A DNA stretch of 64,000 nt from Liolophura sinensis (taxonomy: Eukaryota > Mollusca > Polyplacophora > Chitonida > Chitonidae). Made by a program: the position numbers and the translations under genes. Numbering within the stretch: the first letter of the stretch is position 1; each line of letters opens with the position of its first letter. The stretch lies in NCBI RefSeq assembly GCF_032854445.1, contig NC_088305.1, positions 16,541,717 through 16,605,716 of the forward strand. The letters are read 5' to 3'. Under the pieces are notes generated by a model. The model made no database searches, had not been told where the DNA came from, and was given only the letters and a program-made list of their open reading frames with translations. This document shows positions 1 through 64,000 of this stretch, piece after piece.

Positions 1-231
1 TCTTCGGATCAACGCCACCTGATGTGGAATTGATTAAAAGTACGTCACAGTACAAAGAGGCGGTGAGCATATAAGCTCAGAACAGAAGTCTCAAACACAA
101 GAATAGTGGGCTTCGAAAGGGCTTACTCCATTTGTGATTGTACAGTAAAGGTGTTGTGTCCGCAGATGGAGGAAAGATGCACAAAAACATAACTGACAAT
201 TATACGAAACATACGAAAGTAGGACATTACA

Positions 232-314
232 GAGTACAGCAACGGCAGAGCACAGTAACGACAGCGTACAGTAACGGCAGCGTACAGTAAAGGCAGAGTA
301 CAGTAAAGGCAGAG
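232..314. repeat. 16-bp minisatellite, about 5 copies
   Basis: Five tandem units of the type gagtacagtaacggca, with single-base variants, run without gaps. They explain the short open frames on both strands here. Confidence 0.85.
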
Positions 315-483
315 ATTTGGAAACGACTGCGTCAAATTGCACGAATGCTTACTAGCTCCCAAAAGAAAATCTCTTAATCTTTTAAAATGGACTTTCCCCG
401 ACATGCAAACTGACGTTGTCGACTGCTCATTTATAGACTGCAAACTAACACTTGCGGGCTGGACTATATATATATATATATAT

Positions 484-496
484 GTATGTTGTTCGA

Positions 497-586
<90 letters not shown>

Positions 587-599
587 TCGAACAACATAC
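484..599. repeat. Perfect palindrome with (AT)n core
   Basis: A long AT dinucleotide run (501-582) is bordered by perfect 17-base inverted arms, gtatgttgttcgagcat on the left and its complement on the right. The whole 116-base interval is therefore self-complementary. A second short AT run precedes the left arm at about 464-481. Confidence 0.9.
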
Positions 600-1700
600 T
601 AGAATCATCTAGTTTCGATGGACATAAATAGTAAAGATGTTTACAACTATTCCTGGTTGATTCTAGAAATGACGACCTATTTGCTATACAGAGAAAGCAC
701 ATACATTGACAATGAGGGTCCAGAAAGATCGCTCGGGTTAAACGTACTCGAACACAAGGGAAGGCTTTAACATGTCAGATTTAGGTCAAATGCTGACTCG
801 GTTATCATCAAACAAGCCGAGTTCATTCATAAAGCATAATAATGAAATAAACACAATGAATTACATGCGGAATCATCTCAGTTGTGCAAATCGCTACAAT
901 CGTTTAACTGAGGTTAATCGTGGCCTGTTGACCCCGATTGAAACCTAAAAAATTGTTCGCAATCACACTTAAACTGACCCATCGACTCTTGTGGGACAGC
1001 TGATTATCCGCTGTAGTAACGTGATTATACACATGTATAATCAAAGACATTCTGTCACAGAAATATGCATACCAGTAATGAAGATCTTTAACGAAGCCGG
1101 GCAAATTAAGATTAGTCTAAATTTATGTATGTCGCCGCTGGCTTCGTGCACAAAAACCACCTGCGACCACTCCGACGATTACCCACCGGTTTTTGGTTGT
1201 CTTAACCAGTCCTGAGCGTAGGTGTGACAAGGTATTTACGTTACTGTTTTCTTTGTTCAAACGTCCTCTTCTAACTGACTTGTGACATTAAACACGGAGT
1301 GTCACGTGAATACGCAGACCTACTGAATGCTAGACAATATTATCTCCAGGCGTCGGAGAGCGAAGAGCTCACAATTCTACAACATGACTTGTTTCAGTGT
1401 TTTGAGACCATGGCGGCGTCCATGAACTTGTATTTACACTGTCTTTGACGAATTGTGATTGACTTACATAGAGCATGAAAAGAAAGTATCGTGTATAATC
1501 AATAAAGACGTAAAGATTTCGATGTTTTTTCTTTGGGGGGGGGGGGTTATATCATTAGTTAACATCGTTTTGAACATTTTCCTTTCTTCTAAAACATAAT
1601 GTCGCAACGACTACTTTAATAAATGAATAATTTCAATTAAAAAGCTGTTTGTAACTTAGCATAACGAATATATATTGATGCCAGCTTTTTGTGTGTATTC
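600..1700. other. No gene seen
   Basis: AT-rich sequence without a convincing exon. I looked here for the missing SLC6 TM1-5 exons and found none. The short open frames have no family resemblance. Confidence 0.5.
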
Positions 1701-1795
1701 AGTGAGCGACGTTTCGGTATAGGTACAAACCGTTATCAAGCATAATGATAAGTTGATAACAGCAATGAGTATTTAAACAGAGGCTAAGTTGTTGA
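1701..1795 (+). repeat. Left inverted arm of Penelope-like element
   Basis: It begins agtgagcgacgtttcggtat and continues through caagcataatgat and acagcaatg. The complement of 3805-3902 follows the same order with scattered mismatches. Confidence 0.8.
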
Positions 1796-3804
1796 TTTCA
1801 ACATGTGGACAAAGAGGGAACATACAACAGATTGACAAGGGAGGGTTAAGCAAATGAACAATAGATGAAACATACAATAGACTAAACATACAACAGATAA
1901 ACAATAGACATTGACATTGACAACTATGGGCAAAGGTGTGAGTTGGGATGGGTGGTGGTCTAGGGTCTGCCTGCTGAGATGAGATCGCTGTAGGCAGGGG
2001 GGGAATTAGGAACCCATTGTCTTGGTTAATATGTGGCGTTGATTGGCGTATTTCAGTGGCTTCCATCAGCTTTCTTCTAGTGATATAAGTTATATTGGTT
2101 TTCAAAGGTCTTCCACTTGACCAGTCAATCGTATGGCGGGGATTTAACTTATTTTAACTGATTTGATATGGCAGAGTCCTGTAATTTTACTGAGTTCTGG
2201 TGCTCCTTGGTGCAAAATGGTAACCGTCGATAGGTTTGTCCTATAGAATACTGGTTACATGAGCATTTAGTTTCATAAATACATCCTTTGGGGGTTGGCG
2301 GGTGGTTGAAGGTCGTTTTCCTGAAGCGCTTAAAAGGTCTTTGAGGGTGTTACTGCTACCGAAAATGGTGTCAATGCTGGCCTGTTTTGAGTGGCGTCTT
2401 ATCGGGTAGCTGATTTGGCCGATGAAGGGGAGTGGGACTGTAATAGGTGATGGACCCTTAGCTGGCTCCTTAGCTGGCAGTCTCTCTGAGCAAGATGGTC
2501 TGATGATGTCAGAAATTATCTTGTTAGTAACGTTCGAAGGGTAGTTATTCGCCTCAGTAAACACTGTCTTCAGGTGGACTATCTCCGAATCTAGGGCTTG
2601 TCGAGTTGATGAAAAATCGACGGTTCTCTTGGTTATTGTTCATATGATGCCAGTTTTTATTTTTGTCTGGTGAATGCGCTTATAGTTGATATACTGGTCG
2701 GTATACGTTGGTTTGCGATAAACACTGGTTTATACCTTGTGGGCATCCCCACCGACAAGGACATCAGGGAACGGTAACTGCTAGTTGACATCTGTCTCCA
2801 TGGTAAACTTGAGCCGGGGTTTTGGTTGTTCGGATGGCCTAGAAGTTGTTTTGGGTCCTGGTCTGTTCGTAGAACTTGTCACCCCATGTGAAGTAAGTAG
2901 AGGTGATGCAGGCTGAGGTCAGGGCGATCGTGCTGCCAGTCGACATGGTGGTGTCCAGTGTTGTCCCACAGTTAAGTATTCGTTGGAAGGGTAATCTCGA
3001 GAGCATCTAAGACCTGGATGTTGGGGAAGAGGTGCACTACGTCGTAACTGTCTGCCTGCACTGTCGGTATCTTATCTGGTTACAGAAGTCTGCGGAGACT
3101 TTGACAAATGAACTGGAATATTCCCCAGACGCGACAATACTTTGCTGAGGCATCGGGCTGTATCGCAGTAGACCGTGTCGCTAGGCCTACTGCAAACCAG
3201 TAGCCAGGCCTATGTGCTATAGGGTCTATGTGCACCATTATTATAGGGTCTATGTGCACCTTTATTCTAGCTCTGACGGGGGGAGAGCGTGGGTGGTGGT
3301 TGATGCGATTTTGTTGTAGTTTCTAGTGGATTTCGCCTGTATCTTTTATTTGTCTGTCCAGGGTTTTGTGCATGGTGTTTAGAGCCTTTTTTCAGTCTGC
3401 AGTACTTAGTTGGATCATTCAGCATCTTTCACACTAGGCTGTGTATCTCTACAATGTTAATCACGACAACTGTTATGCCATTGTCTTCCGGTAAAATCGA
3501 TAACGATTTCTGTTTTTTCAATTCTTGGATGGCTTTAAATTCTTCTTGGTTGTATTGGATCTCTGAGGATATGTTTTGTGAATAGAAACTATTTGGTGCG
3601 GGGGGAAATCAACGTTCACGACTTTGGCAAGTAGGGATGTCTGTGACTGAGTCAGGGTTTGTGAGCTTTGTTTGATTACGGTGTTGGCTCCACTGTTTGG
3701 GTTGGTTGATTTCGGCCGGGCTGGGGGCTGGGTGGTCTGGGTGGTCTGGGTGGTCTTGAGATCCACGAGATTTTTTACGTGGTTGGCGTTTATTTTTACA
3801 ACTT

Positions 3805-3902
3805 ACACCGCTTAGCCGCTCTTTAAATAACCATTGCTGTCACCAGTTGATCATTATGCTTGACAACGGTATTAGTACCCATACCGAAACGTCGCTCGCT
3901 GA
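3805..3902 (-). repeat. Right inverted arm of Penelope-like element
   Basis: The reverse complement reads tcagcgagcgacgtttcggt, then caagcataatgatc, acagcaatgg and ggctaagc, paralleling 1701-1795. Confidence 0.8.
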
Positions 3903-4006
3903 AAAAATAGAAGTTGTTATCCATAAATATTCCTTATATTATCCAACTCAATTTTTAAAAGCCATTAAAAATGTTTGTAACTTGTAAGATTGTTTGTTTT
4001 CCACAG

Positions 4007-4110
4007 GTGTGGTTAGATGCGGCTATGCAGGTGTGTTTTTCCTATGGAATTTGCATCTGTAAGCACACCTCACTCGGTGGTTTCAATCGTTTCCATCACA
4101 ACTCATTAAG
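4007..4110 (+). CDS. SLC6 exon with TM6 (VWLDAA...)
   Basis: An exon without ATG, 104 bases, bounded by a tgttttccacag acceptor and a gtgaga donor. It reads [20 protein letters not shown] and then [14 protein letters not shown], matching the SLC6 TM6 block VWxDAAxQxFFS...xLGxxNxFxxN. It ends with AG, which the first G of the exon at 5156 turns into the Arg codon of the conserved R-D pair. The region after FSYG (ICICKH) departs from the usual G-F-G type unwound segment. Confidence 0.88.
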
Positions 4111-7100
4111 GTGAGATCAGAAGTATTTAGGTTTTTATTTTATTTCTGTGCTGAAATGTGGTATCGGCTGTCTGTACATTATGACAACAGGCGTCACATC
4201 TGGTGGCAAAATACTGGGATTGGGTGAGATGAGGTATCGGGTGTCTACTCTATAACAAGTGTCATATGTGGTGTCATCATATTGCCAGTGGATGAGATGT
4301 GGTATCGGGTGTGTGCACACAGGTGTCGTATCTGGTGTCATCATACTTTGAATGAGTGAGATGTGGTATCTGGTGTATGTGCTCTATGACAACAGGTGTC
4401 ATATCTGGTGTCATTATACTGTGAGTGGGTGAGATCTTGTATCAGGTGTCTCTGTACACTATGCCAACAGGTGTCATTACACTGTGAGTGGGTAAGATGT
4501 GGTATCGGGTGTCAGTAGACTATAACAACAGGTGTCATATCTGATGTCGTTATATTGTGAGTGGGTGAGATATGGTATCGGATGTCAGTACACTATAACA
4601 ACAGGTGTCATATCTGGTGTCATTATACCGTGAGTGAGTGGGATGTGATATAGGGCGTCTGTACTTTAGGACAGCGGGTGTAATGTCTGCTGTCAGTATC
4701 CTGGGACGGGTGGGATGTGATATCGGGTGTCTGTATACAACCACAACGCGTGCCATATCTGGTGTCAGTAAAATTTGACCGAGGATGTCATGTCAGGTGT
4801 CTGTATACGATGGCAGAATGGGGTGTCAAACATAGTGTCGGTATACTGTTCATTTTTCGTTTCATGTTTGGTGGCATGAAATAGTGACTTGATGAAGCAC
4901 CAAACCAGATTTCTGTAACTCTAATAATATAGAAATCTCAGCCATCCTGTTAAAATATGTATGGTCATTACATTGTTCAAATTTTAGCTGATGGCAACGG
5001 GCTGTACTTCTGTGTAATATAAAATTTTCATGTTACAGATTCCCATTTTCAATGAAAATAAAATGTCATTGTACAAGTAGCTTAATCTGTCAGTCAAAGT
5101 TAGAGCTTGAGGATAACAGTCATAGATTCACCTGTTTTACGTATTCAATCCGCAGGGACTTGTTGTTCTATGTGATTGTGAATACCCTAACCAGCTTCAT
5201 CGCGGGATTCGCAATCTTCTCCGTGTTAGGGTTTATGTCGTACAAGTCTGGTCTTCATATCGACAACGTCGCCGGTTCGGGTAAGTAACTCAGGAACTGC
5301 TAGACGCCAGTTTTTTCCGGAAAACGATATAATGCAATTTAATTATTTAACTATTGTTTATTGTTTACTTTTGCAAGATTTCGAAGGGGTTTAAAAGAAT
5401 AGCCCATGAAGCCAGGCGCGTTTGCACAAAGAAACAATAGGTGCAATCGATTGTAAACCCAACAATTGAGTTTACAAAGGAATTGTAAGGTGATGGTAAC
5501 TTTTCAGAGTTATGATCGCGATCGTAAGCCAAATTTTCTTTTGTACATAATGGTTGTCTGTACATATAGAAGATGTACCAGTCAATAACTTTCTTGCCTT
5601 GTTGTACATAAGAATGATTCAGTAACTAACAACAACAACATGTGAAAACTTTCTTTCTTTTTGAGATAATTAAATTGCACATTTTTGCAAACCGAATTGA
5701 ACATTATTAACCTAACGTTTACCTAAGGCAAGAATTTGTACTTAATGGTAATTCTTAGGTCGACCCCGTTGTGATGTTTGATTGTAAGTTACGACTACCT
5801 CACCTTACAGTATCTTCTTGCAAGAGTGTGTCAGTTGTAAATTAAGGCCACGATCGTGATCCGATTTATAATCAACTTAGACTTACGATCTCTTCGTGCA
5901 ATTGGCCCGGAACAGCTAGTCTTCTCTCTGACATGGGTATATTTCTTGGGCCATACATTTGGCCCAGACAGTGGCTTGTATACCGATGGTTTTCACCAAG
6001 CACAGGTGCACATAGTGTTACGTCCTCAATGCTCTTGTAACGACTATAAAGAGGCTATGCCGGACATCCATAAAAGTTGTCTGCATTTACCAAAACTAGC
6101 TCAAATGATTGCCTTCCAGAAAACACCAGACTCGTACCTTATACTGGTTATAGCGTTAAAATGATTCTGAAGTCTGGAAAATTTATAACGCTATCCGATT
6201 TATAAATTTTGGGAAAAATTTAACATGCTATTCGCATTGTTTATTTTAGGAACTTTGTTATCGATTTTGAACGGTGTGACATTTTCATGCGAGGCTGATG
6301 TTTTGTGAAAGGTGATTATTTGGGCCATTCTCCATCGATAGCAAAAATTCGAATGGATTTGCGCTGATGAAGTTTTTACCAAAATCTACGGTATAGCTTT
6401 TCTAAAAGAGCGCGCGGATAGGCGAGTATTCAGGCCACATGCACCCTGCTGTCCGCCATGTTTTGATGCGCGGTGTGAACATTACATGATCAGTGATATC
6501 TTGTTTAATATGTCATCTTTCTCTGTCTTCGAATTCCACTTAAAATTTATACACGTGCTATTGAGTCATTTGTGCCTTTACGCACGATAACGGAGATGGA
6601 TCCAAGATGGATCCAAGACGTATCCAAGATGGATACGAAATTGGAAAAAACCATTCGGTATGAGCACCTGATCATGCTTTCATTTTCCTTCGCAGTTGTA
6701 GTTGCGGAAATGAATTGAAGAGTGCTGAGACACCGATTGGATAGTTCTGCCACACACTTATTATTTGTTGACGATACACTATTCATTTCTGCACTGTTAT
6801 GAAATATATCTCAATTTTATATCTTTTGGATAGAAGTGAGGACCTTTTAATCAAATGTTTCCCCTTGTTGCACAGGTCCGGGATTGGCTTTTGTTGCTTA
6901 CCCACAAGCCTTGGCTGAGTTGCCGGTTGCCCCTGTGTGGTCCACCATGTTTTTCATAATGTTGATTTTCCTAGGCATCGACAGTCAGGTAGGTTGAGAC
7001 CTGTTATGAACTGCTAACCATTTTTTCATGTCATTTCATTCATCCAGTGTATGGTCAATTTCGATTAAATGTTTGGCGCAATTAAAACTCTTAATGGCGA

Positions 7101-10100
7101 GATGAGGAGAGTAGCACAAATGATAAAGTTATTATGTAAAAACTACACGAGAGGCAATATGAGATCCACCTTAATGCGCAGAAGAAACTAAAACCGATTA
7201 ATATATATATACTGTGGCTAAGCTGTCATTATTGACTGATAAACCAGGCCTCTGTCCTCAGTTCGTTACCGCTGAAGCTCTGATCGTCGCCGTGACCGAT
7301 CTGTACCCCAGAAAGCTGGCCGGAAGCCCGAATAAGGAAATCTTCACTGCCGTGGCCTGTGGGGTGTGGTTCCTGATAGGCTTGACTATGGTTACCGAGG
7401 TATGTTTGTCGATTGCTTTCACAACAAAAACGTTTGGCTCACTTTGCCTATTCCCTATTCACATTCCTTTAAATCTCTTCAATCAAATCAATACGCCTCC
7501 TTAAGTATCTTGTGGTATTTCTTGATATTTTTTTCACGTGGAAGCCAATGATGTTGCTGATATGATATGAAACCTGCCCAAGGAAAATCCTTCCCCTTAG
7601 AGTGCTGTGTAGTATAATCGTCAAATGTGATTCAATCTGGGCAATTTTGAACCAGCAATTCCAGCTGAATTTTTCGCATACAATGTACATTCTTAGACTA
7701 TAATGAGTAGAAGAGTGAGACTTGCTACATGGAACTATGCCGGATTATTAGATACATGTACATGGAGTGACATGCATTGTGACACCAACAGATACAAACA
7801 TTCCAGTTCTAGCAAATTCTTTCGGGAAAAACTAGTTTATGCTTAAAGATAGGCCAATGTAAATTAGAACCTGGTGCTCTGACAAGTAACACCTTTTGAA
7901 GCAGGTTAATTTTGGGATAACACAAGAGACCCGTTACAATAAAAAGTAGCCTACATGTATTTGACCCGGATATAAAACTAAAAACGCTGTCCCGTATAAA
8001 AATACATTTATGAAGTCAAGAGGTATGGTTTACTAAAGGGAGTACATGCATGATGCACAGATTGTATAAATGACTGTGCCGGGGATCTTATAGTTAATCT
8101 TTTTTTTCAGAATTTTAAGAAACAAAAATCGATTTAACTTATAGTATAGTCACCCTCAAAGCGAATACATAACTTAGACAGGTTTCTTGACGAACGAAAA
8201 AAACACATGCTTTTGAGAATATTTCTTTGTCTGATTGGTGTTTTATGTGGTATTCAGAATGTTTCACTTATTCGACGACGGCCAGCATTATATGGCGGGA
8301 AGAAACCTGACAGAGGGAGGAAACCCACGGCCGCTTTTGAGAATACCTTATCTGTATACAAATATGTAGCTTTTCCTCCTGTCCCGGGGGAAGGGGTACT
8401 AGACACCGTGTGAAATAACCTGCACGCATGTAATGTATTCATTTAGTTTATTGATTGGTATTTTACGCCGTACTCAGGAATATTTCACTTATACGACGGA
8501 TGCCAGCATTATGGTGGGAAGAAAGAGGGCAGAGCCTGGGAGAAAACCCACGGTCACCCGCAGGTTGTTGACATAAATTTCCGCGTACGACCGGAGAGGA
8601 AGCCAGCATGAACTGGACTTGAACTTACAGCGACCGCATTGTGGGAGACCCATGGGTCATTGCTCCTCGGCCACGGAGGTTCCACACATGTAATATAGCC
8701 TTGGATATAGATAGTACTGACCACAAGTATCAGTACAGCAGCTTGTGCGTATATCAATTCTATATATGGGAATGTCCATGGTTTCAGCATTGATAAGATA
8801 TCAAATTTTCGCGAAGTCTTAAAAGTGATTATTAGAGTTATAGCTTTTCACTTCAGTATGGAAAACAGGCTTAAATATGCTGCGGTTACCCTCTCGTGGA
8901 ATTGCCGGGCCAAAAATAGCCGGCTTTAGAGCCGGCTCCGTTGTGGCTGTTTGCGCGTAGCCTACACGTCGACCAGAATAGTAATGGTGACAATACCATG
9001 GTTTCAACGTCCTGGCAAAACTCAGTCGGCTCAGCTCATGCAGAAACCAATATAAATTGCTTGTTCTTGTGGCGGGTGCCTGGGAATGAGGTAAAATGGC
9101 TGTATTTCCGTCAACAGGGAGGCGTGTACGTCCAACAGATCTTTGAGTGGTACCTTAACGGCAGAATTCTCATCCTAGTGGGGCTTCTACAGTGCGCTGC
9201 CATAGCCTGGTTTTACGGTACTGTATATAAGAGATGGTCCACAACACACACCCACTACCGAAAAAGCACCCCCCCCCCGCCCAAAAAAGCACGAAAAAGC
9301 AAATCTGGAAGCCCCTCCGAAAGAGTAATCTTCTATACAGTTGAATGTGCAAATTCCTTCACAACAAAGATACAAATACCGTGCATGTCTGTCCTGTTTC
9401 TCAATAGTGAAAAATTGTTTAAAACATTCTTGGATGCGAATCCCGTTCTGGATCACAACAAAAGTTCAATGGATCTGTCTTTATCTCAACCGTAACAAGA
9501 TTTTATCTACACACCCTGCGATAACTTTTTCCTTTCTGACAGGCAGGTAGGTTCACGGACAGACAGATAGATTGACGGACACACAGACAAACTGACAGAC
9601 AGGAAGATAGATTGGACGGACAGACAGAAAGACTGACGGATGCAAGTCATAGCCTCCTTTGGAACGATCAAAACTCAAGCCAACGCTCTAGCTCCTCGTG
9701 TCAGCTTAACATAGCACAGATTCAATGTTTGCCTTTGATCCTTCGTTAAATATTCAGAAAGAAACACCTATCCAAACTAATACGTGCAGCCAATCTCATA
9801 CACGCCACACAGTCTTCATTTCCACATATCACAATACAACACAATATATTGTGCACATATTTCTTCACAAACCATAACAGTACATCAGTGTATTCCATGC
9901 GAATTTCCCACTTAAAATACCGACGTTAATGTTGTGATTACTGTCCTCAACTTTGTGTTTTGGACGAATGTAAACGTATCCAAGTCGTATTAATGCGCTT
10001 TTATCTGCACTCACTCCTTATCTCTTCACCTTTTTCACCAAATATTCAAACTGAAATGTCTCGCACTGGCCCTATAGCTAAATGCTTTGTTGTCATCTTC

Positions 10101-13100
10101 GCAGTGTGTTATATCTATAAAACCTTGTAGTCTCTATGGAAACGCTGATTTTCTCCGGATATATTTTTTGGATCTAATCCAATAGATTTGTTACAGAAGA
10201 CTTTATACGGAATTAACTCACAAACCGTACAGGAATTAGCTACAGAGATAAAGAAAATCGTGTTAGCTCGGCAGAATTACTTTTATTTGTTTGGACTAGG
10301 TGTTGGAAGTTGGTATGCTTTCATGGAAGTGAGGTGGTGTGTGTATGGGGAGGTGCAGGGTCGGAGGGGGAGTGATTTGGGGGTTAGGCTTGAGAATGAT
10401 ACATTTCTTGTAAAACCGGCCATAGTATTTATCTTAACGTTGGGTTTGCATGGGGCTATCTGTTTCAGAATATTTCCTATTATTCCTTGCTTGGAAACTT
10501 TTCTCGGGCGCCATCTTGCAACTCATATTTTCAAGAAGATTTTTTTGGGGACATCCCTGGAATCCAGCTGAATGTCGCAATATCTCAAGTAAGCATTACA
10601 CATCAAAAACGGCTAATGTATCGATTGTGACAATTCCTAAATTGTGGCTTTCTGTCCGGGATTTCAGGTGTGAATCGATTCGTCAAGAACTGCGAATACA
10701 TGCTGGGCTACAAACTCATCCCGCTTTTTAAATGGTGCTGGCTGATACTTACTCCAGCATTCACTGTGGTAAGTTATCTGCCCTCTGTGTTGTCACTGTG
10801 GTAAGTTATCTGTGTTGTCGCAGTGGGAAGTTATCTCCCCTCTGTGATGTCACTGTCGAAAATGATCTACCTTCTGTGATGTCACTGTGGAAAATGATAT
10901 CTTCGTTGTGTTTCCACTGTGCTAATTTACTTCTCTTTTCTCCACTGCGGTAAGTTATCTCCCCTCTTTATTGCCCCGTGGTAAATTATCTCTCCTTTGT
11001 GTTTCCACGGTGGTAAATTATCTCTCCTTTGTGTTTCCATGGTGGTAAGTTATCTGCCCTCTTTATTGCCCCGTGGTAAGTTATCTCCATCCTATGTTGT
11101 CACTGTGGTAATTTATCTCTCCTTTGTGTTTCCACAGTGGTAAGTTATCTCCATCTTATATTGTCTTTGTTGTAAATTATTGTTCAATCTCCCTTCAGAA
11201 TTTTTCACCATTGAGTTATCTCATGTCTGAGTTTCCAATGTGCTGAGTTGTACCTATAATTCTTCTGTGTATTCTCTTTTGGGTGATTATTCTGGAAAGC
11301 CATCTCTCCTCTGGATTTCCGCTGTTGTAAGTTTTCTGTCCTCTGGGTTTTTACTGTGGAAAATCATCTCTCCTCTGGAAGCCATCTCCCTTCTGGGTTT
11401 CCGCTGTTGCTAGTTTTCTGTCGTCTGGGTTTTACTGTGAAAAGTCATCTCTCCTCTGGGCTTCCGCTGTTGTAAGTTATCTGTCCTCTGGGTGTTTACT
11501 CTGGCAAGCCATCTCTCCTCTGGATTTCCGCTGTTATTAGTTTTCTGTCGTCTTGGTTTTACTGTAGAAAGTCATCTCCCCTCTGGGTTTCCGCTGTTGT
11601 AAGTTTTCTGTCCTCTGCGTTTTTACTGTGGAAAATCATCTCTCCTCTGGAAGCCATCTCCCCTCTGGGTTTCCGCTGTTGTTAGTTTTCTGTCGTCTAG
11701 GTATTACTGTGAAAAGTTATCTCTCCTCTGGGCTTCCGCTGTTGTAAGTTATCTGTCCTCTGATTATTTACTCTGGCAAGCCATCTCTCCTCTGGATTTC
11801 CGCTGTTATTAGTTTTCAGTCGTCTGGGTTTTACTGTGGAAAGTCATCTCCCCTCTGGGTTTCCGATGTTATAAGTTTTCTGTCCTCTGGGTTTTTACGG
11901 TGGAAAGTCATCTTTCCTCTAGGTTTCCGCTCTTATAAGTTTTCTATCCTCTGGGCTTTACTGTGGAAAGTCATCTCAAATCTGGGCTTCCGCTGTTGTA
12001 AGTTTTCTGTCCTTTTCTTTTTTTTATTGTGAAAAGTTATCTCTTCTCCTGTGGTTTTTACTGTGGAAAGTCATCTCTTTTCTGGCTGTTGTAAGTTGTA
12101 TTTCCTCTTAATTTTAATCTCTATCATTCATCTCTCTTCCGATTTTTATCCAAAGTCCACTAGGTTTTAACTGAGGTAAATTATCTCCATCTGTTTTCAC
12201 TGAGGTAGGTTATAACTCCTTTTAACTTACTAATGGAACCTGTTAACTGAGGTGTGGCCTACATATAAGTTACAAATGGAGAGTTACCTCCCCTTGTTTT
12301 TGTGGCCAACGTGAGCTGTAAAAATGGCACCACTGATTTGAAAGGCAAGTTAATATTTAATAACCAGTGAGTGCAGAAACATTTCTAAGTTACATCGGTC
12401 TAAATGTACGGAGCCTTAAAAGTGACATGGTGAAAAAATTGGGGAAGAAAAAAAGAAATTTACATTTTTTTCATAAACTCCGGGTTAAAAGTCGGGGCCC
12501 CCGACATAATTGATCAATCATAATTAAGGGTTCCTGGTACGCTATAATCTAATCTATATATATAGGGTGGCTACTAGCTGATCGTCAGTGCCATTATGCC
12601 TTTGCACATTAACCTTTGTCGCTAGCAAATTATACTTTTTCAGTCCGAAAATGTTCTTTTAGAGGACGCGGAACGCCAACACGATTTATAGTATAACGCC
12701 CAACAAGGTTGGATTATTTATAAATAACGTAAACACTAAACCAAATTATACAGTAAGTTTAAAACTTATCAAAGCCGTCCTTAGACATGGATGTGAGATA
12801 AAGTTAAGGCCTTTGGTCCTAACGTACATACAGTATAGCTTGCCTTAATTCCACCCTGGCTAGATCAAGTACATGTTGGCCTATTCGAATAGTGTCTCAC
12901 ATAGCTGTTGAAGTTGAGATTAAAAGAACTCAATTAGGCTATATAATGGTCGGGTTGCACGCTGTATTTTGTATTTTATTTTTATTCAGTCCATGTATGT
13001 CTCTTTGAAATTTGTTTATTAATACGCTGCCTCGCTGATACAGGTAAATGCTTTGCCCGCCTAAACAAGTCGGTCTAAAGCGGTGTACTCATTTATTCAT

Positions 13101-15195
13101 TTTAGTGCGTCACTGTTTCTGCGTAGAACCAGGCGTGTGCGTCGAGCAAAAAAAAGTCGTACATGTTCATGAAATTCACAAGCACTGCAAGCGTGGCAGT
13201 TGACAATATGTTTACGCGGATTGGAATTGACCTGTCCAGACGATCATGCCCATTGTAATCCTTGTTTTTGGTTTAAAATGCAAGTTGTTTATCACATGGT
13301 AAGACACTAGTCAAGACATATAGTTAACATCAGTGAGAGATGCTCGCCTGTGGCTGCCATATTGGCTGTTAGATGGCAAACGACCTGTAATTGGCCAGTT
13401 ATGTTGGGGCCCGGACTTTTAAACTCGGGGCCACGATTTAAAAGTCGGAGGTTGAAAAAAAAAAGATTTTCTCTTTCCCCAAATTTTTTTTCACCGTGTA
13501 ATTTTTTTTTTCTTTTCCAAAAATTTTATTTCACCATATCGCTTTTACGGCTCCGTACTAAAGTGCAATATTAAAAGACATAATATGATATCGCTATCGC
13601 TGATAAGTCTGTGTTGACGTCTCCCCTTCTCCAGTTGGTGTTCTGTCTGGATGCCGTGCTCTACCCGGAGCTGAAGTACCGTCGGAAATCCGGAGTGTAC
13701 GAGTTCCCACTGTGGTCCACCGCCATCAGTTGGACACTCGTGGGTCTTATTCTTCTCCCCATTCCCGTCGTCATGATCTACAAGATGATCCGAGCCGAGG
13801 GCTCACTCAAGGAGGTAAGCAGGGTGAGGGTCATATCCTGTGTTACTGGTGTAACCTTCTGCCAAGGTGTCAGTCCGATGGAGGTAAAGCAAAGCTCGCG
13901 CGGTGTGATTGTTAAATCGCCGAATTTGACTCTATTTTATTCGATTGTAGCATTCGACAAATCGCATCCTTACCAGCCATGGAATTGGCCTGTCCTGTTA
14001 TTACTCCACTTGCTGAATTCACGACTCGTGGGAACGCGGCTTTGAGCAGATTAACGGCTTAGCATGGTGACGTGTCACTTCACGATATGTTGTCATGGAC
14101 ACCGTTCCAGGCGTATATTGCCACTGTTTAGTACGATGGACCCCATGTTTTCAATGTGTCGTAGAACAATATATCCCTAATGCCGATTGTATAAAATTTG
14201 AACAGTGAAGCTTCGTTAACACGTAAGTATTTGTGGTGCTATGGAGCATACAGCCAAATCACAAGGTGCGAATAAGCATATGAGTTGCTACAAATCACAC
14301 TGATAGGGGCACAACAATTTTCATGCTAGTATAAAGTCGCATAAGACAATTAACCCGTCGCGATAAATTGTACATATAGAGCACGGCTTTACTTTCGAAC
14401 CCTGAAAGTAATAATTGCAGGTGCCGTAATAAAGGTTACATCAAGATATATCTTTCACAAGTTGAATCTCTGGGATGAAAAACTAAGCATGATGAAGCCG
14501 AGTTAAGATTTTATAACGCTAACCGTCTTCACAGACATCTTTTATATTATAAGTGCGTAACGCTGCTGTCTAGAATGGATCAGTGGGCTATAAATTCCAT
14601 GGTAACCTATATACTGTAATATGTGAAAGGCCCGTGGCCTGGCCCAGAGTTTGGACGTATAATTATCAGTATCAACCTACATGCAAGTATTATATCACAT
14701 CTGTAAACAATAAAATATCCTTGAGGTTTAAGAAGCAAATCCCTGGCCGTCACTGTCAATTATTATAATCTCACCGATCGGTGTTGTCAATCGAATATCG
14801 CATCAGTCTGCTGGAAAACTTCACGATTTGGGAACTGTGCTATTTTACTCAAACCAGCAGTTCAGCAGAATTACAGATAGTTTAAAGGGGCATTGAACTG
14901 AGTGAACAAATCGTTTTTCTCATTTCACATGTATGCATTAGATAAGATTTATTCAGAGACATTTAGTGCGGCCATCGTCAGGGAATACTCAAGTTTTGAA
15001 CTGGTTTCTCATATCATATTGATAGCTATTTCATTTTATTTCTGTTTTCTTCTGTTACAGCGCTACCGTTTCCTCATCACACCGGTTTTCAACGAAGTCC
15101 AGCGAGCACGTGACAACTGCAAGTCGGAAATGTACGACAAGAGCCCGAACGGACCGGAAATCAACGAAGCGGAACTGGCATTTCTTAAAATGTAA
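4007..15195 (+). CDS. SLC6 family Na+/Cl- dependent transporter, C-terminal half (8 exons, 5' part outside window)
   Basis: Eight exons at 4007-4110, 5156-5280, 6876-6988, 7262-7399, 9118-9217, 10668-10768, 13635-13814 and 15061-15195 splice with GT/AG borders and matching phases into 331 residues ending in TAA. They read from TM6 through TM12 to the cytoplasmic tail of a neurotransmitter:sodium symporter, a plasma-membrane carrier of amino acids or amines. Landmarks: TM6 with Q and S in AMQVCFS (chloride and Na1 ligand positions), TM7 with VNTLTSF (Na1 Asn, chloride Ser), TM8 GIDSQ (Na2 Asp/Ser), TM9-10 [16 protein letters not shown], and TM12 [14 protein letters not shown]. Ion-site residues look intact, so the gene is probably functional. 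Family members are about 600 residues, so TM1-5 should be encoded upstream; I found no earlier exon in 1-4006. The substrate cannot be told from this half. The first visible exon starts at phase 0 after a ccacag acceptor. Confidence 0.93.
4145..4850. repeat. ~70-bp minisatellite in SLC6 intron, about 10 degenerate copies
   Basis: The unit runs approximately gtgagatgtggtatcgggtg, tctgtacactatgacaacag, gtgtcatatctggtgtcatt, with indels. The array starts about 35 bases after the donor of the exon at 4007-4110. Confidence 0.85.
5156..5280 (+). CDS. SLC6 exon with TM7
   Basis: This exon is flanked by ccgcag and gtaagt. It encodes [18 protein letters not shown] and on through GFMSYKSG to HIDNVAGSG, the SLC6 TM7 with its Na1 asparagine and chloride-site serine. 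The first base completes an Arg codon from the previous exon, and the last base starts a Gly codon completed at 6876. Confidence 0.93.
5281..6875. other. SLC6 intron; inverted-repeat remnant at 6088-6335
   Basis: The intron is mostly unremarkable. At about 6088-6130 ctcaaatgattgccttccag followed by aaaacaccagactcg is echoed in inverted orientation at about 6290-6335 (complement cccaaataatcacctttcac). This gives an imperfect foldback of about 250 bases that may be a decayed MITE. At 6595-6640 an 11-base unit atccaagatgg recurs about four times. Confidence 0.5.
6876..6988 (+). CDS. SLC6 exon, extracellular loop 4 and TM8 start
   Basis: This exon lies between a cacag acceptor and a gtaggt donor. 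It encodes [20 protein letters not shown] followed by [17 protein letters not shown]. The P-G-hydrophobic-F-x-x-Y-P and GIDSQ motifs are hallmarks of SLC6; the Asp-Ser pair is a Na2 site element. Confidence 0.94.
7262..7399 (+). CDS. SLC6 exon, TM8 end to TM9
   Basis: Forty-six whole codons between ctcag and gtatgt. [16 protein letters not shown] continues TM8 and the cytoplasmic helix, and [18 protein letters not shown] is TM9 ending in the family's MVTE-type motif. Confidence 0.94.
7400..8235. other. SLC6 intron, nothing recognised
   Basis: AT-rich intronic sequence after the donor at 7400; I see no repeat family or coding signal before the SINE fragments at 8236. Confidence 0.5.
8236..8350 (-). 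mobile_element. SINE fragment (3' part), family A
   Basis: On the minus strand it matches the family A 3' segment (ccataatgctggccgccgtc, gtataagtgaaatattcttg, caccaat), with divergence. The tRNA-like head is missing. Confidence 0.7.
8446..8697 (-). mobile_element. tRNA-derived SINE, family A, nearly full length
   Basis: In antisense it contains the complete order head to tail: aacctccgtggccgaggag, aatgacccatgggtctccc, ttcaagtccagttcatgctg, the gtcgtataagtg segment and the taaaataccaatcaa end. It lies in the SLC6 intron upstream of the TM10 exon. Confidence 0.82.
9118..9217 (+). CDS. SLC6 exon with TM10
   Basis: This exon encodes [20 protein letters not shown] and [14 protein letters not shown], the SLC6 TM10 pattern GGxYVxQxxxxY...IAWxYG. 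The acceptor is caacag and the donor gtactg; the last G pairs with GT of the next exon to make Gly. An open frame runs on into the intron but its sequence (poly-C, Lys-rich) is not family-like. Confidence 0.92.
9541..9645. repeat. Short imperfect array of gacagacagatagattgacg type
   Basis: Repeated acagacagatagattgacgg-like units of about 17-26 bases form a low-complexity purine-rich tract in the SLC6 intron after the TM10 exon. Confidence 0.65.
9646..10667. other. SLC6 intron, nothing recognised
   Basis: Single-copy-looking intron sequence. Open frames near 10190-10570 contain no family motif and I regard them as chance. Confidence 0.5.
10668..10768 (+). CDS. SLC6 exon, TM10-TM11 loop and start of TM11
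   Basis: This exon encodes [20 protein letters not shown] and [13 protein letters not shown], matching the SLC6 block xxRFxxDIxxMxGxxP...KxCWxxxTP. The acceptor is tttcag. The exon ends CACTGTG followed by gtaagt, and exactly this boundary is reiterated in the downstream intron array. Confidence 0.93.
10769..12262 (+). repeat. 32-bp minisatellite carrying reiterated 5' splice sites, SLC6 intron
   Basis: The array begins at the first intron base. The first unit is gtaagttatctgccctctgt plus gttgtcactgtg, and the next unit again starts gtaagttatct after cactgtg, the same bases that end the exon. About 13 units are recognisable to 11190. After that a related higher-order form (gtggaaaatcatctctcctc, tgggtttccgctgttgtaag, ttttctgtcctctgggtttt) continues to about 12100 and fades by 12262. 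Many units retain GTAAGT or GTAAAT after a (C)TGTG or CGTG. Confidence 0.9.
12406..13558. mobile_element. Non-autonomous TIR element, about 1.15 kb
   Basis: The left end (12406 to about 12500) reads gtacggagccttaaaagtga, catggtgaaaaaattgggga and then aaaagtcggggcccc. The complement of the right end (about 13405-13558) reads gtacggagccgtaaaagcga, tatggtgaaa, ttggggaaag and aaaagtccgggcccc. The inverted arms are about 95-150 bases. No transposase is seen inside. A clean target-site duplication could not be settled by eye. Two opposed insertions of one repeat are an alternative explanation. Confidence 0.6.
13635..13814 (+). CDS. SLC6 exon, end of TM11 and TM12
   Basis: Sixty whole codons between ctccag and gtaagc. 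[15 protein letters not shown] ends TM11 and its loop; [19 protein letters not shown] and [10 protein letters not shown] form TM12, typical of the family's Y-P-x-W-xxxxGW motif region. It ends in SLKE, where other members have the ..G.L.ER boundary. Confidence 0.94.
13815..14584. other. SLC6 intron, nothing recognised
   Basis: Ordinary intron sequence after the gtaagc donor. The open frame that runs past the exon to 14045 has no family match. Confidence 0.5.
14585..14700 (+). repeat. Dispersed repeat copy 1 (partner at 19709-19815)
   Basis: Shared blocks are ctataaattccatg, a tatatactgtaatatgtgaa-like stretch, cccagagtttggac and the ttatcag segment. A preceding shared block catcaagatatatctttcac lies at about 14440. 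Confidence 0.65.
15061..15195 (+). CDS. SLC6 terminal coding exon
   Basis: This exon follows a polypyrimidine tract and ttacag. It encodes [14 protein letters not shown] and a charged tail ending LAFLKM before TAA. The start continues SLKE of the previous exon into the family's (K/R)ERF..L..P-like segment. AATAAA hexamers at 15239-15244 and 15374-15379 are candidate polyadenylation signals. Confidence 0.9.
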   Translation, partial: RYRFLITPVFNEVQRARDNCKSEMYDKSPNGPEINEAELAFLKM

Positions 15196-15582
15196 CGAAT
15201 GTTGAAAATAGGAATAACGAAGGTATCATGATCTCATGAATAAACAGATCGAAGTTTTTTTTGAAATCAGTGTGGAAGATGACTATTTGGTGCCTGCTGG
15301 AGAGAAAGAAAAAGATTTTTGCGTCGTCGTTTCAATGGAATGCGACTCCTGAGATACAGAGATACGTAAACCTAATAAAGCATATAAGTATTTCTTGATC
15401 ACGCTGCGTTCTCTGGAATTATGTAGAGAAATCATTTTTGCGAAACAGTACAGTCATTTCATGGTCGCAGAAACCGGAGGCTACCTCGTTATTTCTTTGA
15501 CTTATGCGATTGCTCTTATTTCTACATTCTTAGTTTTATGGCAACACAGGCTCTTGTCATTTTCCCCGCTCTCACTCTCCGT

Positions 15583-15825
15583 TGGGGCTTGGTGACAATA
15601 AGCTGTTGACGCTCACGTATTCGTGAGTGTAGTCTGACGTTGGTTGAAGACTACTTGTCTTCAACCAGTATGGTGTGCATATCTGTACGTACAGGAAATC
15701 TTGTGAGAAACTTTCTAAAGTCCAGTGGTTTATGCTGAGCTCTCCGGTTTCCTCTAACAATGACAGCCGTCGTACAAGTAAGACATTCTTAAGTACTGCG
15801 GTAAACAACGAACATACAAATGAGT
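15583..15825 (+). mobile_element. SINE-like copy with variant head and family A tail
   Basis: Its 3' part (tccggtttcctctaacaatg, acagccgtcgtacaagtaag, acattcttaagtactgcggt) is the family A tail. The upstream part (ttcaaccagtatggtgtgca, tatctgtacgtacaggaaa, agtccagtggttt) differs from family A and recurs at 23395-23580. Confidence 0.6.
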
Positions 15826-17015
15826 GAATAATGTTGCAACTCGTGCATTCCGATATATGCTATGTTTTCACATGCTGTTGCGTTTGCTATATAGGCGTAA
15901 AAAAAACGCACCAGTGGACGAGTAATCGCAAACCTAGTCGCATGTCTATGAAAATACCGTGTAAGAAACTTGTGTGCCAGTTTCCGCGCTTCGTTGTCAT
16001 AAGTGAGTCGTGGTTACTGCGGATCTTTGTTAAATGACCGTAATCTTGTTCGGGCAATCATTTGAACTGAAGTTGTTTAGAAACACGATTTGTGACACAC
16101 TTTTGTTCACTTACATGGATATAAGCAGACCAGTGCAGTGTCTGATGTTACTAGCTGAATATCTGGATGAATTACTGCTCTGTTTTATGTTCCAAGCTAA
16201 GTTAATATATAATAGGGCGAGTGGAAGGCTGAGACTGAAACAATGCGAAAGCATTCGATGACTAACATTTGTAACTGACTGTATGTTTCGATTCGAGTAT
16301 TTCAACAAGATGCCCATATTTTTGCTATAAATGAAACACATCTTGCTGCTGATGACGCCACTCGTAACGGTGACGGTGGTGAAAACAACGTTCAGCTCGG
16401 TCAATACGACGTTCAGCTCGGTCAATACGACTTTCAGCTCTGTCAGTACGACTTTCAACTAGGTCAATACACCTCCACCATAGTAATACAGCCTTGTGCT
16501 GGAAGTCTGTATTGCCGGGGTAATGACATAGACTGGAAAAATTAATAATATTATGAAAGGCTCCCATGATGATGTTTGTTTTGTGTTTTTTTCAGTGGAT
16601 CAAAAAATTTGTTAACACATATATAGCAACTGAGTTTGTTCCGGTGGAGATGTGTATGTATAATACCAATATTTATGTTTTCTTCGCTCAGAGTGGGTCT
16701 TGAAATTAAATGGAATTAAAACTATTCAATGTCTTAAAATTATGTTTAAGTGAGATAGGTTTACATGCAGTTCAGTTTGGTTCAATTTTGAAGTTCTGTT
16801 CAAGGTTTGCATTTCAATCACATACGACGGAATTTTCCGGTTTTTACTTTTCTTTTTTCCTTCTATATTGCCCCCTCCCCCCCACCCTCACCCCGACCCA
16901 TTGGCCAAAGATTGCTTCTTAGAATCGATTCTTGGTAATCGATAATTGGTGGAGGTTTCTCATCTTTGTTTGTCAGGCATGACTATAATAACTGAAACTT
17001 ATATCATCAATCATC
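15826..17015. other. Intergenic, no gene seen
   Basis: Apart from the 19-bp array at 16391, nothing coding or repetitive stands out. A C/T-rich stretch lies at about 16860-16905. Confidence 0.5.
16391..16472. repeat. ~19-bp tandem repeat, 4 copies
   Basis: cagctcggtcaatacgacgtt-type units are repeated four times with substitutions. They make a short repetitive peptide in one minus-strand frame that I do not take as a gene. Confidence 0.75.
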
Positions 17016-17019
17016 AACC

Positions 17020-17171
17020 CGCCCGTACGTGGGAAGGTCTGTCATCAACCTGCGGATGGTCGTGGGTTTTTCCCCGGGCTCTGCTCGGTTTCCTCCCTCC
17101 ATAATGCTGGCCGCCGTCGTATAAGTGAAATATTCTTGAGTACGGCGTAAAACACCAATCAAATAAATAAA
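17020..17171 (+). mobile_element. SINE family A, 5'-truncated
   Basis: Starts in the middle (ccgtacgtgggaaggtctgt) and ends with the family tail and AAATAAATAAAT. The tRNA-like head is absent, as expected of 5' truncation. Confidence 0.8.
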
Positions 17172-17366
17172 TTTATCAATCATGAACCCATATTACCAAT
17201 CATCATTATCAGTTTACATTAATTATATTAATTAATTAATATTGTAATGTGATACGCCTCTAATTGACGAAGCTTGTCGGCTAATAAATGTATGTTTGTC
17301 ATGCAGTTTGTGTGTTAATGTTACCATGCCTGTGTAACCATCTTAGACTTGTATTTTCTTTATTTT

Positions 17367-17470
17367 TTTTTATTGGCGTTTTACACCGTAATCAAGAATA
17401 TTTCACTTATACGACTGCGACCATCAATATGGTGTGCGGAAACCGGGCTGGAATGCGGCGTTAAAGCAAT
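17367..17470 (-). mobile_element. SINE family A 3' fragment, antisense
   Basis: The complement contains the family tail (gtcgtataagtgaaatattc, ttgattacggtgtaaaacgc). It breaks off after ccatattgatgg. Confidence 0.65.
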
Positions 17471-19050
17471 TAAATAACTTAATGCCTCTAAAGAATCAAT
17501 TATTAGTTATTTTTCTCAGTTTTCCGAACAGAATTCAGTGACGTCTAGTAACTGCAGGTAAATTCGCTATGATCATACCATGAAACCAGACACTGGCAGG
17601 TTTACGCATGTACTCTTACCCAACATGCTGTTGTTTACGAAAATGTTGGCTGTTGTGAAATTATTGATCACAAATCATGTTAATTGTGCATAAAATTTCG
17701 TGAACAAAGAATGATTATATCTTGTAGATGTATTTACGCTCAAGCTTTTTCCAAGAGTTGATTTATGTCTAAGGACGGCTTTGAACCCGCTCACACATAT
17801 TCTATTAATTCCACCTAAAGATTCTATTAGGCTTACAGGATATTATGTTGAATATGTTTCAATATTTAGTATACAAACATGTATACATTCTGTCATCACT
17901 CAGGCTGGAGACTTTCTGTTAACATAAACAGATTAATCTTTTCAGTTTAGTAGCAAATTGCACGCACCGTATAGCACCATGGCTTAAGCAGAATTAGGTA
18001 AAAAATATATGCAGTGATGTAAAGAAACCAGTCCCCGAATCATGTATTAAAAATGTAGGTGGTATACCACAGGCGTAGGATGGGGTTGGGTTGCGGGGGT
18101 GCGGAGGCGAAAATGTTCAGCTCAAGTCGACGAAAAAAATATTTTAGCCTATATTTTTTACCGGCACCTAGCTATTAACATTTATTCCACAGATATTTGC
18201 TGTAGCCTATATAGACCAATATTTCAATTTCATACCAATTTACTAAACAGTATATAGGCCAATTTAGACATGTTCTGTTATGTGAACCATTTCATATTGT
18301 TCCCGGTGGAATTACCTCTCTTTAATCGTACCGCGCAGTAGCCATTTCCGTCTGATGGACAAGACATATGCCGCGGTTTTACTTGTACTGTTTGTAACTC
18401 TGGAACCCATGACAATAAATACTATATATTCAGGGACAGCCTATTCTCAGCCCCACATAAGCTGAACTTGAGTTGTTTTGGATTTTTTTTTTTTTTTTGG
18501 TTTTTGTTTTAATGTGAAAACGAATGTGAACACATTGGCCAAATCTGCTCAGATTCTCAGATTCTCTCTCCAGCAATCTAATATCCCGGAGTTTCCGGGG
18601 CCTAGGCGGCCGTTGGACCCTCGCCTAACTGACTGTGAGAGCGTTCCGCTCTTGTCAAATCCGCACCCACCCAAATCCGCATTCCATCTTCCCCGGTGAA
18701 GATCCACGCTACGCCCCTGTATACAGTAACAGGGACGTTCGTTTCCAAACTGGTTAGCGAGCTCTGCCCAAACGCTGTTGTAGTCTGCAGTGACTTTATG
18801 AACTTTACTGGCTTGAGAATGAAAACCCGTTTTATCCTATGCAAGTCTTCAAATCTCGTCACCAGTTAAGCCACAGGTTCCAATCTCGCTTCCTTTCAAT
18901 TTGTCTGTACTTTTCAAGTGGGAATGCCTGATGCTTTCACGAAAATAATCTGTTAAATTCAATACAAAGTCTGTTGTCTGAGTGAAGCGAGAATTTATTC
19001 CGTTTTCACAGTAGGTTATTTTCTTAAACACAGCTCACTTATTCTATTAC
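17471..19050. other. Intergenic, dispersed-repeat fragments only
   Basis: About 17810-17965 resembles the MITE at 19815 (ctgttaacataaacagatta). About 17945-18050 carries the block gcaccatggcttaagcagaa, shared with 37960, 44980 and 50800. A poly-T run lies at 18484. No gene is supported. Confidence 0.5.
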
Positions 19051-19054
19051 TTCA

Positions 19055-19190
19055 GCATAAAAGTTGTTTTAGACTAACAGGATATTGTGTGGAATAAGGC
19101 GCACTATTATGTTAAAACAGAATTCATTCAAACATCAGTTAGACAACAGATTTTCTGTGGAAATTAATACATTATATTTTGAGTGTAGAG
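19055..19190. mobile_element. MITE copy related to 19815-20069, degraded
   Basis: It contains aggatattgtgtggaataag, gttaaaacagaattcattca and the terminal block agacaacagattttctgtgg ... ttttgagtgtag, which parallels the right end of the MITE at 20069. Confidence 0.55.
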
Positions 19191-19194
19191 ATTT

Positions 19195-19400
19195 CAATCG
19201 CCGTCACACACGAGGTTAAGGCTCAAACCCGGCCTTTGGCAGGGAATTTATAGATTCTACCACTCTCACTGCGCATGAGGCTGCTTCTCTTAGCACTCAG
19301 TGTTGAGAGGTTAGAGCAAGGAGTGACTGTCATGTCATGATACTTCACACCGAACGACTCCTGTTCATCAGTTGACCTACGGAAAAATTGTTAAGAAGGA
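19195..19400 (+). mobile_element. Fragment of SINE family B and related repeat
   Basis: cacacacgaggttaaggctc and ggcctttggcagggaattta recur, altered, at about 38480 and 41750. The following agtgttgagaggttagagca, aggagtgactg block matches family B at about 30865-30890. Confidence 0.5.
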
Positions 19401-19708
19401 CGTAAAAAACCAGGCGACCCACCACCAGTCGTGGATGATCGCGGGTCTTGCAGTCACCCGATTGGTGGTGGCAAATTGGACCTCACTAGTACATGCACAT
19501 CACTGACACATGCGCCTCACTAGCACATGCACTTCACTGGCACATGCACCGCACACCAGCAATCGCTCGTGGTCACGTGGTGACCTACCACCAGTGTGAA
19601 ACCGATGGTGGTGCGTCTGCTGTAGTATATTGCTAACTGGTCGGACATTTACACTCAAAAAATTAATTTTTTCATTTTAAGAGAAAGTTATATCAAGATA
19701 TATCTTTT

Positions 19709-19815
19709 CACTATAAATTCCATGACAATATATATGTATATGCTGTATGCTGTGAATCCCTGTGGCGTATCCCAGAGCTTGGACCGACAGTTATCAGGAC
19801 AGGCGTACTTGCAAC
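19709..19815 (+). repeat. Dispersed repeat copy 2 (partner at 14585-14700)
   Basis: It has the same block order as at 14585: tataaattccatg, tatgctgtgaatcc, cccagagcttggac and ttatcag. It directly abuts the left end of the MITE at 19815. Confidence 0.65.
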
Positions 19816-20069
19816 ACTCAAAAAATTAATCTGTTAATTTTAACAGAAAATATGTTGCCTGTGTGATGCTGGAATGTATTTTGTTATTATAACCGAATAT
19901 TCTGTTATATTCAACATAGTATCCTATTAGTGTAATTCGAATATTTGTGTTGAATTAACAGAATATGCGTGTTATATTTAACATAATAATCTGCTGCAAT
20001 AACAGAATCCATTATAGCATCACTCAGATAACAGATTTTCTTTCAAATGTAACATGTTATTTTTTGAGT
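19815..20069. mobile_element. MITE, ~255 bp, with ~55-bp terminal inverted repeats
   Basis: The left end reads actcaaaaaattaatctgtt, aattttaacagaaaatatgt, tgcctgtgtgatg. The complement of the right end reads actcaaaaaataacatgtta, catttgaaagaaaatctgtt, atctgagtgatg. The interior is AT-rich with further internal palindromes around aacagaat. Related fragments lie at 17810, 19055 and 53385. Confidence 0.75.
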
Positions 20070-20705
20070 CCATCTCATCCAAATCACCAGATCCAGAACA
20101 CGCACGACGTGTGACTGGGTGTTTAAAAATTACAAATTACAATACATCCAGCAATATAGCCTTGAAGTGTATAATGTCCAGATTTTTTATTTATTCGTTA
20201 TACATGCATTGTCACAATGAGGTCATGCCATTTACATGTAAAACAAGGGCTTGGGTACATGTAAACCCGAAAAATATTATGCTCAAAGTCGTTACTTAGG
20301 CCTCATGCAATCTTCGCGAAATATGTCATAGACCTTCATGACCAAAAGCTTTATCAGCTCACCGGGCTTTGTCATTTGGATAAGTGTAGTAGAAAACCAA
20401 CCAGAGCGACAACAACAATTTTCAATTTCTCTAGGAAATGAATTACAGGTTCGCATCGGATAGTGATAAAGAGTGTGCGAAGAACCCTGGTGTTTCAGGT
20501 TACAAACTTCAAATTTCTATATTTGGCACTCAGGGCGCGTTGATTGACAGGAGCGTTTTAAGTAAGCAATAGTTTATAGGGCTTAGTGAATTTCAAAACT
20601 GTTGCAATAAATATTCTACATACAGGTAGGCCTACATGCTGCATTCATCTGGCGCAGTGTGAGCTAGAACAAACTTGTATTAAACATGCAAAGAAATGGT
20701 GTTTA
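20070..20705. other. Intergenic, nothing recognised
   Basis: No repeat or coding signal that I can support. Confidence 0.5.
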
Positions 20706-20709
20706 AACC

Positions 20710-20930
20710 ACGATACAGCCATGCAGACTCAAGGATATTTCACTTATACGGCCAGCATTATGGTGGGAGACCGGACAGAGCCCGCGGGAAATGGGTGACA
20801 ATCCGCAGGTTGCTGAAAGACCTTCCCACTTACGGTCGGAGAGAAAGCCAACATGAGCTGAACCCACATAGGTGGGTGATTGCAACGCGCTGGCGCGCTA
20901 TTCATCTCGACCACGGAGTCACACTGGAGC
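20710..20930 (-). mobile_element. SINE family A, antisense
   Basis: The complement contains head gtgactccgtggtcgagatg, agcgcgccagcgcgttg, then catgttggctttctctccg, the tcagcaacctgcggattgtc middle and the gtataagtgaaatatccttg tail. It lies about 460 bases upstream of the ACBP start codon. Confidence 0.78.
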
Positions 20931-21390
20931 CCACTATAATGTAATGATAGAGTAGATGTCTTGTCTTTGTAGGCCTGCACAATCAATGAGAAAAATCTAC
21001 TACATGCGTTCCCCCAGGGCTAGCCTTCAGACGCCTGTTTGATATCTAGGTATAAACAAATAAGTCAGAGGAGTGGATGTAGAGTGTATTTCATGCGACC
21101 TTATCGTGGCAAATTGAAATTACAAAACCCGCAGTAGAGAGTAGGTCTAAGTAGAATTTCACTTCTGCTACAGGTGCATGGTAAAGGGTACACAGGTTAA
21201 ATGTGACAAGGGAAATAACTTTGAACCACCCAACAATAAGCCGGAGCTCTCCTGAAAGATGAGGTACAAAAACACATCGTAACATGTGCGTGACCTTTGG
21301 CCTATTTCTTTGCATTGAAACCACGCCACGCCAAACACTCGCTGTCTATATTCGGTTGCGAAGAGACAGGTTATTGAACATTCTGCGAAG

Positions 21391-21405
21391 ATGTCGAACT
21401 CTGAG
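21391..21405 (+). CDS. DBI: ACBP exon 1 (start codon exon)
   Basis: ATG TCG AAC TCT GAG followed by gtaaga encodes MSNSE. The context GCGAAGATGT is acceptable for initiation. It joins in phase 0 to the exon at 25062, giving the MSxxExFxKAAEE pattern of ACBPs. I see no TATA box close upstream, and the 5' end is not defined. Confidence 0.85.
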
Positions 21406-24400
21406 GTAAGATAAAATGCTACTTGGACACCTGATGTTATCAAGTGTATAGTTCTGCCTAAATAGTTAAGTGTCATTTAGTTGATGTTAGCTCCAATTTT
21501 TTTTTTTACCTCGCCGGGTCGATCACGATAGGATGAATCACTGTCATGTTCTGTTCATTGCAGGTCATATCAACGGCCGTTTGTGATGTTTTGGTTAAAA
21601 ATAAGATATTTATTTATTTTCCTCTTGGCCAGGAACAGAAAAAAACTTACAATAGATGCATGTAAGTGTAAGATATATAGGTTTATATCCATGTGCAGTT
21701 TCAAATCTAGGCAGTGTTAGTCTGTATTCTTTAGAATCTTCGAACACGCATGTAGTCTAGTTGCGGAATGCAACTGTCTGTATCGGCCAACACGAAGTGA
21801 TTGGAGAGTTACGGGGAAAAACTGCTTCTGATGTGTTAGGTCGAGCGTAAGCCACATTTACCGCCTCTTTACACGCAGAATGTTCCCTAGCGCAAATCGA
21901 TGTGAATCGAGTGGTCCCCATATAGGCCATAATCAACAAACCTGTTCTGAGTCTCGCCGAACCAACAACAATCAACGATAACTGCACAAGTTCACAAAAT
22001 AAATACATTTTTTATGAGGATGCGGTAAATGGGGCATACCGTCGATCCGACACATTAGAAGCAGTTATTCCCCATAACTCTGCCAGTACTTTTTGTTGGT
22101 TGATACAGAAAGTTACAGGCCTGTGCTATGTAAATTCACACCTGTACACATAGACAGCTAGTGGAAATAGCAACTTTGTCCCAGGCCTTTTTTGAGGGAG
22201 TGTACCTTAGTCAAATGATTGCTCTGACGTTCGGCTAGGCAATGTTTTCTTCAGCCAAGGATGGCTCCAACCCAATGTCAAAATGTGTTCCATTTGAAAA
22301 CCTGATGCAGTTGCCTGCTCTTGCCAAATATGTTGAAGCTGTCAGTGGTAATAATGGGTGGCTTTGAGCGTTACCAAATAATCTCAGGGGTCACATGGAC
22401 TAAGAAATAACCTATCAGCTTTGTGCTTGCTGACTTTAAGCCATAGAAACATATTTGATCGGTAACTTCAGTCTCAAATTACCATGGCAACTGCTTCAGG
22501 TTTTTAAATGGGGCACATTCTGACATTGGTTTTGGGGCATCTTTGGCCCCCCCCCAAAATTCTGTCAAACATAACCGAGTAATTTGGCCTCTGCCTCTGT
22601 GGGTGCTTTTGATTTCTAGCTAGTAGTCTGTTAAAGGTATGAAAAGAAAACAAAAAGTGAGAAATCTCAAGTTTATCTGTATTAATGAACATTCATTTTT
22701 AAATTAAAGTGCGAAGTTTTTAACCATCGTCATGAATTATGTACGTGCACGTAGCAGGATTTGTGCAGAGGGAGACTCTGAGAGTGAGGGAACAGCCATT
22801 CTCTGGTTGATTACGACTGATAGTATGCAGCATGAGATCCAGAGAGTAACCTGAATATTTGTGTTAAGTTACAGTATGTAACATGGTGACAAAATGTTTG
22901 AGCGTGTAACTGCAAAAGTTACTGCAGCCTGTTGTCATAAATAAACAGAACTGTGACGGCTGTATCAGTAACACACTACTTGTACATTCAAGTTGTCATG
23001 GTAACAGGGTGCATTTGAGTGAGTAAATAAATAAGTAAATACTACATGTGCTAAAGGTTTGTATTTATATGCTTGGTTCCATTGAATATGAAGAACGCAA
23101 AAAACATCTCTAATTTTTGTTTTGTTTTTCTAGTATTTATTCCCCAGTATTTTCTATCAGGTGGTAGTTTTGTACTTGTGCATAGCCCTATATTTGGCTT
23201 ATTTATTTCCTGTAAATTCTGTTGCCTGCTAGCCTAGTCAGTGTTAGTACAGGTCCAGGGCATAGGGCTGTGTCTATTTGATCGAGGGGTGTGCAGATGG
23301 AAAGGTGCGGGTGTTTGGAAGTTGTGGCAACATTCGGGTTCTTGAAATATCTGCATACGTCCATGCCACTCGTATATCTGTTTGCGCTGTCTTGCGCTCG
23401 TAGAAGGCCACTCATCTATTGCCAATATGGTGTTCATATCTGTTCATCGCATGTGTGAAAGTTCATCAGTACCTTGCCAAAGGTCAGTGGTTTTTCCTAG
23501 GACACTCCTGTTCCTTCACTCATAAAACTGCATGACCACCATCGAATAAGTGAAATTTTTAGTATTGCACTGCGCAACAGTATATAATTACAGAAATACT
23601 TACCTACATGCATGGGGCCTCCGTGGCTCAGTTGGTTAGCGCGCTAGCGCAGCGTAATGACCCAGGAGTCTCTCACCAATGCGGTCGCTGTGAGTTCAAG
23701 TCCAGCTCATGCTGGCTTTCTCTCCGGCCGTATGTGGGAAGGTCTGTCAGCTACCTGCGGATGGTCGTTGGTTTCCCCCGGGTTCTACCCGGTTTCCACC
23801 CACCATAATGCTGGCCGCCGTCGTATAAGTGAAATATTCTTGAGTACGGCGTAAAACACCAATCAAAAAAAAAAAAAAAAAAAAAAAAAAACCTACATGC
23901 ATGCATACTTATTTGTTACATTGCACATGTGCAGATGTTTAGGTGTTTAGGTGTTTTGCACTCCCATGTCTCTGAGTTCACTCCCTGAAATTATCCTGCT
24001 TGATTGGCAGATGTAGGTGGTAATCCTGAATTCATCAAAATTGTCTAGGATGAACAATCAAACTGTTGATAGTCTGGATAACCCAGTGTCCTAAGGCTTT
24101 ACATTGTGTTATATTTAAGATGTTTTTCAGGTAGGAACAGATTTCAGGGAAATAAAACTTAATATTTCAGGTTTTAAATATTTTTATTTTTTTTATTTTG
24201 CTTTTTAAATGAAATATCTATGTCTGGATTTACAAGTAAGACAAACACTTACCCACATGAAGTTATTGCCGGTTATATTATATATGTAGCAGACTATAAG
24301 AAATGAATAGGAAAGTATTAATTCTTAAAAATAAAACAAAATATACAATGTACCAAAAACGATTTGGGGCATTATGGTGTAACATTTCTCTTAAAAATAT

Positions 24401-27400
24401 GGTTGTGTAAAAAAACAGTCGTGTAGCAGAGCACGTAATCAGTGTTAATCTCTGGTTATATCTGTTCTCAAGGTCAGGTATTTGAAAAAGTTTCTACTAC
24501 ATATACCTCACTGACTTTAAGTAGGGATTCGCCAACTTATGTGGTGTGCACGTCTCCCCAATTTGATACACAGGTTGGTCACTTGTAACAGACTCTTTTG
24601 ATAAGGTCAAAGTCTGCCTAAATGTTAGCGTTGCTATAAAGACTTGTTCAGATAAATTTGCAATGTACACATTAATAAATTAAGCAAACACTGCCTAAAC
24701 TACATGAACATGTGTGTGTGTTGCGCACTTGCTTTAAGTCTGTTTAAGTTTGCTCCAGTCCTCAAACAATTCCTCAAGTCCTTCCCTTCATCACAACAGG
24801 GTTAGCTCGTTCATATAAATTTATAACGCACTCATTGGCTGAGTGGTCTAGAGTGCTGCAACATTCGACCAATGATTTTGAGGGTTAAAATACTGGCTTT
24901 GGATCGACTGCATCTAATGTCCCTCCTTTCATTCTTGTGGCAGCGCTACTTCTGATTCCATACTTGGCGAAAGCTCATTATGTCACAAAAAGATTGAAAA
25001 CCATTCAAGTTTTTAAGCAAATAAATTTTAATTTTAACTGACTTTTGTGTTTCTTTTCAAGGCATTCCTGAAGGCTGCTGAAGAAGCAAAGCAGCTTAAG
25101 TCTGAGCCATCTCAGGAAGATATGTTAGAGTTGTACTCGTACTACAAGCAGGCTACAGTCGGAGATGTCAACACAGGTACGAGAGAATAAGGCACACATT
25201 ACAGGTCATAATAGTGGATGTCAACACAGGTACGAGAGAATAAGGCACACATTACAGGTCATAATAGTGGATGTCAACACAGGTACGAGAGAATAAGGCA
25301 CACATTACAGGTCACAATAGTGGATGTCAACACAGGTACGAGAGAATAAGACACACATTACAGGTCATAATAGTGGATGTCAACACAGGTACGAGAGAAT
25401 AAGGCACACATTACAGGTCACAATAGTGGATGTCAACACAGGTACAAGAGAATAAGGCACACATTACAGGTCATAATAGTAGATGTCAACACAGGTACGA
25501 GAGAATAAGGCACACATTACAGGTCACAACAGTGGATGTCAACACAGGTGCGAGAGAATAACGCACACATTACAGGTCACAACAGTGGATGTCGGCATTG
25601 GGGCTAGAGAATAACTAACATATTACAGGTCACAACAGTCAGTGTCAGCATTGGTTCTAGAGAATAACGCACACATTACAGGTCACAACAGTGGATGTCA
25701 GCATAGGTGCTAGAGGATAACGCACACATTACGGGTCACAACAGTGGATGTCAGCATAGGTACTAGAGAATAACGCACACATTACGGGTCACAAGAGTGG
25801 ATGTCAGCATAGGTGCTAGAGAATAACACCCACATCACAGGTCACAACAGTGGATGTCAGCATAGGTGCTAGAGAATAATGCACACATTGCAGGTCACAA
25901 CAGTGGATGTCAACATAGGTGCTGGAGGATAACGTGCACATTACAGGTCACAACAGTGGTTGTCAGCATAGGTTCTAGAGAATAACCCACACATTACAGG
26001 TCACAGTAGTGGATGTCAACATTGTTGCTAGAGAATAACGCACACATTACAGGTCACAACAGTGGTTGTCAACGTAGGTGCTAGAGCATAACCCACACAT
26101 TATAGGCCACAACAGTGGATATCGGCATTGTTGCTAGAGAATAGCACACACATTACAGGTCACAAGAATGGATGTCACCATTGGTGCTAGAGAATAACGC
26201 ACACATTACAGGTCACAGCAGTGGATGTCAGCATTGGTGCTAGAGAATAACGCACACATTACAGGTCACAACAGTGGTTGTCAACATAGGTGCTAGAGAA
26301 TAACGCACACATTACAGGTCACAACAGTGGATGTCAGCATAGGTGCTAGAGAATAACGCACACATAAGAGGTCACAACAGTGGTCGTCAGCATAGGTGCT
26401 AGAGAATAATGCACACATTACAGGTCACAACGGTGGATGTCAGCATAGGTGCTAGAGAATAACGCACACATTACAGGTCACAACAGTGAATGTCAGCATA
26501 GGTGCTAGAGAATAACACCCACATTACAGGTCACAATATTGGATGTCAGCATAGGTGCTAAAAAATAATGCACACATTACAGGTCACAACAGTGGTTGTC
26601 AACATAGGTGCTAGAGAATAACGAACACATTACAGGTCACAACAGTGGATGTCAACATAGGTGCTAGAGAATAAGGCACACATTACAGGTCACAACAGTG
26701 GATGTCAACATAGGTGCTAGAGAATAATGCACACATTGCAGGTCACAACAGTGGATGTCAGCATAGGTGCTAGAGAATAACGCACACATTACAGGTCACA
26801 ACAGTGGATGTCAGCGTAGGTGCTAGAGAATAACACACACATTACAGGTCACAACAGTGGTTGTCAACGTAGGTGCTAGAGAATAACGCACACATTACAG
26901 GCCACAACAGTGGATGTCGGCATTGGTGCTAGAGAATAGCACACACATTACAGGTCACAAGAGTGGATGTCAGCATTGGTGCTAGAGAATAACGCACACA
27001 TTACAGGTCACAGTAATGGATGTCAGCATTGGTGCTAGAGAGTAACACCCACATTACAGGTCACAATATTGGATGTCAGCATTGGTGCCAAAGAATAATG
27101 CACACATTACAGGTCACATCAGTGGTTGTCAGCATAGGTGCTAGGGAATAACGCACACATTACAGGTCACAACAGTGGATGCCAGCATAGGTGCTAGAGA
27201 ATAACGCACACATTACAGGTCACAACAGTGGATGTCAGCATAGGTGCTAGAGTATAACGCACACATTGCAGGTCACAACAGTGGATTTCAGCATAGGTGC
27301 TAGAGAATAACGCACACATTGCAGGTCACAACAGTGGATGTCAACATAGGTGCTAGAGAATAGCGCACACATTACAGGTCACAACAGTGGTTGTCAATAT

Positions 27401-29476
27401 AGGTGCTAGAGAATAACGCACACATTACAGGTCACAACAGTGGTTGTCAGCATTGGTGCTAGAGAATGACTCACACATTACCGGTCACAACAGTGGTTGT
27501 CAGCATAGGTGCTAGAGAATGACGCACACGTTACAGGTCACAACAGTGGATGTCAGCATAGGTGCTAGAGAATAACGCACACATTACAGGTCACAACAGT
27601 GGATGTCAACATAGGTGCTAGAGAATAACGCACACATGACAGGTCACAACAGTGGATGTCAGCATAGGTGCTAGAGAATAACACCCACATTACGGGTCAC
27701 AACAGTGGATGCCAGCATAGGTGCTAGAGAATAACGCACACATGACAGGTCACAGCAGTGGATGTCAGCATAGGTGCTAGAGAATAACACCCACATTACA
27801 GGTCACAATGGTGGATGTCCGCATTGGTGCTAAAGAATAACGCACACATTACAGGTCACAACAGTGGATGTCGGCATTGGTGCTAGAGAATAGCACACGC
27901 ATTACAGGTTACAACAGTGGATGTCATCATAGGTGCTAGAGAATAGCACACACATTACAGGTCACAGTAGTGGATGTCAACATTGGTTCTAAAGAGAATA
28001 ACGCACACAGGTCACAGTAGTGGATGTCGGCATTGGTGCTAGAGAATAACGCACACATTACAGGTCACAATGGTGGATGTCCGCATTGGTGCTAAAGAAT
28101 AACGCACACATTACAGGTCACAACAGTGGATGTCGGCATTGGTGCTAGAGAATAGCACACGCATTACAGGTCACAGTAATGGATGTATAGGTGCTACACA
28201 ACTGCTCTGTTATTATTGTAAGTGTACTAATTGTTTGATAAACTGTTTACAGAACGCCCTGGAATGCTGGATTTTAAGGGAAAAGCAAAATGGGATGCAT
28301 GGTCCAGCAGGAAGGGTGAGTCTTTCGCTTGATCATATTGTGATTTTTAAAGTGACAACTTAAAAAGAACAGGATCGTTGGAGACATAAAGTTATCTAAA
28401 ACTGCATGTGCAGTATTTATTTCTTTTTAAAGTCACTTTTCAGATTATTATTGACTGAATAAAACTGACTTCAATACATAAATTCTTGGATACCAGGGCT
28501 TTATGTATAACGTTTGACGCCAGTGACGTGCAACCAAGTTTTTTTTACTTTCATGTTCATCTTTCGGTGAAATTATATTTTTTCTCTTTAGCACAAAAAA
28601 GAGCCTATCCAACATTAAATGTGGTATTTCAAGTCCACTTCATGCTGGCTTCCTCTCCCACCGTATGTGGGAAGGTCTGACAGCAACCTGCGGATGATCA
28701 TCGGTTTCATATGGGCTTTGATGGGTTTTCTCCCACAATAATATACAGTCGCAACAGTCATAGAAGTGAAATATTCTTGAGTGCGGTGTAAAACACCAAT
28801 CAAATAAACGAATAAAAAAATTGAATATGGTATTGATGAAGTGTGTCATTGACATCACAGAGAGATCCAAAATGGCTACCATATCACTGAAACCTTTAAC
28901 TAATCTGTAAAGTTCTCATTTGTCTACTGGGACCTCCATGGCTCAGTTGGTTAGCGCAGCATAATGACCCAGGAGTTTCTCACCAATGCGGTTGCTCTGA
29001 GTTCAAGTCCAGCTCATGTTGGCTTCCTCTCCGGCCGTACTTGGGAAGGTCTGTCAGCAACCTGCAGATGGTCGTGGGTTTCCCCCGGGCTCTGCCCGGT
29101 TTCCACCCACCATAATGCTGGCCGCTGTCGTATAAGTGAAATATTCTGGAGTACGGCATAAAACACCAATCAAATAAATAAATAAATAAATCATTTGTCT
29201 ACTGGCAGTTTACTTCATCTTTTTGTTTTTTTAAAAGTAACAAATTTGCTGTAACATTTGAAATTTATTTCCAAGAAATAATCTTTCAACACATTGAATA
29301 TCTGTTTCACACATGGGTTGAAGCCGAAAGTGTAAAAACAGTGAATAGGCTGTGGAAAAGATGTGATTATATTAGTCTTGAGCTGTATTTTTACAACAGG
29401 TATTTCAAAGGAACAAGCTGAATCAGCCTATATAGCCAAGGTAGAAAGTTTGAAGACAACTATTGGGCTGAAGTAA
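21391..29476 (+). CDS. DBI: Acyl-CoA-binding protein (ACBP / diazepam-binding inhibitor), 4 exons
   Basis: Exons 21391-21405, 25062-25176, 28253-28315 and 29400-29476 join in phase into an 89-residue protein, the usual ACBP length. ACBPs are cytosolic four-helix proteins that bind medium- to long-chain acyl-CoA esters and keep an intracellular pool for lipid metabolism. The signature [19 protein letters not shown] is followed by GKAKWDAW. Ligand-binding residues known from bovine ACBP (Tyr28, Lys32, Lys54, Tyr73) correspond to Tyr30, Lys34, Lys56 and Tyr75, all present. The start MSNSE is the typical short N-terminal exon, spliced directly after codon 5. No signal peptide or extra domain is seen, so this is the short cytosolic form. 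Intron 2 is swollen by a 3-kb minisatellite, and introns 1 and 3 carry SINEs. Confidence 0.96.
21406..23394. other. ACBP intron 1, first part, nothing recognised
   Basis: No repeat family or exon-like signal found; poly-T and poly-C stretches lie at about 21500 and 22550. Confidence 0.5.
23395..23580 (+). mobile_element. SINE-like copy with variant head (partner at 15583-15825)
   Basis: Blocks ccaatatggtgttcatatct, ggtcagtggtttttcc and accatcgaataagtgaaat match the order of 15583-15825, with much divergence. Confidence 0.5.
23615..23890 (+). mobile_element. tRNA-derived SINE, family A, full length with target-site duplication
   Basis: The head has an A-box-like tggctcagttggttagcgcg and a B-box-like gagttcaagtcc at tRNA spacing. 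The conserved body and a poly-A tail of about 30 A follow. A perfect 13-base duplication ACCTACATGCATG flanks it (23602-23614 and 23891-23903). That proves retroposition and suggests a young insertion. It lies in ACBP intron 1 in the sense orientation. Confidence 0.93.
23904..25061. other. ACBP intron 1, last part, nothing recognised
   Basis: AT-rich intron without clear repeats, ending in the tttctttttcaag acceptor region of exon 2. Confidence 0.5.
25062..25176 (+). CDS. DBI: ACBP exon 2
   Basis: This exon encodes [20 protein letters not shown] and then [18 protein letters not shown], i.e. helices 1 and 2 with Tyr30 and Lys34. The acceptor is tttcaag. The donor boundary GATGTCAACACAG/gtacgag is the sequence tandemly repeated in the following intron. 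Confidence 0.95.
25177..28198 (+). repeat. 53-bp minisatellite carrying reiterated 5' splice sites, ACBP intron 2 (~57 copies)
   Basis: The array starts at the first intron base. The unit is gtacgagagaataaggcaca, cattacaggtcataatagtg, gatgtcaacacag, and its last 13 bases equal the last 13 coding bases of exon 2. The first six or so units keep the exon-like gatgtcaacacag/gtacgag junction. Later units drift to gtcagcataggtgctagaga and ataacgcacacattacaggt, cacaacagtgg. It ends just before the intron's own acceptor region. Confidence 0.95.
28253..28315 (+). CDS. DBI: ACBP exon 3
   Basis: A 63-base exon after ctgtttacag and before gtgagt encodes [20 protein letters not shown] and the start of KG. 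This is the conserved [16 protein letters not shown] core with the CoA-contacting lysine. Confidence 0.95.
28630..28815 (+). mobile_element. SINE family A, 5'-truncated, in ACBP intron 3
   Basis: Starts at the B-box side (tcaagtccacttcatgctgg) and runs through gtgggaaggtctgacagcaa to gtaaaacaccaatcaaataa. Confidence 0.8.
28931..29190 (+). mobile_element. tRNA-derived SINE, family A, full length with target-site duplication, ACBP intron 3
   Basis: The head gacctccatggctcagttgg and gagttcaagtccagctcatg, the body and an (AAAT)n tail are all present. A 15-base perfect duplication TCATTTGTCTACTGG flanks it (28916-28930 and 29191-29205). Confidence 0.93.
29400..29476 (+). CDS. DBI: ACBP exon 4 and stop
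   Basis: After ttacaacag the frame reads [20 protein letters not shown] and TIGLK then TAA. This is helix 4 with Tyr75 of the acyl-CoA pocket and the family's usual C-terminal end. The 3' UTR end is not clear because AATAAA strings in the SINE tail near 29900 confuse polyadenylation signal calling. Confidence 0.94.
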
Positions 29477-29640
29477 GCTTTATAAAGGTAAACTCATTGT
29501 GTTAATTTCAAGTGAAGCCATTAGTTTTACTAATATCTTACTAAGTTTTCAAAAGAGCTATACTTGTAGTTGTATCCAATTATTGGCTTTAAAGTATGCC
29601 TGCCTTAAATTGCAATTTAAGATCATATTAAGAGCCAGTG

Positions 29641-29910
29641 TTGGCCTCCTTGGACAAAGTGGTTAGTGTGCCAGCACGGTGCAATGACCCAGGAGCCTCT
29701 CACCAATGAGGCTCCTATGAGTTCAAGTCCAGCTCATGTTGGTTTCTGCACTGGGTGTTCGTGAGGAGGTTTACTAGCAACTTGCTGAGGATTGTGGGTT
29801 TCCCCTCTCCTCTGCTCAGTTTCCTCCCACCATAATGCTGGTCAGCGTGGTATAACCGAAATATTCTTGACTACAGGTGTATGTGTTAAACATCAATCAA
29901 ATAAATAAAT
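29641..29910 (+). mobile_element. SINE family A, divergent full-length copy
   Basis: The head is altered (tggcctccttggacaaagtg, gttagtgtgcc), but gacccaggagcctctcacca, gagttcaagtccagctcatg and the AATAAATAAATAG end are present. It lies downstream of the ACBP stop, possibly within its 3' UTR. Confidence 0.8.
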
Positions 29911-30707
29911 AGTCACATTATTTTTTTGTCCCTGTTTATGACTTGTTCTATTGTGCTATGGCAGGGTCCGTCACTCTGTCATGTCTTGGGCATTGCCACC
30001 AGATATGCAGAATCGTTTGACTTCCAAGTTACACAATTTATTCACTTTGTGTCTCTAACAGCCGAGAAGAAGGCCGTTGAAAATGAGTTTCATCTCTCCA
30101 AAAACACCAGTCATATATCACCATGTAAATCATGTGAAGTTGATACATGCAGGTGTAACACAAATGCACTTAATTTATACAGGCACTATATTTATTTTTT
30201 CAGATTCCAGTAGGTGTGAGACTGGACATTGGCCAAACATGTCAAAACACGATCAATTGTAAAAGTTTTATTTTCTTTTATTTTAAGATGAAATTTCTTA
30301 GCATTTGCTTTGTACTCTTTTGAGTACACGATTGACAGTGTTACAACATTGCAGTTGATTTTGCATTTTGATACCAAATGTACCCATTAATATTCTAATC
30401 ACAGAAAATCTGTATTATTCAAATTCGATATAGCATTTGATTACAGCACTCATGTCCGTTCGTCAAGCTGTATGATTAATTTAACGTTTACTCAAATTTT
30501 AGATTGCCTTTTAATAACGTATTCATGGTATAAAATACAGTCCTGTATTTCCGGTAAATTTCTATGATATAATCAAACTGAATTCTAAATTATACTAGCA
30601 ACTATTTCATACATTTGCATCTCTCAACAATAAATTATTGGCTTTAAAGATTGTGTATGATATAATTTCTCTTAGTTTGTACTGAATGCAGGAGCTAATT
30701 ACTGGTT
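29911..30707. other. ACBP downstream region, nothing recognised
   Basis: AT-rich. A tctctaacag/CCGAGAAGAAG junction at about 30060 looks like an acceptor, but the frame after it has no recognisable homology. Confidence 0.4.
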
Positions 30708-31015
30708 GTGAATTCAAATCCATCTCATACTGGCTTCGATTTCGTCTGTGGCCTAATGGTCAGAGCGTCCGCTTCGAAGGTGGGAGACCACAGGTTTAAG
30801 CGCCGGGTCGGGTCATACCAACAACTTTTAAAATGGTACTTGCTGCTGCCTCGTTTGGTGCTCAGCACTGAGAGGTTAGAGCAAGGACACTTGATTGGTT
30901 GACCCAGTGTCAGTATAACGTGACTGACTGGGATGTAATGTCTGGTGCCTTTGGCATAATACTTCAGTGGCGACAACACTTTGGCTGCGTTACCTTACCC
31001 CGCCACAAGAAGAAA
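30708..31015 (+). mobile_element. SINE family B (tRNA-like head) joined to a family A scrap
   Basis: 30708-30736 is a family A B-box scrap (gtgaattcaaatccatctca). From 30737 a different tRNA-like head follows, with tggcctaatggtcagagcgt and acaggtttaagcgccggg. The tail has ctgagaggttagagcaagga and cagtgtcagtataacgtgac. Tail similarity recurs at 43045-43110 and about 19305. Confidence 0.65.
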
Positions 31016-31075
31016 CGATATATGTACTCGCACACTTAATGACTGTTATTGTTATATAGCTTAATGCTTGTTAAA

Positions 31076-31349
31076 TACAGGGTCAAAACTCGATCAGCGT
31101 ATTACGATGATTATGTGCGACATTATTATCACGCCGGTAACTAGACCGTTTGGGAATGTTTTATAGCAAGGTTGGTCTCGAACAACGTGGCCTTTGTTTT
31201 CAGTCAGATGAATTTTTGTGTGAATGTCAGTTTATGTCGTATAACCCTACACGGATGATGGTGTCGGATCCTACGCCCATCATATGCGGATGGTATACCC
31301 ATCTTGACTGTATGATCGACCTATGATGTGAGCATCTTCCTGTGATATA
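31076..31349 (+). repeat. Duplicated ~275-bp block, copy 1
   Basis: It is collinear with 33161-33439 over its whole length. Shared strings include aaactcgatc, tgaatgtcagtttatgtcgt, cggatcctacgcccatcata and gatgtgagcatcttcctgtg. Confidence 0.82.
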
Positions 31350-31399
31350 GGGATCGAGCAGTACATACATTCATGCTTGTCATGCGGGCATCCTCTCTG

Positions 31400-31532
31400 T
31401 TCATGCGTGAAAGGGTCTGTCAGCTACCCGCGGATGGTCGTGGGCTCCCCAGCTCTGCACGGGTTCCTGCCTTTCACGTTGAACGCTCATCTATGAATGA
31501 ATTATTCTTGAGTACACCACTCAAATAAATAA
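31400..31532 (+). mobile_element. SINE family A 3' fragment, degraded
   Basis: gggtctgtcagctacccgcg, gatggtcgtgggctcc and attattcttgagtac followed by caaataaataa identify it. The middle of the tail is scrambled. Confidence 0.65.
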
Positions 31533-31789
31533 TTTCTTGGGCTGGAACATGTGATTGCAGCAAACCTTTCATTATGCCGAGATTTTCGTCTCTCATCAAA
31601 TATTAAAATGACTGATAAACAAGGAAAGGGAGAGTTATTCTGCTTGGTCGCACGTAACAGTGTAAGAACCCATTGCTCAGACAGGGTGAAGTGATCCCCC
31701 TGCCATCTTCACCACCATCCTTCATTGAGAAAATTTAGTACCTTGGGTAGGTGTTTTTTTTTTTTTTTGTTTTATCTTATTTCCTCTTG

Positions 31790-32345
31790 ATTTTGACTGG
31801 TTTCCTTTTGGCTATGATAGGTTTCATCTCGACTGACCGTTTTTTTCCGGGTTATGACTGGTTTCATCTCGACTGACACGTTTTTCTCCGGGTTGTGACG
31901 GGTTTCTTCTCGACTGACCGTTTTTCTCCGGGTTGTGACGGGTTTCATCTCGACTGACACGTTTTTCTCCGGGTTGTGACGGGTTTCTTCTCGACTGACA
32001 CGTTTTTCTCCGGGTTGTGACGGGTTTCATCTCGACTGACACGTTTTTCTCCGGGTTGTGACGGGTTTCTTCTCGACTGACACGTTTTTCTCCGGGTTGT
32101 GACGGGTTTCATCTCGACTGACCGTTTTCCTCAGGGCTGTAATGGGTTTCCTTTTGACTGACCGTTTTTCTCTATGCTGTGACGGGTGTTATTTTCCCTG
32201 ATTTCCTCTGATCTATGAGGGGTTATATCTTGACTCACCGTTTTCCTCTGGGCTGTGAGGGATTTTGTTTCGTCGGATTGTTTTCCTCTGGGCTGTGGCA
32301 GATTTTGTTTCGACTGACTTTTCCTCGGGGCTGTGGCAGAAGATT
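31790..32345. repeat. ~38-41-bp minisatellite, about 14 copies
   Basis: Unit ggtttcatctcgactgacac, gtttttctccgggttgtgac. Two variants (catctcgactgacacg and cttctcgactgaccg) alternate in the middle, a higher-order dimer of about 80 bases. It degrades toward 32345. Minus-strand open frames here are repeat translations. Confidence 0.9.
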
Positions 32346-33160
32346 TCATCTTTAACTCTTGTCTGGTTTTCCCACAAGTTCTATCAGTATACTGGAATAC
32401 TGGAGCAGGTGTGTTTAGATGTTAAATTCAGGGGCGGTAACTCTGCTGTAACCATTCTTTCAGCTGGATCGAAAATAATTGCTAAGTGATAGTTTGTTAC
32501 AACGTGAAGGTAGAATGGTAATTTTCAACACTTTATCAATTAAACAACAATCAAATGAATTAGTAAATTTAAATCGGGGTGGAACAGTGCTGATCTTGTT
32601 CATGTATTTATTGATGGTTTGGACCAGTGCTTCTGTGATTTTCGCTTACAGCGCTGCCCTATCCTAACGAGATACTCCACCCGTATCATCCGCCCATCCT
32701 ACGCGCATCTTGATCGGATCGGTGGGGCGGATCCTATGCGGGTTACATGTCCATGATGGATGGCCCATGCGCGGATGTTGGCACCATCCTGATTGGATCT
32801 TACGCGGATCTTGATCGGCCGGTACATGTAGTATCGTTTAGACCGTTTTACTTGGTAAGGCAGGCATGGTGAGGAGAAAAGTATTGGTGAATGGTTTATC
32901 ATTTGCCTTTCTCATTCAAAGCAGTAAAAAGGTGAGTTAGCCCAATGCATGAGTTTTGAGTTTCGCTTTCCCGTTTCTGGACAAAGTTTATTAGTGTCAG
33001 TTAAAATGTAAAATCGTAACCGCATTCCAGAACAACCGGAGACGTAAGTTCTCGCGAAAAGCCGTACTAATGTTATCCTTTCGTGACACTTAAATTATCA
33101 TATATAATTTCTGTTACAACTATACACTATATTAAGCACTTAATAGCGAATAATAGCTGA
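32346..33160. other. Intergenic; G/C-rich gcggatc-type motifs at 32690-32830
   Basis: Short motifs such as tacgcgcatcttgatcgg and gcggatcctatgcgg resemble parts of the duplicated block at 31260 and 33350. Nothing coding. Confidence 0.45.
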
Positions 33161-33439
33161 AACAGGCGAAACTCGATCTGCTTATTATTATAATTTTGTG
33201 CGAATTAGTAACCACGCCGGGAACTACACCGTTTGTGAATGTTCTACAATAAGGTTGGTGTCTAACAGCGTGGCATTTGTTGTAAATTAGATGAGTTTAT
33301 GTGTGAATGTTAGTGTATGTCGTAAAACCCTATGCGGATGATCGTCGGATCCTACGCCCATCATACTCGAATGGTACACCCATCTTGGCTGTATGATCGG
33401 CGTATGATGTGAGCATCTTCCTGTGATATTACTTCCTTC
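33161..33439 (+). repeat. Duplicated ~275-bp block, copy 2
   Basis: Partner of 31076-31349 in direct orientation about 2.1 kb away, with many substitutions. This indicates an old dispersed repeat or segmental duplication. Confidence 0.82.
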
Positions 33440-34200
33440 CTACGCGGATGTTCCGACCCACATCCGTTCCAGATATATCGTTAGGATCTAGCAGTATTGT
33501 ACAGGGCTTCGGCCATACTCCATATAGCGCATGCGTCGCTCTCTACACACGCTTGCATTACTACCACCTCTTGCAAATTTTGTACAGAACTCTTGAACAA
33601 CGTCACCGTGTAACAGAGAATAGGCGGTAAGTGTCATAAAACACAAATACTTTGTTTCTTATTAACTTTGTACTTTATAAACATGTATTTTCTTCATCTG
33701 AGGCATGTACAAATTGATTCTAACCAACACCTAAAACAATTTTATTGACGTAAGCTGATTAAAATAGTTCCTCGAGGTCAAGCTTGGTCAAGTTTGTCTG
33801 GTGGTTGCAGTGATGTAAAGCGAGCGTAGAGAGTGACATTAAGGGGTATGGACTACGGTCAGGGTCATAGGTGGAGGGAGCTTACCTCTTAATCTCTTGG
33901 GCTCTCGATCTAGGTGCGGTTTTAATGGCGTATTTGAAAAGGGCTTTAGTGACGCGTGTCTGTTGGCCTTGTCCAACGTTTGTTGAAGACCACTTCCACA
34001 GTGATACTGGTGTGCCCACATGTAGGTTTGTGGGAAAGTTAATTCGTCAGTGAGGTGTAGTATTTTCAGCTACCACCTGTTTAGTTATTTAATTGTTGTT
34101 TGCCATACTTCCTCAACTAAATAGGTATACATTGTTGGTCAGTATTCAACTATTTACTCCATGCTAAATGTGGGACATAGGTGGTGTTCGCGGAACGCTA
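33440..34200. other. Intergenic, no gene seen
   Basis: No supported coding or repeat feature before the 76-bp satellite. Confidence 0.5.
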
Positions 34201-34214
34201 AGCTTCACAAGCGG

Positions 34215-36597
34215 ACCTATATAAAAATCCACCGTCCAAGGCCAAATTTGAGCCCGCATCTGTTGGCTGCTATAACATCTTCACAAACGGTCATGTATGC
34301 AAATCCACTGTCCAAGGCCAAATGTGAGCCTGCACCTGGTGGTTGTTAGCACCTTCACAAACGGTCGTGTATGCAAATCCACTGTCCAAGGCCAAATTTG
34401 AGCCCGCATCTGGTGGCTGCTATAACATCTTCACAAACGGTCGTGTATGCAAATCCACTGTCCAAGGCCAAATTTGAGCCCGCATCTGGTGGCTGCTAGC
34501 ATCTTCACAAACGGTCGTGTATGCAAATCCACTGTCCAAGGCCAAATTTGAGCCCGCATCTGGTGGCTGCTATAACATCTTCACAAACGGTCCTGTATGC
34601 AAATCCACCGTCCAAGGCCAAATTTGAGCCCGCATCTGGTGGTTGCTATAACATCTTCACAAACGGTCTTGTGACAAATCCACTGTCCAAGGCCAAATTT
34701 GAGCCCACATCTGGTGGCTGCTAGGACATCTCCACAAACGGTCGTGTATGCAAATCCACTGTCCAAGGCCAAATTTGAGCCCACATCTGGTGGCTGCTAT
34801 AACATCTTCACAAACGGTCGTGTATGCAAATCCACTGTCCAAGGCCAATATTGAGTCCGCATCTGGTGGTTGCTATAACATCTTCACAAACGGTCGTGTA
34901 TGCAAATCCATTGTCCAAGGCCAAATTTGAGCCCACATCTGGTGGTTGCTATAACATCTTCACAAACGGTCGTGTATGCAAATCCACTGTCCAAGGCCAA
35001 TATTGAGCCCACATCTGGTGGCTGCTAGGACATCTTCACAAACGGTCGTGTATGCAAATCCACCGTCCAAGGCCAAATTTGAACCCACATCTGGTGGCTG
35101 GTAGGACATCTTCACAAACGGTCGTGTATGCAAATCCACTGTCCAAGGCCAAATTTGAGCCCACATCTGGTGGCTGCTATAACATCTTCACAAACGGTCG
35201 TGTATGCAAATCCACTGTCCAAGGCCAAATTTGAGCCCGCATCTGGTGGCTGCTATAACATCTTCAAAAACGGTCGTGTATGCAAATCCACCGTCCAAGG
35301 CCAAATTTGAGCCCACATCTGGTGGCTGCTAGGACATCTTCACAAACGGTCGTGTATGCAAATCCACCGTCCAAGGCCAAATTTGAACCCACATCTGGTG
35401 GCTGCTATAGCATCTTCACAAACGGTCCTGTATGCAAACCCACTGTCCAAGGCCAAATATGAGCCCGCAACTGGTGGTTGTTGTAACATCTTCACAAACG
35501 GTCTTGTAACAAATCCATCGTCCAAGGCCAAATTTGAGCCCACATCTGGTGGCTGCTGGGACATCTTCACAAACGGTCGTGTATGCAAATCCACTGACCA
35601 AGGCCAAATTTGAGCCCGCATCTGTTGGCTGCTATAACATCTTCACAAACGGTCGTGTATGCAAATCCACTGTCCAAGGCCAAATTTGAGCCTGCATGTA
35701 GTGGCTGCTAGCACCTTCACAAACGGTCCTGTACGCAAATCCACTGTCCAAGGCCAAATTTGAGTCTGCACCTGGTGGTTGCTATAGCATCTTCACAAAC
35801 GGTCGTGTATGCAAATCCACTTCCAAGGCCAAATTTGAGCCCGCATCTGGTGGCTGCTAGCATCTTCACAAAAGTGTATGCAAATCCACTGTCCAAGGCC
35901 AAATTTGAGCCCGCATCTGGTGGCTGCTAGCATCTTCACAAACGGTCCTGTATGCAAATCCACTGTCCAAGGCCAAATTGAGTCCGCACCTGGTGGTTGC
36001 TATAGCATCTTCACAAACGGTCGTGTATGCAAATCCACTGTCCAAGGCCAAATTTGAGCCCGCATCTGGTGGCTGCTAGCATCTTCACAAAAGTGTATGC
36101 AAATCCACTGTCCAAGGCCAAATTTGAGCCCGCATCTGGTGGCTGCTAGCATCTACACAAACGGTCGTGTATGCAAATCCACTGTCCAAGGCCAAATTGA
36201 GTCCGCACCTGGTGGTTGCTATAGCATCTTCACAAACGGTCGTGTATGCAAATCCACTGTCCAAGGCCAAATTTGAGCCCGCATCTGGTGGCTGCTAGCA
36301 TCTTCACAAACGGTCTTGTATGCAAATCCACTGTCCAAGGCCAAATTTGAGCCCGCATCTGGTGGTTGCTATAGCATCTTCACAAACGGTCGTGTATGCA
36401 AATCCATTGTCCAAGGCCAAATTTGAGCCCGCATCTGGTGGTTGTTATAACATCTTCACAAATGGTCGTGTATGCAAATCCACCGTCCAAGGCCAAATTT
36501 GAGCCCACATCTGGTGGCTGCTAGCATCTTCACAAACGGTCGTGTATGCAAATCCACTGTCCAAGGCCAAATTTGAGCCCGCATCTGGTGGTTGAAG
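34215..36597. repeat. 76-bp satellite, about 31 copies, one ATGCAAAT octamer per unit
   Basis: Unit atgcaaatccactgtccaag, gccaaatttgagcccgcatc, tggtggctgctataacatct, tcacaaacggtcgtgt. Copies are highly similar, with a few 70-73-base deletion variants (ctagcatcttcacaaaagtg). Stops are rare in several frames, so many overlapping 60-90-residue open frames appear on both strands. None is a gene. Confidence 0.95.
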
Positions 36598-36599
36598 GC

Positions 36600-37415
36600 A
36601 ATGGGGAACATTTCCCTCACAACTTTCGACTCAAATCCAAACTGAACTGACAACATTTTTTCTTGCATTGCCTGAATAATATGTTCCCGATTTTCTCACT
36701 AAACGTCGTCAGGAAGACAGTATTGAACACTAGACTATACGGCTGATGCTTGAATCACGTGGTGGGAAAGAATCCCCATTAGATCCCCAAGCATCTTAAT
36801 ATGTACCACCTTATAATCAAATCAAACTTTTGGTTATAACGAATGAATGTTATGTGCTGGGGACCGGGGTTTAATTCAGCCTTGGGGCATGTCTAATCCA
36901 GATCTGAAGTCCGACATTCGTATGCCAGTCGTAAACCACGAAGAGGTGTTCCAATTCGATAATAGTATTAGTCAATAGTCGTTTCTCTAAAACGGAAAAA
37001 GGAATGTGTAAGGAATATTATATGTAGATAGTAATTAAAGCTCGGAACATGTAATAGAGAAACAGATTTACACAGTGTACTTGATATACTTCCCAACCGA
37101 GATAGGACAAGCAATTTTAAGCGAAAGCCATAAGGGTTAAAGACTTGGCTTTTCTAGATTAAAGAAATCTGGCCGATCTAGGGGGTGATCAGACAAGCTT
37201 GCAGTGAACGGTGATGGGACACTTCCACTGGTGATAATTAGGTGCTGTGGAAATTGTTTTGTTTTGCTTTCGAAAGACGTTTTGTGTCTTCAGTGTCAAA
37301 TTTTTTTTCATGCATACTAGTTATAATTTTCTTCGTAATTTTCACATGGTTCTGGAATTTACCGAGTGATTTTGGATAATTAGGGTGTTCTCCTGTTCGT
37401 TACTTTGGTCCAAGG
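36600..37415. other. Intergenic, nothing recognised
   Basis: Single-copy-looking sequence between the satellite and the SINE. Confidence 0.5.
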
Positions 37416-37681
37416 GGCCTCTGTGGCTCAGTTGGTTAGCACATTAGCGCAGCTGTAATGACCCAGGAGTCTCTCATCAATGCGGTCGATGTGAGTTCAA
37501 GTCCAGCTCATGCTGGTTTCCTCTTCGGCCGTACGTGGGAAGGTCTGTCAGAAACCTGCGGATGGTCGTGGGTTTCCGGTGGGCTCTGCCCGGTTTCCTC
37601 CCATTATAATGCTGGCCGCCGTCGTATAAGTGAAATATTCCTGAGTACGGCGTAAAACACCAATCAAATAAATAAATAAAT
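37416..37681 (+). mobile_element. tRNA-derived SINE, family A, full length
   Basis: Head ggggcctctgtggctcagtt, B-box-like gagttcaagtccagctcatg, body and AAATAAATAAAT tail. Flanks show a near-perfect short duplication: ctttggtccaa before and ctttgtccaa after. Confidence 0.9.
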
Positions 37682-40600
37682 CCTTTGTCCAAAAACTGGT
37701 ATATTTGATCTCATGTTTTTAATGTCCATTATGTGTCTTGGGTTTTATTCCGTTTGAAAATAAAAAATTGGCTTGCTTACTTTCGTTTATAAAAGACAGT
37801 AGAACCACAGCAGTGACGAAAGTATGATAGATAGAAAACGGTAAAGCATGTTACTAGTAAAATCCATCCTCTTGTCAGTTTGACTCCAACTGTCCATCGT
37901 AATGCTTAAGTAGTAATAGCTTATACTTCCCCACCGCTTACCCCCCACCCCCACCCCTCCCAGCACCATGGCGTAAGTAGAATTAGGTAAAACAGAATGG
38001 GAAAATATATCGTCTTCTGACCACAAACAACTCAAAAGGAGCATAGTTAATTATGGCCTATTCATTCACTTGATTCATTTACACAACGCTTCCGAGCTGT
38101 GGTAGACATTACCGTCTCTTAACCGTACATGCAGGCTAGCCTGTGCCAGCGAGCATACGATAACGTATGAGTAACGAGAATTTAGCGTGCTTGCTTGCAT
38201 CAGGACTGGCATATTAATAGCAACTATATACGGGTAATATCCTTCAATATACAGGATAAGGTCAGTCAAGGTCTGACAAGGTCATTACCCGCAATGTTCT
38301 CCAGTAATTATCGTCACAATTGTTACAAGAAACGTTACAGGACACACGCGTCTTACCGACACTTATAACTCGTCCTGAATGTGTTAGAACAGCATAGTTT
38401 GGGAGACCTCGCTTCACTCTGTCCAGAGGGCATGTCCCCTCAGAACTTATCTGTAAGGAGCAAAGTCGTTAAGCCATGGTAGATTCGAATCGCCAAGACA
38501 CACGAGGTGTATGTTAAAACCAGGCCTTGGAATGCGAATTCGCAACCCCCCAACTCCTTACTCGTCGCGGGCCATGCAAGTGACTTTTCCTTTGCGAAAC
38601 ATACAGTTTCTTGTAAACATGCAGAAATACATATATGCTTCTCAACCTTCTTATGAAAGTGTCTTATAAGCGTACCAATTATTTACTGTGTAATACAAAT
38701 ATGGTTTAATTAGCTGCCAGCAGTTAGTCGGACAGGCAATGTCAGTGATCAAGGTTGTGAACCGCGTCAAACCAACTACCAGAGAGGGCAGCGTAGGGCC
38801 CTGAATAAGTAGTTTTATATCCAGCCTCTCTAAGTCATTATTGTTGAAACGTTGCTAAACAGTCAGTAATCTAGATGGTACAGGATAAATGAGTTGATAA
38901 AGTGACGTTTGTCTCATGGCACAACTTGATCTTATTCGTGAGATCTAATTTAACTTTCTCCATTTTTACCCCATTATCATTGAAAGGGCATAAAGTAAAT
39001 TAGAAGCGATACTCTTACCGTCAGTTATGAGCCAAGGTGTTGTTTGACCTTAGAGCTAGTGTACAAGTACTTTGACGACTACGTATCCATTGGGTACTGA
39101 AAAGCATGTGATGTGTATTGTTTTAAAGGGTACATTCAAAGAATCTCTAAAGAGAAGATTATGCCCTTAATGGTAATGAAAAAAAAAATGGAAAAAGTCA
39201 TATTTTATCACCACTTAATAACTTCTTTATTTATAGCCATAATCTCCGTCACTGGTCAAATATTTTCGGAGATGACGTCATCGATGAACTCATTGGGAAC
39301 GCTGGACCAACTTAAGGGTCTCTCTCTTTCAACCCCCAGCCCCCAACCTTAGCAAAATTGCTTTCACTCGTATAACCTTTAGCGACATGACTGCAGGCCG
39401 ATAAGTTCCGGAAAGACCACTGGGGCTTTAGAAACATAAGAGTTAAAGCAATTGTACACACCAAATAGAAAGCCCAGAAAGCTTTCGTATGTTGGGACAC
39501 ATCCTAAAATGCACGTTTAAGCTTTAACGCTGACCATGTGGTTTTTACTCCGGGGACACCCTTCAGAAAGCGGTTTCACCGTTTAATCTTGAAACCCAAA
39601 TTAAACTCTCAAATATATCGATCAAACCGATAAAATGTTGCCAGCTGATGTCCATCATGTGGGAGATCCAACTTCAAATATTTTGTTTTGTCAAGAAGAA
39701 TTAAGTTTTGGACGCCCAAAATGGCGTAGTGAACGAGGCCCCAGGAATTAGTTATACATGTGGTCCTTCAGACAGTGTTCTTCCACAGATACTGATACGC
39801 AGTGCAATGTATTGTCATCAACAAACGCATTCATCTGACTGCCATTAGCATAGAGTGGCATATCTTCTATCAACATTAAAGTATAAGACTGGGGAAGCTC
39901 AGTTGACATGGTCATATTGTCGGAAAAACAATTATCGTAATAAACGGATTGCTTTCCATGAGAGAGGTACGACCTGGTCAATTCTATAGCGCGCTATCGA
40001 TAAAACCATATATTTTAGGTTTGTCCATTAATATTTTATGGCTGGCGAAGTGAAACGTTTTTCGAAGGTCAATAGAGTAGACCACACGATGAAACAATTG
40101 TCAGTTTGGTGCTTCAACGAATCTATCATGGCTATCATAACCGTTTGATAATAACGGAATTATGATAATTAATGTGTTACATTCTAGCTTGCTGTATAGT
40201 GCTAAACAAAATCTTTTTGAAAACTTTCCTTTTTAACCAGATATATCACTGAAGATATGTTTCTTAAAACTTTTTTTTAAATTGTTGTTTTAAACCTCTT
40301 ATTTTCTGCCATGGCTGGAACCACTTCAGGACTCAAATAATAGACATGAGTTATCCTTCCACAAAATGTATGTTTCGAACATGTAGAAGATCTGTGATAG
40401 GGAACTGGATCCAGGAACTCAGTTCACTTTTTCGTTATGGCCTAAATGGCAAAATTATGTATATTGACAATATAAAATCCGTTTACCCACAAGATTTTAA
40501 CGTAACACAACCGTTCAAATGTCACCATGGAAGTCATGGTTTGAGGAAGTTTAATAAAATGTCAAATTCTTAGTAACACAAACGTCAGCAGCCTTGTAGC

Positions 40601-41404
40601 GGTGTTACATGCACTTCTTCTAAAATATTAAGTGATGTCACACCCACTTCTAGACATTTTGTGTACCGCCCCAGGTGATCGGTGTGTATCAAGAACATCC
40701 CATTTTCAACCAATCAGAACCATGTGAAATTCGGGAAAACCATTCATCATCATTGGTATGGGAATTCCAATGGGTACAAATTGTGCTTATGTTTTATGTT
40801 ACAACTACAGTTCTCTTGTAAATGTATTTGCGCGGAGTGTTCAGAATTTCTGGCGCTCTGTTTCATAATTGTGTCGAATTCCGCTTATCCCAGGATCAGG
40901 GTGTTCACACTCATCACGTTGGGTAAGATCATCGCGATGGATTTATGAACAGTCGCAAACAAAGCGCAACTGATATACATATTTTGATGAACGGCCACTT
41001 ATATACTATCAGAATACTTATATTATATAATATAATAAAATACTCACTTCATCTTCGCGTCATTTTAGTGCATCCGTTCTAATTTCTTATTGTATATACT
41101 TTCTTAGTGCTGAACGTTTTTTTTTTTGTTTTTTGTTTTTTGCTCTTATTCACCTGAAACGCCCATTCTGGTTGACGACTTGTATGCGGGTATCTGTTTC
41201 CACGCCCAGATAATTTAGACACTTGCGCTAAACATACACAGATTTCCAAACGCTCTGTTGTTTATGATACATATAGGTTCATAGCGGTACAACTATTTTA
41301 ATTGAAAGAAAAGTACCTACTTTTTTGTTATGCTACCTGGGGTACCATTTCGAGCAGGTGCTATGGTGATTTTGGTTCAAGCTGACTTGACATTTGGTTT
41401 CTTA
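37682..41404. other. Intergenic, no supported gene
   Basis: 3.7 kb with only fragments: the dispersed block agcaccatggcgtaagtaga at about 37962, and a repeat piece at about 38465-38560 (gattcgaatcgccaagacac, acgaggtgt) related to 19195. Open frames at 39113, 40346 and 40682 show no recognisable domain. Confidence 0.5.
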
Positions 41405-41409
41405 TCACC

Positions 41410-41510
41410 AATGAGTTGTACACAATACCCATGAGTTGTACGCGTTACCCATGAGCTGTAAACGTTACCCATGAGCTGTAAACGTTACCCACGAGTTGTA
41501 CATGTTACAA
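41410..41510. repeat. 22-bp tandem repeat, about 5 copies
   Basis: Unit acccatgagttgtacacgtt with ct/tt and ac/aa variants. Confidence 0.8.
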
Positions 41511-41744
41511 GTTTAGCCACAAAAATGTCACACGCAAAGCCAGGAATGAGTAACAGACTCTCCGGATTAATTTTGCCCACCGTGTACAACAAATTCTGCA
41601 CTCTGCATCTAACATTTCGCATACGCTTCATATTTGTGCGTGGCCGTCTTACATTTATATTCACTGATATTTTGCTACATTGCTCTAATTTAGTACTTTC
41701 TTGGGAACAGTTCGTGGCAATGGGGGTCAAAATGTCTTTCAGCC

Positions 41745-42040
41745 GTTGGGATACACGAGGCGGTAGTTCAGTCCGGGCCTTGGGCAGCTCCAGGGATCCG
41801 AATTTGTAGATTCCCCGCTCTCACAATTCTTTGGACCTTGGTGACAAGCGGTTGACGACTCTCGCGTGTCTGTACAGCCTTACCTTCATTGTCTTCCCCT
41901 TGGTATGACTTGCATATCTGTACAGCATAGTCTGCCTGTATATAACTTCCCTGTAAGGTACATGTTGGTATTTTACAGCGGTTTTCTTCACCAGTAAGAC
42001 TGTTCTGTATTGTATAAGCGCACATTTCCTGACTATGGCA
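41745..42040 (+). repeat. Dispersed-repeat fragment
   Basis: acacgaggcggtagttcagt, ccgggccttgggcagc and tagattccccgctctcac echo 19200-19275. The following ttggtgacaagcggttgacg, ttgcatatctgtacag echoes 15590-15690. It looks like a degraded SINE mosaic. Confidence 0.45.
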
Positions 42041-42194
42041 TTAAACAAGAGTAAAAAATTTAAAGTTTATGACATCTGTCATCAGGTCCACAAACTCATT
42101 TGTTGTATAAATAATGAGCTTAAAGGTAAAGGTAAAAAAAAAACCAGATGAAGATACACAGGAAATAATCAGTTTATAAATGTATAACAAGTTT

Positions 42195-42330
42195 AGGATC
42201 TGACCTTGACGTTTTTAACCTTGAAAGTATAATGTGGTCAGCATATGACCTTGACTTATGGAACCTTGAAAGCATTTCGTGGTTAGGCCCTGACCTTGGG
42301 ATTTTTTACCTTGAAATTTTTACATTGTTC
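42195..42330. repeat. ~47-bp tandem repeat, 3 copies
   Basis: Three units of the form ctgaccttgacgtttttaac, cttgaaagtataatgtggtc with substitutions. Confidence 0.65.
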
Positions 42331-42917
42331 TTGAAAAAGCAACCAACTGTGGAAATGGGAAGCCTTTATCTTCTTTCCTGTGGACGAGTAACCTACCACC
42401 GTATCGAATAGTTGTTATCTTGTAATTTTCGCGCTGAACACGTGTGAGGGACCAGTAGTTCTGCATCAGATTTTATGACCTGACAGATTGCAGAAGGCTC
42501 TGAGTCTGGCCTCGTAAAAACAGCTTTCCCTTGATGTGTTATAGGTCAGCTTTACGAGACACACTTAACTTTGAGGGTCATTCTCAGTCGACAGCCTCTT
42601 TACTGCTCGGAGTGTTTTGGCTGTGCAAAATGATGGGCTGGTTAAATGGTACCCTTCGGCAGTCCAACCTAACCCGGCTGATTCCCTACCAAGACCCCAA
42701 GTTACAATCGAGCTAGGAAGTCTGGCTTTATCAATGCGGCTTGGGGAAGGTTTGGCTCGGTTGATTTATCTCACAAAAGTCTAGATCACCAGACAGGCTT
42801 GCTGCTTGATTCTATAATTTTACCGGTCAACAGAAGTAGGTTCATTGTTTTTATTTGTTATTTTGTGTACGGACCTGGTGGTAGCTATGTAGAGGAGCCT
42901 ATGTAGGCCATTTCACT

Positions 42918-43125
42918 GGATGCGTTGGCGTAGTGATTGGAGCGTCTCCTCCATTAACGATATATCCGGGAGTTCGATCTCCCATCATGTCAATCAGCTA
43001 AAACTTTAACTAATGTAACATTGGCACTTCATGGCTTGGCGCTCCGCATAAGAGGAGCAGGCCATTTACTGGTCGGTCCGGTGTCAGTATAATGTGGCTG
43101 GTGTCTTCGAAATGGCCATCCAGTG
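42918..43125 (+). mobile_element. SINE family B-like, tRNA-derived head
   Basis: The A-box-like tggcgtagtgattggagcg and B-box-like gggagttcgatctccc lie at tRNA spacing. The tail ggtgtcagtataatgtggct matches 30910-30930. I do not call it a tRNA gene because the arms do not fold fully and the tail is SINE-like. Confidence 0.6.
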
Positions 43126-43749
43126 AGACCGTACTATACATAGGTCGAAATGGTCTGCTAAAACGAAACACCGTCGTGATATGATGGACATAATTTAATT
43201 CCAAATTTAACAAACATATGTACGCGATTTCCACGTCGTTACACTGTCACGCGCTTCAAACTTAACAGATCCGGGGTCTGAGTGGCCAAACACATAAGTA
43301 TTCTACTGTGGCAGAATCATCCTTGTTCTCGCGTGACTTCGCGAGTTTTTCTTCTGCTAGTCAAATTGTTCCATCTAGGGAGAATACTTTGCTCCTAAAT
43401 ATACACAGAATTCATTTTTGTCTGCAAATAAAGCTAAATAACGTCCAAGAATGATAATAAGCCTACATACAATGTACTATACACAATTTCAAGTGTACAC
43501 CTTTCTGTTATAATGGAATGTTCATCTCTCTGGAAGTAAAATTATCGTTTACGTTACAAGTTCTTTGGCTGAATGAACTGTAATTACGTTAGGAAAAACA
43601 GAAAATTTTTATCATGGATTTTGAAAACGGATGCAGAAGTTTTCAGGCCGATATTATTGTTCGTGTGCAGGGTTAAGGCGCAACTGCGAGAAACGTTTCG
43701 TCGGTATCCGGGTTGTCATCATCTCGTATATAGGGTACATCGGGGACTC

Positions 43750-43930
43750 AGGAGCATAGTGAGTTCAAATCCAACTCATGTTGTCTGCACCTCCTGTCGT
43801 ACGTGAGAAACTCTCCAGGTGGGTTTCCCCCTGTCTCTACCTGGTTTCGTCCCACCGTAATGATAAGCGCCGTCGTATCAGTGAATGTATAGTGAGGACG
43901 GAGTAAACCCCTAATTATAAATAAATAAAC
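43750..43930 (+). mobile_element. SINE family A, 5'-truncated, divergent
   Basis: Runs from gtgagttcaaatccaactca through cgtcgtatcagtgaatgtat to aataaataaac. Confidence 0.7.
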
Positions 43931-44845
43931 ACGAATATAGGAATTCGGGCGGTGTCATTGAAACTCCGCCCTGTCAACCCCGGTGAGACCGAGAGGACTC
44001 TTCGCATTAATTATCAGAGAAAGGTCGAACTAAATCAAAACTATTGGTCTGCAAGAATCGCCATGCGTTTTCGCTACTGAGTATTGATTTTGCGCTCACA
44101 CCTTACGCGGGGGGTTTATTCGATACTGCAAAACCCACGATGCCTCTGTCACTCTAACGGGCAGGCAGAGAGTAGGCTACAGATAGCTCAGTCCAGTATC
44201 TGTTAGTTTAGCCGCAGCACATCACTCGCGGACTGGTCTACCGTCAGCATTCCAGCATCATGGTGAGTACCATCTATTCATTCATTCATCCATCCATCCG
44301 TTCATTCATTCTTTAATTCATTCAGGAAGATACGTGATAGATTCCAACACTCTGCTGTTCAAAGGATGTAGGCGTGATACTATTGTGTGTGCACGCCGGT
44401 AGACATATACGGTTAAGGCGGCAACTGGTGGTTGATTCACTGTTGGAAAGTAGGCTTTAGAGACGTAAACCTCAATAATATCAGCCAGGGCATTTGAACA
44501 GAAGCTTAAAAATACGAATGCTTTACCAGCTCTCAACGTTCGAGGCTCCTCGACCAGAGATGGCCAGCAGCATCTAAAGCAATTTGTGTACCAATATCAT
44601 ACTCCACATCAGAAAATACAACACTGGCATCCCACCAAGCTGCCCAACCCATCTCCATCGTACTGAGCCTTGGTTGGGGTTGACGGAAGATTGAACTAAA
44701 AACGTTTAAAATATCGAACAGAACGGCTTGGCTTGGATGTATAACACTCGGTTTAGGAGATGCAACAAAGAGGTGTAACATTAACAAGCAATTCCCTCTG
44801 TGACGATACCTCAAAATAAAAAACACTACGGCATATAGAAGAATA

Positions 44846-45050
44846 CCAGAGCAGGGACGACAGTGTGATAATTGACAAATGGTCACACGCAACCGGCGAA
44901 ATCCTGGCACTTGTGAATGTACCTCATTCACTCTGACCGTTTAAGTATATGTGTAAAAAGCTGCAACGTACACGCCCTTTAGCACCATGGCAGAATTACG
45001 TAAAACCAAATGCAGAGATAATAATTCATAAGACGTCACCAGTTAGGATG
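44846..45050 (+). repeat. Dispersed element, copy 1 (partner 50643-50900)
   Basis: Ordered shared blocks: ataccagagcagggacgaca, gtgtgataattgacaaatgg, tcacacgcaaccggcgaaat, cacgccctttagcaccatgg and gacgtcacc. The 3' portion alone also occurs at about 17945 and 37960. Confidence 0.7.
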
Positions 45051-46149
45051 AAACTTTTTTTTTAATAAGAAAAACATTTCAACTAAGAAAACTTGCCTAT
45101 TTGTACAGTTATAGATATGTTCATGATATACACCCCCGCACTCAAACCCCTTATCTCCTGACCCTTTCTCCATGAATTTGAGAAGATTTACACATCAGCG
45201 GTAAATATCGCGGTTCATTTGTCGAAGTGTGTATTTTCTGAACACACACTTGAGCGTAATTCTGCACTTCACCGCTAGGGTTTGCTCCCACGGATCCTAC
45301 ATCCGGCTAAGTGATGCCTTATTACTGTTGTTAATGTCAAAACAATTTTGGGTTGAACCATGCTGTGCGTTAAGGTTACGTGAGCGTGTTGATTTTCTTT
45401 ATGTAGGACATCTGTCAACTTCAACACCCAAGATATGTACCCTGTCAGTCGCCCGGTGCCATGCCATACCAACACATGCGGGTAGCACTTTTCTCTGCGA
45501 CATACCAAAATATCAACTTAGCATAGCCATAATTTGTGTCACAGCGGTTGCAGCTTAGAGTGAAGTCATAGCACTTTGTCTTCTTGGTAGTGACCCTGGC
45601 CAACAATATTTCATTTCTATGTAAACCAGATAAAATTTGGATATATTTAAACTAGGTGCAAAATAACAGTCCAGAAATTTATAGGATATCTACTTGGCAG
45701 TATTATCCATTCAGTACCCACTTCCCGGCACTCTTCAATTTTGGAGGCAAATCTTGCACCCAATTGCACTGCTTGCACTGGAGCAGTCAAAAAGCACGGT
45801 TTATCTTAACAATGATGACCGGGTCTAATTGTTACTAAAACTCATTTCACATTAAGACAGTTGTCGTTTAGGCTTGAATTCAAGAAAAAACGGAAGTGTG
45901 TTAAATGTGTACCATTTCTTACAGAAATGCGAATGATTCCAATCTGAATTGACCATTGGTCTCTTGCAATAAATGTGTAATGAGGTGATAATTGAAGTAC
46001 AATTCAACCACAAAGGAACCACAAACAAAACCAGCATATGCTGCACTGTTGTTGCCAACGACATGGAAATGCTGGCGTGACTGCAGTGCTATGATGAAGA
46101 AAAGAGAAACGCTACGTATGCTACATTGTCATTATCATTATACGTGATA
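45051..46149. other. Intergenic, nothing recognised
   Basis: No supported gene; open frame 45229-45558 has no family resemblance. Confidence 0.5.
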
Positions 46150-47340
46150 ATGAAGCCATTTTATATTGTTCATCGCAGTGGGCCTATCTTTCCTATGCGA
46201 TGATGAAGTCATTTTGGACTGCTTATCGCGGGATGCCTATGTTTCCTACGTGATAATGCAGCCATTTTGGACTGTTCATCGCATGTTTGCTACGTGGACT
46301 GTTTTGGACTGTTCATTGCATGAAGCCTATGTTTCTTTCGCGATGATGAAGTTATTTTGATCGTTCATTGCAGGAAGCCTATGTTTCCTATGTGACAATG
46401 TAGCCAAATTGGACTGGTTTGCTACGTAATAATGCAGTCATTGTTGACTGCTCATTGCAAGAGACCTATGTTTCCTGTGTGATAATGCAGTCATTTTGGA
46501 CTGCTCATCGCATGTCTCCTACTTGATAATAAAGTTATTTTGGACTGTTCATCGCAGGAGACCTATGTTACCTAGGTAATGATGCAGCCATTTTGGACTG
46601 TTCATCGCAGGAGACCTATGTTCCCTACTTGATAATGCAGCCATTTTGGACTGTTCATCGCATGTTTGCTACATAATAATGCAGCCATTTTGGACTGTTC
46701 ATCGCAGGAGGCTTATGTTCCGTACGTGGTAATGCAGTCATTTTGGACTGTTCATCGCAGGAGACCTATATTCCGTACGTGATAATGCAGTCATTTTGGA
46801 CTGTTCATCGCAGGAGGCTTATGTTCCCTACGTGATAATGCAGCCAGTTTGGACTGTTCATCGCAGGAGACCTATGTTCCGTACGTGATAATGCAGTCAT
46901 TTTGGACTGTTCATCGCAGGAGGCTTATGTTCCCTACGTGATAATCCAGCCGTTTTGGACTGTTCATCGCAGGAGACCTATGTTCCGTACGTTATAATGC
47001 AGTCATTTTGGACTGTTCATTGCATGAAGCCTATGTTTCTTTCGCGATGATGAAGTTAATTTGGTTGTACAATGCAGGAAGGCTATGTTTTCTATGTGAG
47101 AATGTAGCCAAATTGGACTGGTCATCGCATGTTTGCTACTTGATAATGAAGTTATTTTGGACTGTTCATCGCAGGAGGCCTATGTTCCCTACGTGGAAAT
47201 GCAGTAATTTTGGACTGTTCATTAAAGGAGGCATATCTTTCACACATTATGATGAAGTCATTTTGGCTTTTCATAGCAGTAGGCATACATATATGTTTAG
47301 TCATTTTGACTGTTCATATCAGCAGACCTGTGTTTCACAA
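46150..47340. repeat. ~53-bp minisatellite, about 22 copies, irregular
   Basis: Unit cattttggactgttcatcgc, aggaggcttatgttccctac, gtgataatgcagt. Copies vary in length (deletions to about 40) and the 3' edge fades into degenerate gaagtcattt units until about 48150. Confidence 0.88.
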
Positions 47341-48780
47341 CATGTGGTGAATATATGCGTCGAAATAGATATTCGTATACCAGCCGTCAACGAAGATGGA
47401 CGTCCCTCGTCAATAATCGCAAGGCCAATTCCCAAAACGACGTTTAACTTAAATTACCAAAGAACTAAGAAAGTATATAAAGTACGAAATAAGGACGGAA
47501 TCATTCAAAGAGAAGCAGCCAACAGTTTCAATGATATTGAAAAGACGCAAAAAAATGTACTAGGCGACTGAGTGAAATCAGTATTCAAATAATGTACCAT
47601 GATAGCATATAAGTTGTCGATAATAAAGCGTGTATTTCAGTTGCGCTGTAGATTCAACAGTTCATACTTCCAGCGTGGCGATTTAATTCAGTACCATGAA
47701 TACATCGCCGCTAGGCCCGGGTTAAGCGGTATAAGACGCGGTCATGAAGCAGAGTGCGTGACGCTCATGGCACTCGTGACGCTCTGTCTATACTTCCAGG
47801 AGAATTATGCCCATTGCAAAACGTAAGAAACCCAGAGTGACTGCGTTTGTGGAATAACCTTCATTTCATTTTAACTGTTCTTTTGCGGTAAGTCTATGTT
47901 CTACACGTTATAATGAAGTCATGTGAATGTTCATTTCAGTATAGTTTACAATGAATTCATTTAATCTGTTCATTTCATTGCGTTTTGCACGAAATAATAA
48001 TGAAGTTGTTGTAACAGTTTCACCCGCAATGGTGAAATCATAATTACTTCTCACGACAAAATATTTCACACGTTTCAACGAAGTAATTATGATTGCTCAA
48101 GACAGAATGTTTTACACGTAATGAAGAATTCGTTTTGACTGTCCCAGGCAGTGCTTCGTTCTCCACGAAGTATCACGAAGATACAGTGTGTAAGTAAACC
48201 TAGCCTTGTATGCGAGACATGCAAGTTCAGTCTGGCGGCGTAGGTCTGACCAAATGATAAATACCCCTTGATATATGTAGACCTGTGTATAATAGGACTA
48301 TATTAAGTTGCACCTTGCATTGCACCTGTACAGCCTCGTTTACGCCTTTGAGCGATTTACATATAGTATCATATAGACTGGTTTTACTCTAACTTGTGCA
48401 CTGTGAGAAATTGCATCAACTCCTTGTCGTGTTCCACAGAGCAGTAGTATGTTAAGGGTGGGAGAAGCGGGGTCAGGGAAGTAGGGGTGGGGAGAAGGGG
48501 TCTGATGGCTTGGTCTCGATGCACCAAGGAGATAAATCTCTGGATGCCCAGCGGCCATATCTATTAGAACACATTAACGGTTCAAAAGCTGGTATGGCAG
48601 ATAAGTTAGTACGCGTTAATGTGCAAAGATAGATGAGTTGACTTTTCAATGACTTCCTACGCTGTTTGGTGGTCTGGTGATTCAGCAGTGACTTCTCTGT
48701 ATACATATTTACACTGTATGGAAAGATAAAGCGTATGGAGATTGAAGAAAATAAACGAATTTTCTCCAAGCATATTATTA
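47341..48780. other. Degenerate tail of 53-bp repeat plus unassigned sequence
   Basis: Scattered gaagtcattt/tgttcatttcag remnants occur to about 48150. The open frame up to 47571 joins repeat to non-repeat sequence and is not credible as a gene. Confidence 0.45.
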
Positions 48781-48856
48781 TACACACACACACACACACA
48801 CGGACACAAACACACACACACGGACACAAACACACACGCACACACACACACACACG

Positions 48857-48888
<32 letters not shown>

Positions 48889-48990
48889 CACACACACACA
48901 TACACACACACACACACACACACTCACACACACACACAAACACACACACACGCGCACACAAACACACACACACACACACGCACACACACA
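48781..48990. repeat. (CA)n microsatellite with CG and AA interruptions
   Basis: About 210 bases of CA dinucleotides interrupted by cg, gg, ct and aa steps. It creates His/Thr- and Cys/Val-rich open frames on the two strands. Confidence 0.97.
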
Positions 48991-49449
48991 ATGCCGTAGT
49001 AACAGGGAAAGGCTTATTTACAGCAGCATCTTATTCCATGGCAAGGCGAGCGATTGCGTGTCCTCTTCGCTGATGGGGTTCACATATCTTGCACAACTAT
49101 CCAATTTAAGATTTCCGACAATGATAAATATGGATTTTTACCCATATGTTTCTTGGATCCTGCCATGATTCCGCTGGCATTCAGCTTTTTTGACCCACTT
49201 TTCCTTCAAAAGGACAAGCAAGATAGTAAAGGCTTCTCTTGGTCCGTCTAACACCCCAAGTTTTGTGGCAGGGCGTAATCATAGAGCACGTCCAGGTGGA
49301 GCCACGCTATACCACCAATAGTTATCACCACACACTGCAGATGCATGTAGATAATTTCTGTACAGTAGTTGTGATAAGAGATTGTTTACTTTATATGTAG
49401 CTGACAAGCACATTCCGTTGTCACCTGCACATGATGTAGTCCAACCTAC

Positions 49450-49735
49450 ATCATGTGGTAGTCGTGACTAGAGATTGCACATAACTGAAAATGTCCAAAA
49501 TATGTCCTGTGTTGTGTGGGAATATCCCCTCCCCCATGGTGTGGTAGTTGTGACTAGAGATTGGTCTCTTACATAACTGACAATGTCTAAAATATGTCCT
49601 GTGTTGTGTGGGAATATCCCTTCCCCCGTGGTGTGGTAGTTGTGACAAGAGAGTGGTCTCTTACATGACTGCCAATGTCCAAACTATGTCCTCTGTTGTG
49701 TGGAAATATCCTTTTCCCCGTGGTGTGGTAGTTGA
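49450..49735. repeat. ~90-bp tandem repeat, 3 copies
   Basis: Unit gtggtagttgtgactagaga, ttggtctcttacataactga, caatgtctaaaatatgtcct, gtgttgtgtgggaatatccc, ttcccccgtg. The first copy lacks about 5 bases. Confidence 0.85.
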
Positions 49736-50069
49736 GTGGCATCTCCCTTGTCCCCCTCCCTCACTGTGCGGTGTTACGTCGCCCTGCAGGGTGTCCCCAG
49801 TCCCGAGTCCGCGGCTCACATCGACATCCCAGGACATCAGAGATAGACAGAGAGAGAGAGACGAGACTTGTTTTATCAAATCGATATTTGACATTAGACA
49901 CGCGTCCGTGTAAACAGGATAGGAAAGTGCCAGGGTAGTTACTGCAGACGCGGGAAAGGCGGGAGGGTAGGCATGAGGTGGGTGGGTTGTGAGGAATGGG
50001 TTCATGTCTCGACACTGAATTCGCAACGAATACATTAGTGTGTATGTGTATGAATCAGTCAGGCAGCCC

Positions 50070-50268
50070 TGATATTTATTTGATCATTGTTTTACGACGT
50101 ACTCAGGTATTCACTTATACGACGGCGGTCAGCATTACAGTGGGAAACTCACGACAATCCACGCGGTGCTGGCAGACCTTCCCAGGTACGACCGGAGAGG
50201 AAGCCAGCATGAGCTAGACTCACAGCGACCGCATTGGTGGGAAGCTCCTGGGTCATAACGCCGTGCTG
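50070..50268 (-). mobile_element. SINE family A, antisense
   Basis: The complement gives gttatgacccaggagcttcc, caccaatgcggtcgctgtga, tctagctcatgctggcttcc, the gtataagtga segment and the aaataaat tail. Confidence 0.82.
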
Positions 50269-50299
50269 ATATGCATACAAAGCTGTTGTAATCGACAGA

Positions 50300-50530
50300 G
50301 AACAGTTATGGATACATTGCTGTTACAATGTATATAGAACGACCGTTACAGATACAGTGTTGTTACAATGTATATAGAACCACTGTTATGGATACCTTCT
50401 TGTTACAATGTATATAAAACCACTGTTATGGGTACATTGCTGTTACAATGTATATAGAACCACAATTATGGGTACATTGTTCTTACAATGTATATAGAAC
50501 CCCTGTTATGAATACATTGGTCGATATAAA
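50300..50530. repeat. 40-bp tandem repeat, about 6 copies
   Basis: tgttacaatgtatatagaac, cactgttatggatacattgc recurs with an exact 40-base period (tgttacaatg at 50321, 50361, 50401, 50441). Confidence 0.9.
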
Positions 50531-50642
50531 ACCGTGTGTATAAGTTAATTGTTGTTGCAGTAGCCACAGAGCCACTGTTATATATGAATTTTTCTGACTA
50601 TCGTTGTTGTGGATGCATAGAATTTATGATAGTATGTAATAA

Positions 50643-50900
50643 AATACCAGAGCATAGAGGTGAAAACCAGAGAAGCGATGACAGTGTAATAGCTGGCAAA
50701 TGGTCACACATAACCGCTGAAATACGACCTCTTGTAATTTTAACTAGGTCAGGGTTTTGTTCTAACTGGTTATGTTAATTCTGAAACTGTCGCAAATTAC
50801 ACGCCCCCTAGCATCATTGCTTAAGCACAATTAGGAAATAAATGGGGTGAGGTTAATTGCCAGCTAATTGACGTCACTGGTCAAAAATTACTCAAAACGC
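50643..50900 (+). repeat. Dispersed element, copy 2 (partner 44846-45050)
   Basis: Contains ataccagagcatagaggtga, gcgatgacagtgtaatagct, ggcaaatggtcacacataac, cacgccccctagcatcattg and ttgacgtcactgg in the same order as copy 1. Confidence 0.7.
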
Positions 50901-53384
50901 TGTGTTGTCATCACATTTAGCACATAATACCATTAAAACAACACAAACTGACCATGGCTCGGGGATGTATGATCTAGCACTAGGATCCTGGTCTATGCAC
51001 TGCTCACCTGGTGTACATTTCGTGGAGTGGCCGGGTCAGCGTGGCCTGGAACTCCGCTGATTATGTCTGCCTTGGAAACATCCGCTTTAACAGTACAGTG
51101 TAAAAAAAAATCGATTTTGTGGCTTTACTTCATGGAAATACTGACCTTAATATTGTTGATTTTTCTTCTTATTGATTGGCGGCCACTGTGTGACGTAAAC
51201 CCTTAACGCTATTTTCCGGTTGAATGTATGCAATGGGCCACGATCGTTCCCTTCTCGTTAACGGACTCTTCTGATGAATACTTTTCCGGCAGTTTTTTGT
51301 GTTGGTTTTGTTCAAAGTCATAATGCATATTGGTTGGTTTTTTGTTAACACACACCAACACAAGCACAACCCCTTGTCAGTTTTGGAAATAAAATTCATG
51401 TTCATGATTTAAAGTATTTATCTAGCACTAGACTTGCCGTTTCACATGGTTATATAGGTGAAAAGCACAAACAGCTTCTGACAAAGTGAATTAAAACTGG
51501 GAATTACATAGTGATGAAAACGTGTTAATCATTTTTTGGCGTTAAACAGAAATCAAATAAATAGATAAATAAATTTTTCAGTGTTTTATTTGCACTATGT
51601 CGAAGAAATCTTCTAATATGAAATGTATGCATGATGAATCACTATACAGAAAATTATTTGGATCTGTTTATTATTTTTTTTGAACTAATGCAGTTGAAAC
51701 ACTGGAGTGTACTTTTCTGCAAACACTGTGATCTCAGCAGACGTTTCTGCCTCTTAATAACGTCTTTATTCAAAATGAATGTACACAGACAGCTATATAT
51801 GCCCTAGAATCTCGATGTTCTAAAGTTGCTTTTATAAGTAAAATACTTTGGTACTTTTACAGAATTAAAAAAAATAAATTAATTCGAACTATTTTCTTGC
51901 GCAATATTTAATGCTCTTTCATCTGACATATATGATATTCCACGGATGTGTTTGCCAGAATTTATGTCAAGTGTTCAGCCTATCAGATCTATGCAATCTA
52001 CGGGTGATTTCAATGCGCCGGTACAGAAAATGTAGTACTGAGCGAATTTCTGACTGTAGGCTCGATGGTACATGTTGGCACAGTAACAATGACTTGACCA
52101 GGAACTACACAACATTAGGGAAATGTACTGTGCCCAGTAAAGGCTTCAAACCAATCAGATGGTGTGCATTATTTATAAGTAGATTATCTCGCTATTATTG
52201 GTGTTTCTCATTAACTAATTTGTTATTGCAGCCAAGCAGAACAAAACCAACGGGTGACTTTTGACTCAATTAGATGCTGCTAAGGTCAAATAAAAATTAA
52301 AAAAAAACTTACCTCCCCCCCCCCCAAAAAAAAATTCGAGCCTTATCTATTCATAATTTAAATCATAGTTATGTACAGAACGACTGTATCAATTCATCGG
52401 AACTAGAACTTTTGGTAAGGACATGGTTTAATCAGAAGGAGTGACAATGATATCCATCTACTGGTTATTCTTGCATAAATTGTTTTTAGACAATCCCTGT
52501 GAACCTGTGAATACGTGTGATTTATATGTCTCAAAGCAATTTGCAGATTATTTGCATAGGAAATAACAGTAGGGTTGAGCCCTTTGGATTTCGAATACTT
52601 TGCGAACATTTGCAAAGTACATGTGACTATCCGATTGCAAACTGTAAGCCAAAATGTGTTTGGATCAATCCAAACGGCCTTAATTTTGATGACGCACTGT
52701 TTTTATGGTCTCCATTTAAGGCGACAATTGTTTACCCTATCTGGAATTTATCATATTTTCAATATAGGTGCCCTGCCTCCAAATCTGGCGCAAAAAACTG
52801 TGAGAAAGTCCTGTAGATCCTGACCAAAAATTAGCGACTATATCTCCCATTAATGTTTTACAGATGTACGGATTTTATTGGTGGAGGACAAGTGGCCTTA
52901 ACGAACGTTTGACTGTGCAAAAACCCACGCTAAGGTTGTCACAGCTCACAGTCACCCCACAAGCAGTGGATCTTAAATTTGCGTTTACGTAATCGATTAA
53001 CTTTAAAATCAGTTTTTTTGAATTTTTATTTATATGGCGGCTATAAGATTTTATGGTAAATTAAGTTTTTATAAGTGTGAATGTGTGCTCATAAAACACT
53101 TGGGTGGTACACGAGTACTAGAGCTTTACAGTGGACAGAGATGTGGTTTTACTGCGATTTGAAATTGTTTGTGTAGACCGTAAAAGTCTTCCATAAAACC
53201 ATATTCGATACTACTGCAGGCAAAGCCACATTTTATAGCTGACATATTGCGCACGTTAGTTCCTGTCGGGTTTTGAGCTGGGGAGCAGAAATAACCTCGT
53301 ATTCTAAACACAAACAGCTATTGGGTTGATCTGTTACGTTAACCCTAGTACTATCAGTGAGGTTAGAATGGGTTATATTACTCC
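50901..53384. other. Intergenic, no supported gene
   Basis: Only a SINE tail scrap at about 51530-51575 (gcgttaaacagaaatcaaat) and homopolymer runs near 52310. Open frames at 51911 and 52517 have no recognisable domain. Confidence 0.5.
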
Positions 53385-53525
53385 ACAACAATATCGCGTT
53401 GTACCAACAAAAATATTCTGTTACAATAAGAGGAGTCTGTCATGTATGGTATAATAGTTTATATTCTGCTACCACTTAGAAAATATAACATTCTGTTAGT
53501 TTAACAGATTACTTTTTACAGTGTA
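53385..53525. mobile_element. MITE fragment related to 19815-20069
   Basis: AT-rich block with atattctgttacaataagag and ataacattctgttagtttaa, cagattactttttaca, resembling MITE interior and end. Confidence 0.45.
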
Positions 53526-53937
53526 ATGTGAAAGGGTTTCTTCACATTCGCTTACAAATTGGCAACAACCATCACTTTGAATAGCCCATTCACAGCGTGA
53601 CCACGTTTATCTCGCTTCAGGTAAACTGTTTATGCGTTTGGCCTTCTTAAACAATTGATATTTAATGTATTGCTATCAGTTTTCGACAGAAACGTGTTTG
53701 CAATGGGGAACCTCTCTAGCTTAATGGAATTCGGACCAAAGCTGCGTTGTCTGAAGTCGATGCATGGAAGCCGGGTGCGGTCATGCTTTCTGCTACACAT
53801 CCCCCCCCCCAAACTCTCGTTAAAATGTCGCCCTGTTTTCTGAATCTCGTATAATCTCGCATTGTCGACCGAATGTCGCTCTTTTTGAGTGGAGTTGCAA
53901 TTTAAGCATGGACAAACCGATCAATTATTTCGAGGGT

Positions 53938-54110
53938 ATCGCGACATTCTGTCGAGATTAAGAGCATAGGTGACATTCTGTCGAGATTAAGAACCTAAGC
54001 GACATTCTGTCGAGATTAAGAGCATAGGCGACATTCTGTCGGGATTAAAAACATAGGCGACATTCTGTCGAGATTAAGAACCTATGCGAGATTCGGTCGA
54101 GATTACATCG
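53938..54110. repeat. 30-bp tandem repeat, about 6 copies
   Basis: Unit gcgacattctgtcgagatta, agaacctaa/agcatagg. Flanks at 53815-53885 and 54245-54345 carry related motifs in the opposite orientation. Confidence 0.88.
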
Positions 54111-54345
54111 ATAACCAATGCGCTGTGCGAGATTTGGTCGAGATTCAGGCGAGATTCGGCCGAGAAATGAACGAAAATCAAGATTCGAAGGATTGCGTGA
54201 GATTTAGTCGAAAGCGCGACATCCAGACGCAGGCGTGAGATTTACATGAGATTCTCGGCTGAATGAGTCTCGTTGGAATCTCGTTATAATGTCGCGTTGT
54301 CATCCTTATCTCGACTTAATCTCACAGTGTCGTTCAAATATCGGT

Positions 54346-55595
54346 TTAGAGTAAATAGTGAAAGAAATCATGGCCGCATCAGGCTTCCGTGTCGATAGCG
54401 ATTCGAACAAGTAACATAACATTCATTTATTACAATAAATCAGTGGCCAATAAGTCTTTAACCCGAGTCGCTGCCGAGCGGGAAAACGCGAATGTACTTC
54501 ATGTACTATGGCATCTTTTTGAACGGGTAATGCCTTTTAAAGAAGAAACAGATTGCGCGTTGTGAGATGTGGGTATATATTAGGACCGATAGTTATCATC
54601 CTGCTAAATGATATTCAATCTTTTCTTGTATCAACAGCTTTTAATCGATTACCTCCACGTGGGGCACTGTGTCTTGTCTGAGTGCCAGCTCAGTGCAACG
54701 TATTATGGTCATCGCTTTGGGAAATCTCAGAACAGCCAGTACGTTCTTGCAGTCGATCAAATATGTAACTGAGACGTTGAGAATATGTACACAGTATATG
54801 TGCTATTCAAACTACCATCTCTTGTATCATCGATCGCTCGTCTTTGCTTTCTGAAGATAATTCCGGTAATGGCTGCCTTGTCATGTTCGGCATGTGAAGG
54901 ATAACCAGATTAAACAGGGGCAGATTACAGCCAGATATTGACTAAGATCGTCCAGTATCGAACCCACGTGGTAAAACATCGGTGATTCAACGACATGTCC
55001 CCAACTCCCCCCCCCTCCGCCTCTACACATGGATGGGATAATAAAAAGATGAATTAACTAAGGCATCATTACGCTCAATTAATCTGTAACCAGCCGTCTA
55101 TGAATTATATAGACAGTTGTCGTATAAGTGACCATATTCTTGAGTGGGGCGTAAACGTCTGTCAAATAAATAATTAAATAAACTATTTAGAAGTGTGCAA
55201 GTTTAAATTAAGCGAGTAAAGCATTTGAGTGGTATGAGGTCCACAGAAACTAGTGACGTCACGCTTCTGCTTGGTTAATTTGGAATCCTGGCAGAGGTCA
55301 CAGCAAACGAGTCTACAGCCAGAAATGAAAAAATTAAACACGATTAAAAAATCCTAGATGGAAAATGAATCATTGATTTTGCTCATAGAACCAATATATT
55401 TTCAATCATGCATTAGTTAATTCAGCGTACACTGGCGTTAATATTAAATCTTATAACTGAGAAATACACACATTTTCTGATGAAACTAAAAGTGGAACAC
55501 ACACGACGATTTAAGGGTGTTTATATAAGTGTACCTTTCTTCGCGCAATGATGCCTCGGGTCCAGAATTGTCAAGTGTTCTCCTGTAATTCATAT
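54346..55595. other. Intergenic; SINE tail scrap at about 55110-55185
   Basis: gttgtcgtataagtgaccat, attcttgagtggggcgtaaa and aaataaataattaaataaa are a family A 3' end on the + strand. Otherwise nothing recognised. Confidence 0.5.
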
Positions 55596-56100
55596 ATACT
55601 ACCTTGAGAGTTTGGCAACAAAACACCATATGTACCACGCTGAGAGTTTGGCAACTAAACATCGTATGCACCATGCTGAGAGTTTGGCAACAAAACATCA
55701 TATGTACCACGCTGAAAGCTTGGCAATAAAACATCATATGTACCACGCTGAGAGTTTGGCAACAAAACATCATATGTACCACGCTGAGAGTTTGGCAACA
55801 AAACACCATATGTACCACGCTAAGAGTTTGCCAACTAAACATCATATGCACCATGCTGAGAGTTTGGCAACAAAACATCATATGTACCACGCTGAAAGCT
55901 TGGCAACAAAACATCATTTGTAACACGCTGAGAGCTTGGCAACAAAACATCATATGTACCACGCTGAAAGTTTGGCAAGAAAACACCCTATGTACCACGC
56001 TGAGAGTTAGCAACAAAACATCATATGTACCAACTTTGAGAGTTTGGCAACAAAACATCAAATGTGCCACATTGAGAGTTTGGCAATAAAACATCATCGC
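55596..56100. repeat. 36-bp minisatellite, about 14 copies
   Basis: Unit tgagagtttggcaacaaaac, atcatatgtaccacgc. Because 36 is divisible by three and the unit has no stop, 12-residue-period open frames arise on both strands (e.g. TLSVVHMMFCCQ on minus). Confidence 0.93.
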
Positions 56101-56547
56101 AAAGGCAAAACTGATCAAAAGATTACACAGTACTAACCCAGAGCACTATAAGCCTGGACCTCGACTGTTTTGAGGAAAAGAAGCTACTGAATACCGTTTT
56201 GAAATATTATTTTTTCTTAACAAGCTTGGCATCAGTCTAAAGCCACTGAAATTATCCCAAAAGTGACAGTCTCAAGTTACATCCATGGCCCAAAATAGAT
56301 GGCCTATGTGCCAACTTCTGATGACTAACGACAGGTCAAGTCGGCTCACGTCCCAGTTTAGAGTTTATGGGCCGTACTGACTTAATTACCATTATGCATT
56401 GGAGAGCTCCGGGTCATGGACGATAACCAACTGCCCAAACGTCTGTTCACCAGACTTTCTGACTCCTGTGGCTTGGCATGATTTTCCATGTCTTTCTTTA
56501 TTCCAGGGAAAAGTTCCACAGAGCAGCTTATGTCCAGAACAAGTTTT

Positions 56548-56730
56548 TATTCATTTATTTACCGTGTTTATTTATTCAATTGGTTTTTGCGCCGTACTCA
56601 AGTATATTTTGCTTATACGACAGCGGTAAGCATTACGGTGGGAGGAAACCGAGACAAAACCCGGAAAGCCCACAACCTTTCGCAGATTTATGTTTGACCT
56701 TCACACGTACGACTAGAGAGGACAACAGTT
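56548..56730 (-). mobile_element. SINE family A, antisense, 5'-truncated
   Basis: It starts with the complement of the (AAAT)n tail and contains tttgcgccgtactcaagtat, cttatacgacagcggtaagc, tacggtgggaggaaaccg. Confidence 0.78.
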
Positions 56731-57364
56731 TTTGCATATTTATTAATAAGCAGCTAGCAATCTAAGCCATTACAAAGAACACAGACTAGTCCAGCTTGGA
56801 CCCGAATTGTCATTGAAAGGGATAAGGTACTTCATTCAGAGCCTATCACCTGATAGCAGCAGCTGTTAAACTTGATTCCGCCTTACATGAATTTCACACT
56901 GAATCCTGTACACAGTTTTGTGAACGCCCATCTATGTGCCTAATTTGCCAAGATCACGCGTCACGGGTATATGTATATATAAGCTGACCTGATTCCCTGT
57001 TGTAGCACATGGCTGGCTCTAATAGCTATTGACATGTGACAAAGCCCCAACCTTGCCTTTGTTCAGCCAGATTAATTCTGGATGATGACTCGTTAATTAT
57101 ACCTGAGCTTTAATGATTGGTGCTCCATGTAATTCGGTTTTATATATGTGAAAATAAGTCCTACGGAATCAAATGTAGACATAAACTAATACTGTGATAT
57201 TAATAAAGCCTAATCGAAGGCCTGTATACCAGTTATATCAGGGGTATATCTTGCGCAGAAGAGATAATTTTTCTCAACCGTGGACATCCTAACTGTTAGT
57301 GAGGGAAATGAATGAAGGCGAATAAATCTCCATGATTGTTTAACCCGTATACCCGTTTTACTGT
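56731..57364. other. Intergenic, nothing recognised
   Basis: No supported gene or repeat. Confidence 0.5.
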
Positions 57365-57560
57365 TTGATTGATTTCTTTGTAGTTTTACGCCATACCCAA
57401 GAATATTTCACTTATATAACATTATTGTGGGAGGAAACCGAACAGAGAGCGGGGGAAACCCACGACGATCCGCAGGTAGCCCCGAATGGAAGACGAAGCC
57501 AGCATAGGCTGGACTTGAACACTCGGCGATCGGTTTGGTGAGACGTTCATGGGCCATTCA
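57365..57560 (-). mobile_element. SINE family A, antisense
   Basis: Contains tttacgccatacccaagaat, atttcacttatataacatta, gtgggaggaaaccgaacaga and the B-box complement ggacttgaac before gttcatgggccatt. Confidence 0.78.
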
Positions 57561-58329
57561 GTTGCTGTTTTTGCTTGCGTTTTCATCATATTTGTTGCTT
57601 TAAACATTAATCTAGATAAAAAAAAGTGTGACTTTGATAAAAAGTTTTTAAATTTCCCTAAACTTCCTGCAAGAAGAAATCCGTGTGACGTTTAATTTGC
57701 AAAACGTATCGATTTAATTACTAAGGATAACACGTTTATGGAGTGAGAGAAGCTGCAGGAGAACAGACGCACATATACTGTTGTTAGATCTACATTAAAT
57801 ACAAGAGAGTGTACAATATAGACACGAAACTCCTCGCAGCAGAGCATAACGTCCATTGCAGAAACACATTAAGATGTTAATTGTTGTGTGCTAATGTTTT
57901 TGATAACCTGCACTTATTTAATGTTACTGATAATTGTTTGTCTTCCACGGCATTAGTCATGTAAACCACCGGACATATCGCCCTCTGTTATGCCGCATTG
58001 GACAAGGGGGAAAGCCTTTCAAGGGTCCATGTCAGTAGCTTCATGTATGTTTCGTGGTGTTTGATGCTGCGCTAATCTCATTGATGCTGACGTACTTCCT
58101 TGCACAATAAAGTACTATTAAGCCAAAAGCAACGAGCCGTTGTTTTTGGTCGTTTAATTTTGTATTTCACTGAAGATTGTCCCAGGGGTGGTGGATATGG
58201 CATGTGATGACAACAAACGGCGGCGGTCACGTGGATAATTAACTCAGATTGCACGTTAAGGATTACATGCGTGTCTAACTGTAATCAGGTAATCTGTAGG
58301 TCTACAACACAAAAGTGATACTAACCTGA
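57561..58329. other. Intergenic, nothing recognised
   Basis: No supported coding sequence or repeat before the 73-bp array. Confidence 0.5.
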
Positions 58330-58975
58330 TCGATCAGATAGATCACATGTTGTCCTTTACCTGTCTGTAACAATCTTGACACATTGCTGTGCTCTAAACG
58401 CCTGTAACAATCAGAACACATGTTGTCCTTTACCTGTCAGTAACAACTAGATCACATTGTAGTGCTCTAAACGCTTGTAACAATCAACGCACATGTTGTC
58501 CTTTACCTGTCAGTAACAACTAGATCACATTGTAGTGCTCTAAACGCTTGTAACAATCAAAGCACATGTCCTTTACCTGTCAGTAACAGCTAGATCACAT
58601 TGTAATGCTCTAAACGCGTGTAACAATCAGAGCACATGTTGTCCTTTACCTGTCAGTAACAACTAGATCACATTGTAGTGCTCTAAACGCTTGTAACAGT
58701 CAGAGCGCATGTTGTCCTTTACCTGTCAGTAACAGCTAGATCACATTGTAGTGCTCTAATCGCTTGTAACAATCAGAGCACATGTTGTCCTTTACCTGTC
58801 AGTAACAGCTAGATAACATTGTAGTGTTCTAAACGCCTGTAACAATCAGAACACACGTTGTCCTTTACCTGTCAATAACAATTAGATCACATTGTAGTGC
58901 TCTAAACGCCTCTAACAATCAGAGCACACGTTGTCCTTTACCTGTCAGTAACGACCATAACACGTTGTTCATTCT
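58330..58975. repeat. ~73-bp minisatellite, about 9 copies
   Basis: Unit ctagatcacattgtagtgct, ctaaacgcttgtaacaatca, gagcacatgttgtcctttac, ctgtcagtaacaa. Confidence 0.92.
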
Positions 58976-59469
58976 GCAAGAATTAAGTAGCCTGCCTTTT
59001 GCTTATCTGAAACAAACTGTTGTCTTTTCTCTAACATGACCATTGTTATCAGGCAGAAACAGAATCAGAAATCATTCTATCCCTTTTGCATAAGAGTATA
59101 AAGGTTATATAGGATAGGTTAAAGATATATTTTATTTTGATGAAAGTACAAAGCATGGCAAGTGTATGCCGCATACAACTAGATCATTGTGTGACCATTT
59201 GCAAAAAAATGTTCTTTAATTCTCAACAGTGATCTTTATAAGTACAATGTATGAGCGTTAATGAATGGTTGTGTTTAAATGGCGTTGCTAAAAGCTATGC
59301 TTTATAATGACCAACGTTATAGGCCTGGCTGTAAGCTGCCCAAATAGGCCTACAGAGGAGCTAAATGAAAGTATAAATATGCATCATCTTTACCGCGTGA
59401 AAAAATATAAAGTTACAAATGTTAAATGTTCAAAGTGTTCTACTACGTCATTTTATATTTATGACATTC

Positions 59470-60652
59470 TGCCTGATGTATCCCAGAATAGGCTGACAAA
59501 CTGTCTGATATATCCCAGAAAAGGCTGACAAACTGTCTGATGTATCCCAGAAAAGGCTGACAAACTGTCTGATGTATCCCAGAAAAGGCTGACAAACTGT
59601 CTGATGTATCCCAGAAAAGGCTGACAAACTGTCTGATGTATCCCAGAAAAGGCTGACAAACTGTCTGATGTATCCCAGAAAAGGCTGACAAACTGTCTGA
59701 TATATTCCAGAAAAAGCTGACAAACTGTCTGATGTATCCCAGAAAAGACTGACAAACTGTCTGATGTATCCCAGAAAGGCTGACAAACTGTCTGATATTT
59801 TCCAGGAAAGGCTGACAAACTGTCTGATGTATCCCAGAAAAAGCTGACAAACTGACTGATGTATCCCAGAAAAAGCTGACAAACTGTCTGATATATTCCA
59901 GAAAAAGCTGACAAACTGACTGATGTATCCCAGAAAAAGCTGACAAACTGTCTGATGTATCCCAGAAAAGGCTGACAAACTGTGATATTTTCCAGGAAAG
60001 GCTGACAAACTGTCTAATGTATACCCCAAAAAGCTGACAAACTGTCTGATGTATCCCAGAAAAGGCTGACAAACTGACTGATGTATCCCAGAAAAGGCTA
60101 ACAAACTGTCTGATATATCCCAAAATAGGCTGACAAACTGTCTGATGTATCCCAGAAAAGGCTGACAAACTGTCTGATGTATCCCAGAAAAAGCTGACAA
60201 ACTGTCTGATATTTTCCAGGAAAGGCTGACAAACTGTCTAATGTATCCCCCAAAAAGCTGACAAACTGTCTGATATATCCCAGAAAAAGCTGACAAACTG
60301 TCTGATATATTCCAGAAAAAGCTGACAAACTGACTGATGTATCCCAGAAAAAGCTGACAAACTGTCTGATGTATCCCAGAAAAGGCTGACAAACTGTGAT
60401 ATTTTCCAGGAAAGGCTGACAAACTGTCTAATGTATACCCCAAAAAGCTGACAAACTGTCTGATGTATCCCAGAAAAGGCTGACAAACTGACTGATGTAT
60501 CCCAGAAAAGGCTGACAAACTGTCTGATATATTCCAGAAAAAGCTGACAAACTGCCTGATATATCCCAGAAAAGGCTGACAATCTGACTGATGTATCCCA
60601 AAAAGGCTGACAAACTGCCTGATGTATCCCAGAAAAAGCTGACAGGATTGTC
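59470..60652. repeat. 32-bp minisatellite, about 37 copies
   Basis: Unit tgtctgatgtatcccagaaa, aggctgacaaac with 28-33-base variants. A larger block is itself duplicated: the ordered variants tgtgatattttccaggaaag, tgtctaatgtataccccaaa occur near 59980 and again near 60390. The minus strand lacks stops in all three frames, giving open frames up to 356 residues. Confidence 0.95.
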
Positions 60653-60814
60653 CGAAACATCAACACATACACACTTTGGTTTGTCTCTTGACGACAAACA
60701 CCAAGCAACTTGTTCCTTCTTGTTCGGGGAAAACTAATATCATCTAATACAACCCACATAAGAAAGAGGTCATTATGCCCATAGTATGGCTATATAGGCT
60801 ACAGCAGTCCTTCT

Positions 60815-60900
60815 TCGTTCGGACGTGGGGAGGCCTAGCTGGAACATGTGTGTTTCCTCCCACCACAATACTGATCGCCGTCGTATAAGTGACATTTTTC
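60815..60900 (+). mobile_element. SINE family A 3' fragment
   Basis: gtttcctcccaccacaatac, tgatcgccgtcgtataagtg identify the tail; the end is truncated. It lies between two satellites. Confidence 0.65.
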
Positions 60901-61009
60901 TGAAAATATATCAATATTCTACTGCATTAGATCTTGTCAGACGAACGATACTATAATATCCTCTGTGAATGCATCTCTCAGCGAGGTGGCCAGCAGCAGT
61001 CTACTTCCC

Positions 61010-62535
61010 CAGACCTTTGTTTATCCAGCATGATCACCCGAGACCTTTCTTGATTATACATGATCTCCCCAGACCTTTGTTTATTATACATGATCACCCC
61101 AGACCTTTGTTTATTATGCATGATCACCCCAGACCTTTGTTTATTATATATGATCACCCGAGACCTTTGTTGATTATACATGATCACCCGTAACCTTTGT
61201 TTATTATACATGATCACCCGTGGCCTTTGTTTATTATACATGATCACCCGTAACCTTTGTTTATTATACATGATCACCCGAGACCTTTGTTGATTATACA
61301 TGATCACCCGTAACCTTTGTTTATTATAAATGATCACCCGTAACCTTTGTTTATTATACATGATCACCCCAGACCTTTGTTTATTATACATGATCACCCA
61401 TGACCTTTGTTTATTATGCATGATCACCCCAGACCTTTGTTTATTATACCTGATCACCCAGACCTTTGTTTATTATACATGATCACCCGAGACCTTTGTT
61501 TATTATACATGATCACCCGAGACCTTTGTTTATTATACCTGATCACCCAGACCTTTGTTTATTATACATGATCACCCCAGACCTTTGTTGATTATACATG
61601 ATCTCCCGAGACCTTTGTTTATTATACATGATCATTACAGACCTTTGTTGATTATACATGATCACCCGTAACATTTGTTTATTATACATGATCACCCGAG
61701 ACCTTTGTTGATTATACATGATCACCCCAGACCTTTGTTTATTATATATGATCACCCGAGACCTTTGTTTATTATGCATGATCACCCCAGACCTTTGTTT
61801 ATTATATATGATCACCCGAGACCTTTGTTGATTATACATGATCTCCCCAGACCTTTGTTTATTATACATGATCACCCCAGACCTTTGTTTATTATACATG
61901 ATCACCCGAGACCTTTGTTTATTATACATGATCACCCATGACCTTTGTTTATTATGCATGATCACCCGAGACCTTTGTTTATTATACCTGATCACCCAGA
62001 CCTTTGTTTATTATACATGATCACCCCAGACCTTTGTTTATTATACATGATCACCCGAGACCTTTGTTTATTATACCTGATCACCCAGACCTTTGTTTAT
62101 TATACATGATCACCCCAGACCTTTGTTGATTATACATGATCTCCCCAGACCTTTGTTTATTATACATGATCACCCCAGACCTTTGTTTATTATACATGAT
62201 CACCCCAGACCTTTGTTTATTATACATGATCACTTGAGACCTTTGTTGATTATAGATGATCACCCGTAACCTTTGTTTTTTATACATGATCACCCATGAT
62301 CTTTGTTTATTATGCATGATCACCCGTGACCTTTGTTTATTATACATGATCACCCGAGACCTTTGTTTATTATACCTGATCACCCGAGACCTTTGTTGAT
62401 TATACATGATCACCTGTAACCTTTGTTTATTATATATGATCACCCGTAACATTTGTTTATTATACATGATCACCCGTGACGTTTGTTGATCTTACATTAT
62501 CACCCGTGACCTTTGTTTATCTTAAGTCATGCACC
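61010..62535. repeat. 30-bp minisatellite, about 50 copies
   Basis: Unit tttattatacatgatcaccc, gagacctttg with a few positional variants (tttatt/ttgatt, cccgag/ccccag/cccgta). The length is divisible by three and stop-free in some frames on both strands, giving MYNKQRSGVI-type and IIHDHPRPLF-type repeat open frames. Confidence 0.96.
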
Positions 62536-64000
62536 CGAGACCTGTTCTATGATACTTTGTAACACAATATTCAGTTACATGAACGCTGTGAGCTGTATTG
62601 ACCTACTATATCTCCTACTTCTACATCATATCTGACATGGGAAATCTTTGATGCCGGACCCTGTTCTACATAGTCACTTCACACTTGGAATTGTAACAAG
62701 AAAACGGGAACTATAAATGCGAGAAATAATTTTAGCACGTCACGGATTTCCTAGGATCTATATAATCATACCTGGCCATATCTATTAAAACTTTTTAATC
62801 TATTGATTAGTACAAGATGTCTGAACACAAAAAAGGAAAACATTGTAAGGTTCCGAAAGACATGGTGGAATTTACGGAGGTGGCATTACATGGTATAATC
62901 AAGCCTTATACCATGTAGCTATGGGGGTTTTTTTATTCATAAAAGTGTAACTCAGGCAGAAGTTGTTAGTGCAAAACAACCAGGTATACATGTATCTACA
63001 TACTCGCCAGCTATAATGTATATATCTTACACCAGTACACATCTATTTCAGCATCAAACTATACGATGTTAAAAAGCCACAAAATAATTCAAGGGGAAGT
63101 CATGGATAATGCTTTCATTTGTTTACGTTTAGCGAATTGACAAATTCAGCATGTAGAAAAACAAACAATGATGCACGCTCACAGATTTGTAGGGTCTTCT
63201 CCGTCAATAGGCGTCTGTCTAGATTTCGTGATAGACAAAAGCTGGAGTACTGCAGGCGACACAGTCGGAGGCCAGGGAGTCTTCTTTCGTTTTTAAGACG
63301 TGTTGTGCATGATTTGTTTCTGGATTAATGAACGGTGCAAGTCAGTTGGACTTTCCAGTGAAACAAAGTCCACCCTCCGCAGAAATAAATCTTGTTGAGA
63401 TGATCGATACAACGTGTAGGACAAGTGTTCCGCATGTAGGTGGATACAACATCTTAGAACCTACAGCTAGCCACACCCTGTGAGGTATTGATTCCAGAAC
63501 TCAGCTGACAAGTATGTCAAAGGCTTGTATAGAAGGCATCTTCCATGCCAAACTACACCAGAAAGCATACGATCACTGAAGTGAAACAAATGAAGATGGG
63601 AGCTTTTTCTCCCGGCCAACAACATACGGACGCCTCAGCCGACGGAAGTGCCGCGCAATTTCCGCAGTGAAGGCGATCCTGGCCACCAATCACATGGGAG
63701 TCTCGACGCCGCTGGCGAAATCGTTCTACATTTACGTTGATGAATTTAGAAGAAGCGTGTGGCCCATAACCAACGCTGACCTGAGAATATCACTCAATTT
63801 CAAAGGTATCGCTCTAAATCAATGAAAACAACGACATCGTTCAACTTGAACATATTGTATGAACTCTTCATCATTGGAACATCTCGGGTAAAATTTGCCC
63901 AGATGTGTGAAAGACACAAAAAGAAAAAAGAAAAAAAATAGCGGACCTTGCTACTTTCGGGTGACAATTATATTTTTCCACCCAGTACTTAGGTAACCGA
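62536..64000. other. Window end, no supported gene
   Basis: Unassigned sequence. A GC-richer open stretch at 63580-63825 (+) is the only coding-like segment and is treated as a question, not a gene. Confidence 0.4.

Follow-up and report, generated by a model that had tools for sequence, protein, structure and literature searches.

The kind of array described here is already known, and human ABCA7 provides a close published precedent. Intron 18 of that gene carries a variable-number tandem repeat (VNTR) with a 25-bp unit whose first two bases are the GT of the donor site (PMC5954066). In the excerpted sections of that report, an isoform that retains one unit shifts the reading frame and is put at 2 +/- 1% (a figure assigned by its order in the passage), its level is constant across VNTR sizes, which speaks against array length tuning donor choice, and longer VNTRs go with more skipping of exon 19 and lower expression. 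As far as the excerpts of the respective papers go, tandem repeats that span exon-intron boundaries and alter splicing have also been described in human duplicated genes (PMC2812944), and in the model of intron gain by tandem duplication both splice sites come from the duplicated segment (PMC4974935).

Intron 2 of an acyl-CoA-binding protein (ACBP) gene of the chiton Liolophura sinensis resembles each of these systems in part. Like the ABCA7 VNTR, it holds an intronic tandem array that flanks an exon and includes the real donor, since the first unit of the array (unit 0) contains both the end of exon 2 and the donor that follows it. The excerpts on ABCA7 mention no coding bases in the unit, whereas the ACBP unit has 13; they report an isoform that uses the donor of the next unit, with a frame shift, whereas the ACBP counterparts are predicted products; and they report measurements of length variation, exon 19 skipping and expression, whereas the ACBP array is known from sequence alone. 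The human duplicated-gene repeats likewise span an exon-intron boundary, but the excerpt presents them as differences between recent paralogues, often forming novel introns (PMC2812944), whereas the ACBP acceptor lies outside the array. Tandem copies carrying splice signals and exon bases are common to the ACBP array and the intron-gain model, but that model, as excerpted, makes a new intron (PMC4974935), whereas at ACBP an intron with its own acceptor was enlarged. What L. sinensis adds is a unit that includes coding bases, near-identical donors in a block and the recurrence of such arrays in several genes, at both exon edges. We found no report of exon-edge arrays in chitons in the open-access literature; the word "tandem" does not occur in the excerpted text of the chiton genome paper (PMC11068029), and neither "tandem repeat" nor "minisatellite" occurs in the five-genome chiton paper (PMC12005716).

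The ACBP gene and the anatomy of its second intron

The window, the whole 64,000-nucleotide stretch of DNA that was analyzed, lies at 16541717-16605716 of C11, a scaffold of 32,819,725 bp in an assembly of 609,464,459 bp and 632 contigs (609.5 Mb and 632 scaffolds in the excerpted genome paper; PMC11068029), the species name of which has been amended from Liolophura japonica to L. sinensis (PMC12441733). The spliced ACBP product (89 aa) is identical over its full length to the NCBI acyl-CoA-binding protein-like entry of L. sinensis; it matches the Pfam ACBP family at 111.5 bits, and solved ACBP structures align with its residues 6-87. Because of this identity over 89 aa, the exon 2 boundary holds, and the protein model (a model, not reads) agrees with the 13 bases at the exon end being coding, as a first-pass annotation of the sequence had proposed. 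The features of the locus are as follows.

21391-21405, plus strand: ACBP exon 1 (spliced-exon model)
25062-25176, plus strand: ACBP exon 2 (spliced protein identical to the NCBI ACBP-like protein)
25164-25176, plus strand: end of ACBP exon 2, the exon half of unit 0 (13 nt, GATGTCAACACAG)
25164-28196, plus strand: 53-bp array, 57 units and a decayed partial unit (TRF, unit segmentation)
25164-25587, plus strand: exon-like edge block, units 0-7 of the array
25177 (true donor), 25230, 25283, 25336, 25389, 25442, 25495 and 25548, plus strand: donors of units 0-7
25177-28252, plus strand: ACBP intron 2, 3,076 bp, nearly all array
25588-28181, plus strand: drifted interior, units 8-56 (49 units), with weak donor-like sites
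28182-28196 (end approximate), plus strand: decayed partial unit
28197-28252, plus strand: unique 3' end of intron 2, 56 bp, with the acceptor
28253-28315, plus strand: ACBP exon 3 (spliced-exon model)
29400-29476, plus strand: ACBP exon 4 (spliced-exon model)

TRF called the array with a 53-bp period at 25164-28186 (57.1 copies), and cutting it into units gave 57 (0-56), of which 56 are exactly 53 bp and one, unit 53, is 50 bp. The first-pass claim of a 53-bp array in intron 2 that carries copies of the exon end and its donor is confirmed. That annotation had the array start at the first intron base; the homology instead begins 13 nt inside exon 2, such that unit 0 consists of the exon end GATGTCAACACAG (25164-25176) and the intron from the true donor at 25177 onward. 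The unit tail CAGGTCACAACAGTG resembles, by eye, the codons upstream of the 13-base exon end and was not counted as homology.

The 13 coding bases are exact in all seven of units 1-7 and in none of the 49 units 8-56. The 9-mer of the true donor, CAGGTACGA, is exact in five of the seven copied units (1-4 and 6), the variants being CAGGTACAA in unit 5 and CAGGTGCGA in unit 7, so the donor has indeed been copied in tandem. The remaining units, which the annotation had put at about 50, number 49; their consensus is GATGTCAGCATAGGTGCTAG, and 46/49 keep the GT. Of the 13 exon-end bases, this drifted consensus still matches 11. Among 13-mers drawn from the part of the window outside the array and compared with any rotation of the unit, 0.06% match as well, and chance is no serious alternative for the exon-end match.

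At the other end of the intron lies TACTAAT (28225-28231), which we take to be a branch-like motif. The acceptor is also outside the array, 56 bp past its decayed end. That the intron itself was created by an AGGT-type tandem duplication is a very unlikely reading: the unit does contain AG|GT and exon bases, but the acceptor and the branch-like site do not come from it, and intron gain by tandem duplication, which takes both splice sites from the duplicated segment, is disfavored for this reason.

An assembly artefact in a repetitive stretch deserves almost no credence. Coverage was modest, at 14x HiFi in the excerpted genome paper (PMC11068029), and units 0-6 are near-identical, hence their count could be wrong; but the mean read given in the same excerpts, 8,347 bp, is longer than the 3-kb array, and units 8-56 differ from one another by about 6 of 53 bases.

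Origin of the array and probable growth at the exon edge

The direction of change was read from relatives of the ACBP protein. A search found 1,327, and among the 120 listed, Asn-Thr stands at the exon 2 end in 110/110 that were readable there (10 were not), whereas the drifted units would encode Ser-Ile at this position. Because Asn-Thr is found in all of these readable relatives, the exon state is ancestral, and the array derives from the exon junction. The founding duplication therefore straddled that junction. The sequence shows both the anatomy given above and an origin that took in coding DNA, as the first-pass annotation had suggested from the 13 bases, which are exact in units 1-7.

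Divergence among the units has a marked structure. Over 53 bases, the mean pairwise difference is 1.7 in units 0-6 and 6.0 in units 8-56, and units 0-7 differ from units 8-56 by 8.6 bases on average. Of 47 windows of seven units, units 0-6 are the least diverse; away from the edge block, the minimum is 3.9. Seven columns (8, 11, 16, 18, 28, 46 and 49) separate the edge from the drifted consensus, of which columns 8 and 11 are exon derived and columns 16 and 18 are donor positions +3 and +5; with three of the seven in the nine donor columns, there was no significant enrichment there (P = 0.086). Unit 7 is a hybrid of the exon-like and drifted types. Over all units, the distance to unit 0 increases with position (rho = 0.40, P = 0.003), but within units 8-56 no such trend was found (rho = 0.09, P = 0.56). 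The gradient claimed in the first-pass annotation therefore stands in that the exon-proximal edge is distinctive; its form is a step between units 7 and 8. In a midpoint-rooted maximum-likelihood tree of the 56 full-length units, units 0-7, 0-6 and 0-5 form a nested series (bootstrap 100, 98 and 98), which fits recent growth at the edge better than a gradient.

Taken together, these data lead us to assign a probability of roughly three in four to an exon-anchored minisatellite, founded by a junction-straddling 53-bp duplication and grown to about 57 units, with growth at the exon edge renewing exon-like units. The founding tandem duplication would have spanned the junction of exon 2 and intron 2, taking in 13 coding and 40 intron nucleotides, and would have been tolerated because the copy on the exon side left the codons intact and a donor in place. 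Expansion to about 57 units would have followed, the interior units drifting freely while selection on the protein and the splice site fixed the exon half of unit 0, so that growth at the exon edge would give fresh exon-like units. The latest such growth would have produced units 0-6, and two-unit steps may have had a part in it, a hint of which comes from one site only, column 46, with T,T,C,T,C,T,C,C across units 0-7. That the growth was recent and at the exon edge is inferred from the unit tree, in which its direction depends on midpoint rooting, outward drift from the exon giving the identical order. Minisatellites with polar mutation at one end are known, and the ACBP array resembles them in the apparent activity of one end; unlike theirs, its active end is pinned by an exon, and the activity is deduced from sequence.

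The first-pass annotation had proposed that homogenization or selection acts at the exon-proximal edge. Selection is needed only for the coding bases and donor of unit 0; homogenization is possible and not required. Gene conversion among the first units, or outward from the exon, without recent growth, could account for the sharp boundary at unit 8 and for the hybrid unit 7. Yet the likeness covers all 53 bases and not the exon half alone, and a nested ladder in positional order is what duplication gives directly; we regard edge homogenization as a tentative alternative, with perhaps a minority chance of being correct.

We simulated arrays under simple models in which the first unit was fixed and duplication and deletion were unbiased. 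Of the arrays kept, 35% (105 kept of 250) or 5% (79 of 250) had runs of at least seven exon-like units, so an exon-like run by itself can arise without a special process at the edge. None of the kept simulated arrays (0/105, 0/79 and 0/1) combined a uniform edge with an interior as mixed as that of the real array. In a separate simulation run, the exon-like runs were no longer with unit 0 fixed (26% of 35 kept arrays) than without (38% of 50). These models would favor edge-concentrated growth only weakly.

A search of the assembly with a query of 237 bp from the start of the array returned 18 overlapping matches, all in the ACBP array itself, the one candidate place. An introner or dispersed transposable element is not supported, that 237-bp query having found no dispersed copies. 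RNA folding of the first units was ordinary (z = 0.14), and Rfam gave no match in window positions 21300-29600.

Predicted splicing from the copied donors

In computed translation, splicing from each of the seven copied donors yields one and the same 47-aa truncated product ending in GDVNTGTRE. Donor strength was scored with a human weight matrix applied to these chiton sites; on that scale, 7.6 bits is the score of the true donor and of the donors of units 1-4 and 6, against 7.5 bits for unit 7 and 3.8 bits for unit 5, while the 46 drifted units that keep GT average 1.1 bits. The first donor is most likely the one spliced. By analogy with the human ABCA7 case, from which we infer the outcome at ACBP, splicing now and then from a copied donor would lengthen the transcript by n x 53 nt and bring in an early stop, and the resulting 47-aa product would probably be degraded.

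The donor copies might instead have been selected, as back-up or decoy donors or because truncated transcripts control dosage. The donor copies that directly follow the true donor, five of them exact and two near-exact, would suit such a role, as would the single truncated product that all of them yield. Most units have nonetheless lost donor strength (mean of 1.1 versus 7.6 bits on the human matrix), and the drifted units show no conservation of the exon-derived columns, in which the nonconsensus rate is 0.095 versus 0.059 for columns 20-53. In the excerpted ABCA7 report, moreover, one-unit retention is unchanged with array size (PMC5954066). A selected function is accordingly improbable in our estimation.

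Eight identical or near-identical donors at 53-bp steps behind a single exon constitute a natural experiment on how the spliceosome chooses among equivalent sites, as do the roughly 40 acceptor copies ahead of one exon in another gene, described below. RNA-seq data for L. sinensis are publicly listed under SAMN35319765-SAMN35319769, and HiFi data under SRX20411988.

Exon-edge arrays in other genes

Four further exon-edge arrays were found in other L. sinensis genes, two at donors and two at acceptors. The first donor case lies in the window, in a GABA transporter 2-like (SLC6) gene:

10668-10768, plus strand: SLC6 exon ending ATTCACTGTG (join verified against NCBI protein P0121)
10761-11152, plus strand: 32-bp array starting 8 nt inside that exon (TRF)

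The exon matches Pfam SNF at 19.9 bits, below the cut-off of 27. The array junction is TCACTGTG|GTAAGTTATC, its units carry GTG|GTAAGT-type donors, and related 32/63-bp repeats continue beyond it at about 11291-12013. Another array in an SLC6 intron, at 4111-5155, is not derived from its donor and was rejected.

The second donor case (a), found in a search of the ACBP family, is an ACBP-domain gene on C5, with a peroxisomal D3,D2-enoyl-CoA isomerase as its top structure match. Its array, of 40-bp and then about 43-bp units, starts 19 nt inside the exon and has CAG|GTGAG-type donors, the first copy matching at 27/30. A candidate next exon continues the protein (DDAQLQYIKIVEEL), with a weak ECH_1 match (15.5 bits, cut-off 27).

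At acceptors, case (b), met by chance while a donor was being viewed, is an SLC6 gene (C8) with a 2,119-bp intron that contains 41 copies (18/30 or better) of the acceptor and exon start. The exon part of the repeat covers the 24 nt (GGIYWLQL) with which the next exon begins, and Pfam SNF confirms that exon at 57.5 bits. This array is the mirror image of the ACBP donor array; one tRNA-like SINE copy sits within it. In case (c), an SLC6 gene (C10), there are about three 53-bp copies, which include the acceptor and roughly the first 29 nt of the exon; one copy is clear at 17/20, the other is more decayed, and SNF confirms the exon at 61.4 bits.

Frequency was approached in two ways. Within the window, the NCBI L. 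sinensis GABA transporter 2-like protein sets seven more introns, giving 10 with known ends, and we scored recurrence of each splice-site 20-mer at 15/20 or better within 1.5 kb. The donor 20-mer recurs in two of the 10, at 25 positions in ACBP intron 2 and at 27 in the transporter intron at 10769; this proportion of two in 10 is no unbiased rate because one of the two was the starting finding. Acceptor recurrence was found in 0/10, the probes for ACBP introns 1 and 3 having been placed one base too far downstream (correct ends 25061 and 29399; donor probes were right). Pfam searches of the plus strand at 29501-44500 and 49001-64000 gave no gene usable for further introns.

The second approach was a survey of SLC6 exons, comprising the first 40 stop-free by E-value of 109 PF00209 matches, less one paralogous duplicate. 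At least two copies of the picked donor were present in 0/39, which is a lower bound because the donor was picked as the best-scoring GT near the match end, only 23/39 picks score at least 6.0 bits, and the true donor may lie outside the surveyed slice, as shown for L036. Two of the 39 (L036 and L048) have arrays close behind the exon without the donor inside, L036 being the donor side of case (b). On the acceptor side, 1/20 internal exons had an array, namely case (c). With 0/39 on the donor side, 1/20 on the acceptor side and cases (a) and (b) besides, exon-edge arrays are uncommon but recurrent in the L. sinensis genome, at both edges.

Distance trends in the three other arrays tested were weak or absent, with rho = -0.31 (P = 0.06) in the transporter, rho = -0.51 (P = 0.09) in the C5 gene and rho = -0.11 (P = 0.51) at the C8 acceptor; only ACBP therefore shows a clear exon-like edge block. 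A tolerated duplication straddling an exon edge covers the donor and acceptor cases without special function; in each, the site used would be the copy nearest the exon, and the remainder would be free intron. Recent growth at the exon edge is what the ACBP block seems to add to this general mechanism.

It is possible, though we would not favor it, that such arrays form a recurrent class in this chiton, in which exons act as fixed seeds, introns repeatedly grow copies of donors and acceptors, and array length alters the amount of correctly spliced mRNA. If exon edges commonly seed arrays, introns would have one more way to grow, one in which splice signals are copied, and expression may change with array length, as the ABCA7 excerpts report. 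Arrays of this type are easily mistaken for an ordinary intronic minisatellite.

Several arrays were left uncounted. In L048 (G000:C4:16881130-16881670), a 41-bp array begins about 10 nt after the SLC6 donor without containing it; it runs through most of the slice. A 73-bp array with CAG|GTAAAG units at 58340-58952 of the window (minus strand) lacks proof of an exon, Pfam giving no convincing domain on the minus strand at 49001-64000; upstream of it, a possible short exon, NEQRVMVVTDR, follows TTGCAG, with no domain support. Repeated CAG|GTATGA with TA-rich spacers in L028 at 80-380 (G000:C4:5000000) has no exon upstream by eye.

Other repeats were seen in passing. Three perfect 51-bp tandem copies lie about 1 kb from an ACBP-family match (L013 at 2569-2722, G000:C1), and a 30-bp array of 51 units on the minus strand of the window (61007-62543) is open in long frames (MYNKQRSRVI-type repeats). 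Copies of a tRNA-like SINE, one of which is the copy within the C8 acceptor array, were recognized by eye in the window at about 23617-23890 and 28930-29195 and on the minus strand of L052 at about 1770-2040.
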